NCBI RefSeq assembly: GCF_001696615.3
Contig: NZ_CP032279.1
Span: forward strand, 2,728,001-2,792,000
DNA: 64,000 nucleotides
From: Acinetobacter sp. WCHAc010034
Lineage (GTDB): Bacteria; Pseudomonadota; Gammaproteobacteria; Pseudomonadales; Moraxellaceae
Direction: 5' to 3'
Shown here: one piece after another, positions 1 through 64,000 of the stretch
Position numbering within the stretch: the first letter of the stretch is position 1
Layout of the letters: each line of letters begins with the position of its first letter
The notes under the pieces: generated by a model
Database searches by the model: none
What the model was told of the DNA's origin: nothing
What the model saw: only the letters and a program-made list of their open reading frames with translations
Translations under genes and position numbers: made by a program

Positions 1-1
1 T

Positions 2-202
2 AGGAAGAGCAATGCAGCCGTGGCGTCCTTTACTTTCAGCAAGCCTAAAGACTCCTATGCAGCCAATTCCGCCCACGGTTCCATTCAGAATACCGGGGTA
101 ATTGGAACGGCGGTATATGAGCTGAACGTTCCGCGCGCTGCCAAGCAGCCGGAAGGCAAATATGCGCCTGCGCCGAATGCTTTCCCTGCCGACCGCAATT
201 GA
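2..202 (+). CDS. C-terminal end of an unidentified protein (5' end outside window)
   Basis: The frame is open from the left edge (base 2) to a TGA at 200-202. The first in-frame candidate start is a GTG at 20 with no clear ribosome site, so this is more likely the tail of a longer gene than a complete 60-aa ORF. The readable tail is rich in Ala, Pro and Asn and has no hydrophobic segment or motif I recognise. It converges on sbcC with a 64-base gap. Function unknown. Confidence 0.45.
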   Translation, partial: RKSNAAVASFTFSKPKDSYAANSAHGSIQNTGVIGTAVYELNVPRAAKQPEGKYAPAPNAFPADRN

Positions 203-266
203 CAGCGGCCTGAAACAGCCCGCCGCACCTTGATGCCTTAATGCCTAGGACAGGCTTGACGGCGCT

Positions 267-3200
267 TCAGCACACCACTTCAATCGTGCTGGCGCCGGCG
301 CCCAAAGGCTGCACCTGAATCTGCACAGGAATGCGCTCATGCATTTCCTGTATATGCGAGATCAGCACCACCTTGCGCCCTTGGTTCTGCAGCTGATCCA
401 AGGCATTCATCACCATATGCAGGGAAGATGCATCCAGCGTGCCGAAGCCTTCATCAATAAACAGCGATTCAATTTTCATTGAGCCGGAGGCCATATTGGC
501 AATCGCCAGCGACAGGGCGAGGGCGGTCAGGAAGGATTCGCCGCCGGAAAGCGAAGCGACGGAACGGGTTTCGCCGTCCATGTCGTGGTCAATAATGGCC
601 AGGCTGAGGGAATTCTCCAAACGCTTTAAGGTATAGCGCTGCGACAGCATCGCCAGCTGCTGATTGGCATGCTGTAGCAGAATATCCAGATTATACTGCT
701 GCGCATAATCGCGGAAGTCTTTGCCTTTGGAGTCGCCAATGAGGCCGGAAATTTTTTCCCAGCGGTGTTCCTGCTGCTGCACTTGCTGAATCTGCTCGGC
801 GAACTGCTTCTGTTTGGCTGCATTCTGCTGATGCAGCTCCAGCTTTAGCCTGAGCTGATCCCGGTGCTCAAACTGGGTTTTCAGCGCTTCCGCATTCTGC
901 ACAATCAATAACTGCAGCTGCGCCGAATCAATCTCCGGCTGATGCGCCGCATGTTCAGCCAATTGCTCCTGCATGGTTTTGAGTGCAGAGCGCGCTTCAC
1001 TCAATAGCCGTTCTGCATTTTGCAGCTGCTGCCTGATTTGCTGCTCTTGCGCCGGGCTGACCTGCGCTAAATGCGCTAAATCCTGCAGCTGGAAGTCTGT
1101 GTGCTGCGCAAGCCATTGCTGAATATCCTGCTTCACCAGATTTGCGCTGTGCCGGTTTTGCTGCAGCTGCGCTTTCAGCTGCTCCAGCACGCTCTTTTCC
1201 TGTTCAAATTGATGATGGCTCAGGTCAAAGCTTTGCTTGAGCTGCTGATAATGCTGCTGGGTCTGCTGGCGCTGTGCATCGTGCTGCATCAGCCATTCAT
1301 TCGGCTTGGCATCGCTTAGGCCGGTCATCTGCAGAATCAGCTGATTTGCAGTTTCCGTATTCTGCTGCCCGCTGAGCTTAATTTCATTCAGGCTGTGCGC
1401 CGAATCCTCAATCTGCTTGGCGGTATTTTCAAGATTCAGTTTGAGGGAGCTGAATTCCTGATGCTTCAGATCCAGCTGCTTATTCAGCTGCTCAAGCTGT
1501 TCCAGCTGCTGGGCGCGGCTGTTTAAGCGGCTGTAAGCCTGCTGCGCCGCGGCAGCGCTCTGCTGCTGCCATAGCATTTTTTCGCTTTTAGATAGGCAGT
1601 CTGCAATATGCTGCACTTGGCTCTGCTGATGCTTTGCCGTTTGCAGCAGATGTTCAGCCTGCTGAATCTTTTGCATCAGCTGCTGCTGCGCTTTAATGCT
1701 CTGAGCCCAAAGGCTGGATTGAGCTTCAAGCTGCTGAATATTCAGAGTAAAGCTTTGCTGGATATGCTCGGCCTGCGCCGCGGCTTCAGGCTGCGCCAGA
1801 GTTAAATCAAGCTGAATATCGGCTGTCCGGCACTGTTCGGCTAAAGCCTTTTCAGCGGTGGCGGTTTTGTCCGATGTATTCTGCACCGACACTTTAAGCT
1901 GCGCCAATTCAGCATGCAGCTGAGTCAGCTGCTGCTGCGCCCGCTGCCAGGCTTTAAGGGCATCCTGTTCTGTTTGCGCAGCCTGCTGTTCCTGCAGCTG
2001 CTGCAGTTCAAACAGCGCTTTGGACACGGCTGCATCATCGGCTTTATAAGGATGCGATGCGCTTCCGCAAACCAAGCAGGGCTCGCCGTCTTTTAATTCG
2101 GCGCGCAGATATTCAACGTTTTCCGCATGCAGCAGGCGCTGCTGCTGCAGAATCTCCTGCAGTTTTAAGCGCGCATCTTTGGCGGCCTGAAAATCCTGTT
2201 CAGCGCTGAATGCGCTTTGCTCAAGCGGCAGCAGCTGCGCTGAAGACGCCTGCAGCTGCTCTTGCAAGCGCCGCAATTCAGCCTGCCATTCAAAAAACTG
2301 CGCCAGCTTCTGCTGAATAGCATCCAGCTGATTGCGCTGACTGATTTTGATGTCGCGCTGCTGGCGCGCCTGTTCAATTTTCGCTTCAAGCTGTTCAATG
2401 CCGCCGGCTTGATCCGCAGACTGCTGCAGCTGCGCTTTTTGTTCAATCAGCTGGTATTCCGCCTGAGCAATATTTCCTAATTGATCTTCAATGCTTTGAT
2501 ATTGCTGCATGAATTGGCTCAGCTGCTGCAGATGCGCCGTGATGCCTTTATCCAGAACAGCAAACTGCCGGGTTTCAGCAAGCTGCTGGCTGAACAGCGC
2601 CTGCTGCTCAGCCATCCACTGCATCTGCTGCTGCATCTGCTGCTGCTGATCCGCCAAGGGCGCTTTGGCCTGCTCCAAACCGGTCAGTTTCGCCTGGATT
2701 TTCTTGAATTCTGCGCCAATGCGGTCACGCTCGGCATTGCAGTGCCGAACCTGATTGATTGCTGCGAAATGCTTGTTTTCAAAATTCTGCAGTTCAGTTA
2801 AAGCGTTTTCTGCCCGGCGGAATTGGTCTTTTTCCGCCTCAAACTGCGCAAGGGCTGCATCAAACTGCAGCTGCTGTTTTTGCAGCTGCGGCGCCAGCTG
2901 CTGTTCAGCCTTGAGCAATTGCTGCTGCTGGAACACGCTTGGGCGGATTCCTGAAAATATTTCCAAACGCTTTAAGCGCTCACGCTCAGGCATTAAATCC
3001 TGCTGCGCCTTGAGCTGAATCTCCGCCAGCTGCTGTTTCAGGACAATCTCGCTGTCCAGTTTCTGCTTCTGCTCAAACCAGCGCTGCTGCTTTTCCAGCT
3101 GGGCTTTTTCCGCCTCCAGTTTTCTGCAGCCGGCATTGGCCTGCTGAAATGCAGCGGCTAATTCCGCTGCTTCCTCATCGGATAAAATTTCAATATGGCC

Positions 3201-3863
3201 CAAAACATTTTCCAGCGCTTTGCGCTGGATGGCGGCCTGCCGGGTTTTTTCAAAGGCCAGCTGGCCAATTTTCCCAAAGATTGATGAATTGGTCAGATAT
3301 TCCAGAAGCTCGCCGCGCTCATTGTCGCGGGCTTTTAAAAAGGCCGTGACTTCTGACTGCGCCAGCAGCACCGCGCGGGTAAACTGCTCAAAGCTGAGCT
3401 GGGTGACTTTCAAAATGCCAGCATCCACCGCCTTGGCTTTGTCGGCAACCACTACGCCGTCGCTCAGGCAGGTTAAATAGCGCTGCACGCCTTGCAGCCG
3501 GCCGTCGGCTTTTTCGCGCGCGCGCTTTAATTCCCAGCGCGCCAAATAGCGCTTTTGATCCTGCGCCACAAAGCACAGTTCGGCAAAGCCGTGCGCCGCG
3601 CCGCGCCGCAGCACCGTCAGCGGGGAATTGGTCAGCAGCTCTGAGCCGTCGGCATCAGTGAGTTTGCCGTCGCTGTCTTTCAAGCGCGGAATGCGGTTGA
3701 ACAGCGCGAGGCACATGGCGTCTAAAATGGTGGATTTGCCGGCGCCGGTTTTGCCGACAATCGCAATCAGGCCGGCATTGGCCAAAGGCTCCGCTTCAAA
3801 ATCAATGAAATGCTCGCCGGAAATTGACGCCAGATTTTTCATGCGGATGGATAGAATTTTCAT
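267..3863 (-). CDS. sbcC: SbcC, ATPase subunit of the SbcCD (Mre11-Rad50-type) nuclease
   Basis: This is a 1198-residue SMC/Rad50-like ATPase. The Walker A motif GKTGAGKST lies at residues 37-45. Very long Gln/Ala/Leu-rich coiled coils fill the middle, with the zinc-hook CLVC at about residue 595. The ABC signature (LSGGES) and the Walker B/D-loop region (LFIDEGFGTLD) are near the C-terminus. With SbcD it forms the cytoplasmic complex that opens and degrades hairpin and palindromic DNA and processes blocked double-strand ends. The length fits the family (about 1050-1250). The start has a clear ribosome site (TAAGGA) that overlaps the sbcD stop, and the two genes are 9 bases apart, so they are co-transcribed. 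Nothing is missing from the catalytic motifs. Confidence 0.97.
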   Translation of the reverse strand: MKILSIRMKNLASISGEHFIDFEAEPLANAGLIAIVGKTGAGKSTILDAMCLALFNRIPRLKDSDGKLTDADGSELLTNSPLTVLRRGAAHGFAELCFVAQDQKRYLARWELKRAREKADGRLQGVQRYLTCLSDGVVVADKAKAVDAGILKVTQLSFEQFTRAVLLAQSEVTAFLKARDNERGELLEYLTNSSIFGKIGQLAFEKTRQAAIQRKALENVLGHIEILSDEEAAELAAAFQQANAGCRKLEAEKAQLEKQQRWFEQKQKLDSEIVLKQQLAEIQLKAQQDLMPERERLKRLEIFSGIRPSVFQQQQLLKAEQQLAPQLQKQQLQFDAALAQFEAEKDQFRRAENALTELQNFENKHFAAINQVRHCNAERDRIGAEFKKIQAKLTGLEQAKAPLADQQQQMQQQMQWMAEQQALFSQQLAETRQFAVLDKGITAHLQQLSQFMQQYQSIEDQLGNIAQAEYQLIEQKAQLQQSADQAGGIEQLEAKIEQARQQRDIKISQRNQLDAIQQKLAQFFEWQAELRRLQEQLQASSAQLLPLEQSAFSAEQDFQAAKDARLKLQEILQQQRLLHAENVEYLRAELKDGEPCLVCGSASHPYKADDAAVSKALFELQQLQEQQAAQTEQDALKAWQRAQQQLTQLHAELAQLKVSVQNTSDKTATAEKALAEQCRTADIQLDLTLAQPEAAAQAEHIQQSFTLNIQQLEAQSSLWAQSIKAQQQLMQKIQQAEHLLQTAKHQQSQVQHIADCLSKSEKMLWQQQSAAAAQQAYSRLNSRAQQLEQLEQLNKQLDLKHQEFSSLKLNLENTAKQIEDSAHSLNEIKLSGQQNTETANQLILQMTGLSDAKPNEWLMQHDAQRQQTQQHYQQLKQSFDLSHHQFEQEKSVLEQLKAQLQQNRHSANLVKQDIQQWLAQHTDFQLQDLAHLAQVSPAQEQQIRQQLQNAERLLSEARSALKTMQEQLAEHAAHQPEIDSAQLQLLIVQNAEALKTQFEHRDQLRLKLELHQQNAAKQKQFAEQIQQVQQQEHRWEKISGLIGDSKGKDFRDYAQQYNLDILLQHANQQLAMLSQRYTLKRLENSLSLAIIDHDMDGETRSVASLSGGESFLTALALSLAIANMASGSMKIESLFIDEGFGTLDASSLHMVMNALDQLQNQGRKVVLISHIQEMHERIPVQIQVQPLGAGASTIEVVC

Positions 3864-3872
3864 GGCGCGTCC

Positions 3873-5126
3873 TTAATGCTGCGGTTCAGATTCAAGCGAT
3901 TTCTGCGCGTCATGCACCAGGCTCATAAAATCGCTCAGCACCTCATTATCGGCAGCATAGCCCTGCTTTTCCCAAATCTGCTGGAACAGCTTTTCCGGCG
4001 TCGGCGGCTCCAAATGCACGGCATCAGCTGCAGCGCCGCTATTTTCAGGCGTCAAATACTGCCGGGTAATCCGCACCAGCCGGTAGCGCCGGGGCGGCAG
4101 GGCATCTTCCAGCTGCTGCCTTAAATTCGGCGGCGGCGGCACATCGGTATGGTATTCAATATCGACATATTCGCGCTGGTCAATATTGCAGATTTCACCG
4201 CCCGGCAAGGCTTTTAACTGGGTAAAAACTTCATCCAGCCCGCCTTTGATTTTATGCAGCTGCACGCTGCGCGGAATGGCCAGCGCCTGCAGCTGCAGGC
4301 GAGATTCCGCGTTTTGCGCCGGATCAATCGTAACTTCAACGACTTGATGCTTATATTTAATTTCACTGAAGGATAAAGGAATCGGCGAGCCGCTGTAGCG
4401 GATATGCTCCTGCCCGACTTTCTGCGGCTTATGCAGGTGCCCGAGCGCCACATAATCAATCACTTCATCAAATAAAGCGGTTGAAAGCGCTTCTTCATTG
4501 CCGATGATAATCGGGCGTTCCGAGTCGGAAGTTTCCGCGCCCTGCATATGCGCATGCGACATCAGGATCAGCGCCTGACCGGCGGTTTTTCTTTTTTTCG
4601 CTTCGGCAATCAGCTGCTGGTGCAGATAGGCGATTGCGCTTTGGCTGCTGGCGGTATGCTCATTGATGCCGGTGATTTCCGCAGGGCGCAGAAAGGGCAG
4701 GGTCAGGCACCACGCCGTGATATTTTTATCCGCATCGTAAATAGGCACCAGCAGGCGCTCTAAATCCAGCTGGCCATGCGCATCTTTATGAATTACACCC
4801 ACGGTTTTGGCATGGTATTTTTCCAGCAGCGGTTCAACCTGCTCAATGCGGTAGCCGGAGTCGTGATTGCCGGCAATCATCAGGGTCTGCATCTGCGGCG
4901 CAAGGCTATGGGCATCGGCTAAAAACTGGTACAGCTGCTTTTGCGCGCTGGATGCGGGATTGATCACATCAAAAATATCGCCGGCGATCAGCAGGGCATC
5001 CGGCTGTCTGGCTTGGATCTGTTCAAGCAGCCAGGCTAAAAACTGTTCATGTTCATACTGGCGCGAATGGTTGTAAAAGAATTGCCCTAAATGCCAGTCG
5101 GAAGTATGAAAAAAGCGTACAGTCAT
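3873..5126 (-). CDS. sbcD: SbcD, metallophosphoesterase nuclease subunit of SbcCD
   Basis: This is an Mre11-type metallophosphoesterase. The five expected motifs are visible in order: HTSDWHLGQ near the N-terminus, AGDIFD, GNHD, SHAHM and GHLH, which supply the two-metal ligands. It is the nuclease partner of SbcC, cutting hairpins and DNA ends. I chose the ATG at 5126 (417 residues, beginning MTVRFFHTSDWHLG) over a GTG ten codons upstream. Family members start a few residues before the HTSDWH motif, and an AGG lies six bases before the ATG. First gene of the sbcDC operon. Confidence 0.96.
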   Translation of the reverse strand: MTVRFFHTSDWHLGQFFYNHSRQYEHEQFLAWLLEQIQARQPDALLIAGDIFDVINPASSAQKQLYQFLADAHSLAPQMQTLMIAGNHDSGYRIEQVEPLLEKYHAKTVGVIHKDAHGQLDLERLLVPIYDADKNITAWCLTLPFLRPAEITGINEHTASSQSAIAYLHQQLIAEAKKRKTAGQALILMSHAHMQGAETSDSERPIIIGNEEALSTALFDEVIDYVALGHLHKPQKVGQEHIRYSGSPIPLSFSEIKYKHQVVEVTIDPAQNAESRLQLQALAIPRSVQLHKIKGGLDEVFTQLKALPGGEICNIDQREYVDIEYHTDVPPPPNLRQQLEDALPPRRYRLVRITRQYLTPENSGAAADAVHLEPPTPEKLFQQIWEKQGYAADNEVLSDFMSLVHDAQKSLESEPQH

Positions 5127-5229
5127 GTGAACCTGAATATTGGAAATGCCCTGCACAACTTAGCATATTTTGCTGCCGTGAATAAGCAGCCTGTTTAGAA
5201 GGCGTGTCCGGCCGTTCAGCGCTCTTTAT

Positions 5230-5607
5230 TTATTTTGCATTTTCATCTATTTGCACCAAGCCAAAGGTGTTGTGGTCGGCATCGGTGAAATAGCCTTGCC
5301 AGCATTTGCCCGGAATGGCGAATTTCGGCATTGCGGTTTGCCCGCCTAAGGCCAGAATTTTCTCCGCCGCCGCATCAAAATCTGCCACTTCAATGGAGCA
5401 GGTAAAGGCATTGGTGCCGCAGTGTGCTTCTGGAGTAGGCGCAGGCCTTTGCAGCAGGCCGCCATGCATATTGGCGCTTTCAATGTACCAATACTCAACT
5501 GGCAAGCCTGCGGCCTTGCTGAACTTCCAGCCGAAAATCTCCTGATAGAATTTAATTTCGCGTTCGGGGTTTGAGGACTGGATTTCAAAATAGATGATGC
5601 CGTTCAT
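5230..5607 (-). CDS. VOC-fold (glyoxalase/bleomycin-resistance-like) protein
   Basis: A 125-residue single-domain protein of the vicinal oxygen chelate superfamily. It shows the two beta-alpha-beta-beta-beta halves: an opening IIYFEIQ strand followed by REIKFYQEIFGWKF, and a second half with TCSIEVADFDAAAEKILALGG and the closing TDADHNTFGLVQ. The last segment is typical of members that bind a metal through a terminal acidic residue. The substrate cannot be read from the sequence; candidates are glyoxalase-like or dioxygenase-like chemistry, or antibiotic binding. The ATG is preceded by AGGA. It appears monocistronic, 103 bases from sbcD. Confidence 0.85.
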   Translation of the reverse strand: MNGIIYFEIQSSNPEREIKFYQEIFGWKFSKAAGLPVEYWYIESANMHGGLLQRPAPTPEAHCGTNAFTCSIEVADFDAAAEKILALGGQTAMPKFAIPGKCWQGYFTDADHNTFGLVQIDENAK

Positions 5608-5876
5608 TGCTGTTCCTGGGCTGCTGTTCAGCCAGCTTTTATTTTTTATTATGCTGGCGCTAAATTAAAAGCGCCTGCTGCAGTCCTGTCCCGCATTTTT
5701 TACCTGCATTCCAATCGTATGATTTTTAAATAGTTATTGAAAATAGTTATGCAGATTTTATTTTGGTGCAAAAAGACAGCCGATGTATGCGCTCTTAGGT
5801 TTTAGCAGTTTGCACTGCCGCATTTTTTCGTTAAACCTTGAAACGCCTTTGCGTAGGCAAGGCTCTACTTTGGAAA

Positions 5877-7039
5877 GACCCAAAGATACCGTCTCAGAGG
5901 TCAAGAGGATTATTGAGAATTGGCGCAATAATTCTCCTGATAAGGCCGCTGGTGCTTGAGTACGCCATAACAAAGATGAATCAGCTTCCTCATTGCAGCG
6001 CCAACCGCCATCATCTTGGTTTTGCCATTGGCCAGCAGCCTGTCATTCATCCCCTTTATGTGGGGATTATGCCGGGTTGCGACAATCGCCGCCATATATA
6101 AGCCGGCCCGTATTTTCGACGGGCCGGCTTTGGATAGGCGGCTCCTGCCGTGAATGGAGCTGCCCGACTGCCTTTGAATGGGCACCAGGCCGGCAAAGGC
6201 CGCCGCCTGGCTCGCCCTTTCAAAAGCATGGCTGCGCAAGAAGCTGAGCATTAATAAACTGGTCCGGTCTGCAATGGCCGGAATGCTGCTGAGCAGCGCC
6301 TTGTCATTTTTTAAATCAGGATGCTGATCAATGTGGTCATCAATCTGCCGGTCGAGATCCTGAATATGCCTGCTTAACTGCTTAATATTCTTATGGATCG
6401 ACTGAAGTACCGGTTCTATCGTGAAGGTAGACTCCGCTTTTTCCAAACGGTTTTCTTCACGCTGCAGATCTTCACCAAGCACAGCCCTTCGATCCAGCAA
6501 AGCATTCAGCAGTTGAATATGTCCAGGCAGAGGCTGCCAAAAATGCAGATCCGCAGTCATCGCAAACCGGGCCAGAACTTCACTGTCAGCCTTGTCTGTC
6601 TTATTCAGCCTGGACATGCTCTGAGCAAAATACCGGGCTCTGGCGGGATTCGCCACACAGACTTGAAAGCCTGCATCAAATAAATATCCAGCTAGGCGTT
6701 CATGATAGACAGAAGTGGCTTCCATTAAGGCAATGGCCTGCGCAGGGCCTGCAGCATGATGATTCAGCCAGGCCTGAAGCTGTTCAAAGCCTTTGGGCGT
6801 ATTCGGAAAGGTTTTGGTTTTCTTTTTGCCTGCAGAATCTTCTAAAATCAGACAGCAGTCAATTTTAGCTTTTGCAATATCAATACCGAGATAAAACATA
6901 ATCTTACCTGCCTTATTTATTCAATTATTTTTTTCAGCATAACCGCCGTCTTTTCTTGCGAATCCAGCATCGAGGTGCTTAGTTACCGTCCAGAGTTGTG
7001 CAGGCAGTCAGGGCAAACAGCAGGTTTTATCTTTGGGCC
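5877..7039 (-). mobile_element. IS110-family insertion sequence (approximate limits)
   Basis: One transposase gene is bracketed by a subterminal inverted repeat: gacccaaagata at 5877-5888 and its near-complement (11 of 12) tatctttgggcc at 7028-7039. Subterminal repeats of this size are known in the IS1111 branch of the family. True ends probably lie a few bases outside these repeats. I could not fix them or find a target duplication, which this family does not reliably make. About 130 bases of non-coding DNA separate the transposase start from the upstream repeat. Confidence 0.65.
5910..6899 (-). CDS. IS110-family DEDD transposase
   Basis: A 329-residue transposase with the family's two domains. 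The N-terminal RuvC-like DEDD domain opens with YLGIDIAKAKIDCCL (first Asp) and includes LMEATSVYHERLAGYL and the NKTDKADSEVLARFA segment. The C-terminal Tnp_IS116-like domain carries the serine region (FAGLVPIQRQSGSS) and ends with MMAVGAAMRKLIHLCYGVLK. Enzymes of this family recombine DNA guided by a structured RNA made from the element's non-coding end. The gene looks full length and intact. The stop is only about 20 bases from the left inverted repeat. Confidence 0.93.
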   Translation of the reverse strand: MFYLGIDIAKAKIDCCLILEDSAGKKKTKTFPNTPKGFEQLQAWLNHHAAGPAQAIALMEATSVYHERLAGYLFDAGFQVCVANPARARYFAQSMSRLNKTDKADSEVLARFAMTADLHFWQPLPGHIQLLNALLDRRAVLGEDLQREENRLEKAESTFTIEPVLQSIHKNIKQLSRHIQDLDRQIDDHIDQHPDLKNDKALLSSIPAIADRTSLLMLSFLRSHAFERASQAAAFAGLVPIQRQSGSSIHGRSRLSKAGPSKIRAGLYMAAIVATRHNPHIKGMNDRLLANGKTKMMAVGAAMRKLIHLCYGVLKHQRPYQENYCANSQ

Positions 7040-7139
7040 AAACTTTAAGTTTTAGTAAACAACCAAACTCTGCTGTTTGCGTATAGTGAGAGCTAATCAC
7101 TATGTGAATTAAGATACAAGTAGACAAAAGTCTTTCGTT

Positions 7140-7193
7140 GCCCATACACGGCGTCCTTGCCGTGATGGGCAACGTGCGGCATCCCTGCCGCAC
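7140..7193. repeat. Pair of adjacent REP-like palindromes
   Basis: Two hairpins lie side by side. The first (7140-7170) pairs gcccat and cacggc with gccgtg and atgggc around the loop gtcctt, with one unpaired base. The second (7174-7193) pairs gtgcggc with gccgcac around the loop atccct. The similar loops (tcctt / tccct) and the tandem arrangement resemble REP/BIME elements of gammaproteobacteria. They sit outside the IS110 element. Confidence 0.6.
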
Positions 7194-7747
7194 TCGCGTA
7201 TCTGAATTTTATTTTACTCAACTATGGGACAGCAATGGCGCCTGCTGCGTTTTTATGTAAATCATTTTTTTAGGCGGTTTTTGAGGCCGCGCGGTTTCAG
7301 TTTTGCATGGCTTTTAAAAGCCGCCGGATTTGCAATACAGGCGCTGTTAAGAATTTTTGCTGCGTGATGCATTGGAGGGGGGATGAAAATGAATTGGCCG
7401 GCTTGCCGGGCCATCCGGTCAAGCCGGATATTCTATTGCTTAAAAAAACAGCTTAGAATGGATATTAGAAAATAAAAGACCGGCGATTCGAGTGATGATA
7501 AATCGCCGGTCAAAAAATCTATTCCAAGTTGAGGTTTTGGCTGCTGTTCAAAACCTAAGCTTGAAATGAAGCTTATTGCTTTAAGAAAAGGTCACCGAAA
7601 CATTGCGGATGCCAGTACAAATCATCGGTTGCTACAGACCTTGTACCCTATATAACGCAGCGCGTTTCAGATTGGTTGACAATAAAATGAAAAAAAACTC
7701 ATTTTTTTTTATACTGGCTGCATTCTTTTTTTCCGGTCATCGTGCTG
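7194..7747. other. Intergenic region with three further hairpins
   Basis: No supported gene. A hairpin pairs 7478-7488 (gaccggcgatt) with 7501-7511. Its minus-strand exit is T-rich, so it could terminate leftward transcription. A second stem pairs aggttttg (7532-7539) with caaaacct (7549-7556). A third is formed by two aagctt hexamers just after it. Short ORFs here have no ribosome sites and look fortuitous. The promoter of the following membrane-protein gene should lie in 7580-7740, but I cannot point to it confidently. Confidence 0.5.
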
Positions 7748-8197
7748 ATGTCTCTAAAGCGCTATTTTATAATATTTTTTCTGATCTGCTTTGCCATAAC
7801 TTGCCTGTGCGGCGTACTGGCGGCTTTTCTGCCTTTAGGCGTCGGCGGCGTGCTGACGGCTGTGCCGTATATTGCAGCCATGATCTGGGTGCTGTTTATC
7901 TTCCTGAAGCGCAACCGGCGCGCGCCGGCGCAGGCTGAGCGCAAAAAGCTCACCCTGGGCTTCAGCCTGATTTTCTGGGGCTACAATATCGCCTTTCAGA
8001 TTCTGGGCATTGCGGTTTTTGCCTATAAAGACCCTGAAATCTGGCAGAATTTCCTGCTGTACCTGCAGCAGCCGCAATTTCTCAGCATTGTGCTGATTAT
8101 GGCCTTGCTGATCGCCATTCCGCTGTATCTGCTGACCTACTGGTTCTACGGCCCGCAAGCGCGCCGCATGGCGCAGAAAATGTTCGGCGCAGAATAA
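7748..8197 (+). CDS. Small inner-membrane protein, ABZJ_00895 family
   Basis: A hydrophobic protein of about 149 residues with four likely transmembrane segments (roughly residues 7-28, 33-52, 70-92 and 113-135). Charged loops lie between them, including RAPAQAERKKLT. It matches my memory of the Acinetobacter family named ABZJ_00895, including the PEIWQNFLLYLQQPQF stretch. Function is unknown. I chose the ATG at 7748 (MSLKRYF) rather than an in-frame GTG two codons upstream. Monocistronic. Confidence 0.75.
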   Translation: MSLKRYFIIFFLICFAITCLCGVLAAFLPLGVGGVLTAVPYIAAMIWVLFIFLKRNRRAPAQAERKKLTLGFSLIFWGYNIAFQILGIAVFAYKDPEIWQNFLLYLQQPQFLSIVLIMALLIAIPLYLLTYWFYGPQARRMAQKMFGAE

Positions 8198-8266
8198 GGC
8201 TTGAACAAAAGCTGATCTTATTCTATAGATAACTGCAGCCAGCCAGTTTAAAAATGAGAGCGCTTT

Positions 8267-9169
8267 ATGCATAAAGAACGGGTGTTGATTACAGGGGCCA
8301 GCGGCTTTATCGGTTCGCATTTAATTAAATACTTGCTGTCCAAGGATTATGCCGTCATCGGCCTAAGCCGGCAAAGCGGCAGAACCTCAAGCCATCCTGA
8401 CCTGACGTGGGTGCAGCAGCTGGATGAGCTGAAAACCGATCAGATTGACTATGTGATTAATTTGGCCGGCGAAAGCATTGGCAAAGGGCGCTGGACAGCG
8501 CAGCGCAAGCAGCAGCTGATTCAGAGCCGGGTGCAGACTACGCAGAATCTTTACCGCTATCTGGAACGGCGCCGGATTGCGCCGAAGTGCATCATCTCCG
8601 GTTCCGCTATGGGCTATTACGGCATAGACCCGGAGGAAAAATGGCAGCAGCCCTGCACTGAGGATTCGCCGCCGCAGCCGATCTTTCAGTCCGAACTGTG
8701 CCAGCAGTGGGAGCAGGCGGCGCGGCAGTTTCCGCAGCAGAACACGAAAATCATCCGCCTGGGCATCGTGTTTGCGGCTAAAGGCGGCATTTTGCCGCAG
8801 ATGCTGATGCCGATCCGCATGAATTTAATCGGCAGGATCGGCCATGGCCGGCAGCCTGTGGTTTGGGTGCATATCCGCGACGTGCTGCGGGGCATTGAAT
8901 TTCTAATGACCCGGCCGATGCAGGCGAAGGTTTTCAATCTGACCGCGCCGGGAAGCGTTCCTCAGGCGCAGTTTGCTGAACTGGCTGCGCGCCAGCTGAA
9001 AAAGCATCCTCTGCTGTGCATGCCGGCATTTGTTTTCAAGTGCCTGCTGGGCGAACAGTCGCAGCTGCTGCTGAACGGGCAGTATGTCAAGCCGCAGGCG
9101 CTGACTGAGGAGGGATTCAGCTTTGAATTTCCGACAGTCAAAGAAGCGCTGGCGGATGTGCTGGGCTGA
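8267..9169 (+). CDS. TIGR01777-family NAD(P)-dependent sugar-epimerase-like oxidoreductase
   Basis: A 300-residue extended short-chain dehydrogenase. The nucleotide-binding Rossmann motif VLITGASGFIGSHL lies at residues 5-18, followed by the family's INLAGESIGKGRWTAQRKQ. The catalytic-type segment SGSAMGYYG contains the Tyr. The C-terminal region ends with the family's DUF1731-like helix pair (LLCMPAFVFKCLLGEQ). E. coli YfcH is the usual reference; the substrate is not established. The ATG follows gagagcg, a modest ribosome site. Likely single-gene unit ending at the hairpin at 9221-9250. Confidence 0.9.
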   Translation: MHKERVLITGASGFIGSHLIKYLLSKDYAVIGLSRQSGRTSSHPDLTWVQQLDELKTDQIDYVINLAGESIGKGRWTAQRKQQLIQSRVQTTQNLYRYLERRRIAPKCIISGSAMGYYGIDPEEKWQQPCTEDSPPQPIFQSELCQQWEQAARQFPQQNTKIIRLGIVFAAKGGILPQMLMPIRMNLIGRIGHGRQPVVWVHIRDVLRGIEFLMTRPMQAKVFNLTAPGSVPQAQFAELAARQLKKHPLLCMPAFVFKCLLGEQSQLLLNGQYVKPQALTEEGFSFEFPTVKEALADVLG

Positions 9170-9220
9170 TTAGGGTATTTCAGGCATCTTCCATTTGGAG
9201 GATTCAGGCGCTTGAAGATT

Positions 9221-9250
9221 GAACACTGCGCCATTTCTGGCGCAGTGTTC
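9221..9250. terminator. Hairpin between convergent genes
   Basis: A perfect 12-bp stem, gaacactgcgcc with ggcgcagtgttc, around the 6-base loop atttct. It lies between the convergent oxidoreductase and thiO genes. No strong T-run follows in either direction, so its terminator role is inferred from position. Confidence 0.5.
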
Positions 9251-9301
9251 AGCCCGCGCATTCTCAGCATGTCAGCGGATGGCAGAATGCGCTTGAGCCG
9301 G

Positions 9302-10426
9302 TTACACCGCTTGCGCGCCTGCTCCGGCATGCAGCTGCGCCGGGTCATAGGCGTCCGGGCAGGCCAGCAGCGGCTGCTGCAGCATCAGCTGGCGCAGCAG
9401 CTGCGCAGAGGCCGGCCCCATGCACAAGCCATTGCGGTAATGGCCGAAATTGGCCCAGAGGTTTTCCAGATCCGGCATTTTTCCGATATAAGGCACGCCC
9501 GCCGGTGAGCCGGGCCTTAAGCCCGCCCACTGCTGCACAATCGGAAATTGTTCCAGCTCAGGCACCATTTCAAAACAGGCCTGCAGAATGCTGCGCTGCA
9601 CGGCAGCATCCGGCGCGGTGTTAAAGCCGGCCTGCAAGGTGCTGGAGCCGCAGACAATATGGCCGTCTTCGCGCGGAATCAAGTACATGACTTTATTCAT
9701 GCACATGGTCGGCAGCCAGTGCGCCGGGGCCTTGAACAGCACCATCTGGCCCTGAATCGGCTGAACCGGAATATCCAGCTGCAGCTGCGCCGCCCAATGC
9801 GCCGACCATGCGCCGGTGGCCAGCACATACTGATCTGCGCTGTGCTGGGCGCCGTCCGCAGTTTGAATCGACTGAATGCGCCGATGCTGAATCTGCAGCT
9901 GCGCAACCGGGCAATGCTCAATAAACTGCACCAGCGGATGCTGCTTTAAATAGGCGGTAAGCGACTGCAGCAGGCGGGGGTTGCGCACATTGGCAATCTG
10001 CGGAAAATAAATGGCGTGCCGGAACTGCGCAGCAATCTGCGGATTGACCTGCTCCAGCTGTTCCCGCTGCAGGTATTCGCACTGCTGCATCGGCTCCTGA
10101 TGCCGGGATGCGTAGTTCAGGCCGGTTTCAAAATCATCTTCATCAAAAATCAGCATGCCGCTTTCATGAATTTCAAAGTCAATGCCGCTGACTGGCCTTA
10201 ATTTTTCATTCCAGGCCTGATACAGCGCTTTGCCGTGCTGGGCGAGCTCATTGACGGCCTGAGGATAGCGCCAGGGATACATGGGCGAGAGGATGCCGCC
10301 GCCGGCCCATGAAGCGGCTTTGCCGGCCTGCTGCTGATCAAAAATCGTGACGGAACAGCCCTGTTCAATCAGTTCGAGCGCAGACAGCAAGCCGCTGATG
10401 CCTGCGCCAATAATGGCAACTTTCAT
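9302..10426 (-). CDS. thiO: ThiO-type glycine oxidase (FAD-dependent)
   Basis: A 374-residue DAO-family flavoprotein. The dinucleotide-binding motif GAGISGLLSALEL is at residues 7-19. It is followed by the ADP-ribose segment ending in FDQQQAGKAASWAGGGILSPMYPWRYP, which is typical of ThiO. The C-terminal FAD contact region includes GLRPGSPAGVPYIG and NFGHYRNGLCMGPASA. It oxidises glycine to iminoglycine for the thiazole ring of thiamine. Other thi genes are absent here, so the role is assigned from family features. It follows hemB by 21 bases on the same strand and is probably co-transcribed with it. Confidence 0.88.
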   Translation of the reverse strand: MKVAIIGAGISGLLSALELIEQGCSVTIFDQQQAGKAASWAGGGILSPMYPWRYPQAVNELAQHGKALYQAWNEKLRPVSGIDFEIHESGMLIFDEDDFETGLNYASRHQEPMQQCEYLQREQLEQVNPQIAAQFRHAIYFPQIANVRNPRLLQSLTAYLKQHPLVQFIEHCPVAQLQIQHRRIQSIQTADGAQHSADQYVLATGAWSAHWAAQLQLDIPVQPIQGQMVLFKAPAHWLPTMCMNKVMYLIPREDGHIVCGSSTLQAGFNTAPDAAVQRSILQACFEMVPELEQFPIVQQWAGLRPGSPAGVPYIGKMPDLENLWANFGHYRNGLCMGPASAQLLRQLMLQQPLLACPDAYDPAQLHAGAGAQAV

Positions 10427-10447
10427 TTTTAAATGGCTAAAGTCCGT

Positions 10448-11542
<1,095 letters not shown>

Positions 11543-11564
11543 TCAAATTAAGGTATCCGGGCAG

Positions 11565-12065
11565 ATGACGAGCGATTCAGATAAAAAGTGGACAGGGAGT
11601 ATTCATTTGGGCTCAAAAGTGGATATAGATGTTGTCCTCAAGCAGCTGTGTCATGCATTTAACAGCTCTCCTTACTTTAAGCATAACGATATGCTAATGC
11701 GCGTTGCCGATGGGCAAATTGAAGCCTACATTGAAATGCAGCCTTTCATGATCGGCAATGTGGCCTTTCAGATTCTGCATGGCGGCGTGGCTGCGACTAT
11801 TCTGGACAGCATCGGCGGCATTGCGGCGATGGGAGAGCTGTATAAAAAGGCGGAAGCCGATGAGCTTCCCGATACGATTAAAAAGGTGACCCGCCTGGCG
11901 ACAGTTGATATGCGGGTGGACTATCTGGCGCCGGGCCGCGGCAAGTACTTTATTGCGCGCGCTGAAACCCTGCGCTTAGGCCGCAAGGGCTGCACCATGC
12001 GCATGACGCTGGTCAATGATGAAGACAAGCCGATTGCGACGGCTATCGCCTCGTATGCCTACTGA
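11565..12065 (+). CDS. Hotdog-fold thioesterase (YigI/PaaI-like)
   Basis: About 166 residues with a single hotdog domain. The HGGVAATILDSIGGIAAM segment is the central helix with its conserved His-Gly-Gly. The later strands read VDMRVDYLAPGRG and CTMRMTLVNDEDKPIATAIASY. Family members hydrolyse acyl-CoA thioesters; the acyl chain preferred here is unknown. I chose the ATG at 11565 (MTSDSDKKW) over a TTG 16 codons upstream that would run into the divergent hemB promoter region. An aagg lies about a dozen bases before it. The gene ends before the hairpin at 12105-12134. Confidence 0.82.
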   Translation: MTSDSDKKWTGSIHLGSKVDIDVVLKQLCHAFNSSPYFKHNDMLMRVADGQIEAYIEMQPFMIGNVAFQILHGGVAATILDSIGGIAAMGELYKKAEADELPDTIKKVTRLATVDMRVDYLAPGRGKYFIARAETLRLGRKGCTMRMTLVNDEDKPIATAIASYAY

Positions 12066-12104
12066 GTTCGGCTTAAGCTAAATCAATAATAATTAACTAT
12101 AATT

Positions 12105-12134
12105 TGAAGCGCCAGATGAAAATCTGGCGCTTCA
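12105..12134. terminator. 13-bp stem with GAAA tetraloop
   Basis: A perfect stem, tgaagcgccagat with atctggcgcttca, closed by a GAAA loop, 40 bases after the thioesterase stop. No long T-run follows, so termination may be inefficient. Confidence 0.55.
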
Positions 12135-12317
12135 GGATGAAAAAAGACTGATCAGTTACATTTTATATTCTCAAAATATGATTATTTCGCTTTAAAATGC
12201 GTCAAATTTAAAAAATGACTTTTTCATCGACAGCATTTGGGACAAAAATGTCCGCATCCTGAATGAAGCGCAGGGATGATGCCGCGTGACCAAGTCTGCT
12301 GGATTTAGGAAAAATCG

Positions 12318-13469
12318 ATGACAGATGCTCAAAATACCCTGCCGGAGTCGCCCGCAGCGGATCAGCCCAGCGATCAGCAGCTTAAAGCCAAGCGCAGGAA
12401 AGCTTTAGGCCTGGTCGGCATTATTTTAGTTCTTGCGCTGGCGCTGTACCTGGTTTGGAAAGCTTTTTTCAACAGCTCCGTCAGCACTGACAATGCCTAT
12501 GTCGGCGCGGAAACCGCGTCGGTGACTTCCATGGTGACCGGCCAAGTGGCGCAGGTGCTGGTCAGCGATACCCGGCAAGTGAAAAAGGGCGATGTGCTGG
12601 TGCAGATTGATCCGCGCGATGCTGAAATTGCGCTGGCGCAGGCGCAGGCCGAACTGATGAAGGCGCAGCGCCAGTACAGGCAGACTCAGGCCAACAGCAG
12701 CGCGCTGAATTCGCAGGTCTTTGTCAGCGATGACGGCATTCACAGCGCAGAAGCGCAAGTGGCGAAGGCCAAAGCCGAGCTGGACAAGGCAAAGGACGAG
12801 TTCAGCCGGCGCCGGCAGCTGAGCGCTTCGGGGGCAATTTCCAAAGAAGAGCTGAGTTCAGCGCAAAGCGCATTGAATAACGCGCAGGCCGGCTATGACT
12901 TGGCGCAAGCCGGTCTGGCGCAGGCCAAATCCAGCCAGAAGGCTGCCCAAAGCACTTTGGCTGCCAATGAGGCATTGATCCGCGGCAGCAATGAAAACTC
13001 GGCGCCGGATGTGCTGATTGCGCAGGCGCGCCTGAAACAGGCTATTCTGGATTTAGAGCGCACGGAAATTAAAGCGCCGTTTGACGGCGTGGTGACGCGG
13101 CGCAGTATTCAGGCCGGCCAGCGGGTGGCGCCGGGCGCGGTGCTGATGATGCTGGTTCCTGTATCGCAGCTGTATGTCGATGCCAACTTCAAGGAAAGCC
13201 AGCTGGAAAAAGTCCGCCCGGGTCAAAAGGCGGTGCTGACCTCAGACCTGTACGGTGACGCCGTGGAATATCACGGCACGGTAGCCGGCTTTTCCGGCGG
13301 CACAGGCGCAGCCTTTGCCTTGATTCCTGCGCAAAATGCCACAGGCAACTGGATTAAAGTGGTGCAGCGCCTGCCGGTGCGCATTCAGCTGGATCCGAAG
13401 CAGCTGGCTGAGCATCCGCTGCGCGTCGGCTTATCAATGGAAGCGAAAATCGACCTGTCATCGAAGTAA
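12318..13469 (+). CDS. emrA: EmrA/HlyD-type membrane-fusion protein of a multidrug efflux pump
   Basis: A 383-residue periplasmic adaptor. The N-terminus is cytoplasmic and hydrophilic. One transmembrane helix follows (about residues 31-47, GLVGIILVLALALYLVW). Then come a biotinyl-lipoyl half (VSTDNAYVGAETASVTSMVTG, VLVQIDPRDAEIALAQA), a long alpha-helical hairpin rich in Ala/Gln/Lys, the second lipoyl half (IKAPFDGVVTRR) and a beta-barrel. It links the inner-membrane transporter encoded 6 bases downstream to an outer-membrane channel. No TolC-type gene is adjacent. The start has AGGAAAAATCG before the ATG. No linked MarR-type regulator is present. Confidence 0.9.
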   Translation: MTDAQNTLPESPAADQPSDQQLKAKRRKALGLVGIILVLALALYLVWKAFFNSSVSTDNAYVGAETASVTSMVTGQVAQVLVSDTRQVKKGDVLVQIDPRDAEIALAQAQAELMKAQRQYRQTQANSSALNSQVFVSDDGIHSAEAQVAKAKAELDKAKDEFSRRRQLSASGAISKEELSSAQSALNNAQAGYDLAQAGLAQAKSSQKAAQSTLAANEALIRGSNENSAPDVLIAQARLKQAILDLERTEIKAPFDGVVTRRSIQAGQRVAPGAVLMMLVPVSQLYVDANFKESQLEKVRPGQKAVLTSDLYGDAVEYHGTVAGFSGGTGAAFALIPAQNATGNWIKVVQRLPVRIQLDPKQLAEHPLRVGLSMEAKIDLSSK

Positions 13470-13475
13470 GCGCCT

Positions 13476-15005
13476 ATGAATAACTATGTACCCTATGGCG
13501 ACCTGAAAGGCGGGCGGCTGATGCTGGCGGCCTTTGTTCTGGCGCTGGCCAACTTTATGGTCGTGCTGGACATGACCATCGCCAATGTTTCTGTGCCGCA
13601 CATTACCGGCAGCCTTGCGGTTTCCAGCTCGCAGGGCACTTGGGTCATTACCTCCTATGCGGTTGCCGAAGCGATCTGCGTGCCGCTGACCGGCTGGCTG
13701 GCCGGGCGCTTTGGCGGGGTGAGGGTTTTTATCATCAGCCTGATCGGCTTTACGGTTTTTTCGGTCTTATGCGGCTTATCTTCCAGCCTGGAGATGCTGG
13801 TATTCTGCCGGATTGGCCAGGGCCTGTTCGGCGGCCCGATTATGCCGCTGAGCCAAATGCTGCTGATGCGGATTTTTCCGCCGGAAAAGCAGTCGCAGGC
13901 GATGGGCATGTGGGCCATGACTACCGTGGTGGGGCCAATTTTAGGGCCGATTCTAGGCGGAACAATCAGCGACAACCTGTCCTGGCACTGGATTTTCTTC
14001 ATCAATATTCCTGTCGGCATTGCCTGCGCGCTGGCGGCCATGCGTTTATTGAAACCGGCTGAAACCGCAACCGCGCAGCTGAAAATTGATAAAGGCGGCC
14101 TGCTGCTGCTGGTGCTGTGGATTGGCGCGCTGCAGCTGATGCTGGATTTGGGCCATGAGCGCGACTGGTTCAGCAGCCCGTCTATTGTGATTTTGGCGCT
14201 GACTGCGCTTGTCGGCCTGATTGTTTTCACCATTTGGGAGCTGACAGAGCGCCATCCAATCGTCAATATTCAGATTTTCAGGTACCGCGGCTTTACGGTT
14301 TCAGTGCTGGCGCTGGCCTTTGGCTTTGGCGCATTCTTCGGCAGCATTGTGCTGATTCCGCAGTGGCTGCAGATTAATCTGGGCTATACCGCAACATGGG
14401 CCGGTTACCTCACGGCAACCATGGGCTTTGGCAGCCTGACCATGTCGCCGGTGGTCGCCAAGCTGGCCACCAAATATGACCAGCGCGCCTTGGCCAGCTT
14501 CGGCCTGAGCATTTTAGGCGGGGTGACGTTGATGCGGGCTTTCTGGACGACGGATGCCGACTTTATGGCTTTGGCCTTGCCGCAGATGCTGCAGGGTTTC
14601 GCCGTGCCGTTTTTCTTTATTCCGCTGTCGAATATGGCCTTGGCCTCGGTGCTGCCGCAGGAAATGGCTTCGGCGGCCGGCCTAATGAACTTTTTGCGCA
14701 CCATGGCGGGCGCAATTGGCGCATCGCTGGCAGTCACTATTTGGGATGACCACACCAAAGTGGCCAGAAGCGAGATGGCGGGCGCGCTGCATGCGGATGA
14801 AGTAAAAAACACTTTAATGCAGAGCGGCATGAGTTCAGAGCGCGCATTAGGCTATATTTCCAGCCTGGTGGATAAAGAGGCGCTGACGCTGTCGGCGAAT
14901 CATGTGTTTTTAATTTTGGCGATGGTGTTCATCTTCGCGGCCCTGATCATTTGGCTGTGCCCGAAGCCGAAAGCGGGCGCCAGCGGCGGCGGGCACGCGC
15001 ATTAA
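13476..15005 (+). CDS. emrB: EmrB-type DHA2 major facilitator drug:proton antiporter
   Basis: A 509-residue protein with about 14 predicted transmembrane helices, the DHA2 family layout. Family motifs include LDMTIANVSVPHITGSL in helix 1, GWLAGRFGGVRVF (motif A) between helices 2 and 3, and VVGPILGPILGGTISDN (motif C) in helix 5. Together with the adaptor upstream it should form a tripartite exporter of hydrophobic compounds; the substrates cannot be read from sequence. The C-terminus is short and Gly/His-rich. It is the second gene of a two-gene operon ending at the terminator at 15045. Confidence 0.92.
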   Translation: MNNYVPYGDLKGGRLMLAAFVLALANFMVVLDMTIANVSVPHITGSLAVSSSQGTWVITSYAVAEAICVPLTGWLAGRFGGVRVFIISLIGFTVFSVLCGLSSSLEMLVFCRIGQGLFGGPIMPLSQMLLMRIFPPEKQSQAMGMWAMTTVVGPILGPILGGTISDNLSWHWIFFINIPVGIACALAAMRLLKPAETATAQLKIDKGGLLLLVLWIGALQLMLDLGHERDWFSSPSIVILALTALVGLIVFTIWELTERHPIVNIQIFRYRGFTVSVLALAFGFGAFFGSIVLIPQWLQINLGYTATWAGYLTATMGFGSLTMSPVVAKLATKYDQRALASFGLSILGGVTLMRAFWTTDADFMALALPQMLQGFAVPFFFIPLSNMALASVLPQEMASAAGLMNFLRTMAGAIGASLAVTIWDDHTKVARSEMAGALHADEVKNTLMQSGMSSERALGYISSLVDKEALTLSANHVFLILAMVFIFAALIIWLCPKPKAGASGGGHAH

Positions 15006-15044
15006 AGCGGCATAAGCCATGCCGATGGAAAACCGCGTTTTGCA

Positions 15045-15088
15045 ATAAAGCCGGCCAGCTGGAAAATTGGCTGGCTTTATTTATTTTC
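15045..15088 (+). terminator. Rho-independent terminator of the efflux operon
   Basis: A 12-bp stem with one wobble, ataaagccggcc with ggctggctttat (15069-15080), is followed by ttattttcc. It lies 40 bases after the emrB-type stop. Confidence 0.75.
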
Positions 15089-15210
15089 CGGAGCGGTTTT
15101 TTTGGATGCTTCCTAAGCCCTCAGCTTTTAAAAAAAGCCGGGGCAGGGCAGGCTGAAATCCTCAGCCCATCCGCGCGGGATGAGCAAAGCTATTTAAAAG
15201 GATGATGCTT

Positions 15211-16695
15211 TTATAAATCAGACTTGGCGCGCTTCAGCGCAGACTGCCACAGATCCAGATGATAGCCGCGCTGGTCTGCATTCATCTTCGGTTCAAAAGC
15301 GCGCTCCAGCTGCCAAGAGGCGGCGATTTCATCTAGGCTGGAAAACACCCCGGATTTGAGGCCGGCCATGGCGGCCGCGCCCCATGCGGTAGACTCCAAA
15401 AGCTTAGGGCGCAGCACCGGCACATTTAAAATGTCGGCTTGGAACTGCATCAGCATGTCATTGCTGCTGGCGCCGCCGTCAACCCGCAATTCCTTCAGCG
15501 GACTGGAAATATCGGACTGCATGGCGGTCAGGACATCGGAAACCTGAAAAGCGATGGATTCCAGCGCGGCCCGGGCAATATGCGCTTTATTGGTTCCGCG
15601 CGACATGCCGCAGAGCAGGGCGCGCGCTTCGCTGTCCCAGTGCGGCGCGCCAAGCCCGGTAAATGCCGGAACGAGAACCACGCCATCGGTATGCTGGACT
15701 TGGCAGGCCAGCTTTTCCACTTCGCTGCTTTTTTGAATGATGCCAAGGCCGTCGCGCAGCCACTGCACAATCGCGCCGGCCATAAATACGCTGCCTTCAA
15801 GCGCGTAAACGGTTTGCTCCTGCGCCTGCCAAGCCAGCGTAGACAGCAGCTCATTGGCGCTGAACTGCACCTGATTACCTGTGTTGAACAGCAGAAAGCA
15901 GCCGGTGCCGTAGGTATTTTTGGCTGTGCCGGCTTCGAAGCAGGACTGGCCAAACAGGGCAGACTGCTGGTCGCCTAAAATTCCGGCAATGGGGATATTC
16001 GCGCCCAGCAGGCCGGTTGCCGTATCCGCTACATAGCTGTCTGAACTGATGATTTTGGGCAGCATCGCCGGCGGAATATTGAACAGCTTCAGCAGCTCTT
16101 CATCCCACTGCTGCGCCTGCAGGTTCATCAGCATGGTGCGGGAAGCATTGCTGGCCTCTATGACGTGCTCAGCGCCTTGGGTCAGATTCCAGATCAGCCA
16201 GCTGTCAATAGTGCCGAATGCGGCATGGCCTTGCAGCGCCAGTTCCCGCAGGCCTGCGGTATTTTCCAGCAGCCAGACCAGCTTGCCTGCGCTGAAATAA
16301 GGGTCGATGCGCAGGCCGGTTTTTTTATGGATGCTGCTGTGCAGGCCCTGCTGTATCAGCTGATTGCACCAGTCGGCGGCGCGGCGGTCTTGCCAGATAA
16401 TGGCCGGCGCCAGCGGCTTGCCCGTGCGCTTGTCCCAAACCACGGTGGTTTCCCGCTGGTTGGTCAGGCCAATCGCTTTGATGTCTTTGGCGAGAATCCG
16501 CGCTGTGGCCAAAGCCTGCTGCACCACGGCAATCTGCGAGCTCCAGATTTCCTGAGCATCCTGCTCCACCCAGCCGGAATGCGGGGTTTTGATATAGGTT
16601 TCACGCTGAGCCGCTGCCTGAACCTGTCCGTGTTCATTGAAAATAATTGCGCGGCTGGATGTCGTTCCCTGATCGAGTGCCAATAAATAGCTCAT
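15211..16695 (-). CDS. glpK: GlpK, glycerol kinase
   Basis: A 494-residue FGGY-family kinase that phosphorylates glycerol to glycerol-3-phosphate with ATP. The opening LALDQGTTSSRAIIF is the phosphate-binding loop. WVEQDAQEIW, TNQRETTVVWDKRTGKPL and GILGDQQSALFGQ are glycerol-kinase signatures, and the second FGGY region reads LKELRVDGGASSNDMLMQFQAD. I chose the ATG at 16695 (MSYLLALDQG); a start ten codons upstream would add residues unlike the family. No glpF or glpD is adjacent. It is divergent from ssrA. Confidence 0.96.
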   Translation of the reverse strand: MSYLLALDQGTTSSRAIIFNEHGQVQAAAQRETYIKTPHSGWVEQDAQEIWSSQIAVVQQALATARILAKDIKAIGLTNQRETTVVWDKRTGKPLAPAIIWQDRRAADWCNQLIQQGLHSSIHKKTGLRIDPYFSAGKLVWLLENTAGLRELALQGHAAFGTIDSWLIWNLTQGAEHVIEASNASRTMLMNLQAQQWDEELLKLFNIPPAMLPKIISSDSYVADTATGLLGANIPIAGILGDQQSALFGQSCFEAGTAKNTYGTGCFLLFNTGNQVQFSANELLSTLAWQAQEQTVYALEGSVFMAGAIVQWLRDGLGIIQKSSEVEKLACQVQHTDGVVLVPAFTGLGAPHWDSEARALLCGMSRGTNKAHIARAALESIAFQVSDVLTAMQSDISSPLKELRVDGGASSNDMLMQFQADILNVPVLRPKLLESTAWGAAAMAGLKSGVFSSLDEIAASWQLERAFEPKMNADQRGYHLDLWQSALKRAKSDL

Positions 16696-16803
16696 ATTTT
16701 TTCTGTATGTGGGCTTGAAAAACAAAATATTAGCGCAATTATGTAATTAAGCGCATCTGATTGTGCAAATGTTTAAAAAAAACACCGCGTGTTTAGACAT
16801 TTG

Positions 16804-16812
16804 TGCTATGAT
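16804..16812 (+). promoter_or_regulatory. Probable extended -10 promoter of ssrA
   Basis: TGC followed by TATGAT lies 14 bases before the mature tmRNA 5' end. This matches an extended -10 element. No good -35 box is seen at 17-bp spacing. Confidence 0.5.
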
Positions 16813-16825
16813 TGCGCTGTACTTT

Positions 16826-17184
16826 GGGGGTGTTTCTGGCTTCGACGCTGGTGATGAAACTCATAGATGCATGCCGAGAGCGCATTTTCTCTCGTAAATC
16901 AAATTTGCATTTTATAGTCGCAAACGACGAAACTTACGCTCTAGCTGCCTAAGGGCAGCTTGTCCGCCTCTCCGAATACTTGTGGTTAGAGAGTCCGACT
17001 GAAGCGCACGCACACAAGTCCGTATAAAGCCAAGCCTCGGGGCTTTGTACTAAACTTAGAGGATCGCGATTTGCGCCCTGTTCGTCGGGCCGCAAAGAGT
17101 TAAAATAGTAGACGATATCTAAGCATGTAGTATTCTCGAGCGTAGTGCTGGCGGACGCGGGTTCAACTCCCGCCACCTCCACCA
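16826..17184 (+). ncRNA. ssrA: tmRNA (ssrA)
   Basis: This is the transfer-messenger RNA that rescues stalled ribosomes. The 5' end GGGGGUG pairs with CACCUCC before the encoded ACCA at the 3' end, giving a full 7-bp acceptor stem with one G-U. The T-arm region reads GGGTTCAACTCCC. The tag frame at 16920-16952 codes ANDETYALAA followed by TAA, the Acinetobacter-type tag. Length is 359 nt. The gene is intact even though its 3' end is the integration site of the adjacent element; the element supplies the sequence beyond the CCA. Confidence 0.97.
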
Positions 17185-17187
17185 AAA
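17161..17187 (+). other. Attachment site 1: 3' end of ssrA (left end of element 1)
   Basis: The terminal part of tmRNA, with core cgccacctccaccaaa at 17171-17186, recurs exactly at 49613-49628. It recurs with a one-base deletion at 63008. An integrase gene reading inward begins 180 bases downstream. Tyrosine recombinases commonly target the 3' end of ssrA. Confidence 0.88.
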
Positions 17188-17219
17188 TTCTTTCCGAAGT
17201 AATCCATCGGAATCTAAAA

Positions 17220-17254
17220 AAGCCTTTAAACTCAATGTTTAAGGGCTTTTTTAT
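17220..17254 (+). terminator. Terminator behind ssrA, carried by element 1
   Basis: The stem aagcctttaaac (17220-17231) pairs with gtttaagggctt (17237-17248) with one G-T pair. The loop is tcaat and a run of T follows. It lies inside the element boundary, so ssrA now uses a terminator brought by the integrated element. Confidence 0.85.
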
Positions 17255-17366
17255 TGGCTGTATTGTCCGATGCTGTCCTAAGCGATTTGACCCTATTTTT
17301 GCTTTGTGTGGGTAAAAATTGGCAAAATTTACCCAGAAATTAACACAACAAATTCTGGTTAAAGAT

Positions 17367-18506
17367 ATGTCACTCACAGATGCAGAATGTAGAAAAGCCC
17401 AACCGAAAGACAAGCAATATCGTCTATCAGATTCGCATGGTTTATCGCTGATTATTACGACTAAAGGTCAGAAGTATTGGAATGTTCGCTATACCGTTCA
17501 TGGGCAGCGTCAATCTGAGTCACTAGGACCATACCCAGAACTTAGTTTGAAAAAAGCAAGAGAAATGGCTTATGAACTTAAATATAGACATTCAAAGTCA
17601 ATACTTCATGAGGATATAAAGCCTTTCTTTAAAGAAGTAGCTGAAGATTGGTTTGATAATCAGAAGGAAACGTGGTCGCCAAAACACATTAGTAATGTAC
17701 GAGCCTCTTTAGATGAACTTTATATTGCTCTAGGCAATAAACGCATCAATCAAATTCAGGCGCCCGAAATATTGCAAATTATTAAAAAGATAGAGGCTAG
17801 AGGATCGCTTGAAGTGGCAAAACGGACTTTATCCCGCTGTGGTATGGTCATGAAGTACGCTATTGCACACGGCTATCGCTACGATAATCCTGCAGGCGAT
17901 TTGGTCTATGCATTAAAAAATAAGCGTGTGAAAAATTTAGCATCATTACCTGCTTCAGATATGCCCGAATTTCTAAGAAAAGTTAGAGCTTATCCAAGTG
18001 ATGCTCAGACACATCATGCCATCATTTTAATTATGCTGACTGGTGTCCGGATCAATGAGTTACTACAAGCACGTTGGGATGAATTTGATTTGCAAGGGCG
18101 TAAGTGGGATATCCCTGAAGAACGTATGAAGAATCGTCTTCCGCATCGTGTACCCTTAACAGACATGATGATCGATGAGCTTCAGGCACTACGCTTGACA
18201 CATAACCAAGACTTGCTATTTCCACATCGTTTAAATAACAAAGAGCCTATGCGTAGTGAATCGATCTTAGCAGTGATTAAGCGGTCAGGCTATGCAGGTC
18301 GAATGACGACACATGGTTTTAGATCGCTATTCAGTACAGTCGTGAATGAATCAAATCTGTTTAATCCTGATGCTATTGAACGTCAGCTTGCCCATGTACC
18401 ACAAAACCGTATTCGATCAGCTTATAACCGAGCTCAATACTGGGGTGAGCGTGTAAAAATCATGGAGTGGTATGGGGAGCAGGTGAGGACATGGATGGAA
18501 TTTTAA
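17367..18506 (+). CDS. Tyrosine integrase of element 1 (P4/DUF4102 type)
   Basis: A 379-residue site-specific recombinase. The N-terminal arm-binding DUF4102-like domain reads SLTDAECRKAQPKDKQYRLSD and then LSLIITTKGQKYWNVRY. A central SAM-like core-binding domain follows. The catalytic domain has the first Arg in TGVRINELL, HGFRSLFSTV (His-x-x-Arg), QLAHVPQNRIR and the nucleophilic Tyr in SAYNRAQYW. The ATG at 17367 gives the usual family N-terminus; a TTG 16 codons earlier would add atypical residues. It is placed 180 bases inside the attachment site, as expected for an element that integrates at ssrA. Confidence 0.93.
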   Translation: MSLTDAECRKAQPKDKQYRLSDSHGLSLIITTKGQKYWNVRYTVHGQRQSESLGPYPELSLKKAREMAYELKYRHSKSILHEDIKPFFKEVAEDWFDNQKETWSPKHISNVRASLDELYIALGNKRINQIQAPEILQIIKKIEARGSLEVAKRTLSRCGMVMKYAIAHGYRYDNPAGDLVYALKNKRVKNLASLPASDMPEFLRKVRAYPSDAQTHHAIILIMLTGVRINELLQARWDEFDLQGRKWDIPEERMKNRLPHRVPLTDMMIDELQALRLTHNQDLLFPHRLNNKEPMRSESILAVIKRSGYAGRMTTHGFRSLFSTVVNESNLFNPDAIERQLAHVPQNRIRSAYNRAQYWGERVKIMEWYGEQVRTWMEF

Positions 18507-18535
18507 AATTATTAGCAAAAGTTTGAATAGACCGA

Positions 18536-18576
18536 AATCCCCCTTAAACCAATATGGTTTAAGGGGGATTTTTTTA
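18536..18576 (+). terminator. Strong terminator after integrase 1
   Basis: A perfect 15-bp stem, 18536-18550 with 18556-18570 (core cccccttaaacc), around the loop aatat, followed by TTTTT. The 200 bases after it (18577-18773) are AT-rich with repeated tgctgtagta-like words and no gene. Confidence 0.88.
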
Positions 18577-18773
18577 TTTAAGTGTCATTAAACTGTTGGA
18601 ATAGATGTACTTGTCCAAAGTGTTGTAAATAGTTAAAACGACAGTTGTAATTTATAAAATTTGCTGTTGTATTAATTAAAAAATGCAGTAGTAAAAGTTA
18701 AAATTTGCTGTAGTAAAAAATTAGTAAATGAGTCATTATAAATGTATAAAACAATAGCTTACGTTGATGTTGT

Positions 18774-21080
18774 ATGTCTAATACTACCTATTTTCCCAAT
18801 GCTGCTTTGGTACAAAGTGGTGATTTATTTAAAATAATGGAACTGCGTTATTCGCATTCAATTTATGATGAAGATGGTTGCTACAACATAAAACGGCCAG
18901 TTTCTAATTCTTTGGAATTGATTCGGTGGTATCGAAATTGTGAGGATTTTTTTTACCAATTGTCCGTCGAAGGTACACCTCCTTCTGAAAATGATTTTGA
19001 GTCATTTCAAGCGGAGTTGGACAAGTTAATAGTCAAAGATGAAGTGCTTGGGAATTTTGGAATAGCAGAATATTCCCAAGATTGTAGGCAGCTATACTCT
19101 GATTTGAGGCTACGTGAATATCGAAATTTGGTACTAAAAAAATATGGTGACAATGAGCTGACTAATTGGTTAAAAGAAGTTTACCCTGTCCGAGAACAGC
19201 TAAAATTATTAGCAAAACATGAAGCACGATTTGATTTAGATGTTGAGTACCAATCGCAAATTGAAGGCTTACAGCTATTGTTAAAAAATACAGAGGCTGC
19301 ATATTTTTTAGCATTTGATATTGAAATTGAAGCGGATCAGTTCAAAGGGGATATGATTGCAAATTGGCGAGAAAATGCTGTTTTGCTAAAACCTATATTG
19401 GAAAATGCACTGAATGATATTTTGAAAGAACAATCGGATACTTTACGCATTTGTGTGAAGTTTGAAGATGATGGTATCTATGGCTTTCGATTTCATATAG
19501 TCATTTTCTTGCAATTTTTGACCTTAACTGAATCAGCGTGGCTAGCAGAGTTTAATGAAAAATTGCAACATAGATTGTCTGATAAAGTATTGTTAAGTGA
19601 GTGGTTGAAGCCACTTTACACAAAAAAAATAAACGTATGGCGTAATCATAGGGATTTAAATGAATTAGCTCATTCCAAGGAAAATTTGGATAAAGCTGAG
19701 CAAAGTATCTATTCAAATTTTCAAGACTATCAGCACGATATTACCTTTAAAATTATCAATTGGAATGAGCAGTTAAGAAAGCTGCAACCTGTATTAAAGT
19801 TTGAAATAGATGATTCTTTTAGTAATGAAGACAGGCAAAAATTAGAGTATTGGGGGATTAAATACCTATTCATTTCTAGTAAGTATATATATCTCCAGCA
19901 ACATCATGAGGATTTACATCCATCTATAGTAAGTTTTGTTTATCGATCCCCAACCCCAAAACAAAAAATTGTCTCTAAATTAGCAGCACCTGAAATACAG
20001 GAAAAAGATAGTCGTCCTAGGGGTGAGCAGAAGACAGAAAATCCAAATCAGTCAAGAAGAAAAAAAAATCAAGTGAATGAAAAGCCTGTAACACAGCAAA
20101 GAAGGACTGATGTAAACCAAACTTCTTTCTACAATGAAAAACTCGATTTTACCAAAAATATGCCTTTGGCTGATGTTGCTGAATCAAAAGCCAAACCAAA
20201 ATTTCAAAGCAAAACAATTACCAAAATAGAAAAGCTTCATATTGGCGCACCAAAAGATGAAGATGTGATAAACCCATCAAAAATACCAACTTTGCAAGAT
20301 TTTATTGATTACATCTTGGATGAGAAAAATGGCATATGGAAAACTGAAATCAAAAATAAGCAGCGAGTCAGTTGGGCTGAAATATTTTTTAAAAATAAGA
20401 TTCGTGATGCGGAACTATTAGCTTTTCTGATCAGATTTGAACATTTTAGTGACACTTTGTTCCATTCAGCAAATTCATTTTTTTCAGTAGTACCAAAACA
20501 GAATTGTAGTCCTAAAGGTTTATCTTTTGTTGGAGGGCAATACCTTTTTTTATTCTATAATTTTCATACACAACAAATTAAAAATAAGTTAGATGAGTTG
20601 AATATTCAATCAGAATATTGGAATTTGATTACCATGATGTTTGAATCTCGTCCTGATGAAGAATATCAGTTCGATGGTTTACAATTAAAGATGCATCATC
20701 AGCAAGTTCAAAAATTTAATGACTTGATGAAAAAGGCGCGAGTATTGGTAAAAGAGTATCAAAAGAAAATGCAGCAACCTTTAACATATCTAAAGTATGC
20801 AGATGCTAAGTTGTGGCAAAAGACTTTTGATCAAGAATGCATTCTTATGCGTTGGCAATTTAATCTGCCGAGTGACTCCAATATAAAAGAAAGATTAATG
20901 TCACTTTTTAATAAATTTAAAACGAGGTTATCGGGTAAAGAACGTCACTTTAAGAATGTTCAACATATTTTGTTGGAATGTAAAAGGCATCAAAGTGTTT
21001 CTTTAGATGTTGTATTGATATTTGATAGTGCTGAATTAGCGGAAGATCAAAATAAGCTAAGTGAACATGTTGAAGAGTGA
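18774..21080 (+). CDS. Unrecognised 768-residue protein, 3' end cut by an IS3-family element
   Basis: I do not recognise this protein with confidence. It is acidic and mostly helical, with a Lys/Gln-rich hydrophilic linker at about residues 400-490. Two stretches loosely resemble the catalytic part of the YagK/YfjJ (Gp2) protein encoded downstream at 23467. About residues 180-245 contain YFLAFDIEIEA and later GFRFHIVIF. About residues 690-750 contain ILMRWQFNLP, the RLSGKERHF turn and SLDVVLIFDSAE. In both, the HxH motif of Gp2 is degenerate. The TGA stop is the first three bases of the IS3-family left end, so the natural C-terminus is lost. Reading on after the IS would add about ten codons. 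Confidence 0.6.
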   Translation: MSNTTYFPNAALVQSGDLFKIMELRYSHSIYDEDGCYNIKRPVSNSLELIRWYRNCEDFFYQLSVEGTPPSENDFESFQAELDKLIVKDEVLGNFGIAEYSQDCRQLYSDLRLREYRNLVLKKYGDNELTNWLKEVYPVREQLKLLAKHEARFDLDVEYQSQIEGLQLLLKNTEAAYFLAFDIEIEADQFKGDMIANWRENAVLLKPILENALNDILKEQSDTLRICVKFEDDGIYGFRFHIVIFLQFLTLTESAWLAEFNEKLQHRLSDKVLLSEWLKPLYTKKINVWRNHRDLNELAHSKENLDKAEQSIYSNFQDYQHDITFKIINWNEQLRKLQPVLKFEIDDSFSNEDRQKLEYWGIKYLFISSKYIYLQQHHEDLHPSIVSFVYRSPTPKQKIVSKLAAPEIQEKDSRPRGEQKTENPNQSRRKKNQVNEKPVTQQRRTDVNQTSFYNEKLDFTKNMPLADVAESKAKPKFQSKTITKIEKLHIGAPKDEDVINPSKIPTLQDFIDYILDEKNGIWKTEIKNKQRVSWAEIFFKNKIRDAELLAFLIRFEHFSDTLFHSANSFFSVVPKQNCSPKGLSFVGGQYLFLFYNFHTQQIKNKLDELNIQSEYWNLITMMFESRPDEEYQFDGLQLKMHHQQVQKFNDLMKKARVLVKEYQKKMQQPLTYLKYADAKLWQKTFDQECILMRWQFNLPSDSNIKERLMSLFNKFKTRLSGKERHFKNVQHILLECKRHQSVSLDVVLIFDSAELAEDQNKLSEHVEE

Positions 21081-22129
21081 TGTGTGCTTAAAAAACAGGA
21101 GGGTTTAACTTGGTAAACTATACATACTCATTAGGAGTTTACCATGAGCAAGAAACAGAAGACTTACACCGCAGAATTTAAAGCTGAAGCCATAAAAGCC
21201 ATTGAAGAGAACCAAGGTAATGTATCGGAATCCGCTAGACAACTTGGCATTTCAATGCAAACCCTTTCGAACTGGAATAACAAAGCAAAGGCTGGAACTT
21301 TAGCAGGCACAAAACAGTATTCGCCCGATCTAAACGCCTTACTCGAAGAAAATAAGAAGCTTAAACAACAGCTCAAAACAGCTGAAATGGAACGTGAATT
21401 TTTAAAAAAGGCAGCAGCGTACTTTGCCAAAGAAAGTCAGTGAGGTACGCCTATATGAAATCGCAAAGCCACTTATTTCCGATTATTTTAATGGCTCGAT
21501 TACTTCGTGTATCCGTTTCTCGCTTTTATGATTGGCTAAAGCGAGGCATGAGTAAAAGATCAATTCAGCGAAATCAGCAGACAATTTTGGTCAAAATAGC
21601 CCATGAAGAAACCAAACAAAGCTATGGCTATGTTCGATTAACCAAGCATTTACAAGCGCAAGGTATCAAAATAAGTACGTATGCTGTGCGCCAAATAAAA
21701 AAATCAAATCAGTTGTATTGTAAGCGCCATAAGCGTTTCAAAAGAACCACGAACAGTGATCACAACCGTTCTATTTATGACAATTTACTCAAGCAACAGT
21801 TTTCAATGACGAAGCCTAATCTTGCGTGGTCGAGTGACATTACCTACATTTGGACGGCTGAGGGCTGGTTGTACTTGGCAGCTGTCAAAGATCTTTACAC
21901 GAAACAGGTTGTTGGCTATAGCTTAAATGAGCGCATGACAGCCAAGCTTGTTTGTGATGCATTGAATATGGCTATTCGCAATCAGAAACCTGCTAAAGAT
22001 CTCATTGTACATTCAGATAGAGGCAGCCAATATTGCAGTAATGAATATCGAAACTTACTTGAGAAATTTGATTTTCAGGGTTCAATGAGCAAAAAAGGCG
22101 ACTGCTTTGATAATGCACCGATAGAGAGT
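21078..22129 (+). mobile_element. Truncated IS3-family copy (left 1052 bp)
   Basis: It begins with the inverted-repeat end TGATGTGTGCTT and is identical base for base, as far as I read, to 22130-23181 of the complete copy that follows directly. It lacks the last 222 bp and the right inverted repeat. The junction is head-to-tail. Confidence 0.9.
21144..21443 (+). CDS. IS3-family OrfA (truncated copy)
   Basis: A 99-residue DNA-binding subunit. An N-terminal helix-turn-helix (YTAEFKAEAIKAIEE, then VSESARQLGISMQTLSNW) is followed by a leucine-zipper-like segment (LLEENKKLKQQLKTAEMEREFLKKAAAYF). A slippery AAAAAAG at 21404-21410 sits in the zipper region. The OrfB frame is -1 and open from there, so an OrfAB fusion by -1 frameshift is expected in an intact copy. 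Here OrfB is truncated, so no active fusion can be made from this copy. Confidence 0.92.
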   Translation: MSKKQKTYTAEFKAEAIKAIEENQGNVSESARQLGISMQTLSNWNNKAKAGTLAGTKQYSPDLNALLEENKKLKQQLKTAEMEREFLKKAAAYFAKESQ

Positions 22130-22132
22130 TGA
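21440..22132 (+). pseudogene. IS3-family OrfB, truncated
   Basis: Identical to the first 230 codons of the full OrfB downstream (289 residues). The DDE catalytic core keeps the first two Asp (WSSDITYIW and VHSDRGSQY). The protein stops right after NAPIES, just at the third catalytic acidic residue. The stop TGA is the first three bases of the next IS copy. The conserved SFWGILKNEL segment is missing, so it is inactive. Confidence 0.9.
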
Positions 22133-22195
22133 TGTGTGCTTAAAAAACAGGAGGGTTTAACTTGGTAAACTATACATACTCATTAGGAGTTTACC

Positions 22196-22495
22196 ATGAG
22201 CAAGAAACAGAAGACTTACACCGCAGAATTTAAAGCTGAAGCCATAAAAGCCATTGAAGAGAACCAAGGTAATGTATCGGAATCCGCTAGACAACTTGGC
22301 ATTTCAATGCAAACCCTTTCGAACTGGAATAACAAAGCAAAGGCTGGAACTTTAGCAGGCACAAAACAGTATTCGCCCGATCTAAACGCCTTACTCGAAG
22401 AAAATAAGAAGCTTAAACAACAGCTCAAAACAGCTGAAATGGAACGTGAATTTTTAAAAAAGGCAGCAGCGTACTTTGCCAAAGAAAGTCAGTGA
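22196..22495 (+). CDS. IS3-family OrfA (complete copy)
   Basis: Identical to the 99-residue OrfA at 21144: helix-turn-helix plus leucine zipper. It overlaps orfB by 4 bases in the -1 frame. The AAAAAAG slippery run at 22456-22462 is in position to make the OrfAB transposase. Confidence 0.94.
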   Translation: MSKKQKTYTAEFKAEAIKAIEENQGNVSESARQLGISMQTLSNWNNKAKAGTLAGTKQYSPDLNALLEENKKLKQQLKTAEMEREFLKKAAAYFAKESQ

Positions 22496-23361
22496 GGTAC
22501 GCCTATATGAAATCGCAAAGCCACTTATTTCCGATTATTTTAATGGCTCGATTACTTCGTGTATCCGTTTCTCGCTTTTATGATTGGCTAAAGCGAGGCA
22601 TGAGTAAAAGATCAATTCAGCGAAATCAGCAGACAATTTTGGTCAAAATAGCCCATGAAGAAACCAAACAAAGCTATGGCTATGTTCGATTAACCAAGCA
22701 TTTACAAGCGCAAGGTATCAAAATAAGTACGTATGCTGTGCGCCAAATAAAAAAATCAAATCAGTTGTATTGTAAGCGCCATAAGCGTTTCAAAAGAACC
22801 ACGAACAGTGATCACAACCGTTCTATTTATGACAATTTACTCAAGCAACAGTTTTCAATGACGAAGCCTAATCTTGCGTGGTCGAGTGACATTACCTACA
22901 TTTGGACGGCTGAGGGCTGGTTGTACTTGGCAGCTGTCAAAGATCTTTACACGAAACAGGTTGTTGGCTATAGCTTAAATGAGCGCATGACAGCCAAGCT
23001 TGTTTGTGATGCATTGAATATGGCTATTCGCAATCAGAAACCTGCTAAAGATCTCATTGTACATTCAGATAGAGGCAGCCAATATTGCAGTAATGAATAT
23101 CGAAACTTACTTGAGAAATTTGATTTTCAGGGTTCAATGAGCAAAAAAGGCGACTGCTTTGATAATGCACCGATAGAGAGTTTCTGGGGCATACTCAAAA
23201 ATGAACTAGTCCATCATCGCAACTACAAAACAAGGGAAGAAGCCAAAGCGGATATTACAAAATATATAGAGTTATTTTATAATCAGCGAAGAATTCAAAA
23301 AGGCTTGGATTTTAAGACACCAAATCAAATGGCAGAAGACTTTTATCGGTTAGCTGCCTAG
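22492..23361 (+). CDS. IS3-family OrfB, DDE transposase (complete)
   Basis: A 289-residue rve-type integrase core. The N-terminal HTH_21-like region (YGYVRLTKHLQAQGI) precedes the catalytic domain. That domain has Asp in LAWSSDITYIW, Asp in IVHSDRGSQY and Glu in the NAPIESFWGILKNEL segment. It ends with the family's YNQRRIQKGLDFKTPNQMA. It needs the frameshift-made fusion with OrfA for full activity. The element looks transposition-competent by sequence. Confidence 0.95.
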   Translation: MRYAYMKSQSHLFPIILMARLLRVSVSRFYDWLKRGMSKRSIQRNQQTILVKIAHEETKQSYGYVRLTKHLQAQGIKISTYAVRQIKKSNQLYCKRHKRFKRTTNSDHNRSIYDNLLKQQFSMTKPNLAWSSDITYIWTAEGWLYLAAVKDLYTKQVVGYSLNERMTAKLVCDALNMAIRNQKPAKDLIVHSDRGSQYCSNEYRNLLEKFDFQGSMSKKGDCFDNAPIESFWGILKNELVHHRNYKTREEAKADITKYIELFYNQRRIQKGLDFKTPNQMAEDFYRLAA

Positions 23362-23466
23362 AATCTCCCAAGTGAAAGTCTCCTGCTAATTCAGCACACA
23401 TCAAACCTCTTAAAAAAATACAGAGGTGACTCATGACATGGTTATAAACACTTTAGAGGACTAACC

Positions 23467-24417
23467 ATGTCAATCACTACACTGAATACCAAGCTTTATT
23501 CTGAAACTGAAATCCTATTTGCAGTTGAAAACTTTGTTATTAACATCCATCTGGCTGGTTTCAATCACGCTCAAAAACAAGAGTTTAAAGAGCTGCTTGA
23601 GCTATTCGATGCCATTTACAATATCGACTATTGCTATGGTGACTATATCTCAGCCTTCATATTGTTGAAATTGTATATTGACCAAATCCGTTTTGATCCA
23701 CTTGTAAAGCAAACTGATAGTTATGATTTCGTTTTAGAACTCAATGATGAGCAATTAGCATTTTATGAAAAGATGCTCAAGATGCTAAAGGGGGAAATTG
23801 AACGAGACCTACATCAGTTTAGGCTACAAGAAAAGGACAATACAGAAAGCTTGAAGGAATATGTTGAACAGATATTCAATCACCATACGAAGGTGCTTAT
23901 GGTTCGTGTAGATTTAGGATATTTAAAGGATTCGAAACAGCAAATCACAGTAGAGCAATTCTATCGGCATTTTGAAATCATGCGTAATCGCCTATCTAAC
24001 CAAGATACCTTCTTTAGTAATCTTCATGGATATTCATGGGCAATTGAACAAGGGAAGGAACGGGGTTATCACGTACACCTATTGCTTATGTATGATGGAA
24101 CCAAAGTACAGAATGGTTCTTATTATGCGCAGCGAGTAGGGGAAAAATGGCAAGAGATTACCCAAGGGCATGGCAGCTATTTTAATCTGCATGACAAAGA
24201 GTATATTCATAAGTTACGCATGGCAGGCTGTGATATTGGATTGGGAATGGTGTCGAGAAACAATGAAGGTGATTGGGAAAAAGTGGTTACTGTAATTGAA
24301 TATCTTACAGACCCCGCTAAGGACGAACAGCGTCTCAGAGTAAAATGTTTTAGGAACATGCAAACTTTTGGGAAAGGTCAGTTCGAGAATAGCAAGCGTA
24401 GAGGGATCAAAAAATAA
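23467..24417 (+). CDS. YagK/YfjJ (inovirus Gp2-like) protein with HxH motif
   Basis: A 316-residue protein of the YagK/YfjJ C-terminal-domain family, annotated as inovirus Gp2 in phages and islands. Three blocks support this. MVRVDLGYLKD precedes a long helix. GYHVHLLLMYDG (about residues 199-210) has the His-x-His flanked by hydrophobic residues seen in rolling-circle initiators. YIHKLRMAGCDIGLGMV is followed by VIEYLTDP near the C-terminus. Family members are thought to act in replication of filamentous phages and elements; the enzymatic role is not proven. Start chosen at ATG 23467 with AGAGGA upstream. It was probably co-transcribed with the 768-residue gene before the IS insertion. Confidence 0.8.
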   Translation: MSITTLNTKLYSETEILFAVENFVINIHLAGFNHAQKQEFKELLELFDAIYNIDYCYGDYISAFILLKLYIDQIRFDPLVKQTDSYDFVLELNDEQLAFYEKMLKMLKGEIERDLHQFRLQEKDNTESLKEYVEQIFNHHTKVLMVRVDLGYLKDSKQQITVEQFYRHFEIMRNRLSNQDTFFSNLHGYSWAIEQGKERGYHVHLLLMYDGTKVQNGSYYAQRVGEKWQEITQGHGSYFNLHDKEYIHKLRMAGCDIGLGMVSRNNEGDWEKVVTVIEYLTDPAKDEQRLRVKCFRNMQTFGKGQFENSKRRGIKK

Positions 24418-24478
24418 CTTAAGTCAAAATTCTTGACTTATACATTATTAGCTAAAAAAGCTGTTTTGCTATTCTAAG

Positions 24479-24506
24479 GAATTGAGCCATTATAGTGGCT
24501 CAATTC
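24479..24506 (+). terminator. Hairpin after the Gp2-like gene
   Basis: A perfect 11-bp stem, gaattgagcca with tggctcaattc, around ttatag, 60 bases past the stop. No T-run follows. DNA from here to 24780 is AT-rich without a supported gene. Confidence 0.45.
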
Positions 24507-24802
24507 TCATAGGTAGTATTTGGATACTATGCCATTGAATAACAATAACTTATATTTGTGATTTTTATCAATATTTAGTTGAATCTGTTCTGGGCTTTGG
24601 AATACTGGAACTGTTTTTTAATTGATTATTTGTCATGTTGTGTGGCTACTATTTAATCAATATTCCACTTTTGTGGATAGAATTTAGAAATAATGAAGTC
24701 ATGCTGTCTTTTTTGTAATCAATAAATATATAAATATAAAACAAGCAGTATTCCTAACCATCTGAATTGACTTCAATCCTCCTCACCTTTATTCTTAGCG
24801 TG

Positions 24803-24962
24803 CTGGCCTACATTGCCAGTGGGTTTTAGCAGACCCTATACACAAGAATACTAAAAAGTCAGATTTTTAGTATTGGATCCTCACGTCCCCCTTTTTTCTA
24901 TGGTAGGACGGAGGGGGACGCGCTTGCGCGTGCTGGATCCTTGTGTACCAGTCTGCTAACCC
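24803..24962. other. Strongly folded non-coding region (nested stems)
   Basis: Complementary segments are nested like a cruciform or structured RNA. ttagcagac (24826-24834) pairs with gtctgctaa (24951-24959), extended by ggg/ccc at 24821-24823 and 24960-24962. tacacaag (24839-24846) pairs with cttgtgta (24940-24947). Inside is a perfect 11-bp hairpin (24847-24857 with 24864-24874, loop gtcaga). Two ggatcc hexamers can pair (24875, 24935). gtccccc (24885-24891) pairs with gggggac (24913-24919), and gcgcttgcgc is a small hairpin. A further ctggc/gccag hairpin lies at 24803-24819. No ORF spans it. Candidate roles are a replication or transfer origin, or a structured RNA. Confidence 0.6.
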
Positions 24963-25027
24963 TCTTCGTTCTGCCACCATTATTTAGCAGTGATGTGGTA
25001 GTTCTTCTTTTACACAAGGAGTCCATC

Positions 25028-25060
25028 ATGGTCATTCAAATCTTCCCCTTACTGTACTGA
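25028..25060 (+). CDS. Possible 10-codon leader peptide with strong ribosome site
   Basis: ATG at 25028 has AAGGAG six bases upstream and opens a 10-codon frame (MVIQIFPLLY) ending in TGA at 25058-25060. It follows the folded region at 24.82-24.96 kb and precedes the first lipoprotein gene by 150 bases. It could be a leader peptide or the remnant of a lost gene start. Expression is not shown. Confidence 0.3.
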   Translation: MVIQIFPLLY

Positions 25061-25213
25061 ATTCTATTTCAAACAGCTGACTTTTTACCAAGCAGTTGAT
25101 GGGATTTATTCGTCTCATTTTATTCATATCCGCATATCTTCCTCACTAGGGAGCATGCGTTGCTGTGTCTTAAATTTTGATTTCAATACAGAACAATATT
25201 AAAGGGGTGCTTT

Positions 25214-25498
25214 ATGAGAATTCAAACATTCAGCCTGCTGGCTGTACTGCTTTTACCTGTTTTATCTGCCTGTTCATCTACGGATGCCAAAGACCGTAAA
25301 GCCTACATCGAACAATGCATGTATCCAAACGCCGCTATTAAAACTGCAGTCGAAAGCGAAGAATCCTGCACCTGCCGTTATGACAGCATTCGTGAACAAT
25401 ATGGCAAGCCTTTCTTTACTGTACCCATTACCAGTGATGAAGATAAACGCCGTCTGGACTTTGCCAGAGGCTATACCGTGGGCAAATGCAGAGGCTAA
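25214..25498 (+). CDS. Small Cys-containing lipoprotein (1 of 3)
   Basis: A 94-residue protein. The signal peptide (residues 1-19) ends in the lipobox LSAC, so signal peptidase II would leave a lipidated Cys20. The mature part is short and polar, with four more cysteines (EQCMYP, ESCTCRY, VGKCRG), which suggests disulfides in the periplasm. No family recognised. AAGGGG lies before the ATG. The next lipoprotein gene starts 10 bases after its stop. Confidence 0.72.
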   Translation: MRIQTFSLLAVLLLPVLSACSSTDAKDRKAYIEQCMYPNAAIKTAVESEESCTCRYDSIREQYGKPFFTVPITSDEDKRRLDFARGYTVGKCRG

Positions 25499-25508
25499 GG
25501 GGCAGCAC

Positions 25509-25820
25509 ATGAAAAACAATATATTACTTCTCATCATTGCAGTTGCTTTGCTTGCTGGCTGTACGTCCAAACAAGAAAAGGCCTGTCAGGAAGAAGCGGA
25601 TGTCGCTGAAACCGTGATGCAGGCTCGATTGAACTATGGCGGCTTTGCCGAAGCGACTTATATGCTTGCTGGCGATAACCTTGAACTGCGTGAGCAGCTC
25701 AGACCGATGATTCATGATGCCTTTGAATACGGCCGAGGTGGTACAGCAACCTATGAGAAAACCAAGCAGATATTTAAAGACAAATATTACCAACAGTGCA
25801 TGGAACGACCAGCACCTTGA
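25509..25820 (+). CDS. Small lipoprotein (2 of 3)
   Basis: A 103-residue protein. Its signal peptide ends in the lipobox LLAGC at about residues 14-18, followed by a Lys/Glu/Gln-rich mature region with two further cysteines (KACQEE and QQCMER). ATG chosen at 25509 because it opens directly with the signal peptide; an in-frame extension upstream would run through the preceding gene. No family recognised. The middle of an operon of three lipoproteins. Confidence 0.7.
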   Translation: MKNNILLLIIAVALLAGCTSKQEKACQEEADVAETVMQARLNYGGFAEATYMLAGDNLELREQLRPMIHDAFEYGRGGTATYEKTKQIFKDKYYQQCMERPAP

Positions 25821-25855
25821 TGTGAATGCCTGAGCATACAGGCGATGGGGGAAAG

Positions 25856-26476
25856 ATGAAAAAGATCATAATGTTGGCAACAATTACCATGTTAACAGTC
25901 GGCTGTGAAAAGCAACCAGAAGCAGCACAAGCACAGAATACCGTAGCTAAAACTGAAAAAGCCAAACCAGCGGTCAAAGCTGAAAAACTGACTGAGAAAG
26001 AAATACAGGATTTGGAGTCCTTAGAAAAATCACCCAGTGAAGAAACAGCCAGTACTGCAGGCTATTATCTCAGCAATCTAGAAGTGACTCCGGCACAGGA
26101 AATACGCGAGTTTATCGCTAAAGGCTGGGATGAGTGGGAAACACTGAACCGGCAGGAAGCTGAAAATGCAGATCAAGCCGAATCTGCTCAAGGTAATGCA
26201 TCCATGCAGTACCGCATCGAAATCAAGAATCAGGTCTTTGGCGGGAAGCATGTGGTTGAAACGGCTTATCTGCATTTAATTTCATTGTCCGACAGCATTA
26301 ATCTCGATCGGGTTGTGGTGAACCGCGGCAATTGCAAAGCGGATTACCGTGACGGCGCCAACCCGATTCTATACGGCCAATCGATGCGTTTCTTCCTGAA
26401 TTGTGATCCGCGCAATGTCCGTGAGGTGGTTGCGGTACTCAAGGATGGACGTGAAATTGTGATGACAGCACAATAG
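25856..26476 (+). CDS. Lipoprotein (3 of 3), 206 residues
   Basis: The signal peptide ends in the lipobox LTVGC (about residues 13-17). A disordered, Ala/Glu/Lys-rich linker (to about residue 75) follows, then a compact C-terminal domain with alternating beta-type strands. That domain contains IEIKNQVFGGKHVVETAYLHL, two cysteines (RGNCKAD and FLNCDPRNV) and VVAVLKDGREIVMTAQ. The start at 25856 has GGGGGAAAG just upstream; ten codons of open frame before it are untranslated in my view. Function unknown; the third consecutive lipoprotein, suggesting a joint envelope role. Confidence 0.7.
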   Translation: MKKIIMLATITMLTVGCEKQPEAAQAQNTVAKTEKAKPAVKAEKLTEKEIQDLESLEKSPSEETASTAGYYLSNLEVTPAQEIREFIAKGWDEWETLNRQEAENADQAESAQGNASMQYRIEIKNQVFGGKHVVETAYLHLISLSDSINLDRVVVNRGNCKADYRDGANPILYGQSMRFFLNCDPRNVREVVAVLKDGREIVMTAQ

Positions 26477-26652
26477 GGTCAGGACTGTATCTTCTATGTG
26501 CGCGGGCCACAGGCTATACGCTTAAGGCGTTTGCGTGAATTGAAAGAAATTTCACTTATATAACATAAAGATGAATCTACACACAGAATGAATTTATTGA
26601 GTTCAATCACACGTAAGATTTAATAAATACATTCATAAGACCAATCTTAATC

Positions 26653-26704
26653 AGGCTGCTGGACTTCATTCCAATTAAGGGATGGGATTCAGCAGCCTTT
26701 TTTG
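26653..26704 (+). promoter_or_regulatory. Terminator-like hairpin in the leader of the DUF932 gene
   Basis: aggctgctg (26653-26661) pairs with cagcagcct (26690-26698), followed by a T-run ending about 26703. The DUF932 start codon is only 18 bases further, too close for a promoter in between. Any DUF932 transcript must read through this hairpin. Upstream (26477-26652) is AT-rich with no gene. Confidence 0.65.
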
Positions 26705-26722
26705 TTTATAAGGAAAAATCTC

Positions 26723-27766
26723 ATGGCACATCAACTTGAACAAATGGCGTATGTTGGCGAAACCCCTTGGCATGGACTAGGTAATCAACTCAGCCAAAAC
26801 CAGCCGATCGAAGTCTGGGCACAGCAGGCCGGTATGGACTGGCGCATTGAATCCTCCAATGTCAGTTACATGGCGCAGAATGAACGCGGGCAAAGCATCA
26901 TCATGCCTTATGAAGAGCAACGGGTGCTGTACCGCTCTGATACCCATGCTCCGCTGTCTGTGGTTAGTCAGCGCTTTCAGGAAGTCCAGCCCCGTGAAAT
27001 TCTGGAATTCTACCGTGACCTGACGGAGCAATCTGGCTTTGAACTGGAAACAGCAGGGGTACTGAAAGGCGGCAAGAAGTTCTGGGCCTTAGCTAAAACT
27101 GGACAGACCTCTGCCTTAAAAGGCAAGGATGTCAGCAATGGCTATATGCTGCTGGCAACGGCTTGTGACGGTACCTTGGCGACCACGGCGCAATTTACCT
27201 CCATCCGTGTGGTGTGCAACAACACTTTAGCGATTGCCCTGAAAGGACAGAACAGCAATGCCGGTGTGGTCAAAGTCCCGCACAGCACCCGCTTTGATGC
27301 AGATAAGGTCAAGCAGCAGTTGGGCATCTCTGTGCGTGCATGGGAGGAGCACATGTATGAAATGAAACAGCTGACTCAGCGTAAAGTGACCCAGCAGGAA
27401 GCTGCCGCCTATTTCGATGCGGTGTTTAACAACAGCAGCATGAGCATGGCAGATCAGGAGGACAATATCATTCAGTTCTACCGTGATGTGGCGGCTCAGG
27501 CCGCGCAAGCCAATGCAAAGGAAAAGTCGGAACCGAATGCCAAATCCATGAATAAGACCATGCAGATGTTTAACGGTCAGGGGCGAGGAGCAACGCTGTC
27601 CTCTGCTAAAGACACGGCCTACGGTTTGCTGTGCGCGATTACCGAGTTCACAGACCATGAACGCCGCGCCATGAGTCAGGATCACCGTCTGGATTCAGCA
27701 TGGTTCGGTGCAGGCGCTGGACTCAAGCAGCGCGGGCTGGAACAGGCCTTGCGCATGATTGCCTGA
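26723..27766 (+). CDS. DUF932 (phage/plasmid-like TIGR03299) protein
   Basis: A 347-residue protein of the DUF932 family, common on plasmids, phages and integrative elements. Recognisable parts are the N-terminal AYVGETPWHGLGNQL, the central FWALAKTGQTSALKG and GYMLLATACDGTLATTAQFTSIRVVCNNTLAIAL, and the C-terminal DHERRAMSQDHRLDSAWFGAG. The biochemical role is not established. ATG at 26723 follows AAGGAAAAATCTC; a TTG seven codons upstream lies in the hairpin T-run. It sits with YqaJ and Cys-rich protein genes, a set I know from mobile elements. Confidence 0.88.
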   Translation: MAHQLEQMAYVGETPWHGLGNQLSQNQPIEVWAQQAGMDWRIESSNVSYMAQNERGQSIIMPYEEQRVLYRSDTHAPLSVVSQRFQEVQPREILEFYRDLTEQSGFELETAGVLKGGKKFWALAKTGQTSALKGKDVSNGYMLLATACDGTLATTAQFTSIRVVCNNTLAIALKGQNSNAGVVKVPHSTRFDADKVKQQLGISVRAWEEHMYEMKQLTQRKVTQQEAAAYFDAVFNNSSMSMADQEDNIIQFYRDVAAQAAQANAKEKSEPNAKSMNKTMQMFNGQGRGATLSSAKDTAYGLLCAITEFTDHERRAMSQDHRLDSAWFGAGAGLKQRGLEQALRMIA

Positions 27767-27830
27767 TCTCAATCAGTTCACCTGAATCAGCCCAGAAAAT
27801 CCGTTCACCAACACACCTTCAATACTTCAC

Positions 27831-27858
27831 AGCCGCATCTGCAGATGCGGCTTTTTTA
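27831..27858 (+). promoter_or_regulatory. Terminator-like hairpin between the DUF932 and YqaJ genes
   Basis: A perfect 22-base palindrome, agccgcatctg/cagatgcggct (27831-27852), is followed by TTTTT. It lies 64 bases after the DUF932 stop and 32 bases before the YqaJ start, so it is both a 3' end for one gene and a 5' leader hairpin for the next. Confidence 0.8.
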
Positions 27859-27890
27859 TGCCCGAAATTGAACAGAATAGGAAAATAAAC

Positions 27891-28925
27891 ATGAACTCAG
27901 CAATATTCGTTTATCAAAACCAAACGCAGCCGCAACACCGTATGCCTAAGTTATTTATGGCAAAACGCTTTGTCGATACTCGAAAACTCAGTCAGGCCGA
28001 ATGGCTGGAAGTACGGCGTCAGGGCATCGGCAGTAGTGACTGCGCTGCAGCCTGCGGCCTTAATCCCTATATGTCGATGCTGGAACTGTGGATGATCAAG
28101 ACTGGACGGATCAAACAATCCATCGAAGATGAAAGTGAAGGCCATGCGCCTTTGTACTGGGGTAAGCAGCTAGAGCCTCTGGTTGCCGAATACTACAGCA
28201 TGCATACCAACCGAAAAGTCCGCCGCGTGAATGCTGTACTTCAGCATCCTGATCCAGACAAGTCCTTCATGCTGGCGAACTTGGATTATTCAGTGGTAGG
28301 CAGTGAAGACGTTCAGGTGCTTGAATGTAAAACTGCAGGAGAATATGGCGCGAAACTTTGGCGAGATGGGGTGCCTTTATACGTACTCTGTCAGGTACAA
28401 CACCAATTGGCTGTTACAGGTAAGAAAGCCGCACATATCTGCGTGCTGATCTGCGGGCATGAAACCCGTATTTTTAAAGTGACCCGAAGTGAATCTGTCA
28501 TTCAGCATATCGTGAATGCAGAACGCTACTTCTGGGAGTGTGTGGAAAAGGATACACCGCCTGATGCAGATGCCAGTGCATCGGCAGCCAAAGCATTACA
28601 GCAGCTGTATCCCGAATATGTACCGCTGAGCACTGCGGATTTATCTGGGGATGAGCAAGCCAACCAGCAGTTTGAACAGCTGATTCAAGCGCGCAATCAC
28701 ATTGAAAAGCACCAAGAGCAGTTTGACTTGCTGAAGCACCAGCTGCAGGCCAAGATGCAGCAGGCTGAACGAGCGACCTTTAAAGCCGGTTCGGTGACAT
28801 GGAAAAAGGCCAAAGACTCGATCAGCTTGGATACGAAGGCTTTGCTCAAATCACACCCTGAATATCTCAGCCTATTCCCGCAAAGCAAACAAGGTTCACG
28901 GCGCTTCAATATCTATACCGATTAG
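27891..28925 (+). CDS. YqaJ-family viral recombinase (lambda-exonuclease-like)
   Basis: A 344-residue PD-(D/E)XK nuclease of the YqaJ family. GIGSSDCAAACGLNPYMS (about residues 44-60) is the family's first signature. LANLDYSV supplies the Asp and LECKTAG (about residues 143-149) the Glu-x-Lys of the active site. QVQHQLAVTGKKAAHICVLICG follows. The C-terminal third is a helical Gln/Lys-rich tail. It should be a 5'-3' exonuclease used in recombination or replication of the element. ATG at 27891 has AGGA upstream; the earlier in-frame ATG at 27858 lies in a terminator T-run. Confidence 0.9.
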   Translation: MNSAIFVYQNQTQPQHRMPKLFMAKRFVDTRKLSQAEWLEVRRQGIGSSDCAAACGLNPYMSMLELWMIKTGRIKQSIEDESEGHAPLYWGKQLEPLVAEYYSMHTNRKVRRVNAVLQHPDPDKSFMLANLDYSVVGSEDVQVLECKTAGEYGAKLWRDGVPLYVLCQVQHQLAVTGKKAAHICVLICGHETRIFKVTRSESVIQHIVNAERYFWECVEKDTPPDADASASAAKALQQLYPEYVPLSTADLSGDEQANQQFEQLIQARNHIEKHQEQFDLLKHQLQAKMQQAERATFKAGSVTWKKAKDSISLDTKALLKSHPEYLSLFPQSKQGSRRFNIYTD

Positions 28926-28952
28926 CCTAAGCAGAACATTTAACAATGACCG

Positions 28953-28986
28953 AAAAATCCCATGCCTGAGCGCATGGGATTTTTTA
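28953..28986 (+). promoter_or_regulatory. Terminator-like hairpin between YqaJ and the Cys-rich gene
   Basis: aaaaatcccatgc (28953-28965) pairs with gcatgggattttt around ctgagc; the T-run follows. The next gene starts 58 bases later. The sequence after it (TTTTTTATGCCC) matches that after the 27831 hairpin. Confidence 0.78.
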
Positions 28987-29043
28987 TGCCCAATTCATTT
29001 TTACTCAACACAGCAGCGCATTTAAAGCATAGAGGAAAACACC

Positions 29044-29973
29044 ATGATTAAAGGTTTAGTAATCACACCGCCTATTTTAGGACGCATCAGTATTGGCAAG
29101 GTTGTTGAAAAGAACGGCAAGCGTCTGCCTGAAAAGGATGACCAGTTTACCATTACCAGCCAAATCCAAAGCAAAGACGGTTGGATCAAGCATCCATTGG
29201 ATGAACGGCTGCGTGCCAGAGCACAGAACCAGAAACTCCGAAGCATTCCAGTCCGTATGATCTTCAATGATCCTGAGCTGAATCTGAGGGCGGAATACAA
29301 CCTGTTTGACCGGCAAACTGGTCGGCCTGTTTGTATCGGCAATGGAGAAACCTGCCAGCGATTGACCAATCAAGGTATAGAGCAGCATCCATGTCCATCA
29401 CCTGACCTTTGCCCATTGGCACAAGGTGGCAACTGCAGACCCTATGGACGTTTGCATGTCAATTTAGATGAGTCGGATGAACTGGGTACATTTATTTTCA
29501 GAACCACAGGCTTTAACAGCATACGAACGTTGACCGCACGGCTGAACTATTACCATGCCGCATCGAATGGCTTGCTGTCATGTCTACCGTTACAACTCAC
29601 CCTTCGAGGTAAATCCACCACACAAAGCTATCGTAAGCCCGTGTATTACGTGGATCTAACTTTAAGGGATGGTGTCAACCTTCAACAAGCCATTCAAACA
29701 GCGAAAGAGATTGATCAACAAAGTAAAGCTTCAGGCTTTAATCAACATGCTTTAGATCAGATGGCACGGCAAGGTTATGGTAATGCGAGGTTTGAGATGA
29801 ATTCAGAAGAAGGATTGGACTTGGTAGAGGAGTTGTATACGGATGAGGCTGTTGAGTCTGAGCAAATACAGCCTGAGTCGAAAACCAAGGTAAAGCCTAA
29901 GCTGCATCAGGCAGATAGCTTTGTACAGAATCTTCAGCAAGGCTTACAGCAGAATGTATGGGCTGTGAATTAG
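29044..29973 (+). CDS. Cys-rich, probably metal-binding protein (recombination-directionality-factor-like family)
   Basis: A 309-residue protein of a plasmid/ICE family often labelled 'hydrolase or metal-binding protein'. Five cysteines cluster at about residues 97-130 (RPVCIGNGETC, HPCPSPDLCPLAQGGNC) and could bind zinc or an iron-sulfur centre. The flanking sequence, NLFDRQTGRPVC and the later FIFRTTGFNSIRTLTARLNYY, recalls gp3-like recombination directionality factors; I am unsure of this. The C-terminus is acidic and disordered. It forms a module with the DUF932 and YqaJ genes. ATG preceded by AGAGGAAAACACC. Confidence 0.72.
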   Translation: MIKGLVITPPILGRISIGKVVEKNGKRLPEKDDQFTITSQIQSKDGWIKHPLDERLRARAQNQKLRSIPVRMIFNDPELNLRAEYNLFDRQTGRPVCIGNGETCQRLTNQGIEQHPCPSPDLCPLAQGGNCRPYGRLHVNLDESDELGTFIFRTTGFNSIRTLTARLNYYHAASNGLLSCLPLQLTLRGKSTTQSYRKPVYYVDLTLRDGVNLQQAIQTAKEIDQQSKASGFNQHALDQMARQGYGNARFEMNSEEGLDLVEELYTDEAVESEQIQPESKTKVKPKLHQADSFVQNLQQGLQQNVWAVN

Positions 29974-30068
29974 AGGGAGTGGACGCGATTGGACTCCGTA
30001 AAATTTTATTGGACTGCCCTATGATCTGAGCGAATACGCGCTCGCATCAATGATTAGGAGTAAACATC

Positions 30069-30299
30069 ATGAATGCGTTCACAGGTCAAACCTTTCAGAT
30101 GAATCAACTTATTAGTATTAAAGAAGTCATTAAAATTATAGGTGTAGGGAGATCGACTATTTACGAAATGATGGATGAGTTTTCACCGTATTACGATCCT
30201 ACTTTTCCAAAGAAAGTTAAAATCACGCAAAACCGTATCGGCTGGTCAGCTTATGAAATTCATCAATGGATTGAAAGCAAGTTGGCGGAACGTGCATAA
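30069..30299 (+). CDS. AlpA-family DNA-binding regulator
   Basis: A 76-residue helix-turn-helix protein. LISIKEVIKIIGVGRSTIYEMM is the MerR-like AlpA recognition region, and IGWSAYEIHQWIESKLAERA is the usual AlpA C-terminus. AlpA proteins activate integrase expression or act as excisionases in satellites and islands. The integrase here is 11 kb away, so direct coupling is uncertain. ATG preceded by TTAGGAGTAAACATC. DNA after it to about 30580 is extremely AT-rich with no gene. Confidence 0.85.
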   Translation: MNAFTGQTFQMNQLISIKEVIKIIGVGRSTIYEMMDEFSPYYDPTFPKKVKITQNRIGWSAYEIHQWIESKLAERA

Positions 30300-30580
30300 A
30301 ACTGGGAGCTTTGGCTCCCTTATTTTTATTAGCTCGTAGTTTGATAGGGAGAAATTATACTTACAAAATTCGATGCTTTTCATAATTAAAATTACATTTT
30401 AGATATATTTTTTTTCGATGAATTTTAATGAATTAGATCAAAAGTTTAGAGTGTTTTTTTTCTAAGATATATTAATTTTTTTTTTTAGATATTTGATTTA
30501 TTTTAGTATTTTTTAATTTTGTATTGGGTGAAATTTGTTCTGTAGTTTTGTCGAGGTTAATAACATGTTTGGAGTCGAAA

Positions 30581-30814
30581 ATGTCTGGACAACCTGTACC
30601 ATTAGAGAAGCTATTTAAACAAATGGCTGAAACCATGCAAGCTGAACAAAATAAATTTGATCAAGCGGTTTATCAATCTGCATCACCAACCCAAAAAAAG
30701 AGAATGCTTCAAAATTGTTATGATAATGGTATAAAAGTGCCAGATATCTCAAAAAAGACAGGAGTGCCAGAAAGTACTATTTATTCAAAAATCAAAACAA
30801 GAGGTAAAAAATAG
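30581..30814 (+). CDS. Small helix-turn-helix protein
   Basis: A 77-residue protein. The N-terminal half is amphipathic helix (LEKLFKQMAETMQAEQNKF). The C-terminal half, NGIKVPDISKKTGVPESTIY, reads as a resolvase-type (HTH_7-like) helix-turn-helix, ending in a basic tail. Probably a small transcriptional regulator, maybe of the downstream restriction operon. ATG chosen at 30581 (GGAG seven bases upstream) over an upstream start in the AT-rich leader. It ends before the palindromic terminator at 30847. Confidence 0.65.
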   Translation: MSGQPVPLEKLFKQMAETMQAEQNKFDQAVYQSASPTQKKRMLQNCYDNGIKVPDISKKTGVPESTIYSKIKTRGKK

Positions 30815-30846
30815 CAATAATGAATTTTGAATTCATGCAATTAACA

Positions 30847-30882
30847 AAATAAAGGCGACAAATATTTGTCGCCTTTATTTAT
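30847..30882. terminator. Palindromic terminator
   Basis: A perfect 26-base palindrome, aaaggcgacaaat/atttgtcgccttt (30851-30876), flanked by A- and T-rich arms; it can stop transcription in both directions. The hsd operon starts 160 bases later. Confidence 0.82.
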
Positions 30883-31039
30883 TGGTCTTTTAGTTAGCAT
30901 ATACCAGCTAGAAGATGAACTTCTCGATTGCTCAGTATGGCAGGTGGAATTTGAATTTTTGTTTAAAAAATAGACAGATATCATTCCTTATTTTCGCTAT
31001 GATTCATTTCAATATTTAAACAAATGTATTTGGTCAGTC

Positions 31040-33493
31040 ATGGCGATTAAAAAAACAGAACTCTATTCTTCTCTTTGGGCAAGTTGTGATGAACTGCGTG
31101 GTGGTATGGATGCGAGTCAATATAAAGACTATGTACTTACCATGCTGTTTTTAAAATACATTTCTGATAAATATAGCAATGATGACTTTGCCATTATTGA
31201 AATTCCTGAAGATGCAACTTTCGATAAAATCAGTGAGCTAAAAGGCAATAAAGAAATTGGTGATAAGCTCAATATCATCATCCGAAAAATTGCTGAAGCC
31301 AATAACCTGCGTGGCGTGATTGACGTTGCCGACTTTAATGACGAAGACAAGTTGGGTAAAGGCAAGGATATGATCGACCGATTGACCAAGTTAATCGGTC
31401 TTTTCGAAGGCTTAAACTTAGCTGATAATCGTGCAGACGGGGATGACTTACTTGGTGATGCGTATGAGTATTTGATGCGCCACTTTGCAACGGAGTCCGG
31501 TAAATCAAAAGGTCAATTCTATACTCCGGCGGAAGTGTCACGTGTTGTGGCAAAAGTTGTAGGAATTAAAAAAGAAACACCAAAAAATGCGACTGTTTAT
31601 GACCCGACTTGTGGGTCTGGTTCTTTGCTGTTAAAAGCCTCGGATGAAGCCGAGAAAGGCTTAACCATCTACGGTCAAGAGATGGACAATGCGACCTCTG
31701 CATTGGCACGTATGAACATGATTCTGCATGGCGATGTCGGTGAAGGTGCCAAAATTACCCAAGGTAATACGCTTTCGTCCCCTGAATATAAAGATGAAGC
31801 AGGTCAGCTCATGACCTTTGATTTTGCTGTTGCCAACCCGCCATTCTCTAGTAAGAACTGGACCAATGGTTTAACACCAGATAATGATGAATTTGACCGT
31901 TTTGGGTGGGGTGTACCGCCTGAAAAAAATGGTGACTTTGCCTTTTTACTGCATATTTTAAAAAGTCTAAAAAGTAAAGGTAAAGCAGCAGTTATTTTGC
32001 CGCATGGTGTTTTATTCCGTGGCAATGCAGAAGCACGTATTCGTGAAAACCTGATTAAGCAAGGCTATATCAAAGGCATTATCGGTCTACCTGCAAACTT
32101 GTTCTATGGCACTGGTATTCCAGCATCGATTATTGTGATTGATAAAGCTGTGGCTAAGCCAATTCAGTTTAATGAAGATGATGAAGTGATCGATGGTCAA
32201 AGCATCTTTATGATTGATGCGAGTAAAGGCTTTATTAAAGATGGCAATAAAAACCGCTTACGCCATCAGGATATTCACAAAATTGTCGATGTCTTTACTA
32301 AAGAGCTAGTGCTTGAGGGCTATAGCCGTAAAGTTGATATCAAATTTATTGTTCAGAACGAATATAACTTAAATATTCCACGTTATATCGATTCAAGCGA
32401 AGCTGAAGATTTGCATGATCTAAGTGCACATTTAAAAGGTGGTATTCCAAAGTGTGATATTGATGCTCTGCAAAATTATTGGGACGTTTTACCAAGCATT
32501 CGTGCCAGCTTGTTTGAAAAAGACCGTGAAGGTTATGGTCGCTGTTTAGTCGCTGCCAATGAAGTGAAGAAAACTATTCTAGAGCATGCTGAATTTAAAA
32601 CTTTTGCTGTTGAAAGTTTAAAGCCGTTTACAGAGTGGTTTAAGCGTAGTGCATTTAAGGCAATTGAGAAAGATCAAAAGCCAAAGGACATCATGCTGCG
32701 TGTCAGTGAAGACTTATTGCAAAGCTATGAAAAAGTTGCCTTGCTAGATAAGTATGATATTTATCAAATCTTTATGGAATATTGGGATGAAGTGTTGCAG
32801 GACGATGTATCTGTCATTACCCAAGACAGCTGGGCAGGTGCAAAGCTCATTCGCAATTTAACGGCTGAAAAGGACAATAAATTAAAAGAAGTTCCTGACT
32901 TAGTGATTGGGAAAATTAAGTATAAGGCTGAGGTGATTCCACCACATTTGATTGTGGCGAAGTATTTTGCCACTGAGCAAGCGACTTTAGATGCAAATCA
33001 AGCAGAGCTTGATATTGCAACACAACAGTTAGAAAGCTTTATTGAAGAGCATACTGCTGATGAAGGTTTATTGCTTGAAGCCCTAAATGATAAAGACAAA
33101 GTGACTTTGGCAACAGTTAAAGCTCGCTTAAAACTTGCGATTGATGCTGAAGAAAAGCAAGTGTTGAAAAATGTTCAAAAGTTATTTGAAGCTGAAACGG
33201 CTTTAAAGAAAACAGTAAAAGAGCTACAAGAAGCTTTGGATCTGAAAGTATTCACCAAGTACCCGAACTTAACTGAAAATGAAGTGAAAGATTTGGTGGT
33301 GCAAGATAAGTGGTTTGCTACGTTAAATAGCAGTATTGAAGCTGAGATTGAGCGTGTGACGCAACAATTAGCAAACCGTGTGAAAGAGCTTAATGAGCGT
33401 TATGCAGAACCATTACCGCAAATTACCCAAAATGTTGAAGCTTTAGGTTTAAAAGTGACTGAGCATTTAAAAGCAATGGGTTTGGAGTGGTAA
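31040..33493 (+). CDS. hsdM: HsdM, type I restriction-modification methyltransferase
   Basis: An 817-residue N6-adenine methyltransferase subunit. An N-terminal HsdM_N helical domain (LWASCDELRGGMDASQYKDYVLTMLFLKYISD) is followed by the catalytic domain. That domain has motif I DPTCGSGSLLL (about residues 188-198) and motif IV NPPF (about 264-267). The last 300 residues or so form an extra coiled-coil-rich region, making it longer than classical HsdM (about 500-530). It methylates adenine in the sequence chosen by HsdS. First gene of an operon; hsdS overlaps its stop by one base (TAATG). Confidence 0.96.
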   Translation: MAIKKTELYSSLWASCDELRGGMDASQYKDYVLTMLFLKYISDKYSNDDFAIIEIPEDATFDKISELKGNKEIGDKLNIIIRKIAEANNLRGVIDVADFNDEDKLGKGKDMIDRLTKLIGLFEGLNLADNRADGDDLLGDAYEYLMRHFATESGKSKGQFYTPAEVSRVVAKVVGIKKETPKNATVYDPTCGSGSLLLKASDEAEKGLTIYGQEMDNATSALARMNMILHGDVGEGAKITQGNTLSSPEYKDEAGQLMTFDFAVANPPFSSKNWTNGLTPDNDEFDRFGWGVPPEKNGDFAFLLHILKSLKSKGKAAVILPHGVLFRGNAEARIRENLIKQGYIKGIIGLPANLFYGTGIPASIIVIDKAVAKPIQFNEDDEVIDGQSIFMIDASKGFIKDGNKNRLRHQDIHKIVDVFTKELVLEGYSRKVDIKFIVQNEYNLNIPRYIDSSEAEDLHDLSAHLKGGIPKCDIDALQNYWDVLPSIRASLFEKDREGYGRCLVAANEVKKTILEHAEFKTFAVESLKPFTEWFKRSAFKAIEKDQKPKDIMLRVSEDLLQSYEKVALLDKYDIYQIFMEYWDEVLQDDVSVITQDSWAGAKLIRNLTAEKDNKLKEVPDLVIGKIKYKAEVIPPHLIVAKYFATEQATLDANQAELDIATQQLESFIEEHTADEGLLLEALNDKDKVTLATVKARLKLAIDAEEKQVLKNVQKLFEAETALKKTVKELQEALDLKVFTKYPNLTENEVKDLVVQDKWFATLNSSIEAEIERVTQQLANRVKELNERYAEPLPQITQNVEALGLKVTEHLKAMGLEW

Positions 33494-34773
33494 TGATGGC
33501 TCAAAGTAATTTAACTTTTACAGAAAAGCATGATGTTCCTGAAGGTTATAAAAAAACTGAAGTTGGCGTAATTCCTAATGATTGGAATGTAGAGAGTCTT
33601 CAAAATTTATGCCGTAGTTCTATCACATACGGCATAGTTCAATGTGGACCACATATTCCAAATGGTGTTCCATATATCCGTGTATCTGATATGAATTCAT
33701 CGGAACTCAATGTAGATGAAATGCTAAGAACCTCTCCAGAAATAGCTTCATCATTTGGTAGGTCTAAAGTTGAAGAAGGAGATATTGTCTATGCTTTACG
33801 AGGAAAATTAGGTGAAGTAAAAATGGTTGGCACTGCGGTCTCAGGTGCGAACCTCACACAGGGTACAGCTAGGATTGCCCCGAAAAATAATATAGACAAT
33901 CGTTATTTATTATGGACTTTACGTAGCCCTCAGGCTTTAAAGCAAGCTGTAAAAGAAGCTAAAGGAAGTACATTTGTAGAAATTACTTTAGGTAATTTAA
34001 AAGGCATTGGTGTGCCATTACCTTCTTCAAGAGAAGAACAAGAAAAAATCGCCACAGCTTTATCCGATACCGATGCTTTAATTTCTGAATTTGAAAAACT
34101 CATTGAGAAAAAACAAGCCATTAAAACTGCAACCATGCAACAGCTTTTAACAGGTAAAACTCGTTTGCCTGAATTTGCTTTGCGTGAAGATGGCACGCCT
34201 AAAGGTTATAAAGGGAGTGAGCTAGGGCAGATTCCTGAGGATTGGGAAGTTGATAAAATTAGAAATACTTTATCGATAACAACAGGTAGCCGAAATACAC
34301 AAGATAAAGTAAATGATGGGGCTTATCCATTCTTTGTAAGATCACAAAATGTTGAACGAATTAATACATATTCCTTTGATGGTGAAGGTGTTCTAACTGC
34401 TGGTGATGGCGTGGGTACGGGTAAAATTTTCCATTATATAAATGGTAAATGTGACATTCATCAACGTGTATATCTTATGTCTGACTTTAAGCAAACTTTA
34501 GATGGATATTACTTTTATATATTTTTTAGTAATTATTTCTACGACCGTATTATGTCTATGACAGCAAAATCGTCGGTTGATTCAGTTAGACGAGAGATGA
34601 TCGCAGACATGCTAATTTTTTTACCATCGATCAATGAGCAAAAGAAAATTGCTTCTGTGATAAAAAATTTATTTGAAGAAATTGAAGTATTAAATATCAA
34701 GTTGAATAAATTGTTAAAAATTAAACAAGGCATGATGCAAGAACTTTTAACGGGTAAAACTCGTTTAGTTTAA
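33493..34773 (+). CDS. hsdS: HsdS, type I specificity subunit
   Basis: A 426-residue subunit with two target-recognition domains, each followed by a conserved helix. The internal repeat is clear. GYKKTEVGVIPNDWNV near the start is matched by GYKGSELGQIPEDWEV at about residue 235. LLTGKTRLP at about residue 218 is matched by LLTGKTRLV at the very end. Each half-site of the bipartite DNA target is read by one domain; the target cannot be predicted. ATG at 33493 overlaps the hsdM TAA, with GGAG upstream, so translation is coupled. Confidence 0.94.
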   Translation: MMAQSNLTFTEKHDVPEGYKKTEVGVIPNDWNVESLQNLCRSSITYGIVQCGPHIPNGVPYIRVSDMNSSELNVDEMLRTSPEIASSFGRSKVEEGDIVYALRGKLGEVKMVGTAVSGANLTQGTARIAPKNNIDNRYLLWTLRSPQALKQAVKEAKGSTFVEITLGNLKGIGVPLPSSREEQEKIATALSDTDALISEFEKLIEKKQAIKTATMQQLLTGKTRLPEFALREDGTPKGYKGSELGQIPEDWEVDKIRNTLSITTGSRNTQDKVNDGAYPFFVRSQNVERINTYSFDGEGVLTAGDGVGTGKIFHYINGKCDIHQRVYLMSDFKQTLDGYYFYIFFSNYFYDRIMSMTAKSSVDSVRREMIADMLIFLPSINEQKKIASVIKNLFEEIEVLNIKLNKLLKIKQGMMQELLTGKTRLV

Positions 34774-34801
34774 GTACGGTTAAAAATATTTGGGGGTAAA
34801 T

Positions 34802-36652
34802 ATGAAAATTGATGCACAAGTAAAATCGATTGAAAAATTAAAGGACTATTTTTTTCTCGTACCTGACTATCAACGTGAATACGTATGGAAAGCCGATGAT
34901 CAGGTCGAGCAGTTTTTAACAGATATCGATAATGAATACGATGAAAATGCTGAGCGACAAGAAAGCTACTTTATTGGTTCAATTATCATTGTTAAAAACA
35001 AGAATAAATACGATGTGATAGATGGTCAGCAACGTCTGACCACAATTACACTCACCTTGTGCGCAATTCGAGATTTACTCTCAAATCAAGAATTAACCGA
35101 ACTGCAAAAGAACCACTTAAGTACAGTCAATAACTTACTGTATAGCTTTGACTTGGACACTGAAAAGCATTTACTTCGTCTTGAACTGCAATATGAAGAA
35201 AGCAAGAATTTTCTAGATACGCTGATCCTGAAAGAAAAATATGAAGGTGAAAATACCGCATCCATTCAAAAAATGCGTGCTGCATATCATCAAATTTATA
35301 ATTATCTTGAAAATATTTTGCAAAAAGGTGTGCCTGCCTTAACTAAATTTGCACGCTATTTCATGAGTAAAATTGATTTGGTGCTCATTGAATCTGAAGA
35401 TATTGGTAGCGCACTTAAAATTTTTGAAACCATCAACCAGCGTGGTGCAAGTTTAAATGCCATGGATTTGGTCAAAAACCTGCTGTTTAGACAAGCCAAT
35501 GAAAGTCAATTTAGTACCATTAAGGAAACATGGAAAAAAATTAATGAGGCTTTACTGCGCTGTGGAGAAGATGAAAATCCACTACGTTTCTTACGTTACT
35601 TCATGATGGCACGTTATCACAACGGTATTTTACGTGAAGATGATATCTACAATTGGATTATCACAAAATCAGGTAAAGCTATTCTGAAGTACGAGACTCA
35701 CCCCATTGAGTTGGTCAAAGAAATTGAGTTTATGGCGCAACGCTATGCGGATTTAGTCAATGCAACCAAACGATTGAGTGATGGCAGTGACTACCCACAT
35801 GTGACTCATATTGGCTTTATTAACAAATATAAAGCGCGACAACATTTGATTATGCTATTGGCATTGTCTAAACAGGCGGATAAAGCAGCAATTGATTATT
35901 TGGCTCAGCAAATTGAAAGTTTCTACTTTGTCACCAATACAGTGGGGATCTTAGGTAAAAGTAATGAACACTCATTTGCCAATTGGGTGGTCTCATTCCG
36001 TGGCAAAACAACGATAGAAGAGATTCAACAGGCTGTTGAAAAAACGATTGTGCCGTATGTATTAGAACGCTTAGATACGTTGAAATTTAAATTCTTAAAT
36101 ATCCGTCACGATGGCTATAACCCACAATATCGTCAGCGTTTTATTTTAGGCCAGTTAGAAAATCAGGCACGTACTCAAGCCGGTCTAACGGAGTTTAATT
36201 TTAAACAAATTGGCCAATTAGAAATTGAGCACATTTTCCCACAAACACCAAAAGACGATGTGTTACCAGAAGAGTTTTTGGATAAAGCGGAATACAACAA
36301 TACCATCTATAAGTTAGGTAACGTCACTTTACTCGAAAGTGTCATTAACCAAGCGATTAATAAGATGAATGATCTCACAATCAATTGGTTTGAACAGAAG
36401 CAACAAGAGTATAAAAAATCGATTTTGCTGACGGTGAATCTGCTTGATCACCAATATAACATTGGTAAAAACACAGCAATTAATAGATTCAAAGAAGATA
36501 AAAACTATATTTTTGAAAATTGGTCAAAACAAGCTATTACGGATCGTCAACAAATCATGTTGGATCTTGCGCTAGATGCGTGGCGTTTCAATGATCAGCG
36601 ACTCGATCAATATCAATTTTCAATTGAACACAAAGACACAGTGAACGCATAA
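34802..36652 (+). CDS. GmrSD-like DUF262/DUF1524 protein inside the type I operon
   Basis: A 616-residue protein with two recognisable domains. The N-terminal DUF262 (ParB-like) domain has PDYQREYVW and DVIDGQQRLTT (about residues 72-82). The C-terminal DUF1524 His-Me-finger domain has EIEHIFPQTPKDDVLPEEF (about residue 475) followed by YKLGNVTLLESVINQAINKMND. Proteins of this build include the type IV enzyme GmrSD, which cuts modified phage DNA, and the nuclease BrxU. It lies between hsdS and hsdR on the same strand, 28 and 24 bases from its neighbours. It is likely a second restriction activity in one operon. ATG at 34802 follows GGGGGT. Confidence 0.88.
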   Translation: MKIDAQVKSIEKLKDYFFLVPDYQREYVWKADDQVEQFLTDIDNEYDENAERQESYFIGSIIIVKNKNKYDVIDGQQRLTTITLTLCAIRDLLSNQELTELQKNHLSTVNNLLYSFDLDTEKHLLRLELQYEESKNFLDTLILKEKYEGENTASIQKMRAAYHQIYNYLENILQKGVPALTKFARYFMSKIDLVLIESEDIGSALKIFETINQRGASLNAMDLVKNLLFRQANESQFSTIKETWKKINEALLRCGEDENPLRFLRYFMMARYHNGILREDDIYNWIITKSGKAILKYETHPIELVKEIEFMAQRYADLVNATKRLSDGSDYPHVTHIGFINKYKARQHLIMLLALSKQADKAAIDYLAQQIESFYFVTNTVGILGKSNEHSFANWVVSFRGKTTIEEIQQAVEKTIVPYVLERLDTLKFKFLNIRHDGYNPQYRQRFILGQLENQARTQAGLTEFNFKQIGQLEIEHIFPQTPKDDVLPEEFLDKAEYNNTIYKLGNVTLLESVINQAINKMNDLTINWFEQKQQEYKKSILLTVNLLDHQYNIGKNTAINRFKEDKNYIFENWSKQAITDRQQIMLDLALDAWRFNDQRLDQYQFSIEHKDTVNA

Positions 36653-36676
36653 GTATTAAAGATTAGGGTAAGGGTA

Positions 36677-39600
36677 ATGAGTGAAGTCGGACAGCGTGAA
36701 CGTGTCACACAAGACCGTGTCGTTCAATTATTTAAAAATGATTTGGATTATCGTTATTTAGGAAACTTACATGACCTAAATAATAAAAATATTCGTGAGC
36801 AAGATTTAAAAGCATGGCTGAAAAAACGTGGTATCAGTGATGTGCTTATTCAAAAAGCATTTCGCCAATTAGATATAGCCTCAGCATTGGGTGAAGGTAG
36901 AAAGCTCTACTATGCTAATAAAGATGTTTATGAATTATTGCGCTACGGTGTTAAAGACAAAGAAGGGCAAGGTGAGCAGAAACAGACGGTATGGTTGATT
37001 GATTGGCAAAACCCAGAAGAAAATGATTTTGCCGTAGCAGAAGAAGTGTCTGTACAGGGCGAATATAAAAAACGTCCCGATGTCGTGTTATACGTTAATG
37101 GCATTGCTTTAGGTGTGATTGAGCTTAAACGCTCTACAGTAGGGTTAACCGAGGGCATTCGACAAAACTTAGATAACCAGAAAAAAGACTTCATTCGTGA
37201 TTTCTTCACGACGATGCAGTTGGTGATGGCGGGCAATGACACGCAAGGTTTACGTTACGGCACGATCGAGACGACAGAGAAGTACTATCTTGAGTGGAAA
37301 GAAGAACTAGAAAATCCTTATTCAAATAAGCTCGATTTTCATCTGAGTCGCATCTGCAATAAAGAACGCTTTTTACAGCTGATTCATGATTTTATTGTCT
37401 ACGATGCAGGCATTAAGAAGACCTGTCGTCATAATCAGTTCTTCGGTATTGAAGCAGCAAAACAAAGAATTGCAACAAGAGAAGGCGGTATCATCTGGCA
37501 TACACAAGGCTCTGGTAAAAGCTTAACCATGGTCTGGTTAGCCAAATGGATTCGAGAGAATGTACCTGATAGCCGTGTATTAATTATTACTGACCGTACT
37601 GAACTTGATGAACAGATTGAAAAAGTTTTTGGTGGGGTGGAGGAAGCGATTTATCGTACACGTAGTGGTGCTGATCTGATCCATACTTTAAACACAACCA
37701 ATCCTTGGTTGATTTGTTCTTTAGTACATAAGTTTGGTCGCCAGGTTGACGATGAAGAGGATGATGAAGCATCTTCAGCAGATTTCATCGAAGAAATGAA
37801 AAAAGCCGTACCACATGATTTTAAAGCTAAAGGCGATTTATTTGTGTTCGTGGATGAATGTCATAGAACGCAATCAGGCAAACTGCATGAGGCCATGAAA
37901 GTGATTTTACCGGAAGCCATGTTTATTGGCTTTACAGGTACGCCACTGATGAAAAAGGATAAGAAAAAATCCATTGAGGTATTTGGCTCTTATATTCATA
38001 CCTATAAATTTAATGAAGCGGTTGAAGATGGTGTGGTGCTCGATATTCGTTATGAAGCACGTGATATTGACCAACGTATTACATCACAGAAGAAAGTTGA
38101 TGAATGGTTTGAAGCCAAGACCAGACAATTATCCCCTTTAGGCAAAACCTTACTTAAACAGAAGTGGGGGACGATGCAGAAGGTGCTTTCAAGCCGTTCG
38201 AGACAGGAGCAGATTGTTGCTGATATTTTGATGGATATGGATACTCGTCCTAGGCTTATGGATGGACGAGGAAATGCCATGCTTGTCTGTTCAAGTGTTT
38301 ATCAAGCATGTACTGCCTATAAACTATTTAATGACACAGACTTAAAAGGTAAAGTCGCAATTGTGACCAGCTACCAACCTACAGCTGCGAGTATTAAAGG
38401 CGAAGAATCAGGGGCTGGACTAACAGAAAAACTAGCCAAGTATGATATTTATCGCCAAATGTTGGCAGACTACTTTGAAAAGCCAGCAGATCAAGTGGGG
38501 AATTTAGTTGAAGAGTTCGAAAAACAGGTAAAGAAAAAATTCATTGAAGAACCTGGTCAAATGCGTCTGCTCATTGTAGTTGATAAATTACTCACAGGGT
38601 TTGATGCACCGTCAGCAACATATCTATATATTGATAAATCGATGGCAGATCACAACTTATTCCAAGCGATCTGTCGTGTGAATCGTCTGGATTCTGATGA
38701 TAAAGAGTATGGTTATATCATTGACTATAAAGACCTTTTTAAATCCATTGATAAGACCATTAAAGATTATACGTCTGAAGCCTTAGATGGATATGACAAA
38801 GAAGATGTAGATGGATTACTGAAAGATCGTATTCAGTCTGCACGTTTAGATTTGGATACGGCTCTCGAAGTAGTCAAAGCATTATGTGAACCTGTGCCTG
38901 CACCTCGGTTGAGTCAAGACTATCAACATTATTTCTGCGGTAAATCTGGATTGAATTCTGAAGAAATAAAGGAAAAAGAGTCGTTGCGCTTAGCTTTATA
39001 TAAGGCGGTGAATAAACTATTGCGCAGCTATGCTAGCATTGCCAATGAGTTACCAGAAGCGGGATATACATCACAGGAAATTACCGATCTAGAAGCGGAT
39101 GTAAAGTTCTTTGAAAATGTAAGCAAAGAAATAAAAGCACATAGCGGTGATGCTGTTGACATGAAGGTCTATGAGCCTGCGATGCGTCAGTTACTGGATA
39201 TGTATATTCAGGCAGAAAGTAGCGAAGAAGTCATTAAGTTTGAAGAGTTTGGGTTAATTGATCTAATTCTAAGAAGCGATGATGATTTTAAAGGTGTACC
39301 TGAAAACATCAGAAGAAATCCTGAATCAATGGCTGAGGCAATTGAAAATAACGTCCGTAAAAAGATCGTAGAAGAGAATCCTGTAAATCCAATTTACTAC
39401 GACCAAATGTCTGTTTTACTTAATGAAATTATAGAGCTCAGACGTAAAAATGCGATTGCTTATAAAGAGTATCTTGAGAAAATACGTGATCTCACACGAA
39501 AAGTGGCTCAGCCAGCTGGACGGAATGATTATCCTGAGGGAATCAACACTCCAGGTAAACAAGCATTATTTGATAACTTTGGCAAAGATATCGAATTAAC

Positions 39601-39769
39601 GCAAAAGATTGATAAAGCTATCCAATCTAACAAATTGGCTGCATGGGTGGGTGATGATGCAAAAGAGAAAATTTTGCTCAGAGGTCTAAGCCAAGAATTG
39701 GGTATTAAGGATAAAAATGTTCTAATAGCCTATTTAACGCTTGCGCAAAAGCATCAGGAATATCATTGA
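36677..39769 (+). CDS. hsdR: HsdR, type I restriction endonuclease/translocase
   Basis: A 1030-residue motor-nuclease subunit. The N-terminal PD-(D/E)XK domain has RPDVVLYVNG and LGVIELKRS (about residues 144-152, Glu-x-Lys). Superfamily 2 helicase motifs follow: Walker A TQGSGKSLTMVW (about 275-286), DECH in FVFVDECHRTQSG (about 390), FTGTPL, and the motif VI region QAICRVNR. It translocates DNA with ATP and cuts at a distance from unmethylated sites. The C-terminal helical part contacts HsdM/HsdS. It overlaps the next gene by 4 bases. Confidence 0.96.
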   Translation: MSEVGQRERVTQDRVVQLFKNDLDYRYLGNLHDLNNKNIREQDLKAWLKKRGISDVLIQKAFRQLDIASALGEGRKLYYANKDVYELLRYGVKDKEGQGEQKQTVWLIDWQNPEENDFAVAEEVSVQGEYKKRPDVVLYVNGIALGVIELKRSTVGLTEGIRQNLDNQKKDFIRDFFTTMQLVMAGNDTQGLRYGTIETTEKYYLEWKEELENPYSNKLDFHLSRICNKERFLQLIHDFIVYDAGIKKTCRHNQFFGIEAAKQRIATREGGIIWHTQGSGKSLTMVWLAKWIRENVPDSRVLIITDRTELDEQIEKVFGGVEEAIYRTRSGADLIHTLNTTNPWLICSLVHKFGRQVDDEEDDEASSADFIEEMKKAVPHDFKAKGDLFVFVDECHRTQSGKLHEAMKVILPEAMFIGFTGTPLMKKDKKKSIEVFGSYIHTYKFNEAVEDGVVLDIRYEARDIDQRITSQKKVDEWFEAKTRQLSPLGKTLLKQKWGTMQKVLSSRSRQEQIVADILMDMDTRPRLMDGRGNAMLVCSSVYQACTAYKLFNDTDLKGKVAIVTSYQPTAASIKGEESGAGLTEKLAKYDIYRQMLADYFEKPADQVGNLVEEFEKQVKKKFIEEPGQMRLLIVVDKLLTGFDAPSATYLYIDKSMADHNLFQAICRVNRLDSDDKEYGYIIDYKDLFKSIDKTIKDYTSEALDGYDKEDVDGLLKDRIQSARLDLDTALEVVKALCEPVPAPRLSQDYQHYFCGKSGLNSEEIKEKESLRLALYKAVNKLLRSYASIANELPEAGYTSQEITDLEADVKFFENVSKEIKAHSGDAVDMKVYEPAMRQLLDMYIQAESSEEVIKFEEFGLIDLILRSDDDFKGVPENIRRNPESMAEAIENNVRKKIVEENPVNPIYYDQMSVLLNEIIELRRKNAIAYKEYLEKIRDLTRKVAQPAGRNDYPEGINTPGKQALFDNFGKDIELTQKIDKAIQSNKLAAWVGDDAKEKILLRGLSQELGIKDKNVLIAYLTLAQKHQEYH

Positions 39770-40470
39770 TCTCAACTTTAAAGATTGGTTCAATTCATAT
39801 TGAAGTGCATCGTAAAGATGTTAAAAATCTGAATATTACTGTACATCCTCCTTTGGGGGATGTACGAGTTTCTGCACCTTTAAATATGTCTGAAACAGCA
39901 GTGCGAATGGCAGTCATTGGGCGATTAGCCTGGATCAAAAAGCAACAGGCAGATTTTAATGAGCAGAGACGACAATCTAAGCGTGAAATGATGAGTGGAG
40001 AAAGTCATTATTTATGGGGTAAGCATTATAGATTAAATGTTATCGAGCGACCTGGTAAGCATTGCATAAAGAAGCATGGTCAATGGTTGGATCTATATGT
40101 AAGTCCGAGTTCTTCGATAGATAATCGTCGTAAAGTAATTGATGATTTTTACCGAATAGAGCTAAAGACAGCTTTAGATGAATTGTTGCTTGAGTGGCAA
40201 AAAAAAATGCAGGTTAAAATTTCAGCCTATGGTATTCGAAAGATGAAAACAAAATGGGGAAGTTGTAATACTGATACGGCTCGAACATTATTTAATCTTG
40301 AGTTAGCTAAAAAACCTTATGAATGCTTGGAATATATTGTAGTGCATGAATTGGTGCATTTATTCGTCCGTACTCACAATGATGAGTTTTTAGCTTACAT
40401 GAACCAATATTTACCCGATTGGAAGCAAAGAAAAGCTCTTCTGCGTGATCAACCATTAACTGACCTATAG
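39766..40470 (+). CDS. YgjP-type (SprT/M48-like) metallopeptidase coupled to hsdR
   Basis: A 234-residue protein of the YgjP/DUF45 family. The zinc-peptidase motif HELVH (residues 194-198) is in VVHELVHLFVRTHNDEF. The upstream YGIRKMKTKWGSCNTDTARTLFNLELA block is characteristic. The N-terminus IHIEVHRKDVKNLNITVHPP matches the family, which supports the TTG start at 39766 that overlaps the hsdR stop (TTGA). The family often sits beside type I hsdR genes. Its job is unproven; control of the restriction subunit by proteolysis is one idea. Confidence 0.85.
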   Translation: MISTLKIGSIHIEVHRKDVKNLNITVHPPLGDVRVSAPLNMSETAVRMAVIGRLAWIKKQQADFNEQRRQSKREMMSGESHYLWGKHYRLNVIERPGKHCIKKHGQWLDLYVSPSSSIDNRRKVIDDFYRIELKTALDELLLEWQKKMQVKISAYGIRKMKTKWGSCNTDTARTLFNLELAKKPYECLEYIVVHELVHLFVRTHNDEFLAYMNQYLPDWKQRKALLRDQPLTDL

Positions 40471-40493
40471 TTTTATTTTATTGATGTTAGAAA

Positions 40494-40883
40494 ATGAAAT
40501 ATTTGAGCTGTAAAGAAATATATGATGCAATAAAGGCATTGGGTATCCAACAAACGAATACTAGAGAATATGCTTATGAATTTCAATTGAAAAATGGGCA
40601 GTACATCTATGTGAAACGTTTATTAGATACTCAAAAACGAAATGCAGAACCATCGCGGTTAATGATACATCCATGTTTTATTGCTCTTAAAGAAGATCTA
40701 CTTTCGTTCGAAAATATTGAGTTTAGTTTTGAAGAAAAGGGTAATATGAATGCAGCCTTTGCTAAGTTTCCACAATGTGCTTTGTCTCAATGTGATGATA
40801 ATCCCACTGAATATGGTATTGGAGTAAATTTTCAAGATAAACAGAGCTTATTAAAATTAATTGTCTTTATTGAAAGTTTATAA
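40494..40883 (+). CDS. Small hypothetical protein at the end of the hsd operon
   Basis: A 129-residue soluble protein, with no transmembrane segment and no motif I know. It has strands and helices in alternation (YAYEFQLKNGQYIYVKRLL, SRLMIHPCFI). Its start is 24 bases after the metallopeptidase gene on the same strand, and a strong terminator overlaps its stop. It is therefore the last member of the restriction operon. Unknown function; possibly an accessory or immunity-type protein. Confidence 0.65.
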   Translation: MKYLSCKEIYDAIKALGIQQTNTREYAYEFQLKNGQYIYVKRLLDTQKRNAEPSRLMIHPCFIALKEDLLSFENIEFSFEEKGNMNAAFAKFPQCALSQCDDNPTEYGIGVNFQDKQSLLKLIVFIESL

Positions 40884-40927
40884 AATCAAGAAGGTGCTCA
40901 TTTGAGCACCTTCTTGATTTGGGTTTT
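40883..40927 (+). terminator. Terminator of the hsd operon
   Basis: An 18-bp perfect stem, aaatcaagaaggtgctca (40883-40900) with 40903-40920, closed by a two-base loop and followed by gggttttt. Confidence 0.85.
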
Positions 40928-41115
40928 TAAGGGTTAATAAATAATGTAAATTTATAAATTTTTCAATAGCTTAAATGGTGAGTTCAATTGCCACCATCTC
41001 AGTTATTTATGGGAATTACAATCTAAGGCCTATTCATTAGAAAGTTATATCTCTGAATAAGCCTTTAGATGGATTCATACAAGAAAGTTTGTAAAAATTA
41101 CAACTAAACAGAGGA

Positions 41116-43803
41116 TCACTCTTTAACTTCAATGTTTCCTAACATTAAATAATTCTCATGATGAGATGGTGAGTGTAGTGCCAGTAATTTTGTATCATTT
41201 AATGAAAATTTTTCCCAACTACCATCTTTTAAAATCATTTCATGGAATTCATTTATATTTGTAGAGAAATATAAACTATTAGAAGATGTAAAAATATTAA
41301 AATTTGATAGTTTAAATATTTGATCCACCGAAAAATTCATATCTTTTTTATGCCATTCAAAACCATTTTGTGATGTAAAGGATTCACAATAACCTGTTTG
41401 GCAATAATAGAAGTTATTTACTTCTTCAAAAAAAGAATTACTTTGAATAGTATCAATTTTCCAAGAGCATGTTCGCCATTTTTGGTTGTCGCTAAAGTAA
41501 AGGGCTTGTGGCTTTGCATCTACTTTCTTCTTATTAGATTTATAACTCCAACAATATTCAGCTAAGAATATAGGTAGATTAGCTTCAGGTAATATAAATA
41601 GATTCTGTATTTCTAAACCTTCATCTAAATGTGGAGAACATTCCCACTCTGTCCAACCTCCATCCAAAGTTGATGAGCACATGATAATAGATTTATTATA
41701 ATCCGATTTTTTTACAGAGTCAGAAAAGAAGCCTTTTTCTGTATAATTATACTCAGTTTTTTTGGTAAATCTCCATAACCATATATCTTTAAATTTAGTT
41801 AAGTTTTCTGTAGGATAAATCCCGTTAAAATAATCAATCCCATTGGGAATGTTTGATTTTTTCCAATTAATACCATCAGATGAATAGATGAATCCTTTTT
41901 CTTCGTAATTATTTTGAAAGATAATAAGCAAGTTATCAATAACTTTAATTTCCTTAATGTATGAAAAATCGTCTAGACATTCAATAGCTACAGAATTCCA
42001 TTTTTTTAAATCTTGGCTTATGTAAATTTTATTTTCATTGTTTGTAATTAACCAATTGTTGTTAAATGACTTAATAATGGAAATGTCTTCTGGGTGGCAT
42101 GGAGGGTTCTCTAGCTTTTGCCAGTCGATTATAATGCTTTCACCATTACTTAATGATATGGATTCTTTATTTTTTCTTTCTATCTCTTTTTGTTTTTCTT
42201 CTTCTAACTTAGCTTGTCTTTTTATTTGGACAATTGATTTTTTATATTCATTATTTTTAAAAAGTTCTAACTGCTGTACAGTATATTCACAAGCTTGCAA
42301 AAATGAATTAAGCGTATTTTCTATATTATCATTGATATAAGTAAATTGATTATGCCAATTTTCATTGGTAGCTGATGTATCTAGATCGATATCAGAATAA
42401 TCAATACTATCCTTAAATTCAATTTTTTCAAGTTTATACCTTTCTATAATTTGATTCGCTTCAAATAAATTATTTCTATGATTTGAAATAAATTCGCGAA
42501 CTTCTTTTTTATAATTATTTAGATCAGATGTACATGATGATCTTCCAAAAGAGGTTGCTGATCCGCTAACAGAGGAACGAACCTTACTAAAAAAACCTGT
42601 ATCAAAATCTGAGTCATCGTAGTAATAAGCGTAATCATTTGATTTCATTACTATGTTAAAATTTTTAAGCAGTAATGTTGTACTACCTACTGATGTGGAA
42701 TTCAGCTTGCTAATAAGTTCGTCAAAGCTATTATTTAGTTCTATCTCACTAATTTCAGCTGAGTCATATTGATCATTAGGTTGTTCAACTTCTTCATCTA
42801 AGAAACCATTTATTTCTTTGTATATATTTACAGCAAATACGCTATTATCAACAAGCTCTTCAATAATTTGCCTAAATGTGTATGAGGAGTCCAAAAAGTT
42901 AAATTCTTTTCCAAAAAATTTAGAAACTATTTTTTCAAATTTTTCATCTGAATCACAAATATTTTCGTCTGAAACCAGATCATAAATTTTATTGTATTCA
43001 CCTGACAGGAAATATAAAGCATTAAAGAATTGACTAGAAATATTTTCATCAATAAATTTATTATCAATATGGTATTCATCGTAAGATAGATTTATTAAAT
43101 TTTGGTAACTATCTAGCTTGATAACATCGATATCATTTATTAATTCTACAATAAAGTCAATAAAGCGTAGTTCTTCGTCACAATTTACCTTCATTTCTTC
43201 TAATAAAACGATAATATGATTGATATCTTTACGACTAAAATCAAATCCTCTATTGTTTTTAACAAAATCATATATTAGGTATAAAACTAATATAGTCTTT
43301 GGATGAGACTTAAATTTTCTTTTATTAGCTTTAATATTTAAAGACCATTCACTTAAGCCTAATCGAATCTCAATATTCTCGATTTTATTAACTGCTTGTT
43401 CTAAGAAATCTCTAGTTTCATAAAGTAGTTCATTTGTCGTACTAAGATTATTTCTAATAGTAGCAATACTCTGAGCTTTTATTAGATTTTGTTCTTGTAG
43501 CTCTTTTAAGTAATGCCATGCAAAATGCTGTATTATTATTAAGTCTGAGCTATTTTGGTTAATTACTTCCTGATTTTTACCAGTAAAAGAATACCAACAA
43601 CGTTTAAAAAAGCCTGTGTCTTTTATTTTATCTAGACGATCTTTTGACGTAGTTAGTAATTTAGAAGCATCAAGAGCTAGTTGTTGTGAAAAAGCTTTTT
43701 TCGTTTTTGATCTCTCTATCAGAGAACTTAATCTTGAATTTTCTTCGTCACTAAGAGGTTGATGGAAGATCTGGTCAACGGTACTGTGGTCTAAAACTGT
43801 CAT
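41116..43803 (-). CDS. Unrecognised 895-residue protein with C-terminal Asp-box (propeller-like) repeats
   Basis: Third gene of a minus-strand operon. Residues 1-550 are largely helical, with FFKRCWYSFTGKNQE and a long coiled-coil-like stretch (LKELQEQNLIKAQSIATIRN) early on and acidic Ser/Asp-rich segments in the middle. From about 580 the character changes to beta. Asp-box-like motifs recur every 40-60 residues: SQDLKKW (about 598), SSDGINW (about 648), TLDGGWTEW (about 713), FSDNQKW (about 771), SQNGFEW (about 814) and FSTNINEF (about 849). That spacing fits a beta-propeller. No signal peptide, so cytoplasmic. ATG has TTAGGAATCCATC upstream; 9 bases from the preceding gene. Function unknown; I infer a sensor or target-binding role. 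Confidence 0.7.
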   Translation of the reverse strand: MTVLDHSTVDQIFHQPLSDEENSRLSSLIERSKTKKAFSQQLALDASKLLTTSKDRLDKIKDTGFFKRCWYSFTGKNQEVINQNSSDLIIIQHFAWHYLKELQEQNLIKAQSIATIRNNLSTTNELLYETRDFLEQAVNKIENIEIRLGLSEWSLNIKANKRKFKSHPKTILVLYLIYDFVKNNRGFDFSRKDINHIIVLLEEMKVNCDEELRFIDFIVELINDIDVIKLDSYQNLINLSYDEYHIDNKFIDENISSQFFNALYFLSGEYNKIYDLVSDENICDSDEKFEKIVSKFFGKEFNFLDSSYTFRQIIEELVDNSVFAVNIYKEINGFLDEEVEQPNDQYDSAEISEIELNNSFDELISKLNSTSVGSTTLLLKNFNIVMKSNDYAYYYDDSDFDTGFFSKVRSSVSGSATSFGRSSCTSDLNNYKKEVREFISNHRNNLFEANQIIERYKLEKIEFKDSIDYSDIDLDTSATNENWHNQFTYINDNIENTLNSFLQACEYTVQQLELFKNNEYKKSIVQIKRQAKLEEEKQKEIERKNKESISLSNGESIIIDWQKLENPPCHPEDISIIKSFNNNWLITNNENKIYISQDLKKWNSVAIECLDDFSYIKEIKVIDNLLIIFQNNYEEKGFIYSSDGINWKKSNIPNGIDYFNGIYPTENLTKFKDIWLWRFTKKTEYNYTEKGFFSDSVKKSDYNKSIIMCSSTLDGGWTEWECSPHLDEGLEIQNLFILPEANLPIFLAEYCWSYKSNKKKVDAKPQALYFSDNQKWRTCSWKIDTIQSNSFFEEVNNFYYCQTGYCESFTSQNGFEWHKKDMNFSVDQIFKLSNFNIFTSSNSLYFSTNINEFHEMILKDGSWEKFSLNDTKLLALHSPSHHENYLMLGNIEVKE

Positions 43804-43812
43804 GATGGATTC

Positions 43813-45234
43813 CTAAAATTTTCCTAACTTTGCTTTTAATCTTGAACTTTGTTTTTTCATTTCATGAACTTGGGTGTTAAAATGTCTTTCTGACAAAAAC
43901 AATCCTTTTTGGAAATCTGCATAAACGTCTTGTGATATTGATAAATACATTAAAGAATCATTCATTACATTTTCAAGAGAAACTAGATTTTGAGTTTGTG
44001 CTAGAGTTTCTTTAAAAGGCTTTTCTATACCATTATCTATAGCGATTGTTGTTGCGATAGAAGTAATCATCCCGCCTAAAATACTTCCAATAATCATTCC
44101 AGGTGGGCCGCCAATAATTCCAATACTTGTACCTATTGCAGATCCGACCACGCCAGAGCCAGTTTGAAAAATATTTTTTCCTGTGCGTTCTTCTAACTCT
44201 TTTCCTGACATTTTTCCTAAAGCGAACATTACAGTGCATTGAACTAAGTCCACCGCACAAACCGCTGCTCCCCCCACACTACCTGCGGCTAAACTTTGCT
44301 GAAATACTGTACCTGTAAATAAATTTGGTAAATATTGTGCTGCCGTGCCTACACTTGCTGTAGCTATACCAGCCTTTAAAGCGCTGTCTCCAGCTGCAAT
44401 AACAGTATTTTTTAGAATAGCTTGTACTGCTTCTTCACTAGATATTTGACCATTTTGCGCTTTCTGAATATATTCAATACAATTAATTGTTCCTGCTATA
44501 ACTGTTGTAATAACAGCCGCATTTTTTGCTGCTTTTATACTTTGTTGAACAGTAGATTTATTTAGATACCCCTGTTGCATCTCTTTATGCATTTCTTGAC
44601 CAGTTTTACCACCTCGTCCAAGATGCTCAGCCTCTTTTTTACTTAGTGCTGTAGACTCTACGCCATCTATTGTCAATTTATCTGCCGATTTATTTTTAAC
44701 GTGTGTTGCTCCTTCTACAACAGTTGGACGATGCTGTTGGGTATCAATGTCTCTTTGAGCATTTCTTTTAATATCATTGAGTTGATCTGAAGGGCCTAAA
44801 AAAATATCATTTTCTTCATATTTAAAACTTTGTGTTTCTACATTACGCTCACGAAAAGCATTAGCTGTTTTTTCAGGCGTACCACAATATTTTGATTGAG
44901 CAGTTAATACACGCTTATCTCCATCCATAATAACTATATCGTGGATAGGATCATTTTTTCTTAAGTTGTGGTTACCTTGAAAGTTATCTGTAAATGCACG
45001 TACATTTTTACTTTTAAGAATAGCATCTAAATTAAAAGATTCAGCATGCCATGTTTCTGCTGCAAATCCTGCTTTTACCGCTATATGTTGTTGTGTTGAT
45101 GATACTTTATTGATCAAATTATTTGCTTGATTAATCTGTTCTATCATTTCCCCAACTTTATTTGCTGCTTCCATAGACCAAATAGGGCACACATCTATAG
45201 ACCTTTTTAAAGTATCTTTACGATTTCGTTCCAT
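43813..45234 (-). CDS. Nuclease-like protein with a glycine-zipper hydrophobic domain
   Basis: A 473-residue protein I do not recognise as a named family. The N-terminal domain has conserved-looking acidic and basic residues arranged like a PD-(D/E)XK fold: Glu60 and Glu65 in AAETWHAESF, Asp99 in NDPIHDIVIM, and Gln113-x-Lys115 in TAQSKYC. The C-terminal half is hydrophobic, with a helix near 240-257 and a Gly-rich run at about 355-395 (VVGSAIGTSIGIIGGPPGMI, then IIGSILGGM). This is typical of glycine zippers that insert into or perturb membranes. AGGAG lies before the ATG. It is flanked at 9 bases by the WYL regulator and the 895-residue gene. I infer a defence or toxin effector. Confidence 0.68.
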   Translation of the reverse strand: MERNRKDTLKRSIDVCPIWSMEAANKVGEMIEQINQANNLINKVSSTQQHIAVKAGFAAETWHAESFNLDAILKSKNVRAFTDNFQGNHNLRKNDPIHDIVIMDGDKRVLTAQSKYCGTPEKTANAFRERNVETQSFKYEENDIFLGPSDQLNDIKRNAQRDIDTQQHRPTVVEGATHVKNKSADKLTIDGVESTALSKKEAEHLGRGGKTGQEMHKEMQQGYLNKSTVQQSIKAAKNAAVITTVIAGTINCIEYIQKAQNGQISSEEAVQAILKNTVIAAGDSALKAGIATASVGTAAQYLPNLFTGTVFQQSLAAGSVGGAAVCAVDLVQCTVMFALGKMSGKELEERTGKNIFQTGSGVVGSAIGTSIGIIGGPPGMIIGSILGGMITSIATTIAIDNGIEKPFKETLAQTQNLVSLENVMNDSLMYLSISQDVYADFQKGLFLSERHFNTQVHEMKKQSSRLKAKLGKF

Positions 45235-45243
45235 AATTTTCTC

Positions 45244-46140
45244 CTAACTTCCCCAATATTCTTTCAATTCTTTTTCCAACTCACCTTGTAGATATCCAGG
45301 ATCAGTAATTTTTACATGTGGGATCCAATATCTAACTAAAGGTAAAAGCTGCATGGTATGGCTAATTCTGCTTGATACTAGCAAACTGCCATCTTTTAAC
45401 TCTTCAATAATTTCTTGTTCTGGAAAAAGTAAACGTTGTTTAAAATGCAAAGCAATTTCTGGAGAAACAATTAAAACTACTTTGGTCTTTTCTCTGCCAA
45501 ACCAAATACTATTTTCATTATTTAGCTGCTGTATGATTTGAGGATCAGGTATAAAACTTTGAAGTTCATGTTGTTGATAAGATATCGCCATTCGACTTAT
45601 CCGATATACACGGATTAATCCTTCTTTTACAGCTGCTAGATACCAACTTCCATGATGATGTATCAATCTATATGGTTCAACAATACGTATCTCATTGTTA
45701 TATAAAAATGCGACCTGTTGATTTTTTTCAATTGCAGTTGAAAACATTTCAAAAAATACTGTAAATAGTGTTGCATCTTCAGAGGAAGAACCTTTAGCAC
45801 TATATATAGAACTGGCACGACTATCTAAAATTTCACGTAGAAATGAGATATCTAAACTTGGGTAAAGTTGAGCAATTCCGGAAAGTTGAGCAAAATTTTT
45901 AATATCTTGTGGTTTTAATTGCCCCAAATAATGACGTTCTAAATAGAATTTTTTAGTTTGACTATTCTGTTGCAAAGGTAAACAGCTTGATAAACGTTCA
46001 ATATCCCGATCCAATGTACGTTTACTAACACCAAATTCACCAGCCAGACTTTTTAGGTCCAAATGTATCCCATTGTTTAACATTACAATAATCTTTGTTA
46101 AGCGTTCGGCCAATTGTGACGCTACAGAGCTTTTTGCCAT
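45244..46140 (-). CDS. WYL-domain transcriptional regulator
   Basis: A 298-residue regulator. The N-terminal winged helix (LKSLAGEFGVSKRTLDRDIERL) is followed by the WYL domain with IVEPYRLIHHHGSWYLAAV (Trp-Tyr-Leu at about residues 163-165). A WCX-like C-terminal extension (HFKQRLLFPEQEIIEEL) completes it. WYL proteins often repress phage-defence operons and respond to nucleic acid or nucleotide signals. It is the first gene of the operon and probably self-regulated. ATG chosen at 46140 with AGG upstream; a TTG two codons earlier is less likely. Confidence 0.88.
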   Translation of the reverse strand: MAKSSVASQLAERLTKIIVMLNNGIHLDLKSLAGEFGVSKRTLDRDIERLSSCLPLQQNSQTKKFYLERHYLGQLKPQDIKNFAQLSGIAQLYPSLDISFLREILDSRASSIYSAKGSSSEDATLFTVFFEMFSTAIEKNQQVAFLYNNEIRIVEPYRLIHHHGSWYLAAVKEGLIRVYRISRMAISYQQHELQSFIPDPQIIQQLNNENSIWFGREKTKVVLIVSPEIALHFKQRLLFPEQEIIEELKDGSLLVSSRISHTMQLLPLVRYWIPHVKITDPGYLQGELEKELKEYWGS

Positions 46141-46597
46141 TACCAACCTAATTTTTAGTTATAGACTATGATCTTTTATTCTCAATAGTACTTTGACAGG
46201 GTATGTCATTTTGAGAAAAACTTTATTACTGTAACAAAACAATATTACTATTGAAATATAAGAAAATTATATTTTTTTGTTTAAAAATATGATGATTAAA
46301 GATTAATTCAAGACTATTGGTTCTTAAATGCCAATTTAAAAACATGTCATAGATTATCGATTTAAATAAAGTGAAGTCTCTCTTACATCCAAAATACTAA
46401 AAATTAAATGCAAGCAGAGTTCCCTTTTCTTCGTAAAATAGAGTTCTAATTTGACTTGGCCTACCTTAATATTAGAGTTAAGTTTGTTTTTAAAATCTAG
46501 CTAAGATTTCAAATACTAATCTGTGTAATGGACCCCAAAATTACAATAAAAGTAATTACGAAAGAAAATGATAAATTAAAGTATGAGAGTCACTAGC
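46141..46597. other. AT-rich intergenic region upstream of the WYL operon
   Basis: About 450 bases without a supported gene. It must contain the promoter and probably the operator of the WYL-led operon (near 46145-46260), and the 3' end of the minus-strand fic gene lies beyond. I see no clear hairpin or palindrome to name. Confidence 0.5.
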
Positions 46598-47329
46598 TCA
46601 TATGCCTAGAACCACTTGATAAGGTTTAAACCCTTCTATAACAGCATCAGCAACTAATTTGAGAAAACCTTCTGTCTTCCTGTAAGCCATCCATTGATCT
46701 AGAGCTTCATAATAAGCTAAGCGATTTTCAACCTTAATCACACAAGGTGGATAGCCCGCTTTTAATAGTTCTAGATTCATCAAAAGTCGTGATGTACGTC
46801 CATTCCCATCAATAAAAGGATGTATGCTTATGAAGTCTGCATGTACTTTGGCTGCACGTTCAATTGGATGCAGCTTATGTGCTTCACTATTATACCAGTC
46901 TACGAATTGAGCCATCTTGTCATTTAATAATGTGTAATCAGGCGGGGTAGACGTAGCACCCGAGATCAATACATTTTGCTGGCGATAGCGTCCTGTATTG
47001 TCATCATCGATGTTTTTTAGAATGGGCTGATGGATATTACGAATTTGCCATTCAGAAAAAGGCTCCTCTTTCCGAATGATATCTTCAACATAGTAAATTG
47101 CATTTCTATGGTTGATCGCTTCGAAGTGTTCACTTAATGCCTTTCCACCAACAGTAATACCTTCCAGTACTACTTTTGTTTCTAGCAGGGTGAGTGTATT
47201 ACCTTCAATTGCATTCGAATGATACGTCCAACGCAGAATAAGATCTTCTTGTAAATTTTTGACAATTGATGGAGAGAGAGGGCGATGTTGATCTAATTTT
47301 TTCTTTAAATCATCAATAGTTTCAAACAT
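46598..47329 (-). CDS. Fic-domain protein with N-terminal inhibitory helix
   Basis: A 243-residue Fic (AMP-transferase fold) protein. The catalytic motif HPFIDGNGRTSR lies at about residues 170-181. The autoinhibition motif (S/T)xxxE(G/N) is present as SNAIEGN at about residues 38-44, before the Fic fold. Such proteins transfer AMP from ATP to Tyr, Ser or Thr of a target, and the inhibitory Glu keeps them quiet. Target unknown. No separate antitoxin gene is needed for this class. Single gene on the minus strand. Confidence 0.92.
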   Translation of the reverse strand: MFETIDDLKKKLDQHRPLSPSIVKNLQEDLILRWTYHSNAIEGNTLTLLETKVVLEGITVGGKALSEHFEAINHRNAIYYVEDIIRKEEPFSEWQIRNIHQPILKNIDDDNTGRYRQQNVLISGATSTPPDYTLLNDKMAQFVDWYNSEAHKLHPIERAAKVHADFISIHPFIDGNGRTSRLLMNLELLKAGYPPCVIKVENRLAYYEALDQWMAYRKTEGFLKLVADAVIEGFKPYQVVLGI

Positions 47330-47491
47330 AACCTTATCCCTGAATTTGTCTTAGTCGATAACACATGAAAAAAGAAATATCAGAAATGTAGTGATATATC
47401 ATTACATTTTGTATTGATTGTAAAAGTGGTAACTGGACTGCTCTCAGTATCCTAGACACGAGGCAGCCTCATTTTGAAGACACATTATTGT

Positions 47492-48169
47492 TCATTTCAC
47501 CCATACATCTATGGCATGTTGTAGATGACCAGTTTTGACATAAAGCGTTGCACCTGATGGGCCTGCCTGAAATTTAGCAGCACTATTGATGGGAAAACGG
47601 ACCCACGAACCTGCTGGATATATTTCAGTGCCGCAAAATAATTGACCTTTGATAATTAGTAATTCAATCCCTTGTTTTGATTTCTCTACGAAAATTTGAT
47701 CAGGTTTTAGCTTTTCTAAATAGGTCTGCTCATGTTCCGATTGAAATAACGGGCATATCATCCGATGTTCGGTAAGCGTCCAATTCGCTGGATCATTGGT
47801 ATTAATCCGGGTGGGCTCTATCTCATGTTCAGTCATTTGCATCAGTTTCACAAAGATTAAACAACCTGCTTTACTGGAAACCCGATGAGTTGAATGATGG
47901 GGGTTACGTAAATACCAGCCTGCCGGATAATCATCTTCAGCATTCTCGGTAAAAATGCCTGACAAGATGAGGACTTCTTCACCCAAAGGATGTTGATGTT
48001 CAGGAAAGGCAGATTCTGGTGCGTATTTCACCAGACTAGTTGCACGTGCTTTCTCATCGCCAATACGATCAAACATCATTCTATCAACTTCACCTCCTGG
48101 AGATTTCACCCAATGGTAATCCTCTGGCTTGATGATGACGGGTTGTGAGAAGTCGGCATGAATAAACAT
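47492..48169 (-). CDS. ChrR-like double-cupin protein
   Basis: A 225-residue protein with two cupin barrels. The first has FPEHQHPLGEEVLILSGIF with His-x-His and Glu metal ligands, then YPAGWYLRNPHHSTHRVSS. The second has GIELLIIKGQLFCGTEIYPAGSWVRFP and appears to lack a full ligand set. It resembles the cupin half of anti-sigma factor ChrR without the zinc N-terminal domain. A metal-dependent oxygenase or sensing role is possible. Flanked by two fic genes; monocistronic. Confidence 0.82.
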   Translation of the reverse strand: MFIHADFSQPVIIKPEDYHWVKSPGGEVDRMMFDRIGDEKARATSLVKYAPESAFPEHQHPLGEEVLILSGIFTENAEDDYPAGWYLRNPHHSTHRVSSKAGCLIFVKLMQMTEHEIEPTRINTNDPANWTLTEHRMICPLFQSEHEQTYLEKLKPDQIFVEKSKQGIELLIIKGQLFCGTEIYPAGSWVRFPINSAAKFQAGPSGATLYVKTGHLQHAIDVWVK

Positions 48170-48368
48170 AATGCTGTCCTGTAATGAAGAAACCTAAGTA
48201 TTTTAACGAGAATGCATAGGTTTATTTTAAAAGAAATAACGATTAGTTAGCTCACTGTTTCAGAAAAGATAAGCATGTTGATAGCAGATATTACTCACTA
48301 AGCTATGAAATATTAATATTTTAGAGTTTAATCAACTGTGCTTTGTTTTTACATCAATTAGGAATGGC

Positions 48369-49367
48369 ATGAAATATCAACCGCCTTATACGATCACCTC
48401 TAAAATTATTCACTTGATTGCACAAATTAGTGAATCAATAGGGCGTTTGACTGCATTAACCCAAATCCAAGATAGCCTTAAATTGCGAAAAGCCAATCGT
48501 ATTCGAACGATTCAAGGGTCTTTAGCAATTGAAGGGAATACCTTGAGTACAGAGCAAATCACAGCGATCCTGAATGGCAAGACCATTATCGCTCCACCTA
48601 AAGAAGTTCAAGAGGTACGTAATGCCCTAAAGGCATATGAAGAAATTCAAGATTGGAATCCTGATCAAGAATCTCATTTGCTGAAAGCACATCAAATATT
48701 GATGACAGGACTGATTGATGAGGTTGGACAGTACCGCCATGGTGGGGTTGGTGTGATGTCAGGGGATCGAGTCGTGCATATGGCTCCGCCTGCAAATCAA
48801 GTCCACCGTTTAATGGGAGAGTTATTGCAGTGGTTGGATGAAGGCAATGAGCACCCATTAATTCAGAGTTCAGTATTTCATTATGAGTTTGAGTTTATAC
48901 ACCCATTTGCTGATGGCAATGGGCGTATGGGGCGTTTATGGCAAACTTTAATCTTAAGCCAGTGGAATCCAATTTTTCTCAATATCCCTGTAGAAAGCTT
49001 GATTTATCAAAACCAAAAAGCTTATTACGATGCATTGCAAGCGAGCACAGATCGTTCAGATTCTGCACCTTTTATTGAGTTTATTTTGCAGATGATTCTA
49101 GATGCAATTCTCAGTTCCGATGCCAGCGATCAAGATACCGCTCAAGCTAGCGTACAAGTTAGCGATCAAGTTAAACGTCTCATCCAGAATATGGAGCAGA
49201 AGGAATATAGTTTAACTGAGCTGATGGCTCTTTTAGACTTGTCCCACCGAGCAACATTCCAAAAAAATTATTTAACTCCAGCATTAGAAGCAGGTGTGGT
49301 TGAACGCACCCTTCCTGATAAACCTAAGAGTCCTAAGCAAAAATACAAATTAAAAATTGAGTCATAA
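48369..49367 (+). CDS. Fic-domain protein with C-terminal winged helix
   Basis: A 332-residue Fic protein. The catalytic motif is HPFADGNGRMGR (about residues 177-188) and the inhibitory motif SLAIEGN is at about residues 51-57. A DUF4172-like N-terminal helix bundle precedes them (ITSKIIHLIAQISESIGRL). The C-terminus adds a winged-helix region (LIQNMEQKEYSLTELMALLDLSHRATFQ), suggesting DNA-linked autoregulation. A short repeated S(D/V)(Q)-rich linker (ASVQVSDQV) joins the two. Divergent from the cupin gene. Confidence 0.92.
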   Translation: MKYQPPYTITSKIIHLIAQISESIGRLTALTQIQDSLKLRKANRIRTIQGSLAIEGNTLSTEQITAILNGKTIIAPPKEVQEVRNALKAYEEIQDWNPDQESHLLKAHQILMTGLIDEVGQYRHGGVGVMSGDRVVHMAPPANQVHRLMGELLQWLDEGNEHPLIQSSVFHYEFEFIHPFADGNGRMGRLWQTLILSQWNPIFLNIPVESLIYQNQKAYYDALQASTDRSDSAPFIEFILQMILDAILSSDASDQDTAQASVQVSDQVKRLIQNMEQKEYSLTELMALLDLSHRATFQKNYLTPALEAGVVERTLPDKPKSPKQKYKLKIES

Positions 49368-49602
49368 TGAGGTTAAGGTGATTATTAATATCACAAGGAA
49401 ATGATTATAATGTTATAACATTGCAATTATTTTTCAGTATAATGTTCTGCTATAATGCTGTACGCCATTTTCAAATCCTTAATTCGGATTTGAACAAGAT
49501 TTTAAAGTGATTCAATGCACTAAATCTAATTTGGGTCAAAATTGGGTCAATGAATATTTATATTTATAAAATTGTGTTTAAAATGAATGGGTTGGTTTTT
49601 GA

Positions 49603-49628
49603 GTTCAATTGACGCCACCTCCACCAAA
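49603..49628 (+). other. Attachment site 2 (junction of elements 1 and 2)
   Basis: gttcaattgacgccacctcc and the following accaaa reproduce the tmRNA 3' end. The core cgccacctccaccaaa (49613-49628) is identical to 17171-17186. A terminator and an inward integrase follow, as at site 1. Confidence 0.88.
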
Positions 49629-49670
49629 TACCTCTCAAAACATGGCAGAATATGCCAAGTTTTAGAACTG

Positions 49671-49705
49671 AAAGGCTTGATTCTAAAGGGATCAAGCCTT
49701 TTTTT
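49671..49705 (+). terminator. Terminator beside attachment site 2
   Basis: aaaggcttgat (49671-49681) pairs with atcaagccttt (49691-49701), followed by more T. It occupies the same place relative to the attachment core as the terminators at sites 1 and 3. Confidence 0.85.
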
Positions 49706-49806
49706 ATGCCTGAACATGACCAAACATAACTAGCCACAGTGTACATGCGCCGTGTACACTGCCATGTACATTGCACGTTTTATTGAACTGACGGGTGTAC
49801 ACGGTT

Positions 49807-51036
49807 ATGAAAAGAGCAGATATCAAACGAAGACCATTGGCCGACACTGTGTTAGCCACGTTAGAACCCGAATTAAAAGAATACCGGGAGCTGGACGGTG
49901 ATGGCCTATATTTCCGTGTGAAGCCTGATGGGAAGAAGGCATGGCTATTCAGATATAAAAAAGCGGATGGAAAATGGTCATGGTTAGGTATTGGCACCTA
50001 TCCTGAATTGTCAGGCAAAGGTGCCAGAAAAAAAGCATCCGAGATAATTAAAGATATTTCACACGGCGATAATCCAATCATTACCAAGCAGGAACGCAAG
50101 CGGAAAGAGTTAGAGCAGAATAATGCCACCTTTGAGGTGTTGGCGCGTGAATGGCTGGATACTAAGGTCGATGCGTGGGTACAGGACACAATGACCCGAA
50201 ATAAGGGCGCACTAGAAAAGCATATATTCCCTGTTTTTGGTAAACGCCTGTACACCACGATTAAGCCGATTGAGTGGATGAATCATTTAAAGGGAATACA
50301 GCAGGAGCAGGGCATCTATGAACAGGTAAACCGCGTTCGCGCAATGTGCCGCGATATTTATGATTTTGCCAAGGTGACTGGGCGTATGGACTATAACCCG
50401 GTAGAAGGCATCCAAAAATACTTGCAGCAGGGTAAAAAAGAAAATATGGCTCATGTGAGTGAGCAGGAGCTGCCGGCATTATTAAGAGCAATTAATAATT
50501 ATCCCTCTTTTGATGTGCGCATGGGCCTGCAGCTTTTGGTTATGCTGTTTTGCCGGCCGACTGAATTAAGGGAAGCAAAATGGGATGAATTCGATTTAGA
50601 GCAAGGGCTATGGAATATTCCTGAATACCGCATGAAGAAGCGCCGTGAGCATGTTGTTCCTTTATCAACACAAGCAATTGCTATCTTAAAAGAATTGCAG
50701 ACTTACCAAACCAATTCAGAGTATTTATTTCCAAGCAGATCGGACAAGAACAAGCCGAAATCAGACACGGTTTTTATTATGGCCTTGCGCCGTATGGGAT
50801 ATGAGGGCAGACAGACGCCACACGGATTCCGACATATTGCCAGTACCTTGTTAAACAATCGTGGTTTTGATGAGCGTCATATTGAAGCAGCATTGGCCCA
50901 TGTAAAGGACGGCGTGGCAGGGGTGTATAACAAGGCCCAGTACCTGCAAGATAGGGCAAACATGATGCAATGGTATGCCAGCCATTTAGAGGAAATAGCG
51001 GATCAGAGCATTATTCAATTTAAAAAGGCGAAGTGA
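49807..51036 (+). CDS. Tyrosine integrase of element 2
   Basis: A 409-residue recombinase. The N-terminal DUF4102-like arm-binding domain has LDGDGLYFRVKPDGKKAWLFRY and WLGIGTYPELSGKGARKKA. A core-binding domain follows. The catalytic domain has Arg in FCRPTELREAKWDEF, HGFRHIASTLL and the Tyr in GVYNKAQYLQDR. ATG at 49807 (MKRADIKRR) is favoured over a GTG four codons earlier, but the upstream repeats blur the ribosome site. It is about 180 bases inside attachment site 2. The protein differs clearly from integrase 1 although both use ssrA. Confidence 0.92.
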   Translation: MKRADIKRRPLADTVLATLEPELKEYRELDGDGLYFRVKPDGKKAWLFRYKKADGKWSWLGIGTYPELSGKGARKKASEIIKDISHGDNPIITKQERKRKELEQNNATFEVLAREWLDTKVDAWVQDTMTRNKGALEKHIFPVFGKRLYTTIKPIEWMNHLKGIQQEQGIYEQVNRVRAMCRDIYDFAKVTGRMDYNPVEGIQKYLQQGKKENMAHVSEQELPALLRAINNYPSFDVRMGLQLLVMLFCRPTELREAKWDEFDLEQGLWNIPEYRMKKRREHVVPLSTQAIAILKELQTYQTNSEYLFPSRSDKNKPKSDTVFIMALRRMGYEGRQTPHGFRHIASTLLNNRGFDERHIEAALAHVKDGVAGVYNKAQYLQDRANMMQWYASHLEEIADQSIIQFKKAK

Positions 51037-51185
51037 CGACCCTTGTCGCACTGCTTACCCAAATATACACAATTATAATTAAATATCGTTTATATTCAGT
51101 TTGCTAAGTCTAGGTTGATCCCCGAAAGTCGAATACCCAATTCGATTGGCTTAGCTATTTTTTTGGGATTGCTGTGGGAGGCATG

Positions 51186-52145
51186 ATGAATTTACCACTA
51201 AAAATATTTTACACATTAAAAGAAGCATCTGCGGTTTTAAATGAGAGACTAGATTGTACGGAAATAAACGAAGATTATTTTTTTCATTTAGGCATTAAAG
51301 GCAACATCCGCTTAGGAATTTTTGCAGACCCTAGTCTTTCTGATGGTGGCAGTGGTGTTTTAAACTTTGATAGTTTTGATGATTTTAATGATTTAAATAA
51401 ATTAAATTATCTCAAGGCCGTTGACGCAATAGTTAGAAGCCTTGGAGAGGCTGGGTCGATTCTAATTTTAAATAGTGGCTCAGTGAAAGATATTTGTTTT
51501 AATTCACTTATTAAACTTAATGAAGCTTATTTTGATAATGTTTATTCTATTGATGCACTTGAATTTGCAGTAAATGGAGAACTAGAAAAAGATTTTAATT
51601 GCTGTGAATTTTTTGATAAGTTATCAACCTTAGAAGTTTATGATATTGTTTTTTATTCAGATAAGCACAATGCAATTCATAATGCCGATATACGTGAAAA
51701 ATATCTTTCACTTCCTGAGTATGAAGATGAAGATGACTGGAAATTAGCCTTTTGGTTTAATGATGATTTTTCTTTAAGTGGTCAGGATATGAGTTCCTTT
51801 CAATCAGAAAGAGAGATTCACAAGGATAATTGCCTTATATTAGGTGAAGATTTACAGTTATTGATTAATGGCAAGTGTAGAGAGCCAATAATTAAACACC
51901 CACGCAAACGTTTAAATAAAGCAGATTTCCCAGAACATGAACTTAAGTTGCACCCTAAACGTGAAAATTCAATAAATAAAATAATATTAGCTCTCTCTGA
52001 AAAGGCGGGTTTGGATTTATCTAATCACATGACTGCTTATGAGAAACTGGATACATTTGCCAAGAATAATAAACTACCACTACCTAATAAAGATACTTGT
52101 GGAGGATTGTTTAAAAATGCATTTGAATCGAAACAATCTAATTAG
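51186..52145 (+). CDS. Unrecognised 319-residue protein in satellite
   Basis: An acidic, AT-rich gene unlike the GC-richer neighbours (DUF927, Rha). The N-terminus (KIFYTLKEASAVLNERL) looks like a short helix-turn-helix found in small island proteins. The middle has runs such as FDSFDDFNDLNKLNYL, and the C-terminus ends with a basic helical region (IKHPRKRLNKADFPEHELKLH). No family recognised. The start at 51186 has GGGAGG four bases upstream. Possibly a regulator or a cargo gene between the integrase and the early genes. Confidence 0.6.
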   Translation: MNLPLKIFYTLKEASAVLNERLDCTEINEDYFFHLGIKGNIRLGIFADPSLSDGGSGVLNFDSFDDFNDLNKLNYLKAVDAIVRSLGEAGSILILNSGSVKDICFNSLIKLNEAYFDNVYSIDALEFAVNGELEKDFNCCEFFDKLSTLEVYDIVFYSDKHNAIHNADIREKYLSLPEYEDEDDWKLAFWFNDDFSLSGQDMSSFQSEREIHKDNCLILGEDLQLLINGKCREPIIKHPRKRLNKADFPEHELKLHPKRENSINKIILALSEKAGLDLSNHMTAYEKLDTFAKNNKLPLPNKDTCGGLFKNAFESKQSN

Positions 52146-52228
52146 AATCTAAATTGCCTATATAGAATTAATTGACTTCTAAATAGAGTCTATTTAGAAC
52201 AAAGCAATTAAATTTAAAAACATACTAA

Positions 52229-52258
52229 GCCCATATTCTTTCATGTATGGGCTTTTTT
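52229..52258 (+). promoter_or_regulatory. Terminator-like hairpin abutting the AlpA-like start
   Basis: agcccata pairs with tatgggct around ttctttcatg, followed by TTTTTT and at once by the ATG at 52259. The gene start is therefore buried in a terminator T-run, the same arrangement as before the DUF932 and YqaJ genes in element 1. Confidence 0.65.
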
Positions 52259-52474
52259 ATGTCAATCAAACCAATTCGTGTCCAATTCAAAACAGTTTGT
52301 GAGCTACTGGATATAAGCCGTGAAGCACTGCGCCATAAAGTGCGTACAGATGCCTCATTCCCCCGCCCGATCAAAGAGGGTGATACCAAGCAAGCCCCAG
52401 TCTATTTCGACTATGCCGAGCTTGTAGCGTGGCATAACAGCCAAAAGCAAAGCCTTGCTGTGCTGGAGGCTTAA
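52259..52474 (+). CDS. AlpA-like small DNA-binding protein
   Basis: A 71-residue helix-turn-helix protein. VQFKTVCELLDISREALRHKV is the DNA-binding region and FPRPIKEGDTKQAPVYFDYAELVAWHNSQ the typical AlpA-like tail. It probably controls early or excision functions of the satellite. An in-frame ATG four codons earlier (52247) lies inside the hairpin; neither start has a clear ribosome site. It is 2 bases from the Rha-type gene. Confidence 0.75.
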   Translation: MSIKPIRVQFKTVCELLDISREALRHKVRTDASFPRPIKEGDTKQAPVYFDYAELVAWHNSQKQSLAVLEA

Positions 52475-52476
52475 TC

Positions 52477-53169
52477 ATGAATCAATTAACAGCACCAGCA
52501 TTAACCATGTCCAGCCGTGAAATTGCAGATCTGACAGGCAAGGAGCACAAGCATGTAAAACGTGACTGTGAAACGATGTTCCTTGAGCTTGATCTTAATG
52601 CAGAGGGGTATGCCCAAAATTGGACACACCCCCAAAATGGCCAAATTTATATTGAATACTCACTGCCTAAAGATCTTGTGGAAACGCTTATCACAGGCTA
52701 CAGCATTAAATTGCGCTATCAGGTCATTCAGCGGCTGCATGATCTTGAAAGCAAGCTAAAACCCAAATTGACGCTGCCGGAAGATTTGCCAAGTGCATTA
52801 AGGGCCTTAGCAGATACCCACGAACAGCTCCAGCAGGCGCAATTTGAGCGTGAAATTGCAATCAAGACCAAAGCACATATCAGTGATAAAAAGACCGCCA
52901 CAGCAATGGCAACCGCCAGTAACGCCGTACAGGAAAACTCACGCTTAAAAGATCAAATCGGGCAAAGCAAGCGTAATGCTACCGTCTTGGCAGTCGAGCG
53001 ATTGACAGGGAAAAGTTATACATGGCCACCCTTAAATAAATGGTGTAAATCCCACGGCGTAAAGCCATCAAAAGTACATGATGACCGTTATGGCAAGGTG
53101 AATACCTACCCTGCTCAAGCATGGATGGGGGTTTATAGAGTTGATTTATCTGCGCTGTTTGGGAGGTAA
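52477..53169 (+). CDS. Rha-type phage regulatory protein
   Basis: A 230-residue protein. The N-terminal Rha (pRha) domain has SREIADLTGKEHKHVKRDCETM and YIEYSLPKDLVETLITGYSIKLRYQVIQRLHDLE. A helical linker follows. The C-terminal domain has SYTWPPLNKWCKSHG and VNTYPAQAWMGVYRVDLSALFG, like antirepressor-type C-termini. Rha proteins modulate phage lysogeny and replication. It begins 2 bases after the AlpA-like gene, so they form a unit. Confidence 0.85.
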   Translation: MNQLTAPALTMSSREIADLTGKEHKHVKRDCETMFLELDLNAEGYAQNWTHPQNGQIYIEYSLPKDLVETLITGYSIKLRYQVIQRLHDLESKLKPKLTLPEDLPSALRALADTHEQLQQAQFEREIAIKTKAHISDKKTATAMATASNAVQENSRLKDQIGQSKRNATVLAVERLTGKSYTWPPLNKWCKSHGVKPSKVHDDRYGKVNTYPAQAWMGVYRVDLSALFGR

Positions 53170-53174
53170 GCATT

Positions 53175-53513
53175 ATGAAAAACCTCTCGACAAACCTCCT
53201 AAAACTGTTTTCAGCCTGGGCAATAACTGTTTTTCCTGTTGCAAGCTGCAGACGTTTTGCTTATGCTAACGGCGTTCACCCACATGGTGAATTAGCTTTG
53301 GTCGGCTATAAACTTTCAAACGGCGCACGGTCCGCAAGGGCTTTTTTTGTGCGTGAAATCTCTATGCGTTCGCATGTTATGGCGGAGCTGGAGAGGGACA
53401 CTTTCGAGTGTGCAGGTAACCGTTTGAGCCTGTCGACCAACCCTTTTCAGCTTCGCCACCCTCACTTGGTCGTGAATGGTGAAGCTCCTTTAAATTCAAA
53501 CGGAGCGCATTAA
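53175..53513 (+). CDS. Ash/Icd-like small early protein
   Basis: A 112-residue basic protein with low-complexity, phage-early character. The stretch NGARSARAFFVREISMRSHVMAELERDTFECAG, given here in parts (NGARSARAFFVREI; MRSHVMAELERDT), resembles ash or Icd-like leader proteins located before the replication genes of P4-type satellites. In P4 this zone also encodes regulatory RNA. The reading frame may thus be only part of its role. It lies 5 bases after the Rha-type gene. Confidence 0.55.
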   Translation: MKNLSTNLLKLFSAWAITVFPVASCRRFAYANGVHPHGELALVGYKLSNGARSARAFFVREISMRSHVMAELERDTFECAGNRLSLSTNPFQLRHPHLVVNGEAPLNSNGAH

Positions 53514-53515
53514 CC

Positions 53516-53812
53516 GTGCCTGCACAAATCAATTCTAAAAATACGCCTGAAACTTATATGCCTGATGTCTTTGATATTATTCCAGAGATGCAGGAGCGTG
53601 CTGATTCAATTCACTACATGCTTGATTCATTGCGCCAGGAATTAAATTTATTGCCGCAAATTACAGGTCAAGAAGAAACATTCTTTCGCTCAATCAAGAA
53701 ATGCTTAGGCGTACTTGAACAGCTTAGCTTCGACAATCTGCATAATTTAAGCTGCATCGACAGCCAATTAAAATCAAATTTGGAAGCTGATAAAAAGGCG
53801 GTTGCGCCATGA
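53516..53812 (+). CDS. Small helical protein, paralogue of the next gene
   Basis: A 98-residue helical, acidic protein starting at GTG 53516 (GGAG lies ten bases upstream); an internal ATG at 53558 is possible. The N-terminus (QINSKNTPETYMPDVFDI) is shared in pattern with the following gene (QINSKKLPKAYDAGDML), as are the helical lengths. It overlaps that gene by 4 bases. Unknown function. Confidence 0.62.
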   Translation: MPAQINSKNTPETYMPDVFDIIPEMQERADSIHYMLDSLRQELNLLPQITGQEETFFRSIKKCLGVLEQLSFDNLHNLSCIDSQLKSNLEADKKAVAP

Positions 53813-54108
53813 ATCATCAAATCAATTCCAAAAAACTGCCTAAAGCTTATGACGCCGGCGATATGCTCGAGGCATACACTCTTGCCTATGAGCAAATGGC
53901 GGATACAAGTGCAATGCTAAACGCCGTTTCAAATGAATTTAAGAGTCTAAAAGACTATCTCAGCAAAGCGTATGGCATTCCAGACAGCTGCTTCAGCGAC
54001 TTGAGGCGCATTATTGCCATCACGAATACCATGCTTCAGGATTCTGCAGAACTGAGCCAAGATCTTAAACAGAAGCACCAGGCTGAATGCCGGGAGTCAC
54101 AAGCATGA
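53809..54108 (+). CDS. Small helical protein, paralogue of the previous gene
   Basis: A 99-residue protein of the same pattern as its upstream neighbour: QINSKKLPKAYDAGDMLEAY, then two helices ending in LKQKHQAECRESQA. Its start overlaps the preceding stop (ATGA) and its stop overlaps the start of the replication gene (ATGA). All three are translationally coupled, which points to a role tied to replication or its control. Confidence 0.65.
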   Translation: MNHQINSKKLPKAYDAGDMLEAYTLAYEQMADTSAMLNAVSNEFKSLKDYLSKAYGIPDSCFSDLRRIIAITNTMLQDSAELSQDLKQKHQAECRESQA

Positions 54109-56552
54109 TTTCTCAAAATTCACTGACTGACTCTCCTTTAGATATTCTCGCGCAATGTATCCAGCTATTACCGAATGACGCAGCGCATTTAGAGCATGAA
54201 TTAATACAGCGCTTTGGCAGTCCCCGGATGCCGGTACATATTGACCAGAGCAATGCAGAGATTAACGGCAGCCGGTACGAAAGCCCTTTAATTCTGCCTA
54301 TCGTCAATGGGCAGCTGGAGCTTGTTCAATGCGCCGTACTGCAGGATAAAAAGCCGGTTCAAGTCATCCCTGACGGCTTGGCCAAAGGCTTTGCATATTA
54401 TGGAAGCCTGCAGAAAGACCAGCCTGTCATTATCACCTGCAGCCTGGAGGCATTCTTTAAGATTGCCCAGACAGGCTGCGCCGCGGCATTGGTGATATTG
54501 CCCGCCCTATGCAATGCCCGGCAGGCCGCACTCAAGCCGTTTGATTTTGAGCAGATTCAATTTGCCATTAATCAGCTGTCACAGGCCGGCTACCGGCAGC
54601 TGTATATGCCGGTGCGGCCCGAGCATATCCAGCTGGAGCCTTTTCAAAAGCTGGCGCAGAATACGGCTGTCAGATTGCTGAACCAGTACACTGAATACGG
54701 CGGAAGCGCATTTTTAACCGAGCTGTATAAAGATGATGATGCCGAGGATGTTGCGGCTTTCATTCAGCTGGCTATTGAGCAATTGCCTGCAGACAAGGCA
54801 TTGCCTAAAGGTCATTTGGCCAAGCCTTTCAGGATGGATGACGGCGCATTCCTGCATATTCTGGACAATGGCCTCTATCTGATCAAAGAAAAAAGGGATG
54901 AAGATGGGGAGCTTAAACAGACCCGTACTTTTATCTGCCATTCCGCCATTATCTTAGGCGAAGCGCGCAGCCTGAATAATGACAACTGGAAGCGCGTTAT
55001 TCAGTTCCACGACAAGGACAATACCCTGCACCGGCTGCTGATCCCCTATGAGCATTTCATGGGGGAAGCGCAGGAAGCCTTAAAGATTATTGCCAATCAT
55101 GGCCTGATGCCTCCGCGCCAAGCCTATAAGAAAAACGTATTCATCAACTACATTCAGGATTACCCGATAGAGCAGCGCTTCCGCTGTGTAGACCGCGCCG
55201 GATGGCATGGCTGCTGTTTCGCTACGCCCAATAAAACCTATGGCGCCAGCGAAGATGAAGAGCTGCTTTTTCACAGTGACAGCAAAAGCCCTTATACCGT
55301 ATCCGGGAGCTTTGAAGAATGGCGGGAGCTGAGCCGGCTGATTGAGCCGCACGCTTTAGCGGTGCTGGCATTTTCATGCGCCTTTTCAGGACAGCTGGTT
55401 TTGCCTTTAGGCGCGGAAAGCGGCGGCTTTCATATCTACGGCTCATCAACGGACGGCAAAAGCACCATCACCAAAGCATCATGCAGCGTGTGGGGCAATC
55501 CCAAGCATATCTCCAAGTCATGGCGGACCACGGATAACGCTTTAGAGAATGAAGCGGAATTGAGAAATGACAGCTTTTTAAACCTTGATGAGCTGCGCCA
55601 GGCGGTGCCGAAAGCCGTATCTGATATTGTCTATATGCTCACTGGCGGACAGGGCAAAGCCCGAAGCACCAAGGCCGGCAAAAACCGCGATGCCAAGCAA
55701 TTCAGCCTGATGTACACCTCAACCGGCGAAGTCACACTTGAAGAGCATTTGCGCCGCGGCAATATCGAACTGGATGCCGGGCTGCTGCTGCGCTTCGCGC
55801 ATATCCCCAGTGATGCCGGCAAAGGATACGGCGTATTTGACTGCATCAACTATGGCACAGCGCCGCAGGATATCGGCGGCCGCATAAATGAGCTGGCATC
55901 AAAGCACTACGGCCACGCAGGCATCAAATGGCTGGAGTATCTGACCCAGGATAAAGGTGCCGTGATGCAGAACGCCCAAGCCCTGATGGCCAGCTTTATT
56001 GAACAGCACAGCCAGACAAAGAATGGGCAGGCCAGCCGTGTTTTGCGCCGTTTCGCGCTGGTGGCGGCTGCCGGTGAACTGGCGGCGCAGGCAGGCATCA
56101 CAGGATGGGCGCAGGGCCGCGCATTTGAAGCTGTGGCGCAATGCTTCAATACTTGGCTGGGTAATCTGGGCAATGGCGAAAACATGGAGGAAACGAAAGT
56201 TCTTGAGCATATCAAGGCATTCTTTGAGGCCAACGGAACAAGCCGCTTTGAAAACCTGACCGTAATCCGGCATGCCGATGGCGAGGTGATACGCCCGCGC
56301 ATCCATAACCGTGTCGGCTACTATGACCCAGATACAGGGCATTACCTTGTATCAACAGTCATGTTTAAAAAGGAAATATGCATTGGGATGAATGAAGCCA
56401 GTGCTAAAAAGGTTTTAAAGGCAAGCGGATGGCTTGATTGTGAAGATGGCCGCTACACCAAGCGGATGGGCGGCAAGCTCCCTGATGGTTCACGTCCAAC
56501 TATGATGCATTTTAAGGTTGATGCTATACAGAACTTTAATAATGAAATCTAA
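54105..56552 (+). CDS. DUF927-type primase/helicase replication protein
   Basis: An 815-residue protein. The central DUF927 region contains the P-loop STDGKSTITKASCSVWGN (about residues 447-464) and the following LNLDELRQAVPKAVSDIVYMLTGGQGKARS. The N-terminal third looks Toprim-like (VIITCSLEAFFKIAQTGCAA, then AALVILPALCNARQAAL). The protein occupies the position of P4 alpha in P4-like elements: it should unwind DNA, perhaps prime it, and recognise the repeats just downstream. ATG at 54105 overlaps the preceding stop, with GGGAG upstream; a start six codons earlier is less likely. GC-rich codon use resembles the host. Confidence 0.85.
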   Translation: MISQNSLTDSPLDILAQCIQLLPNDAAHLEHELIQRFGSPRMPVHIDQSNAEINGSRYESPLILPIVNGQLELVQCAVLQDKKPVQVIPDGLAKGFAYYGSLQKDQPVIITCSLEAFFKIAQTGCAAALVILPALCNARQAALKPFDFEQIQFAINQLSQAGYRQLYMPVRPEHIQLEPFQKLAQNTAVRLLNQYTEYGGSAFLTELYKDDDAEDVAAFIQLAIEQLPADKALPKGHLAKPFRMDDGAFLHILDNGLYLIKEKRDEDGELKQTRTFICHSAIILGEARSLNNDNWKRVIQFHDKDNTLHRLLIPYEHFMGEAQEALKIIANHGLMPPRQAYKKNVFINYIQDYPIEQRFRCVDRAGWHGCCFATPNKTYGASEDEELLFHSDSKSPYTVSGSFEEWRELSRLIEPHALAVLAFSCAFSGQLVLPLGAESGGFHIYGSSTDGKSTITKASCSVWGNPKHISKSWRTTDNALENEAELRNDSFLNLDELRQAVPKAVSDIVYMLTGGQGKARSTKAGKNRDAKQFSLMYTSTGEVTLEEHLRRGNIELDAGLLLRFAHIPSDAGKGYGVFDCINYGTAPQDIGGRINELASKHYGHAGIKWLEYLTQDKGAVMQNAQALMASFIEQHSQTKNGQASRVLRRFALVAAAGELAAQAGITGWAQGRAFEAVAQCFNTWLGNLGNGENMEETKVLEHIKAFFEANGTSRFENLTVIRHADGEVIRPRIHNRVGYYDPDTGHYLVSTVMFKKEICIGMNEASAKKVLKASGWLDCEDGRYTKRMGGKLPDGSRPTMMHFKVDAIQNFNNEI

Positions 56553-56570
56553 AAATAATGATTACCCACT

Positions 56571-56842
56571 GTGACGAGTGTGACGCAATGCTTTATTTTA
56601 TTAATAAGACACTGTTATATATAATATTTATTGTGTCACACTTTTTATTTAAAGCTTTATTTAATAGTGTGACGTGACTGTGACGAGTGCGACGCATATT
56701 TTAGCTCAAGAAGAAACGTCACACTTTCATGTCACAGTGTCACAATTTAAATGAGTTGGATTATTCAATGAATGTGACGTGTTTTTACTATATAAAACAT
56801 AATCTTAAATAAATTCGTCACAGACGTCGCACTTGTCACAGT
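56571..56842. repeat. Iteron-like repeat array, probable satellite origin
   Basis: The pentamer GTGAC occurs 12 times in either orientation within 272 bases: at 56571, 56580, 56669, 56674, 56680 and 56774 on the plus strand, and as GTCAC at 56635, 56718, 56731, 56739, 56817 and 56835. It often sits inside TGTGACG or TGTCACA. AT-rich blocks lie between. It directly follows the replication gene, as the origin and its iterons do in P4-type elements. Confidence 0.72.
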
Positions 56843-56888
56843 AAAAAAGGCATATATAAGGGAAAGAGAAGCTATGCAAAACCTAGAT

Positions 56889-57875
56889 AACCTGAGTTCG
56901 ATATAAAAAAGAAACAAAGAAAAAGCCTTTGAAGTTGTAAGATTTTGGTTCTCAAGACAAAAAATCACAAAATAAAGGCTTTCCTATGGATTATATTACT
57001 GAAATCTTCTGTGCAATAGATGATTTCTGCAAAGATTTTGAATCCGCGCTAAATACAGCCCTCATTTCAGACCGCCAGCCAAGGCGGCGCAGAGCCAAGG
57101 CCCTCTGCCTGTCCGAGATCATGACAATCGCTGTGCTGTTTCATCAGTCCGGTTTCAGGTTCTTCAAGTATTATTACAGCCATATGATTCAGCCTTTCTG
57201 GAAATCAGCTTTTCCTGCACTGCCCAGCTATAACAGAATGATTGAGTTGCTGCCTCAATGCCTCACAGCGTTAACTTGCTTCTTTCATCAAATTAAAGGC
57301 CAATGTACCGGGATCAGCTTAATTGATTCAACTAAACTGCCCGTTTGCCATAACCGCCGCATTGCAAGGCATAAAGTTTTTAAAGGCCTGGCAGAGCGGG
57401 GAAAAAGCAGTATGGGCTGGTTCTACGGATTTAAATTGCATATGGTTATCAATCAATTAGGTGAAATTATCAATATTGCATTTACATCAGGAAATGTTCA
57501 CGATGTCAAAATGCTGGATGTGTTAAGCAAAGGCTTAAGTGGAATTTTACTCGCAGATAAGGGATATATAAGTAAAGCCAAGGCTGAAAGCTTATCTCAG
57601 CAAGGCATTAAGATCTTAACCATGGGGCGTAAGAATATGAAGAATCCGCCTGAATATAACGAGGAAGAAAAACAGCTTCTCTCAAAGCGGGGATTGATTG
57701 AAACAGTGAATGATCAGCTGAAAAACCTGCATCAGATTGACCATACCCGGCATCGTTCGGTTAATAATTTTATGGTCAATCTGATGGCTGCAATAGTTTC
57801 TTACTGTTTATCACCGAATAAGCCGGCCTTTAGAAATATGCTTAATTAGTAAGCATATTAAGTCGAACTCAGGTT
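56889..57875 (+). mobile_element. IS982-family insertion sequence (987 bp)
   Basis: Perfect terminal inverted repeats AACCTGAGTTCGA (56889-56901) and its complement (57863-57875) bound one transposase gene. The flanking AGAT at 56885-56888 and 57876-57879 is a 4-bp target duplication. It is complete. Confidence 0.92.
56986..57849 (+). CDS. IS982-family transposase
   Basis: A 287-residue DDE transposase. The N-terminal RRAKALCLSEIMTIAVLFHQSGFRFFKYYY is the IS982 hallmark. Catalytic Asp lie in ISLIDSTKLPVC and LLADKGYISKAKAE, and the late Glu in RGLIETVNDQLKNL. It ends with MVNLMAAIVSYCLSPNKP. Intact and full length for the family. ATG at 56986 sits about 97 bases inside the left repeat. Confidence 0.94.
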   Translation: MDYITEIFCAIDDFCKDFESALNTALISDRQPRRRRAKALCLSEIMTIAVLFHQSGFRFFKYYYSHMIQPFWKSAFPALPSYNRMIELLPQCLTALTCFFHQIKGQCTGISLIDSTKLPVCHNRRIARHKVFKGLAERGKSSMGWFYGFKLHMVINQLGEIINIAFTSGNVHDVKMLDVLSKGLSGILLADKGYISKAKAESLSQQGIKILTMGRKNMKNPPEYNEEEKQLLSKRGLIETVNDQLKNLHQIDHTRHRSVNNFMVNLMAAIVSYCLSPNKPAFRNMLN

Positions 57876-58014
57876 AGATAGTGAAATCAGAAGGGATTTG
57901 TTGGATAAATATTTTGTAAGATACTGATTTTTAAATTTTTGTGTAAATTTCACTCTAAAAATAAATTTAATAAAAACAATATCTTATATTTTTATACAAC
58001 AAAGCCGTCCATTA

Positions 58015-59961
58015 CTATCGTAACCAATCTGGTTTCTCATCAAGAAGCCCCTGGATCTGTGAGTCAGGTAGCTTCATTCGTAATTTAACACTACCAGTAC
58101 GCTTATAGGACAAATGACCTTGAAGCACCCCATTCAAATCTAGGTCAGCTGCGGAAATAGGCGCTAATGTAGTAATCGCACTTGCTAAGTTTTCTATCCA
58201 TTCTGATGCAGGCTTCAATGGGTCTATGATTCTAAGTAGTTCAACTAATAATTGGTAAACCTGCTGTGTGCAACCTTTAATAACCATATTTATCAATAAT
58301 TTATTATGAAACCAACTGATAGGAACTGCTATTCTTTGTAATCCATTATGCTCAATATCGTAAAGTAGAGAATTAGAAAATCCCGAAATAAAATCTTGCA
58401 TCTCAGTAGGAAGATTACTCGTAGTTCCGAAAGTTACTTTTGCCAGATTTAATATTCCGTCATCAATCGCAATTGAGGTTAAATTTGTCATGTCAAATTT
58501 ACTACGAATGAACTCATCAATAGCGCCGCCCCCAGTTTCTATTGTTCGTAAGCGTCGCTCATCAGGTAATACTATAGTCGACGGCTCAATATAAGATTCA
58601 TGAGGAGAATCACCGTGTGTAAGGCTAATAAATACAGCTAATTCACTTTCTACTACAGGCTCTTCAATATCAGTAGTTGATACATCTTCATTTGTAGCCT
58701 CTTTCGATTGTATTTTTATATCATCTTGAACAACACCAAGATATTCAGGAATTAATGGATTCCCTTTAAAATAATCACTTAATAATTTCTTCCAAAGATC
58801 CACAGTCATAGACCCATCGAATCTGAACAATTTCGTATAGTCAGAGTGCTTTCCAGCTTGGTCAATTGCTAAACCAATTCTTTCTAAATACTCATCTTGT
58901 GGATAAGCTCGTATAGCACCATCAAAATGAGTAATAGCTGAGGTACCGATAGAATATTCTGCATGCGCATAACGACATCCATACTGCTCATCTGGAAGTC
59001 CGCCAGATGAATTCTCAATTAACTCTTCAATTTCAAAACTACGATATCTATCCTTTATAATTGAATTTAAGCGTGTTTCAGGTGATTTCCACCAAATTTG
59101 AGTCCTATCAACACCCTCGAAATACCTTGTTTTCTCCGATGCCTTATGTTCAGTTACACCATTCGGTATCGATGAAATATCATCGTTAAAATGTGGTCCC
59201 CACCAATACTCCAACTCTAATAGATTGGTGACAGTGTCAGGATGACCAATGAGATCTGGATCAAGACGTAGTCGAGGAGTGAGATGGGGACTCTCTGCTA
59301 CGGTTTTATCAAAACTTGAAAGAAAATATTCATTAAATTTATTTCTATGTGACAGACTACGTCTGAAGAATCTATGTGCAAATATCAACAAATTATGTTT
59401 CTTATCAAGAAAAACACCTGGTTGAATTTGCTTCATGCTCTGGCACAGTGTTTTGTAATCTGTTAAGCCATCTTTATCTACAGAATTGCTTGAGATATTA
59501 AACAGTTCAGGATAAAGCGATGATGCAACATTTTTACGGGATAATACATATGCCTCCATCTTAAGAAACTTATCAAACTCATCAAGCTTCGATAAGTTAG
59601 CTCTTTCTAATAAATCGCTTTTTAAAGTATCGCTCCCTTTATTATGATGTGATTCCCAAAAATGAGAAGCTAACTGTGCTAACTGAATTTTTTCTTGCTC
59701 AGTTTCGGCTTCCTTGATTACTCCAACTACACGAACCATTTTACTATCAATAAGAAGACCAAGAACTTGGCTCCATCCAACAGGGCGGTGCATATCATGT
59801 TGTATGAAAGCTGGCAATCCAGCTGGAAGACCTGTAGTAAGCCGTTCAAAATGGTGACTTTCCTCTGCATTCATTAATGCACTTGCGAGAATTCGGAAGC
59901 CTGATTTGTTTATTTGATTTGTAGTAAAAACACCAAGTTGCTGCTTCATATATATACCCAT
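58015..59961 (-). CDS. Unrecognised 648-residue cargo protein of the satellite
   Basis: A soluble protein with no signal peptide or transmembrane segment and no motif I can assign. Distinct regions: an N-terminal helical part (to about 210); a central part with WWGPHFNDDIS, TQIWWKSPETRLNSIIKDRYR and CRYAHAEYSIGTSAITHFDG, then AIRAYPQDEYLERI; an acidic linker near 430-470; and a C-terminal domain with ISWFHNKLLINMVIKGCTQQ. The His- and Asp-rich central block could be catalytic. It is a stand-alone AT-rich minus-strand gene in the cargo slot of a satellite, where anti-phage genes are common. A second Met lies four codons in (59949); ribosome sites are weak. Confidence 0.68.
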   Translation of the reverse strand: MGIYMKQQLGVFTTNQINKSGFRILASALMNAEESHHFERLTTGLPAGLPAFIQHDMHRPVGWSQVLGLLIDSKMVRVVGVIKEAETEQEKIQLAQLASHFWESHHNKGSDTLKSDLLERANLSKLDEFDKFLKMEAYVLSRKNVASSLYPELFNISSNSVDKDGLTDYKTLCQSMKQIQPGVFLDKKHNLLIFAHRFFRRSLSHRNKFNEYFLSSFDKTVAESPHLTPRLRLDPDLIGHPDTVTNLLELEYWWGPHFNDDISSIPNGVTEHKASEKTRYFEGVDRTQIWWKSPETRLNSIIKDRYRSFEIEELIENSSGGLPDEQYGCRYAHAEYSIGTSAITHFDGAIRAYPQDEYLERIGLAIDQAGKHSDYTKLFRFDGSMTVDLWKKLLSDYFKGNPLIPEYLGVVQDDIKIQSKEATNEDVSTTDIEEPVVESELAVFISLTHGDSPHESYIEPSTIVLPDERRLRTIETGGGAIDEFIRSKFDMTNLTSIAIDDGILNLAKVTFGTTSNLPTEMQDFISGFSNSLLYDIEHNGLQRIAVPISWFHNKLLINMVIKGCTQQVYQLLVELLRIIDPLKPASEWIENLASAITTLAPISAADLDLNGVLQGHLSYKRTGSVKLRMKLPDSQIQGLLDEKPDWLR

Positions 59962-60381
59962 TATTTAAATAGAATTTTTTTAAACTAAGCAATTACCTGT
60001 TAATTGTTTAACATATTTCATCACTTTTTCTACCAAATTAAATAAATGGTAATCTCCCCGAAAAAAAACAACTAAATTGTTCTGACATTTTCACTGACAA
60101 AAACGCCGTAAATTTTTAGATAGATAAGGCATTCGGATTTAGGTGAATGGCGTATAGCGTACTGTTTTTACAGGTGAATCCAAAAATGGATTTAATAGCA
60201 AGAAATTGATTTCAAAGCAAAACGCAAAATGGCGCTTCGCGAATTGATTGCGGAGTTTAGCGCAGCTGGGAGCCAGGCAAGTTAAGCATCCCGCTGATTT
60301 CTCCCCATGCCTAAACCGCTATTTTCTGGTTCAGTCATTGCACTATCACCCTGTTTTTAAAGCAAAACTCAAAATTGAGAT
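59962..60381. other. Intergenic region between cargo gene and right-end genes
   Basis: 420 bases without a supported gene. The right part holds the promoter of the minus-strand cargo gene (near 59970-60060, AT-rich). A short hairpin (aatcca/tggatt) lies near 60178-60194. Composition becomes GC-richer from about 60200 onward. A plus-strand frame at 60248 has no ribosome site and looks fortuitous. Confidence 0.45.
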
Positions 60382-60591
60382 TTATTTATTTTTCTTCCGC
60401 AAATCACTAATAAGCTGGGCTGAGGCTGCAAATTTTCTCAATCCTGGATTTTCATCATCAGCCCATTCTGCAGGGATTAAATCAGCTATCTCCAGCAGTT
60501 TATCCATTGCCCGGGGGTGAGTCTCTCCAAACTTGTTTTTGTAGTATTTGTAGTTGGAAATTTCAGTTTTAATCTTTTCCGCAATATTCAT
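60382..60591 (-). CDS. Small satellite protein (69 aa)
   Basis: A 69-residue helical protein, basic at the N-terminus (AEKIKTEISNYKYYKNKFGE) and C-terminus (SDLRKKNK), with an acidic middle (EWADDENPGL). No family known to me. Last of four minus-strand genes at the right end of the satellite, downstream of the hairpin at 60611. Probably a small accessory or regulatory protein. Confidence 0.6.
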   Translation of the reverse strand: MNIAEKIKTEISNYKYYKNKFGETHPRAMDKLLEIADLIPAEWADDENPGLRKFAASAQLISDLRKKNK

Positions 60592-60610
60592 TCCAATGGC
60601 CCTTAATCTG

Positions 60611-60639
60611 CCGCATGCAGGGCCGGCCGCCGCATGCGG
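60611..60639 (-). terminator. GC-rich hairpin between two minus-strand genes
   Basis: ccgcatgc (60611-60618) pairs with gcatgcgg (60632-60639). The loop contains the palindrome ggccggcc. It lies after the coiled-coil gene; no T-run, so its role is uncertain. Confidence 0.45.
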
Positions 60640-60675
60640 GTGAGGAGTTGATTCAATTAAGCATTTGAAGCTGCG

Positions 60676-61233
60676 TTACTGCGTATAGAGGACTGTTTCT
60701 TTAACGGTGCGGGCTTCTTCATAAATCGCATCAAGGCGTTTATTCAGCTGAATTTCCGCTTCATTCTTTTGCTTGATTTCCTCCAGGGTCTTTTGCTCAT
60801 CCAGCGCTTCGCCCATATCCAATACAGCTTGAATCTGCTGCTCTGTAAAGTTTTCCGCCCTTAATCTTTTTTCCTGCTGCCCGTAAATCTCTTTTTTACG
60901 CTGCAGGCCTTTTTGCAATGCAGCAGCGTCTGCCTTAATGCTCTCGATATCCAGGCGGATTTGATTCAATTCCTCCTGATGCTGAGCAATATGGCTGTCG
61001 TAGGCTTCCACTGCTTTTATTTTCCGCTGTTTCTGCTGCGCTTCCAGGCGCTCATATTCTTCGCACAGCATGGCATATGCGCTTTCTACACTGATCTGAT
61101 GATCGCTGGCGGTGGACAGCAGCAGTTTTGCTGCATCCGTGATAATGCCTTCATGCGCGAGGCCCGCCTGTTTCAGCGCAAGGTCTGCGCTCAGAATTAC
61201 AGCAGCAGCTTTGGATTGATTGCTGGAAGTCAT
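60676..61233 (-). CDS. Coiled-coil protein of the satellite (185 aa)
   Basis: A 185-residue protein dominated by a long coiled coil from about residue 60 to 175 (LEAQQKQRKIKAVEAYDSHI, QEELNQIRLDIESIKADAAA and following). A short helical N-terminus with ALKQAGLAHEGIITDAAKLLL precedes it. No catalytic motif. In phage satellites such proteins can interfere with helper capsid assembly or act as scaffolds; this is inference from position and shape only. GC content like the host. Confidence 0.68.
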   Translation of the reverse strand: MTSSNQSKAAAVILSADLALKQAGLAHEGIITDAAKLLLSTASDHQISVESAYAMLCEEYERLEAQQKQRKIKAVEAYDSHIAQHQEELNQIRLDIESIKADAAALQKGLQRKKEIYGQQEKRLRAENFTEQQIQAVLDMGEALDEQKTLEEIKQKNEAEIQLNKRLDAIYEEARTVKETVLYTQ

Positions 61234-61286
61234 CTTTAATTACTCTTGAATGAATGATGCAGGCATTATTTATTAGTTTGTTTTAT

Positions 61287-61601
61287 TTAATTCCGCGCTG
61301 TTCCAGACTCCAAAATCGTTTTGATTCCGGCGATTTCATTTTCAAGATCCTGTTTTTCCTGTTCAAAGTCCAGCTTTGAAAGCTTCCTTAAAACCTTATC
61401 CTGTTTTTTCATCAATTGATCCAGCTCCGCACATGAGAACTTTATAAAGCTGGAGCGCGCGTTCTGGCTTGAAGCCTTTTTTCCATCGTCTGTTATTGGG
61501 CCGGTGGATTTAAGCCAGGGCTTATTTTGCATAATCCGTTCACGCTGCTTTTTCCTGCGTTCAAGTGTCCAGCTGTTTTTATAGTTGGGAGAGGTGGTCA
61601 T
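61287..61601 (-). CDS. Small protein with the 'KPWLKSTGP' motif (104 aa)
   Basis: A 104-residue basic protein. The N-terminal ERRKKQRERIMQNKPWLKST, then GPITDDGKKASSQNA, matches a widespread motif (KPW-x-STGP-x-T-x-GK-x-SSQNA) that I recall from phage-related and island proteins of unknown function. The second half is a coiled coil (LRKLSKLDFEQEKQDLENEI). It lies 53 bases upstream of the coiled-coil gene and is likely co-transcribed with it. Confidence 0.7.
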   Translation of the reverse strand: MTTSPNYKNSWTLERRKKQRERIMQNKPWLKSTGPITDDGKKASSQNARSSFIKFSCAELDQLMKKQDKVLRKLSKLDFEQEKQDLENEIAGIKTILESGTARN

Positions 61602-61712
61602 TCTGTGTCAAATCCATAGCCAAACGAACTGAATAATAGGCCTGAAATCTGACGTTAAATTTGACTAGTTCCAGTGTCTTTAAATTAATGAATTATATAT
61701 AAATATTTTTGC

Positions 61713-61752
61713 AGGGCCGGCCGTCAAAAAAACGCAGTTTTGACAGCCGGAT
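61713..61752 (-). terminator. Terminator of the 234-aa gene
   Basis: Read on the minus strand, ggctgtcaaaa pairs with ttttgacggcc around a ctgcg-containing loop. The outer part contains ggccggcc, which also occurs in the hairpin at 60621. A T-rich tract follows (ttttgacggccggccctgcaaaaat region). Confidence 0.6.
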
Positions 61753-61769
61753 TCAGCTGCTTATTTCCG

Positions 61770-62474
61770 TCAGGCTGAAAGTGGCCTTTTGCATGGGAAT
61801 GCGAGTTTTAAATGCTCTATTTCCATGAAAATAACCCTGTCCGTGTTCATCCATTCATTGAAGCTGATCCGGTAATCCTCCTTCAGGTTCAATTCTTCGC
61901 CGTTTGCTTCCATTGCGCTGATCAGGCATTGCTGCCCGCCATGCAGGGAGAGGATTAACTTTCCGCTCTGAATTAAGCGGTTTTCAATTTTATTCAGATG
62001 CCCGGGATCAGCAGCGATTTCCTTTAAAATGCAATTGCGCCATTCATCTAAAGTGACTTTTGCCTCACTGACGGGAATATCCAGAATTCTGTATTTCTGG
62101 CGCTTCATTTCCAGCAGGTACAAATAAGCATTGAATGCGCATGCCTGGCTATCCGCTTCATGCAAAAACGCGAAGTATTTTCCGAGATTCTTTAAGCCAT
62201 AATTAAGCTGTGTTTGGATCGGCTCAGGCATTCTGCTGCAGCTGATCTTATCTATGCTTATACCATGATTGGGAATATACCTGATCATCCCGCCATGCTC
62301 CCGGACAAGGGCCGCCAGGCGCTTAGCATGGGAGAGCGAGAAAATATAAGACTCCTCTCTAACAGCTTCCAGGCGCTTTATTTTCCGCAGCTCTTTTTCG
62401 ATTTGCTCAGGTGTTTTTATCTTCGTTTCTTCATCTGGACTTTCCGCGTTAATGGCCTTATCTGTGTTGCACAT
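61770..62474 (-). CDS. Unrecognised 234-residue satellite protein
   Basis: A helical, charged protein. The N-terminal coiled stretch (IEKELRKIKRLEAVREESY) leads into HAKRLAALVREHGGMIRYIPN. The middle contains LKNLGKYFAFLHEADSQACA and a WRNCILKEIAADPGHLNKIENRL block. No family or catalytic site recognised. First of four minus-strand genes at the right end of the satellite. The upstream region (62475 onward) should carry their promoter. Confidence 0.62.
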   Translation of the reverse strand: MCNTDKAINAESPDEETKIKTPEQIEKELRKIKRLEAVREESYIFSLSHAKRLAALVREHGGMIRYIPNHGISIDKISCSRMPEPIQTQLNYGLKNLGKYFAFLHEADSQACAFNAYLYLLEMKRQKYRILDIPVSEAKVTLDEWRNCILKEIAADPGHLNKIENRLIQSGKLILSLHGGQQCLISAMEANGEELNLKEDYRISFNEWMNTDRVIFMEIEHLKLAFPCKRPLSA

Positions 62475-62997
62475 AGAATATTGTCCTTATGGTTAACATT
62501 AGCTCCGGTGTAAGTTTGCAGAATTTTAACGCAGCTTCAGCGCCGTACTTTTAGAGAAAGCCAATCCATTGGCAGGCCCCGGCTGCGCTGAATCCCGCAA
62601 TGCATTTAGTCAACGCAACTTTGCATTCACCGTAATTATTAATGAATGGCTTCCGCCGGCGCGGGCCGGCACAAATGATGTTCAGAATGTCGCGCTGTAC
62701 CAGGTGCGCATTTTAATATGCTGCTCTGCCGCGAACCTGAGTGCGAACCGCGTACTGCGAAATAGTAGGGAAGAGCCACGGCAATAAAACACAGCAGGCT
62801 GATGTGCGCCTATATGGATACTTAAATAAAGTGCATGTGCTTGAGGGAGGGGACTATTTTTCTATATGAATTTGACTCCTGATATGGGAGCCAAACCCGA
62901 AGGAAATAGCCCAGCAACAAGTAATTTGTACACTGTTATGTACACTGTGTTTTTGTGATAAATATTAATTGTTATTAAACATCGACTTATAAATATT
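62475..62997. other. Right-end non-coding region of element 2
   Basis: About 520 bases. It should hold the promoter of the minus-strand genes near 62480-62520. A plus-strand frame (62569-62787) begins at TTG without a ribosome site, so I do not call it. TGTACA at 62927 and 62939 (12 bases apart) repeats the hexamer seen four times at the left end before integrase 2. These are probable integrase arm sites. Confidence 0.5.
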
Positions 62998-63023
62998 GTT
63001 CAATTGACGCCACCCCACCAAAA
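62998..63023 (+). other. Attachment site 3 (junction of elements 2 and 3)
   Basis: gttcaattgacgccacc and ccaccaaaa again copy the tmRNA 3' end, with one base missing (caccccacc instead of cacctccacc). A terminator (63075) and an integrase (63212) follow, as at sites 1 and 2. Confidence 0.82.
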
Positions 63024-63074
63024 TTCTCGATTAAGTATGATCACTGTTCATCATATTTAATCAAAAAACTGAAT

Positions 63075-63112
63075 AAAAGCCTTGGTTTAGACGTAAATCA
63101 GGGCTTTTTTTC
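63075..63112 (+). terminator. Terminator beside attachment site 3
   Basis: aaaagccttggttta (63075-63089) pairs with taaatcagggctttt (63094-63108) with two wobble pairs, loop gacg, then TTT. Confidence 0.85.
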
Positions 63113-63211
63113 TGCCTGATGTTAATCACTGATGATTAATGTAAGTCATTGATAATTGCTTTCTATCAAATATACTTGTGACACATTAGTGACACGCGTG
63201 TAACACAGCCA

Positions 63212-63543
63212 ATGCTCACAGATATACAAGTAAAGAATCTGAAACCAAAAGAAAAACGTTATTCAATCGCCGATGGGGAAGGTCTTTCTATCGAGGTGTT
63301 TCCAACAGGGAAAAAGAAATGGGTTCTTTCATACCGTATTGCAGGTAAACAGACCAGGAAACAATTAGGTGAATATCCTGATGTCAGCTGCAAAGAGATC
63401 CGCAGGATTGCCCGGGAATATAAAGCTGAAATTGCAGGAAAATCTAAAGCAGCACCCAGTTTAAAAAAAGTATGCGATGAATGGCTGGAGCTGATGAGTC
63501 CGCAATGGTCCAGCGAAAAATATATCAGCACTGTAAAATACCG
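63212..63543 (+). pseudogene. Integrase of element 3, disrupted by IS1-family insertion
   Basis: Only the first 110 codons remain. They encode the DUF4102-like arm-binding domain (LTDIQVKNLKPKEKRYSIAD, then GLSIEVFPTGKKKWVLSYRI, KQLGEYPDVSCKEIRRIAREY) and the start of the core-binding domain (VCDEWLELMSPQWSSEKYI). The frame runs a few codons into the IS end and stops at about 63568. The catalytic domain is absent from the window; it may lie beyond the IS. Confidence 0.85.
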
Positions 63544-64000
63544 GGTGGTGTATCAAAAAGTATGCTAAAAAAAAGCAGGTTGAATTTTGATAAAATAGAG
63601 AAATGCAAATAACTCTAGAAATCAAATGTCCAACCTGCCTCAGTGACAGTATAAAGAAAAATGGCATCAAAGTAGATGGGAAACAAAACTACCAATGCAA
63701 AGACTGCAAACGTCAGTTTATTGGTGACCATGCTCTGAGCTATCTAGGATGTAATTCTGGCATTACTCGTAAAATATTACAGTTAATGGTCAGAGGCAGC
63801 GGTATACGAGATATCGCTGAAGTTGAGCGCATTAGTATCGGTAAAGTCTTACGGACTTTAACTGAATCGGCCTATCAAATTCAGCCTAAACAAAGTCATT
63901 ATGAATCTCTCGAAGTAGATGAATTCTGGACTTTTGTTGGAAATAAAAATAATAAACAATGGCTTATTTACGCCTACCATCGAGAAACAGGTGAGATTGT
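63544..64000 (+). mobile_element. IS1-family element (left part, truncated by window edge)
   Basis: The left end is near 63544 (ggtggtgtatcaaaaagtat), inside the integrase gene, followed after 60 bases by an IS1-type transposase. The right end and target duplication are outside the window. Confidence 0.8.
63603..64000 (+). CDS. IS1-family transposase (partial, continues past window)
   Basis: 132 codons are visible. The N-terminal zinc-finger has CPTC and CKDC (KCPTCLSDSIKKNGIKVDGK, then YQCKDCKRQF). A helix-turn-helix follows (GSGIRDIAEVERISIGKVLR). The DDE domain begins with LEVDEFWTFVGNKNNKQWLI, containing the first catalytic Asp. InsA- and InsB-type parts are in one frame here, as in single-ORF IS1 members. 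ATG at 63603. Confidence 0.9.
   Translation, partial: MQITLEIKCPTCLSDSIKKNGIKVDGKQNYQCKDCKRQFIGDHALSYLGCNSGITRKILQLMVRGSGIRDIAEVERISIGKVLRTLTESAYQIQPKQSHYESLEVDEFWTFVGNKNNKQWLIYAYHRETGEI

Follow-up and report, generated by a model that had tools for sequence, protein, structure and literature searches.

A WYL-led operon encoding a nuclease-like glycine-zipper protein on an apparent mobile island of Acinetobacter: a possible anti-phage cassette

The 64,000-nucleotide stretch of Acinetobacter sp. WCHAc010034 DNA analyzed here (the window) contains a compact three-gene unit on its minus strand (Table 1), which encodes a WYL regulator, a protein with a nuclease-like region and a glycine zipper (protein 2), and a large partner (protein 3), in that order. 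Intergenic gaps of exactly 9 bases each (45235-45243 and 43804-43812) separate the genes, and genes 2 and 3 are preceded by the purine-rich sites AGGAGA and AGGA, which bears out the spacing and ribosome sites described in an earlier sequence-only reading of this DNA. An alternative TTG start at 46146 is possible for the WYL open reading frame. Defense genes had also been placed nearby, and type I MTase, S, and R subunits indeed lie within 31040-39769. Among the neighbors tested, a Fic gene is upstream of the operon, while DUF2002-like, YgjP-like, and type I restriction genes occupy the opposite strand. An integrase adjoins the tmRNA, and the G+C content is 0.309, versus 0.476 for window positions 1-31000. 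The operon looks like part of an ssrA-integrated mobile island.

Table 1. Features of the operon, in window coordinates
Feature	Position	Strand	Evidence
WYL box TGACATACCCTGTCA, 5-bp arms and 5-bp spacer, predicted operator	46194..46208	-	begins 68 nt ahead of the WYL ATG
WYL transcription regulator, 298 aa (HTH - WYL - WCX)	45244..46140	-	Pfam HTH_11, WYL, and WCX above cut-offs
Protein 2, 473 aa: nuclease-like N-terminal, middle, and glycine-zipper hydrophobic C-terminal parts	43813..45234	-	three subfamilies aligned
Nuclease-like region of protein 2 (about residues 54-155): G56, E60, H63, D99, Q113-x-K115, Y139, P148	44770..45075	-	
Glycine zipper of protein 2 (about residues 355-400)	44035..44172	-	GxxxG repeats and hydrophobic windows
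Protein 3, 895 aa, partner of protein 2	41116..43803	-	92 homologues
N-terminal region of protein 3 (about residues 1-340), of helical appearance	42784..43803	-	tblastn to a Vibrio protein
C-terminal region of protein 3 (about residues 557-895), degenerate Asp-box-like motifs	41119..42135	-	loosened motif count

The leading gene is a WYL regulator, as first proposed: its product matches Pfam HTH_11 (3.1e-6), WYL (2.5e-11), and WCX (1.9e-8), and the PADLOC WYL models at 4.8e-24. It is 98% identical to its counterpart in Acinetobacter cumulans and 28-30% identical to those of two Cronobacter loci. In a PDB sequence search (E <= 0.001), the sole solved relative was PafBC, a DNA-damage regulator, at 3.1e-6; no BrxR structure was among the matches. 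The PafBC match favors a non-defense explanation, in which the operon is accessory cargo that answers DNA damage or envelope stress under WYL control, with proteins 2 and 3 acting in repair or remodeling of the membrane or nucleoid. We consider this explanation unlikely, for reasons that emerge from the genomic settings described below.

Like BrxR and its WYL kin in BREX and further defense islands (PMC9122589, PMC9122601), the window regulator has its domains in the order wHTH-WYL-WCX, and its gene follows a palindrome, here a predicted operator, whose two half-sites are 5 nt apart. Neither arm sequence, TGACA or TGTCA, appears in the main text of PMC9122589. In the 3.84-Mb genome, TGACANNNCCTGTCA has two exact sites, and a reversed-pattern control has none; the exact box also lies upstream of the WYL genes of A. 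cumulans and of two Cronobacter loci. Across 30 WYL loci, which are those fetched out of 42 matches and include the window's own, TGACA-N5-TGTCA arms with at most one mismatch were found upstream of 28 (10 exact) and were missing from 2, and control counts were 0/30 inside genes and 0/28 downstream; the sites are not independent, since folD accounts for 18 of these loci. Of the remaining loci, ten were read as having the WYL gene in the lead, with L070 and L083 left out; eight of the ten had exact arms and two (L068 and L075) had none. A control over window tiles gave 0/91 with the box because the only box in the window straddles a tile edge. As a genome-wide marker of WYL genes the box was rejected, since a WYL homologue was present at only 3 of the 30 site loci examined. 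Exact sites numbered 51 in 60 Acinetobacter genomes, against 8 for the reversed pattern; coordinates place a WYL homologue beside at least 4 further sites of this set, and the box also lies away from WYL genes.

Protein 2 has 238 homologues at E <= 1e-3 among 8,000 scored candidates (120 listed), and its candidate active site is strongly conserved. We used an alignment of 81 sequences chosen from three subfamilies (A9) and one of 88 sequences from the WYL-linked subfamily (A3), with 47 sequences common to both. G56, E60, H63, D99, Q113, K115, Y139, and P148 are present in 81/81 sequences of A9; in A3 all are present in 88/88 except D99 (87/88, with Y in P0082). Taken over the distinct sequences of both alignments, which span three subfamilies and three genomic settings, E60, H63, Q113, and K115 are kept in 122/122 and D99 in 121/122. 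The pattern E ... D ... (D/E/Q)xK that marks the PD-(D/E)XK superfamily is therefore conserved in relatives. The sequence-only reading had drawn its PD-(D/E)XK-like pattern to include Glu65, and only this part gave way: E65 is fixed in the WYL-linked subfamily (88/88) and replaced in most members of the other two. The glycine zipper described there was confirmed by nine GxxxG motifs, six of which start at residues 364, 368, 372, 375, 379, and 383, and by hydrophobic 19-residue windows starting at 315-325, 371-373, and 379-382. PDB sequence and profile searches returned nothing relevant to the fold of protein 2. Protein 2 is nuclease-like and probably membrane linked.

For proteins 2 and 3, PADLOC 2.0.0 gave 0 families at E <= 1, and neither protein passes the curated cut-off of any Pfam or NCBIfam family. 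Several weak matches were attributed to chance or to the zipper alone, namely, Pfam OTCace, antibody heavy chains and adenosine receptor fusions in the PDB, NCBIfam pdsO (1e-4, well short of its cut-off), and phrog_18476 (4.2e-7, residues 350-396). The proposal that no named system has this composition stands with respect to these databases. Protein 2 itself is not entirely new, because its superfamily is on record in the CoCoNuT literature. In PMC11090510 (section 10), the REase-like protein of the second 5' extension of Type III-A CoCoNuTs is said to combine a glycine zipper, termed bacteriocin-like, with a PD-(D/E)xK-type fold that is judged inactivated. Profile-profile alignment (hhalign) of the protein 2 subfamilies gave pairwise E values of 2.8e-22 and 8.4e-22, the former for the CoCoNuT III-A zipper protein, which is homologous to protein 2 over the nuclease-like part and the zipper (293 columns); equating this subfamily (subfamily b) with the protein of PMC11090510 rests on gene order. 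All 27 aligned CoCoNuT-type sequences keep E60, H63, D99, Q113, and K115. There are also differences: protein 2 lacks the extra N-terminal region of the 523-aa CoCoNuT-type form, and the operon has protein 3 and a WYL gene instead of the CoCoNuT VWA, kinase, SpoVK-type AAA, CARF, and DUF2357 genes. The combination of McrB/McrC homologues, a helicase, and a HEPN protein in one operon, which distinguishes Type III-A CoCoNuT, is not found in the window operon.

The inactivated-fold verdict in PMC11090510, together with the zipper termed bacteriocin-like there, lends weight to a second kind of defense cassette, in which the nuclease-like domain binds phage or damaged nucleic acid without cutting it and the zipper then opens or depolarizes the inner membrane. 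Conservation of the zipper agrees with such a pore, in that G340 and G379 are invariant across subfamilies and several other zipper glycines are at least 90% conserved. Nevertheless, E60, D99, Q113, and K115 in 27/27 CoCoNuT-type sequences would be unusual for a dead site, and the near-invariant E-D-QxK across three subfamilies argues against assuming that the site is dead; we regard the pore as a rather unlikely alternative. The same description of the zipper in that paper and the tight pairing of genes 2 and 3 behind a regulator would also suit a self-poisoning addiction or interbacterial module, with protein 2 as the toxin, protein 3 as its inhibitor, and the WYL protein limiting expression. 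We find this quite improbable: none of the three genes resembles a secretion gene, 895-1093 aa would be an exceptional size for an inhibitor, and neither role requires a nuclease-like domain joined to a zipper.

Protein 3 has 92 homologues at E <= 1e-3 among 7,999 scored candidates. By eye, 20 of the 92 clusters have a longest contig equal in length to that of one of the 120 listed protein 2 clusters. The best conserved stretch falls in the N-terminal region, which matches a 454-aa Vibrio plasmid protein adjoining a DUF726 protein (tblastn, 1e-7); the Vibrio and Cronobacter forms match each other at 8e-13. This Vibrio pair (L005) resembles the operon in the N-terminal body of protein 3 only, since the 454-aa protein is shorter, lacks the propeller-like part, and has another partner, with no WYL gene annotated in the displayed stretch. 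The sequence-only reading had counted about six Asp-box motifs at propeller spacing in protein 3, a claim that was not borne out in that form. The strict motif S-x-D-x-G-x-[TS]-W occurs 0 times, and the repeated strict motifs at blade spacing that characterize an Asp-box beta-propeller are absent. A loosened pattern chosen after the sequence was seen, [ST]x[DNE]xxx[WF], occurs six times in residues 557-895 (shuffle mean 1.25; 5/5,000 shuffles reach 6), at irregular positions (596, 641, 665, 811, 840, and 847), and a tighter variant occurs twice (56/5,000 shuffles). Residues 557-895 are perhaps a beta-propeller. No 19-residue window of protein 3 reaches a hydropathy of 1.4, and hydropathy is the basis on which the signal-peptide question was judged.

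A. cumulans and two Cronobacter plasmids carry the triad of WYL gene, gene 2, and gene 3 in unchanged order. Its homologues therefore co-occur outside the genus, and a failure to do so had been proposed as grounds for abandoning the defense operon idea. The search of genome contigs for homologues returned one locus. The distribution is accessory and patchy within the genus, with full-length protein 2 in 2/149 Acinetobacter genomes (G000 and G480). Profile matches at E <= 1e-3 were obtained in 43/149 and judged by matched range, and 41 of the 43 were dropped because they covered the zipper region alone (residues 343-465). Beyond the genus, a sample of the class gave matches in 4/369 genomes, comprising a full-length one in the source genome, a distant relative in G056, and two confined to the zipper; a sample of the order (E <= 1e-15) gave 1/390, the source genome itself, and the family of G365 gave 0/61. 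The Cronobacter gene had no match in the E. coli genomes searched. Phages yielded no relatives, and of the viral contigs, two stretches matched a pattern and neither was confirmed as a relative.

Subfamily b of protein 2 occurs in CoCoNuT III-A gene order on an Enterobacter plasmid and in a gammaproteobacterium. On an Acinetobacter soli plasmid, subfamily c has N-6 methylase, HNH, and DUF262 genes as neighbors, and in Polaromonas it precedes an AAA_11/AAA_12 helicase-like gene. In A. cumulans, the triad is near a LeoB-like operon led by a paralogous WYL gene with the same box, and in Acinetobacter some boxed WYL genes stand before Leo-like or IetA-like genes. These Leo-type operons (PADLOC LeoA/LeoB/LeoBC) have a WYL protein 54% identical to that of the window, the same predicted palindrome, and a glycine-rich C-terminal stretch that, by eye, recalls protein 2; unlike the window operon, they have a GTPase-like effector and neither the nuclease-like domain nor protein 3. 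LeoB is a dynamin-type, probably membrane-acting protein, and its place behind a paralogous WYL gene in A. cumulans is a further point for the pore. For a stress response, by contrast, the LeoB-like operon is an adverse observation, as are the type I restriction genes that adjoin the window operon, the protein 2 relatives inside CoCoNuT operons, and the patchy presence of the triad. On the side of a stress response are both Cronobacter plasmid triads, which lie among transporter, TetR, LysR, RND, and regulator genes rather than in a defense island, and the 18 of 30 Acinetobacter WYL loci beside folD, of which the 6 inspected show no operon.

The defense role first suggested for the operon has mixed standing, favored by the CoCoNuT relatives of protein 2, the adjacent restriction genes, and the occurrence of the same WYL family before Leo-like genes and opposed by the Cronobacter settings. 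An undescribed anti-phage cassette may nonetheless be the right explanation because the cousins of protein 2 sit in predicted defense systems. In its favor we counted residue conservation, profile homology, the CoCoNuT III-A context and the published fold and zipper description, the subfamily c settings, triad order, the LeoB-like neighbor in A. cumulans, the box, the restriction genes, the integrase and tmRNA, the G+C content, and patchiness; against it we counted the inactivated-fold verdict in PMC11090510, Y99 of P0082, the Cronobacter settings, the lack of phage relatives, the two WYL loci of 30 without a box, the boxes away from WYL genes, and the degenerate Asp boxes. On balance, we tentatively favor a stand-alone, WYL-controlled anti-phage cassette on an apparent ssrA-integrated mobile island, with protein 2 acting as a membrane nuclease or a membrane-damaging protein.

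Under the cassette model, the WYL protein would bind the predicted box and hold operon expression low until a nucleotide-type ligand arising from infection or DNA damage releases repression. Protein 3 would serve as a cytoplasmic scaffold whose N-terminal body holds protein 2 and whose C-terminal part recognizes a phage or damage cue; this sensor role is a guess. Protein 2 would insert in or dock on the inner membrane through its glycine zipper and cut nucleic acid, such as incoming phage DNA, near the membrane with its PD-(D/E)XK-like site. Alternatively, protein 2 would damage the membrane as the last step; either way, infection would stop. The preferred reading is thus a WYL-repressed, probably anti-phage unit in which a nuclease (or pore) tethered to the membrane has a scaffold or sensor as its partner. 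About as tentatively, we propose an undescribed, stand-alone anti-phage system. In it, a large scaffold-propeller sensor would gate a membrane-tethered PD-(D/E)XK-zipper nuclease whose catalytic site is intact, the effector would be a module mobile among at least three chassis (CoCoNuT III-A, helicase-linked, and WYL cassette), and in Acinetobacter one WYL family with a shared operator would form a docking platform for interchangeable defense cassettes.

These results tie an unnamed gene pair of several proteobacterial genera to a CoCoNuT accessory protein that had been deemed inactive, and the near-invariant E-D-QxK means that the nuclease-like site merits assay. The shared WYL box offers a direct handle and suggests which operons in Acinetobacter are under the control of one regulator family. 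Further defense cassettes might emerge from reading the genes behind each WYL gene.

The triad is most likely a WYL-repressed two-protein anti-phage cassette that pairs a membrane-linked, nuclease-like effector (protein 2) with a scaffold or sensor partner (protein 3); its layout, conservation, homology, and operator-like box are direct observations. Open reading frame (ORF) coordinates bear out the three-gene minus-strand operon proposed by the sequence-only reading, with 9 bases between each gene, and the leader is, as claimed, a WYL regulator. Neither protein 2 nor protein 3 matches a Pfam or NCBIfam family at the curated cutoff or a PADLOC model at an E value of ≤1. The operon is AT-rich (G+C of 0.309 versus 0.476 for window 1 to 31000). 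The tmRNA gene and integrase at 16826 to 18506 probably mark an ssrA integration site, and we read the stretch with the integrases, restriction genes, and operon as a mobile island at ssrA. Type I restriction genes are present beside the operon in the window. The copies on the two Cronobacter plasmids examined lie outside a defense island, a fact against the cassette reading.

Features of the window and of related loci (L001, Acinetobacter cumulans; L005, Vibrio plasmid)
Feature	Location	Strand	Observation
WYL regulator	45244-46140	-	HTH_11, WYL, and WCX domains
Protein 2	43813-45234	-	ORF
Protein 3	41116-43803	-	ORF
tmRNA gene	16826-17184		Adjoined by phage-type integrase
Phage-type integrase	17319-18506		Starts next to tmRNA gene
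YqaJ-like recombinase and Gp3-like recombination directionality factor	27858-29973		Phage-type cargo
Type I restriction genes	within 31040-39769
620-aa protein	34790-36652	+	Within type I restriction cluster; best PADLOC matches HEC-06 (3.3e-73) and Orf5 models
Fic gene	46598-47329	-	Directly upstream of WYL gene; PADLOC PDC-S04 models (4.3e-38)
Second Fic protein	48369-49367	+	Fic and Fic-like_C domains; close to second integrase
Second integrase	49795-51036
Fic gene, A. cumulans	L001 8000-8746		Upstream of WYL, as in the window; absent there on both Cronobacter plasmids
LeoB-like operon, A. cumulans	L001 3841-7283	-	WYL paralog, 180-aa P-loop protein, 656-aa LeoB-like protein with GYF_2 domain; box upstream
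Third exact box, A. cumulans	L001 14737-14751		No WYL gene behind; surroundings resemble, by eye, a partial repeat of 7430-7680
DUF726 protein and protein 3 N-terminal-like protein, Vibrio plasmid	L005 6211-8525

Homologs at an E value of ≤1e-3 number at least 238 for protein 2 (8000 candidates scored) and at least 92 for protein 3 (7999 scored), and sources among the matches listed include Acinetobacter, Pseudomonas, Cronobacter, Pantoea, Burkholderia, Laribacter, Variovorax, and Shewanella. Few of the sampled genomes carry a full-length copy (genus, 2/149; class, 1/369; order, 1/390, each count including the window's own genome). In Cronobacter malonaticus and C. dublinensis, a plasmid carries WYL, protein 2, and protein 3 in the order of the window, and the intergenic gaps measure 12 and 9 bases. 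In A. cumulans, a Fic gene comes before the three genes, again in this order. By eye, 20 of the 92 protein 3 clusters have a longest contig equal in length to one from the best 120 of the 238 protein 2 clusters. Also, four pairs of protein 2 and protein 3 clusters among the matches listed have adjacent locus tags (Laribacter LH425_08890/08885, Burkholderia anthina K6W76_21240/21235, B. vietnamiensis WJ07_18055/18060, and a Burkholderiaceae metagenome-assembled genome, QM766_26300/26295). Phage relatives were searched for and none was found, which counts against the cassette reading.

Protein 2 belongs to one of three subfamilies, namely a (WYL-linked, ~471 aa), b (~523 aa), and c (~650 aa), with pairwise profile-profile E values of 2.8e-22 for a versus b and 8.4e-22 for a versus c. 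At one gammaproteobacterial locus (L020), subfamily b follows a VWA-like gene and precedes AAA, CARF-nuclease, phosphatase-like, and kinase-like genes. Two of 15 plasmid records with a match were examined. The Enterobacter asburiae plasmid is annotated VWA, hypothetical protein (subfamily b), AAA ATPase, DUF1887 CARF, VWA, PP2C, kinase, AAA-domain protein, two further genes, and DUF2357; a Klebsiella plasmid starts likewise, and there the AAA gene is followed by an IS3 transposase. The full E. asburiae order agrees with the one that PMC11090510 describes for the second 5' extension of Type III-A CoCoNuTs; by this gene order, subfamily b would be the zipper protein of that extension. Downstream of subfamily c in Polaromonas come genes for a 408-aa product, a small protein, and an AAA_11/AAA_12 helicase-like protein. 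Of three plasmid records, the one examined, from A. soli, has subfamily c annotated in two pieces among N-6 methylase, HNH, and DUF262 genes.

The PD-(D/E)XK-like residues proposed for protein 2 stand in part. Across 81 sequences selected among the matches listed (47 from a, counting the window's own, 27 from b, and 7 from c), G56, E60, H63, D99, Q113, K115, Y139, P148, S194, L197, G340, and G379 are invariant, but E65 is fixed only in subfamily a. In a separate alignment of 88 subfamily a sequences, D99 is found in 87 and the other recounted residues in all 88 (122 distinct sequences in the two alignments jointly); the one sequence without D99 is a fact against the cassette reading. The E-D-QxK set fits a PD-(D/E)XK site, with which protein 2 would cut, and its glycine-zipper part may insert in the membrane. 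Against this, PMC11090510 judges the CoCoNuT relative to be an inactivated PD-(D/E)xK fold. Since the residues are conserved in 27/27 aligned subfamily b sequences, conservation speaks for a CoCoNuT-type site that is working or at least constrained.

Protein 3, as the scaffold or sensor partner, would do the sensing. Its N-terminal 340 residues contain the best conserved stretch and are related to a 454-aa Vibrio plasmid protein next to a DUF726 protein, perhaps another effector on the same scaffold. Among lower-ranked clusters (P0140 to P0212), 70/73 are 1041 to 1093 aa and have extra sequence inserted near residue 345 of the window protein. One homolog, P0166 (1487 aa), runs on into a TPM domain (PF04536, 8e-36), perhaps a membrane link. 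Of the Asp-box motifs proposed for protein 3, none fits the strict motif; a loosened pattern, chosen after the fact, gives enrichment in the C-terminal part (6 versus a shuffle mean of 1.25; ≥6 in 5/5000 shuffles). A propeller there is plausible.

The WYL protein would repress the operon through a predicted operator, TGACATACCCTGTCA, that begins 68 nt upstream of its ATG. The pattern TGACANNNCCTGTCA has exactly 2 sites in the 3.84-Mb genome (reversed control, 0), the second upstream of another WYL homolog, by folD, with an in-frame stop; it also lies upstream of the WYL gene on each of the two Cronobacter plasmids and of both WYL genes in A. cumulans. WYL homologs at an E value of ≤1e-30 occur in 35/99 Acinetobacter genomes (42 matches). 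Within 30 loci drawn from these matches, the window's included, TGACA-N5-TGTCA arms with ≤1 mismatch lie ≤700 bp upstream in 28 (exact in 10), although the sites are not independent because 18/30 are the folD locus; controls gave 0/30 (3'-terminal 700 nt of the gene) and 0/28 (700 nt downstream). A small ORF (~71 aa) separates box from WYL in 18/18 folD loci among L056 to L085, and likewise in L026; the six folD loci inspected for other genes have, apart from this ORF and WYL, no further gene before folD. Exact sites number 51 in 60 genomes versus 8 for the control. The box alone was rejected as a marker of WYL genes: among 30 site loci inspected, 3 hold a WYL homolog. The 5-nt spacing matches that of the half-sites bound by BrxR, a WYL repressor of BREX, as described in PMC9122589 and PMC9122601.

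Ten Acinetobacter WYL loci lead other genes, protein 2 in the window. PADLOC on nine WYL-led loci matched LeoBC (2.4e-77), IetA (4.5e-32), and, weakly, LeoA (8.4e-7), with no match in six, several with, by eye, a GKS/T P-loop. The A. cumulans WYL paralog, 54% identical to the window WYL, has the box and leads a LeoB-like gene (3.6e-177) in an operon past the Fic gene adjoining the triad.

No description of the triad was found in Pfam, NCBIfam, PADLOC, or the literature on glycine zippers with WYL or anti-phage defense, where the CoCoNuT paper PMC11090510 was the sole relevant one, nor in titles and abstracts on DUF726 and BrxR. The triad is not wholly new in kind, because its effector superfamily is already on record in that paper; within the literature and libraries searched, WYL, protein 2, and protein 3 together form an undescribed cassette that would protect against phage.
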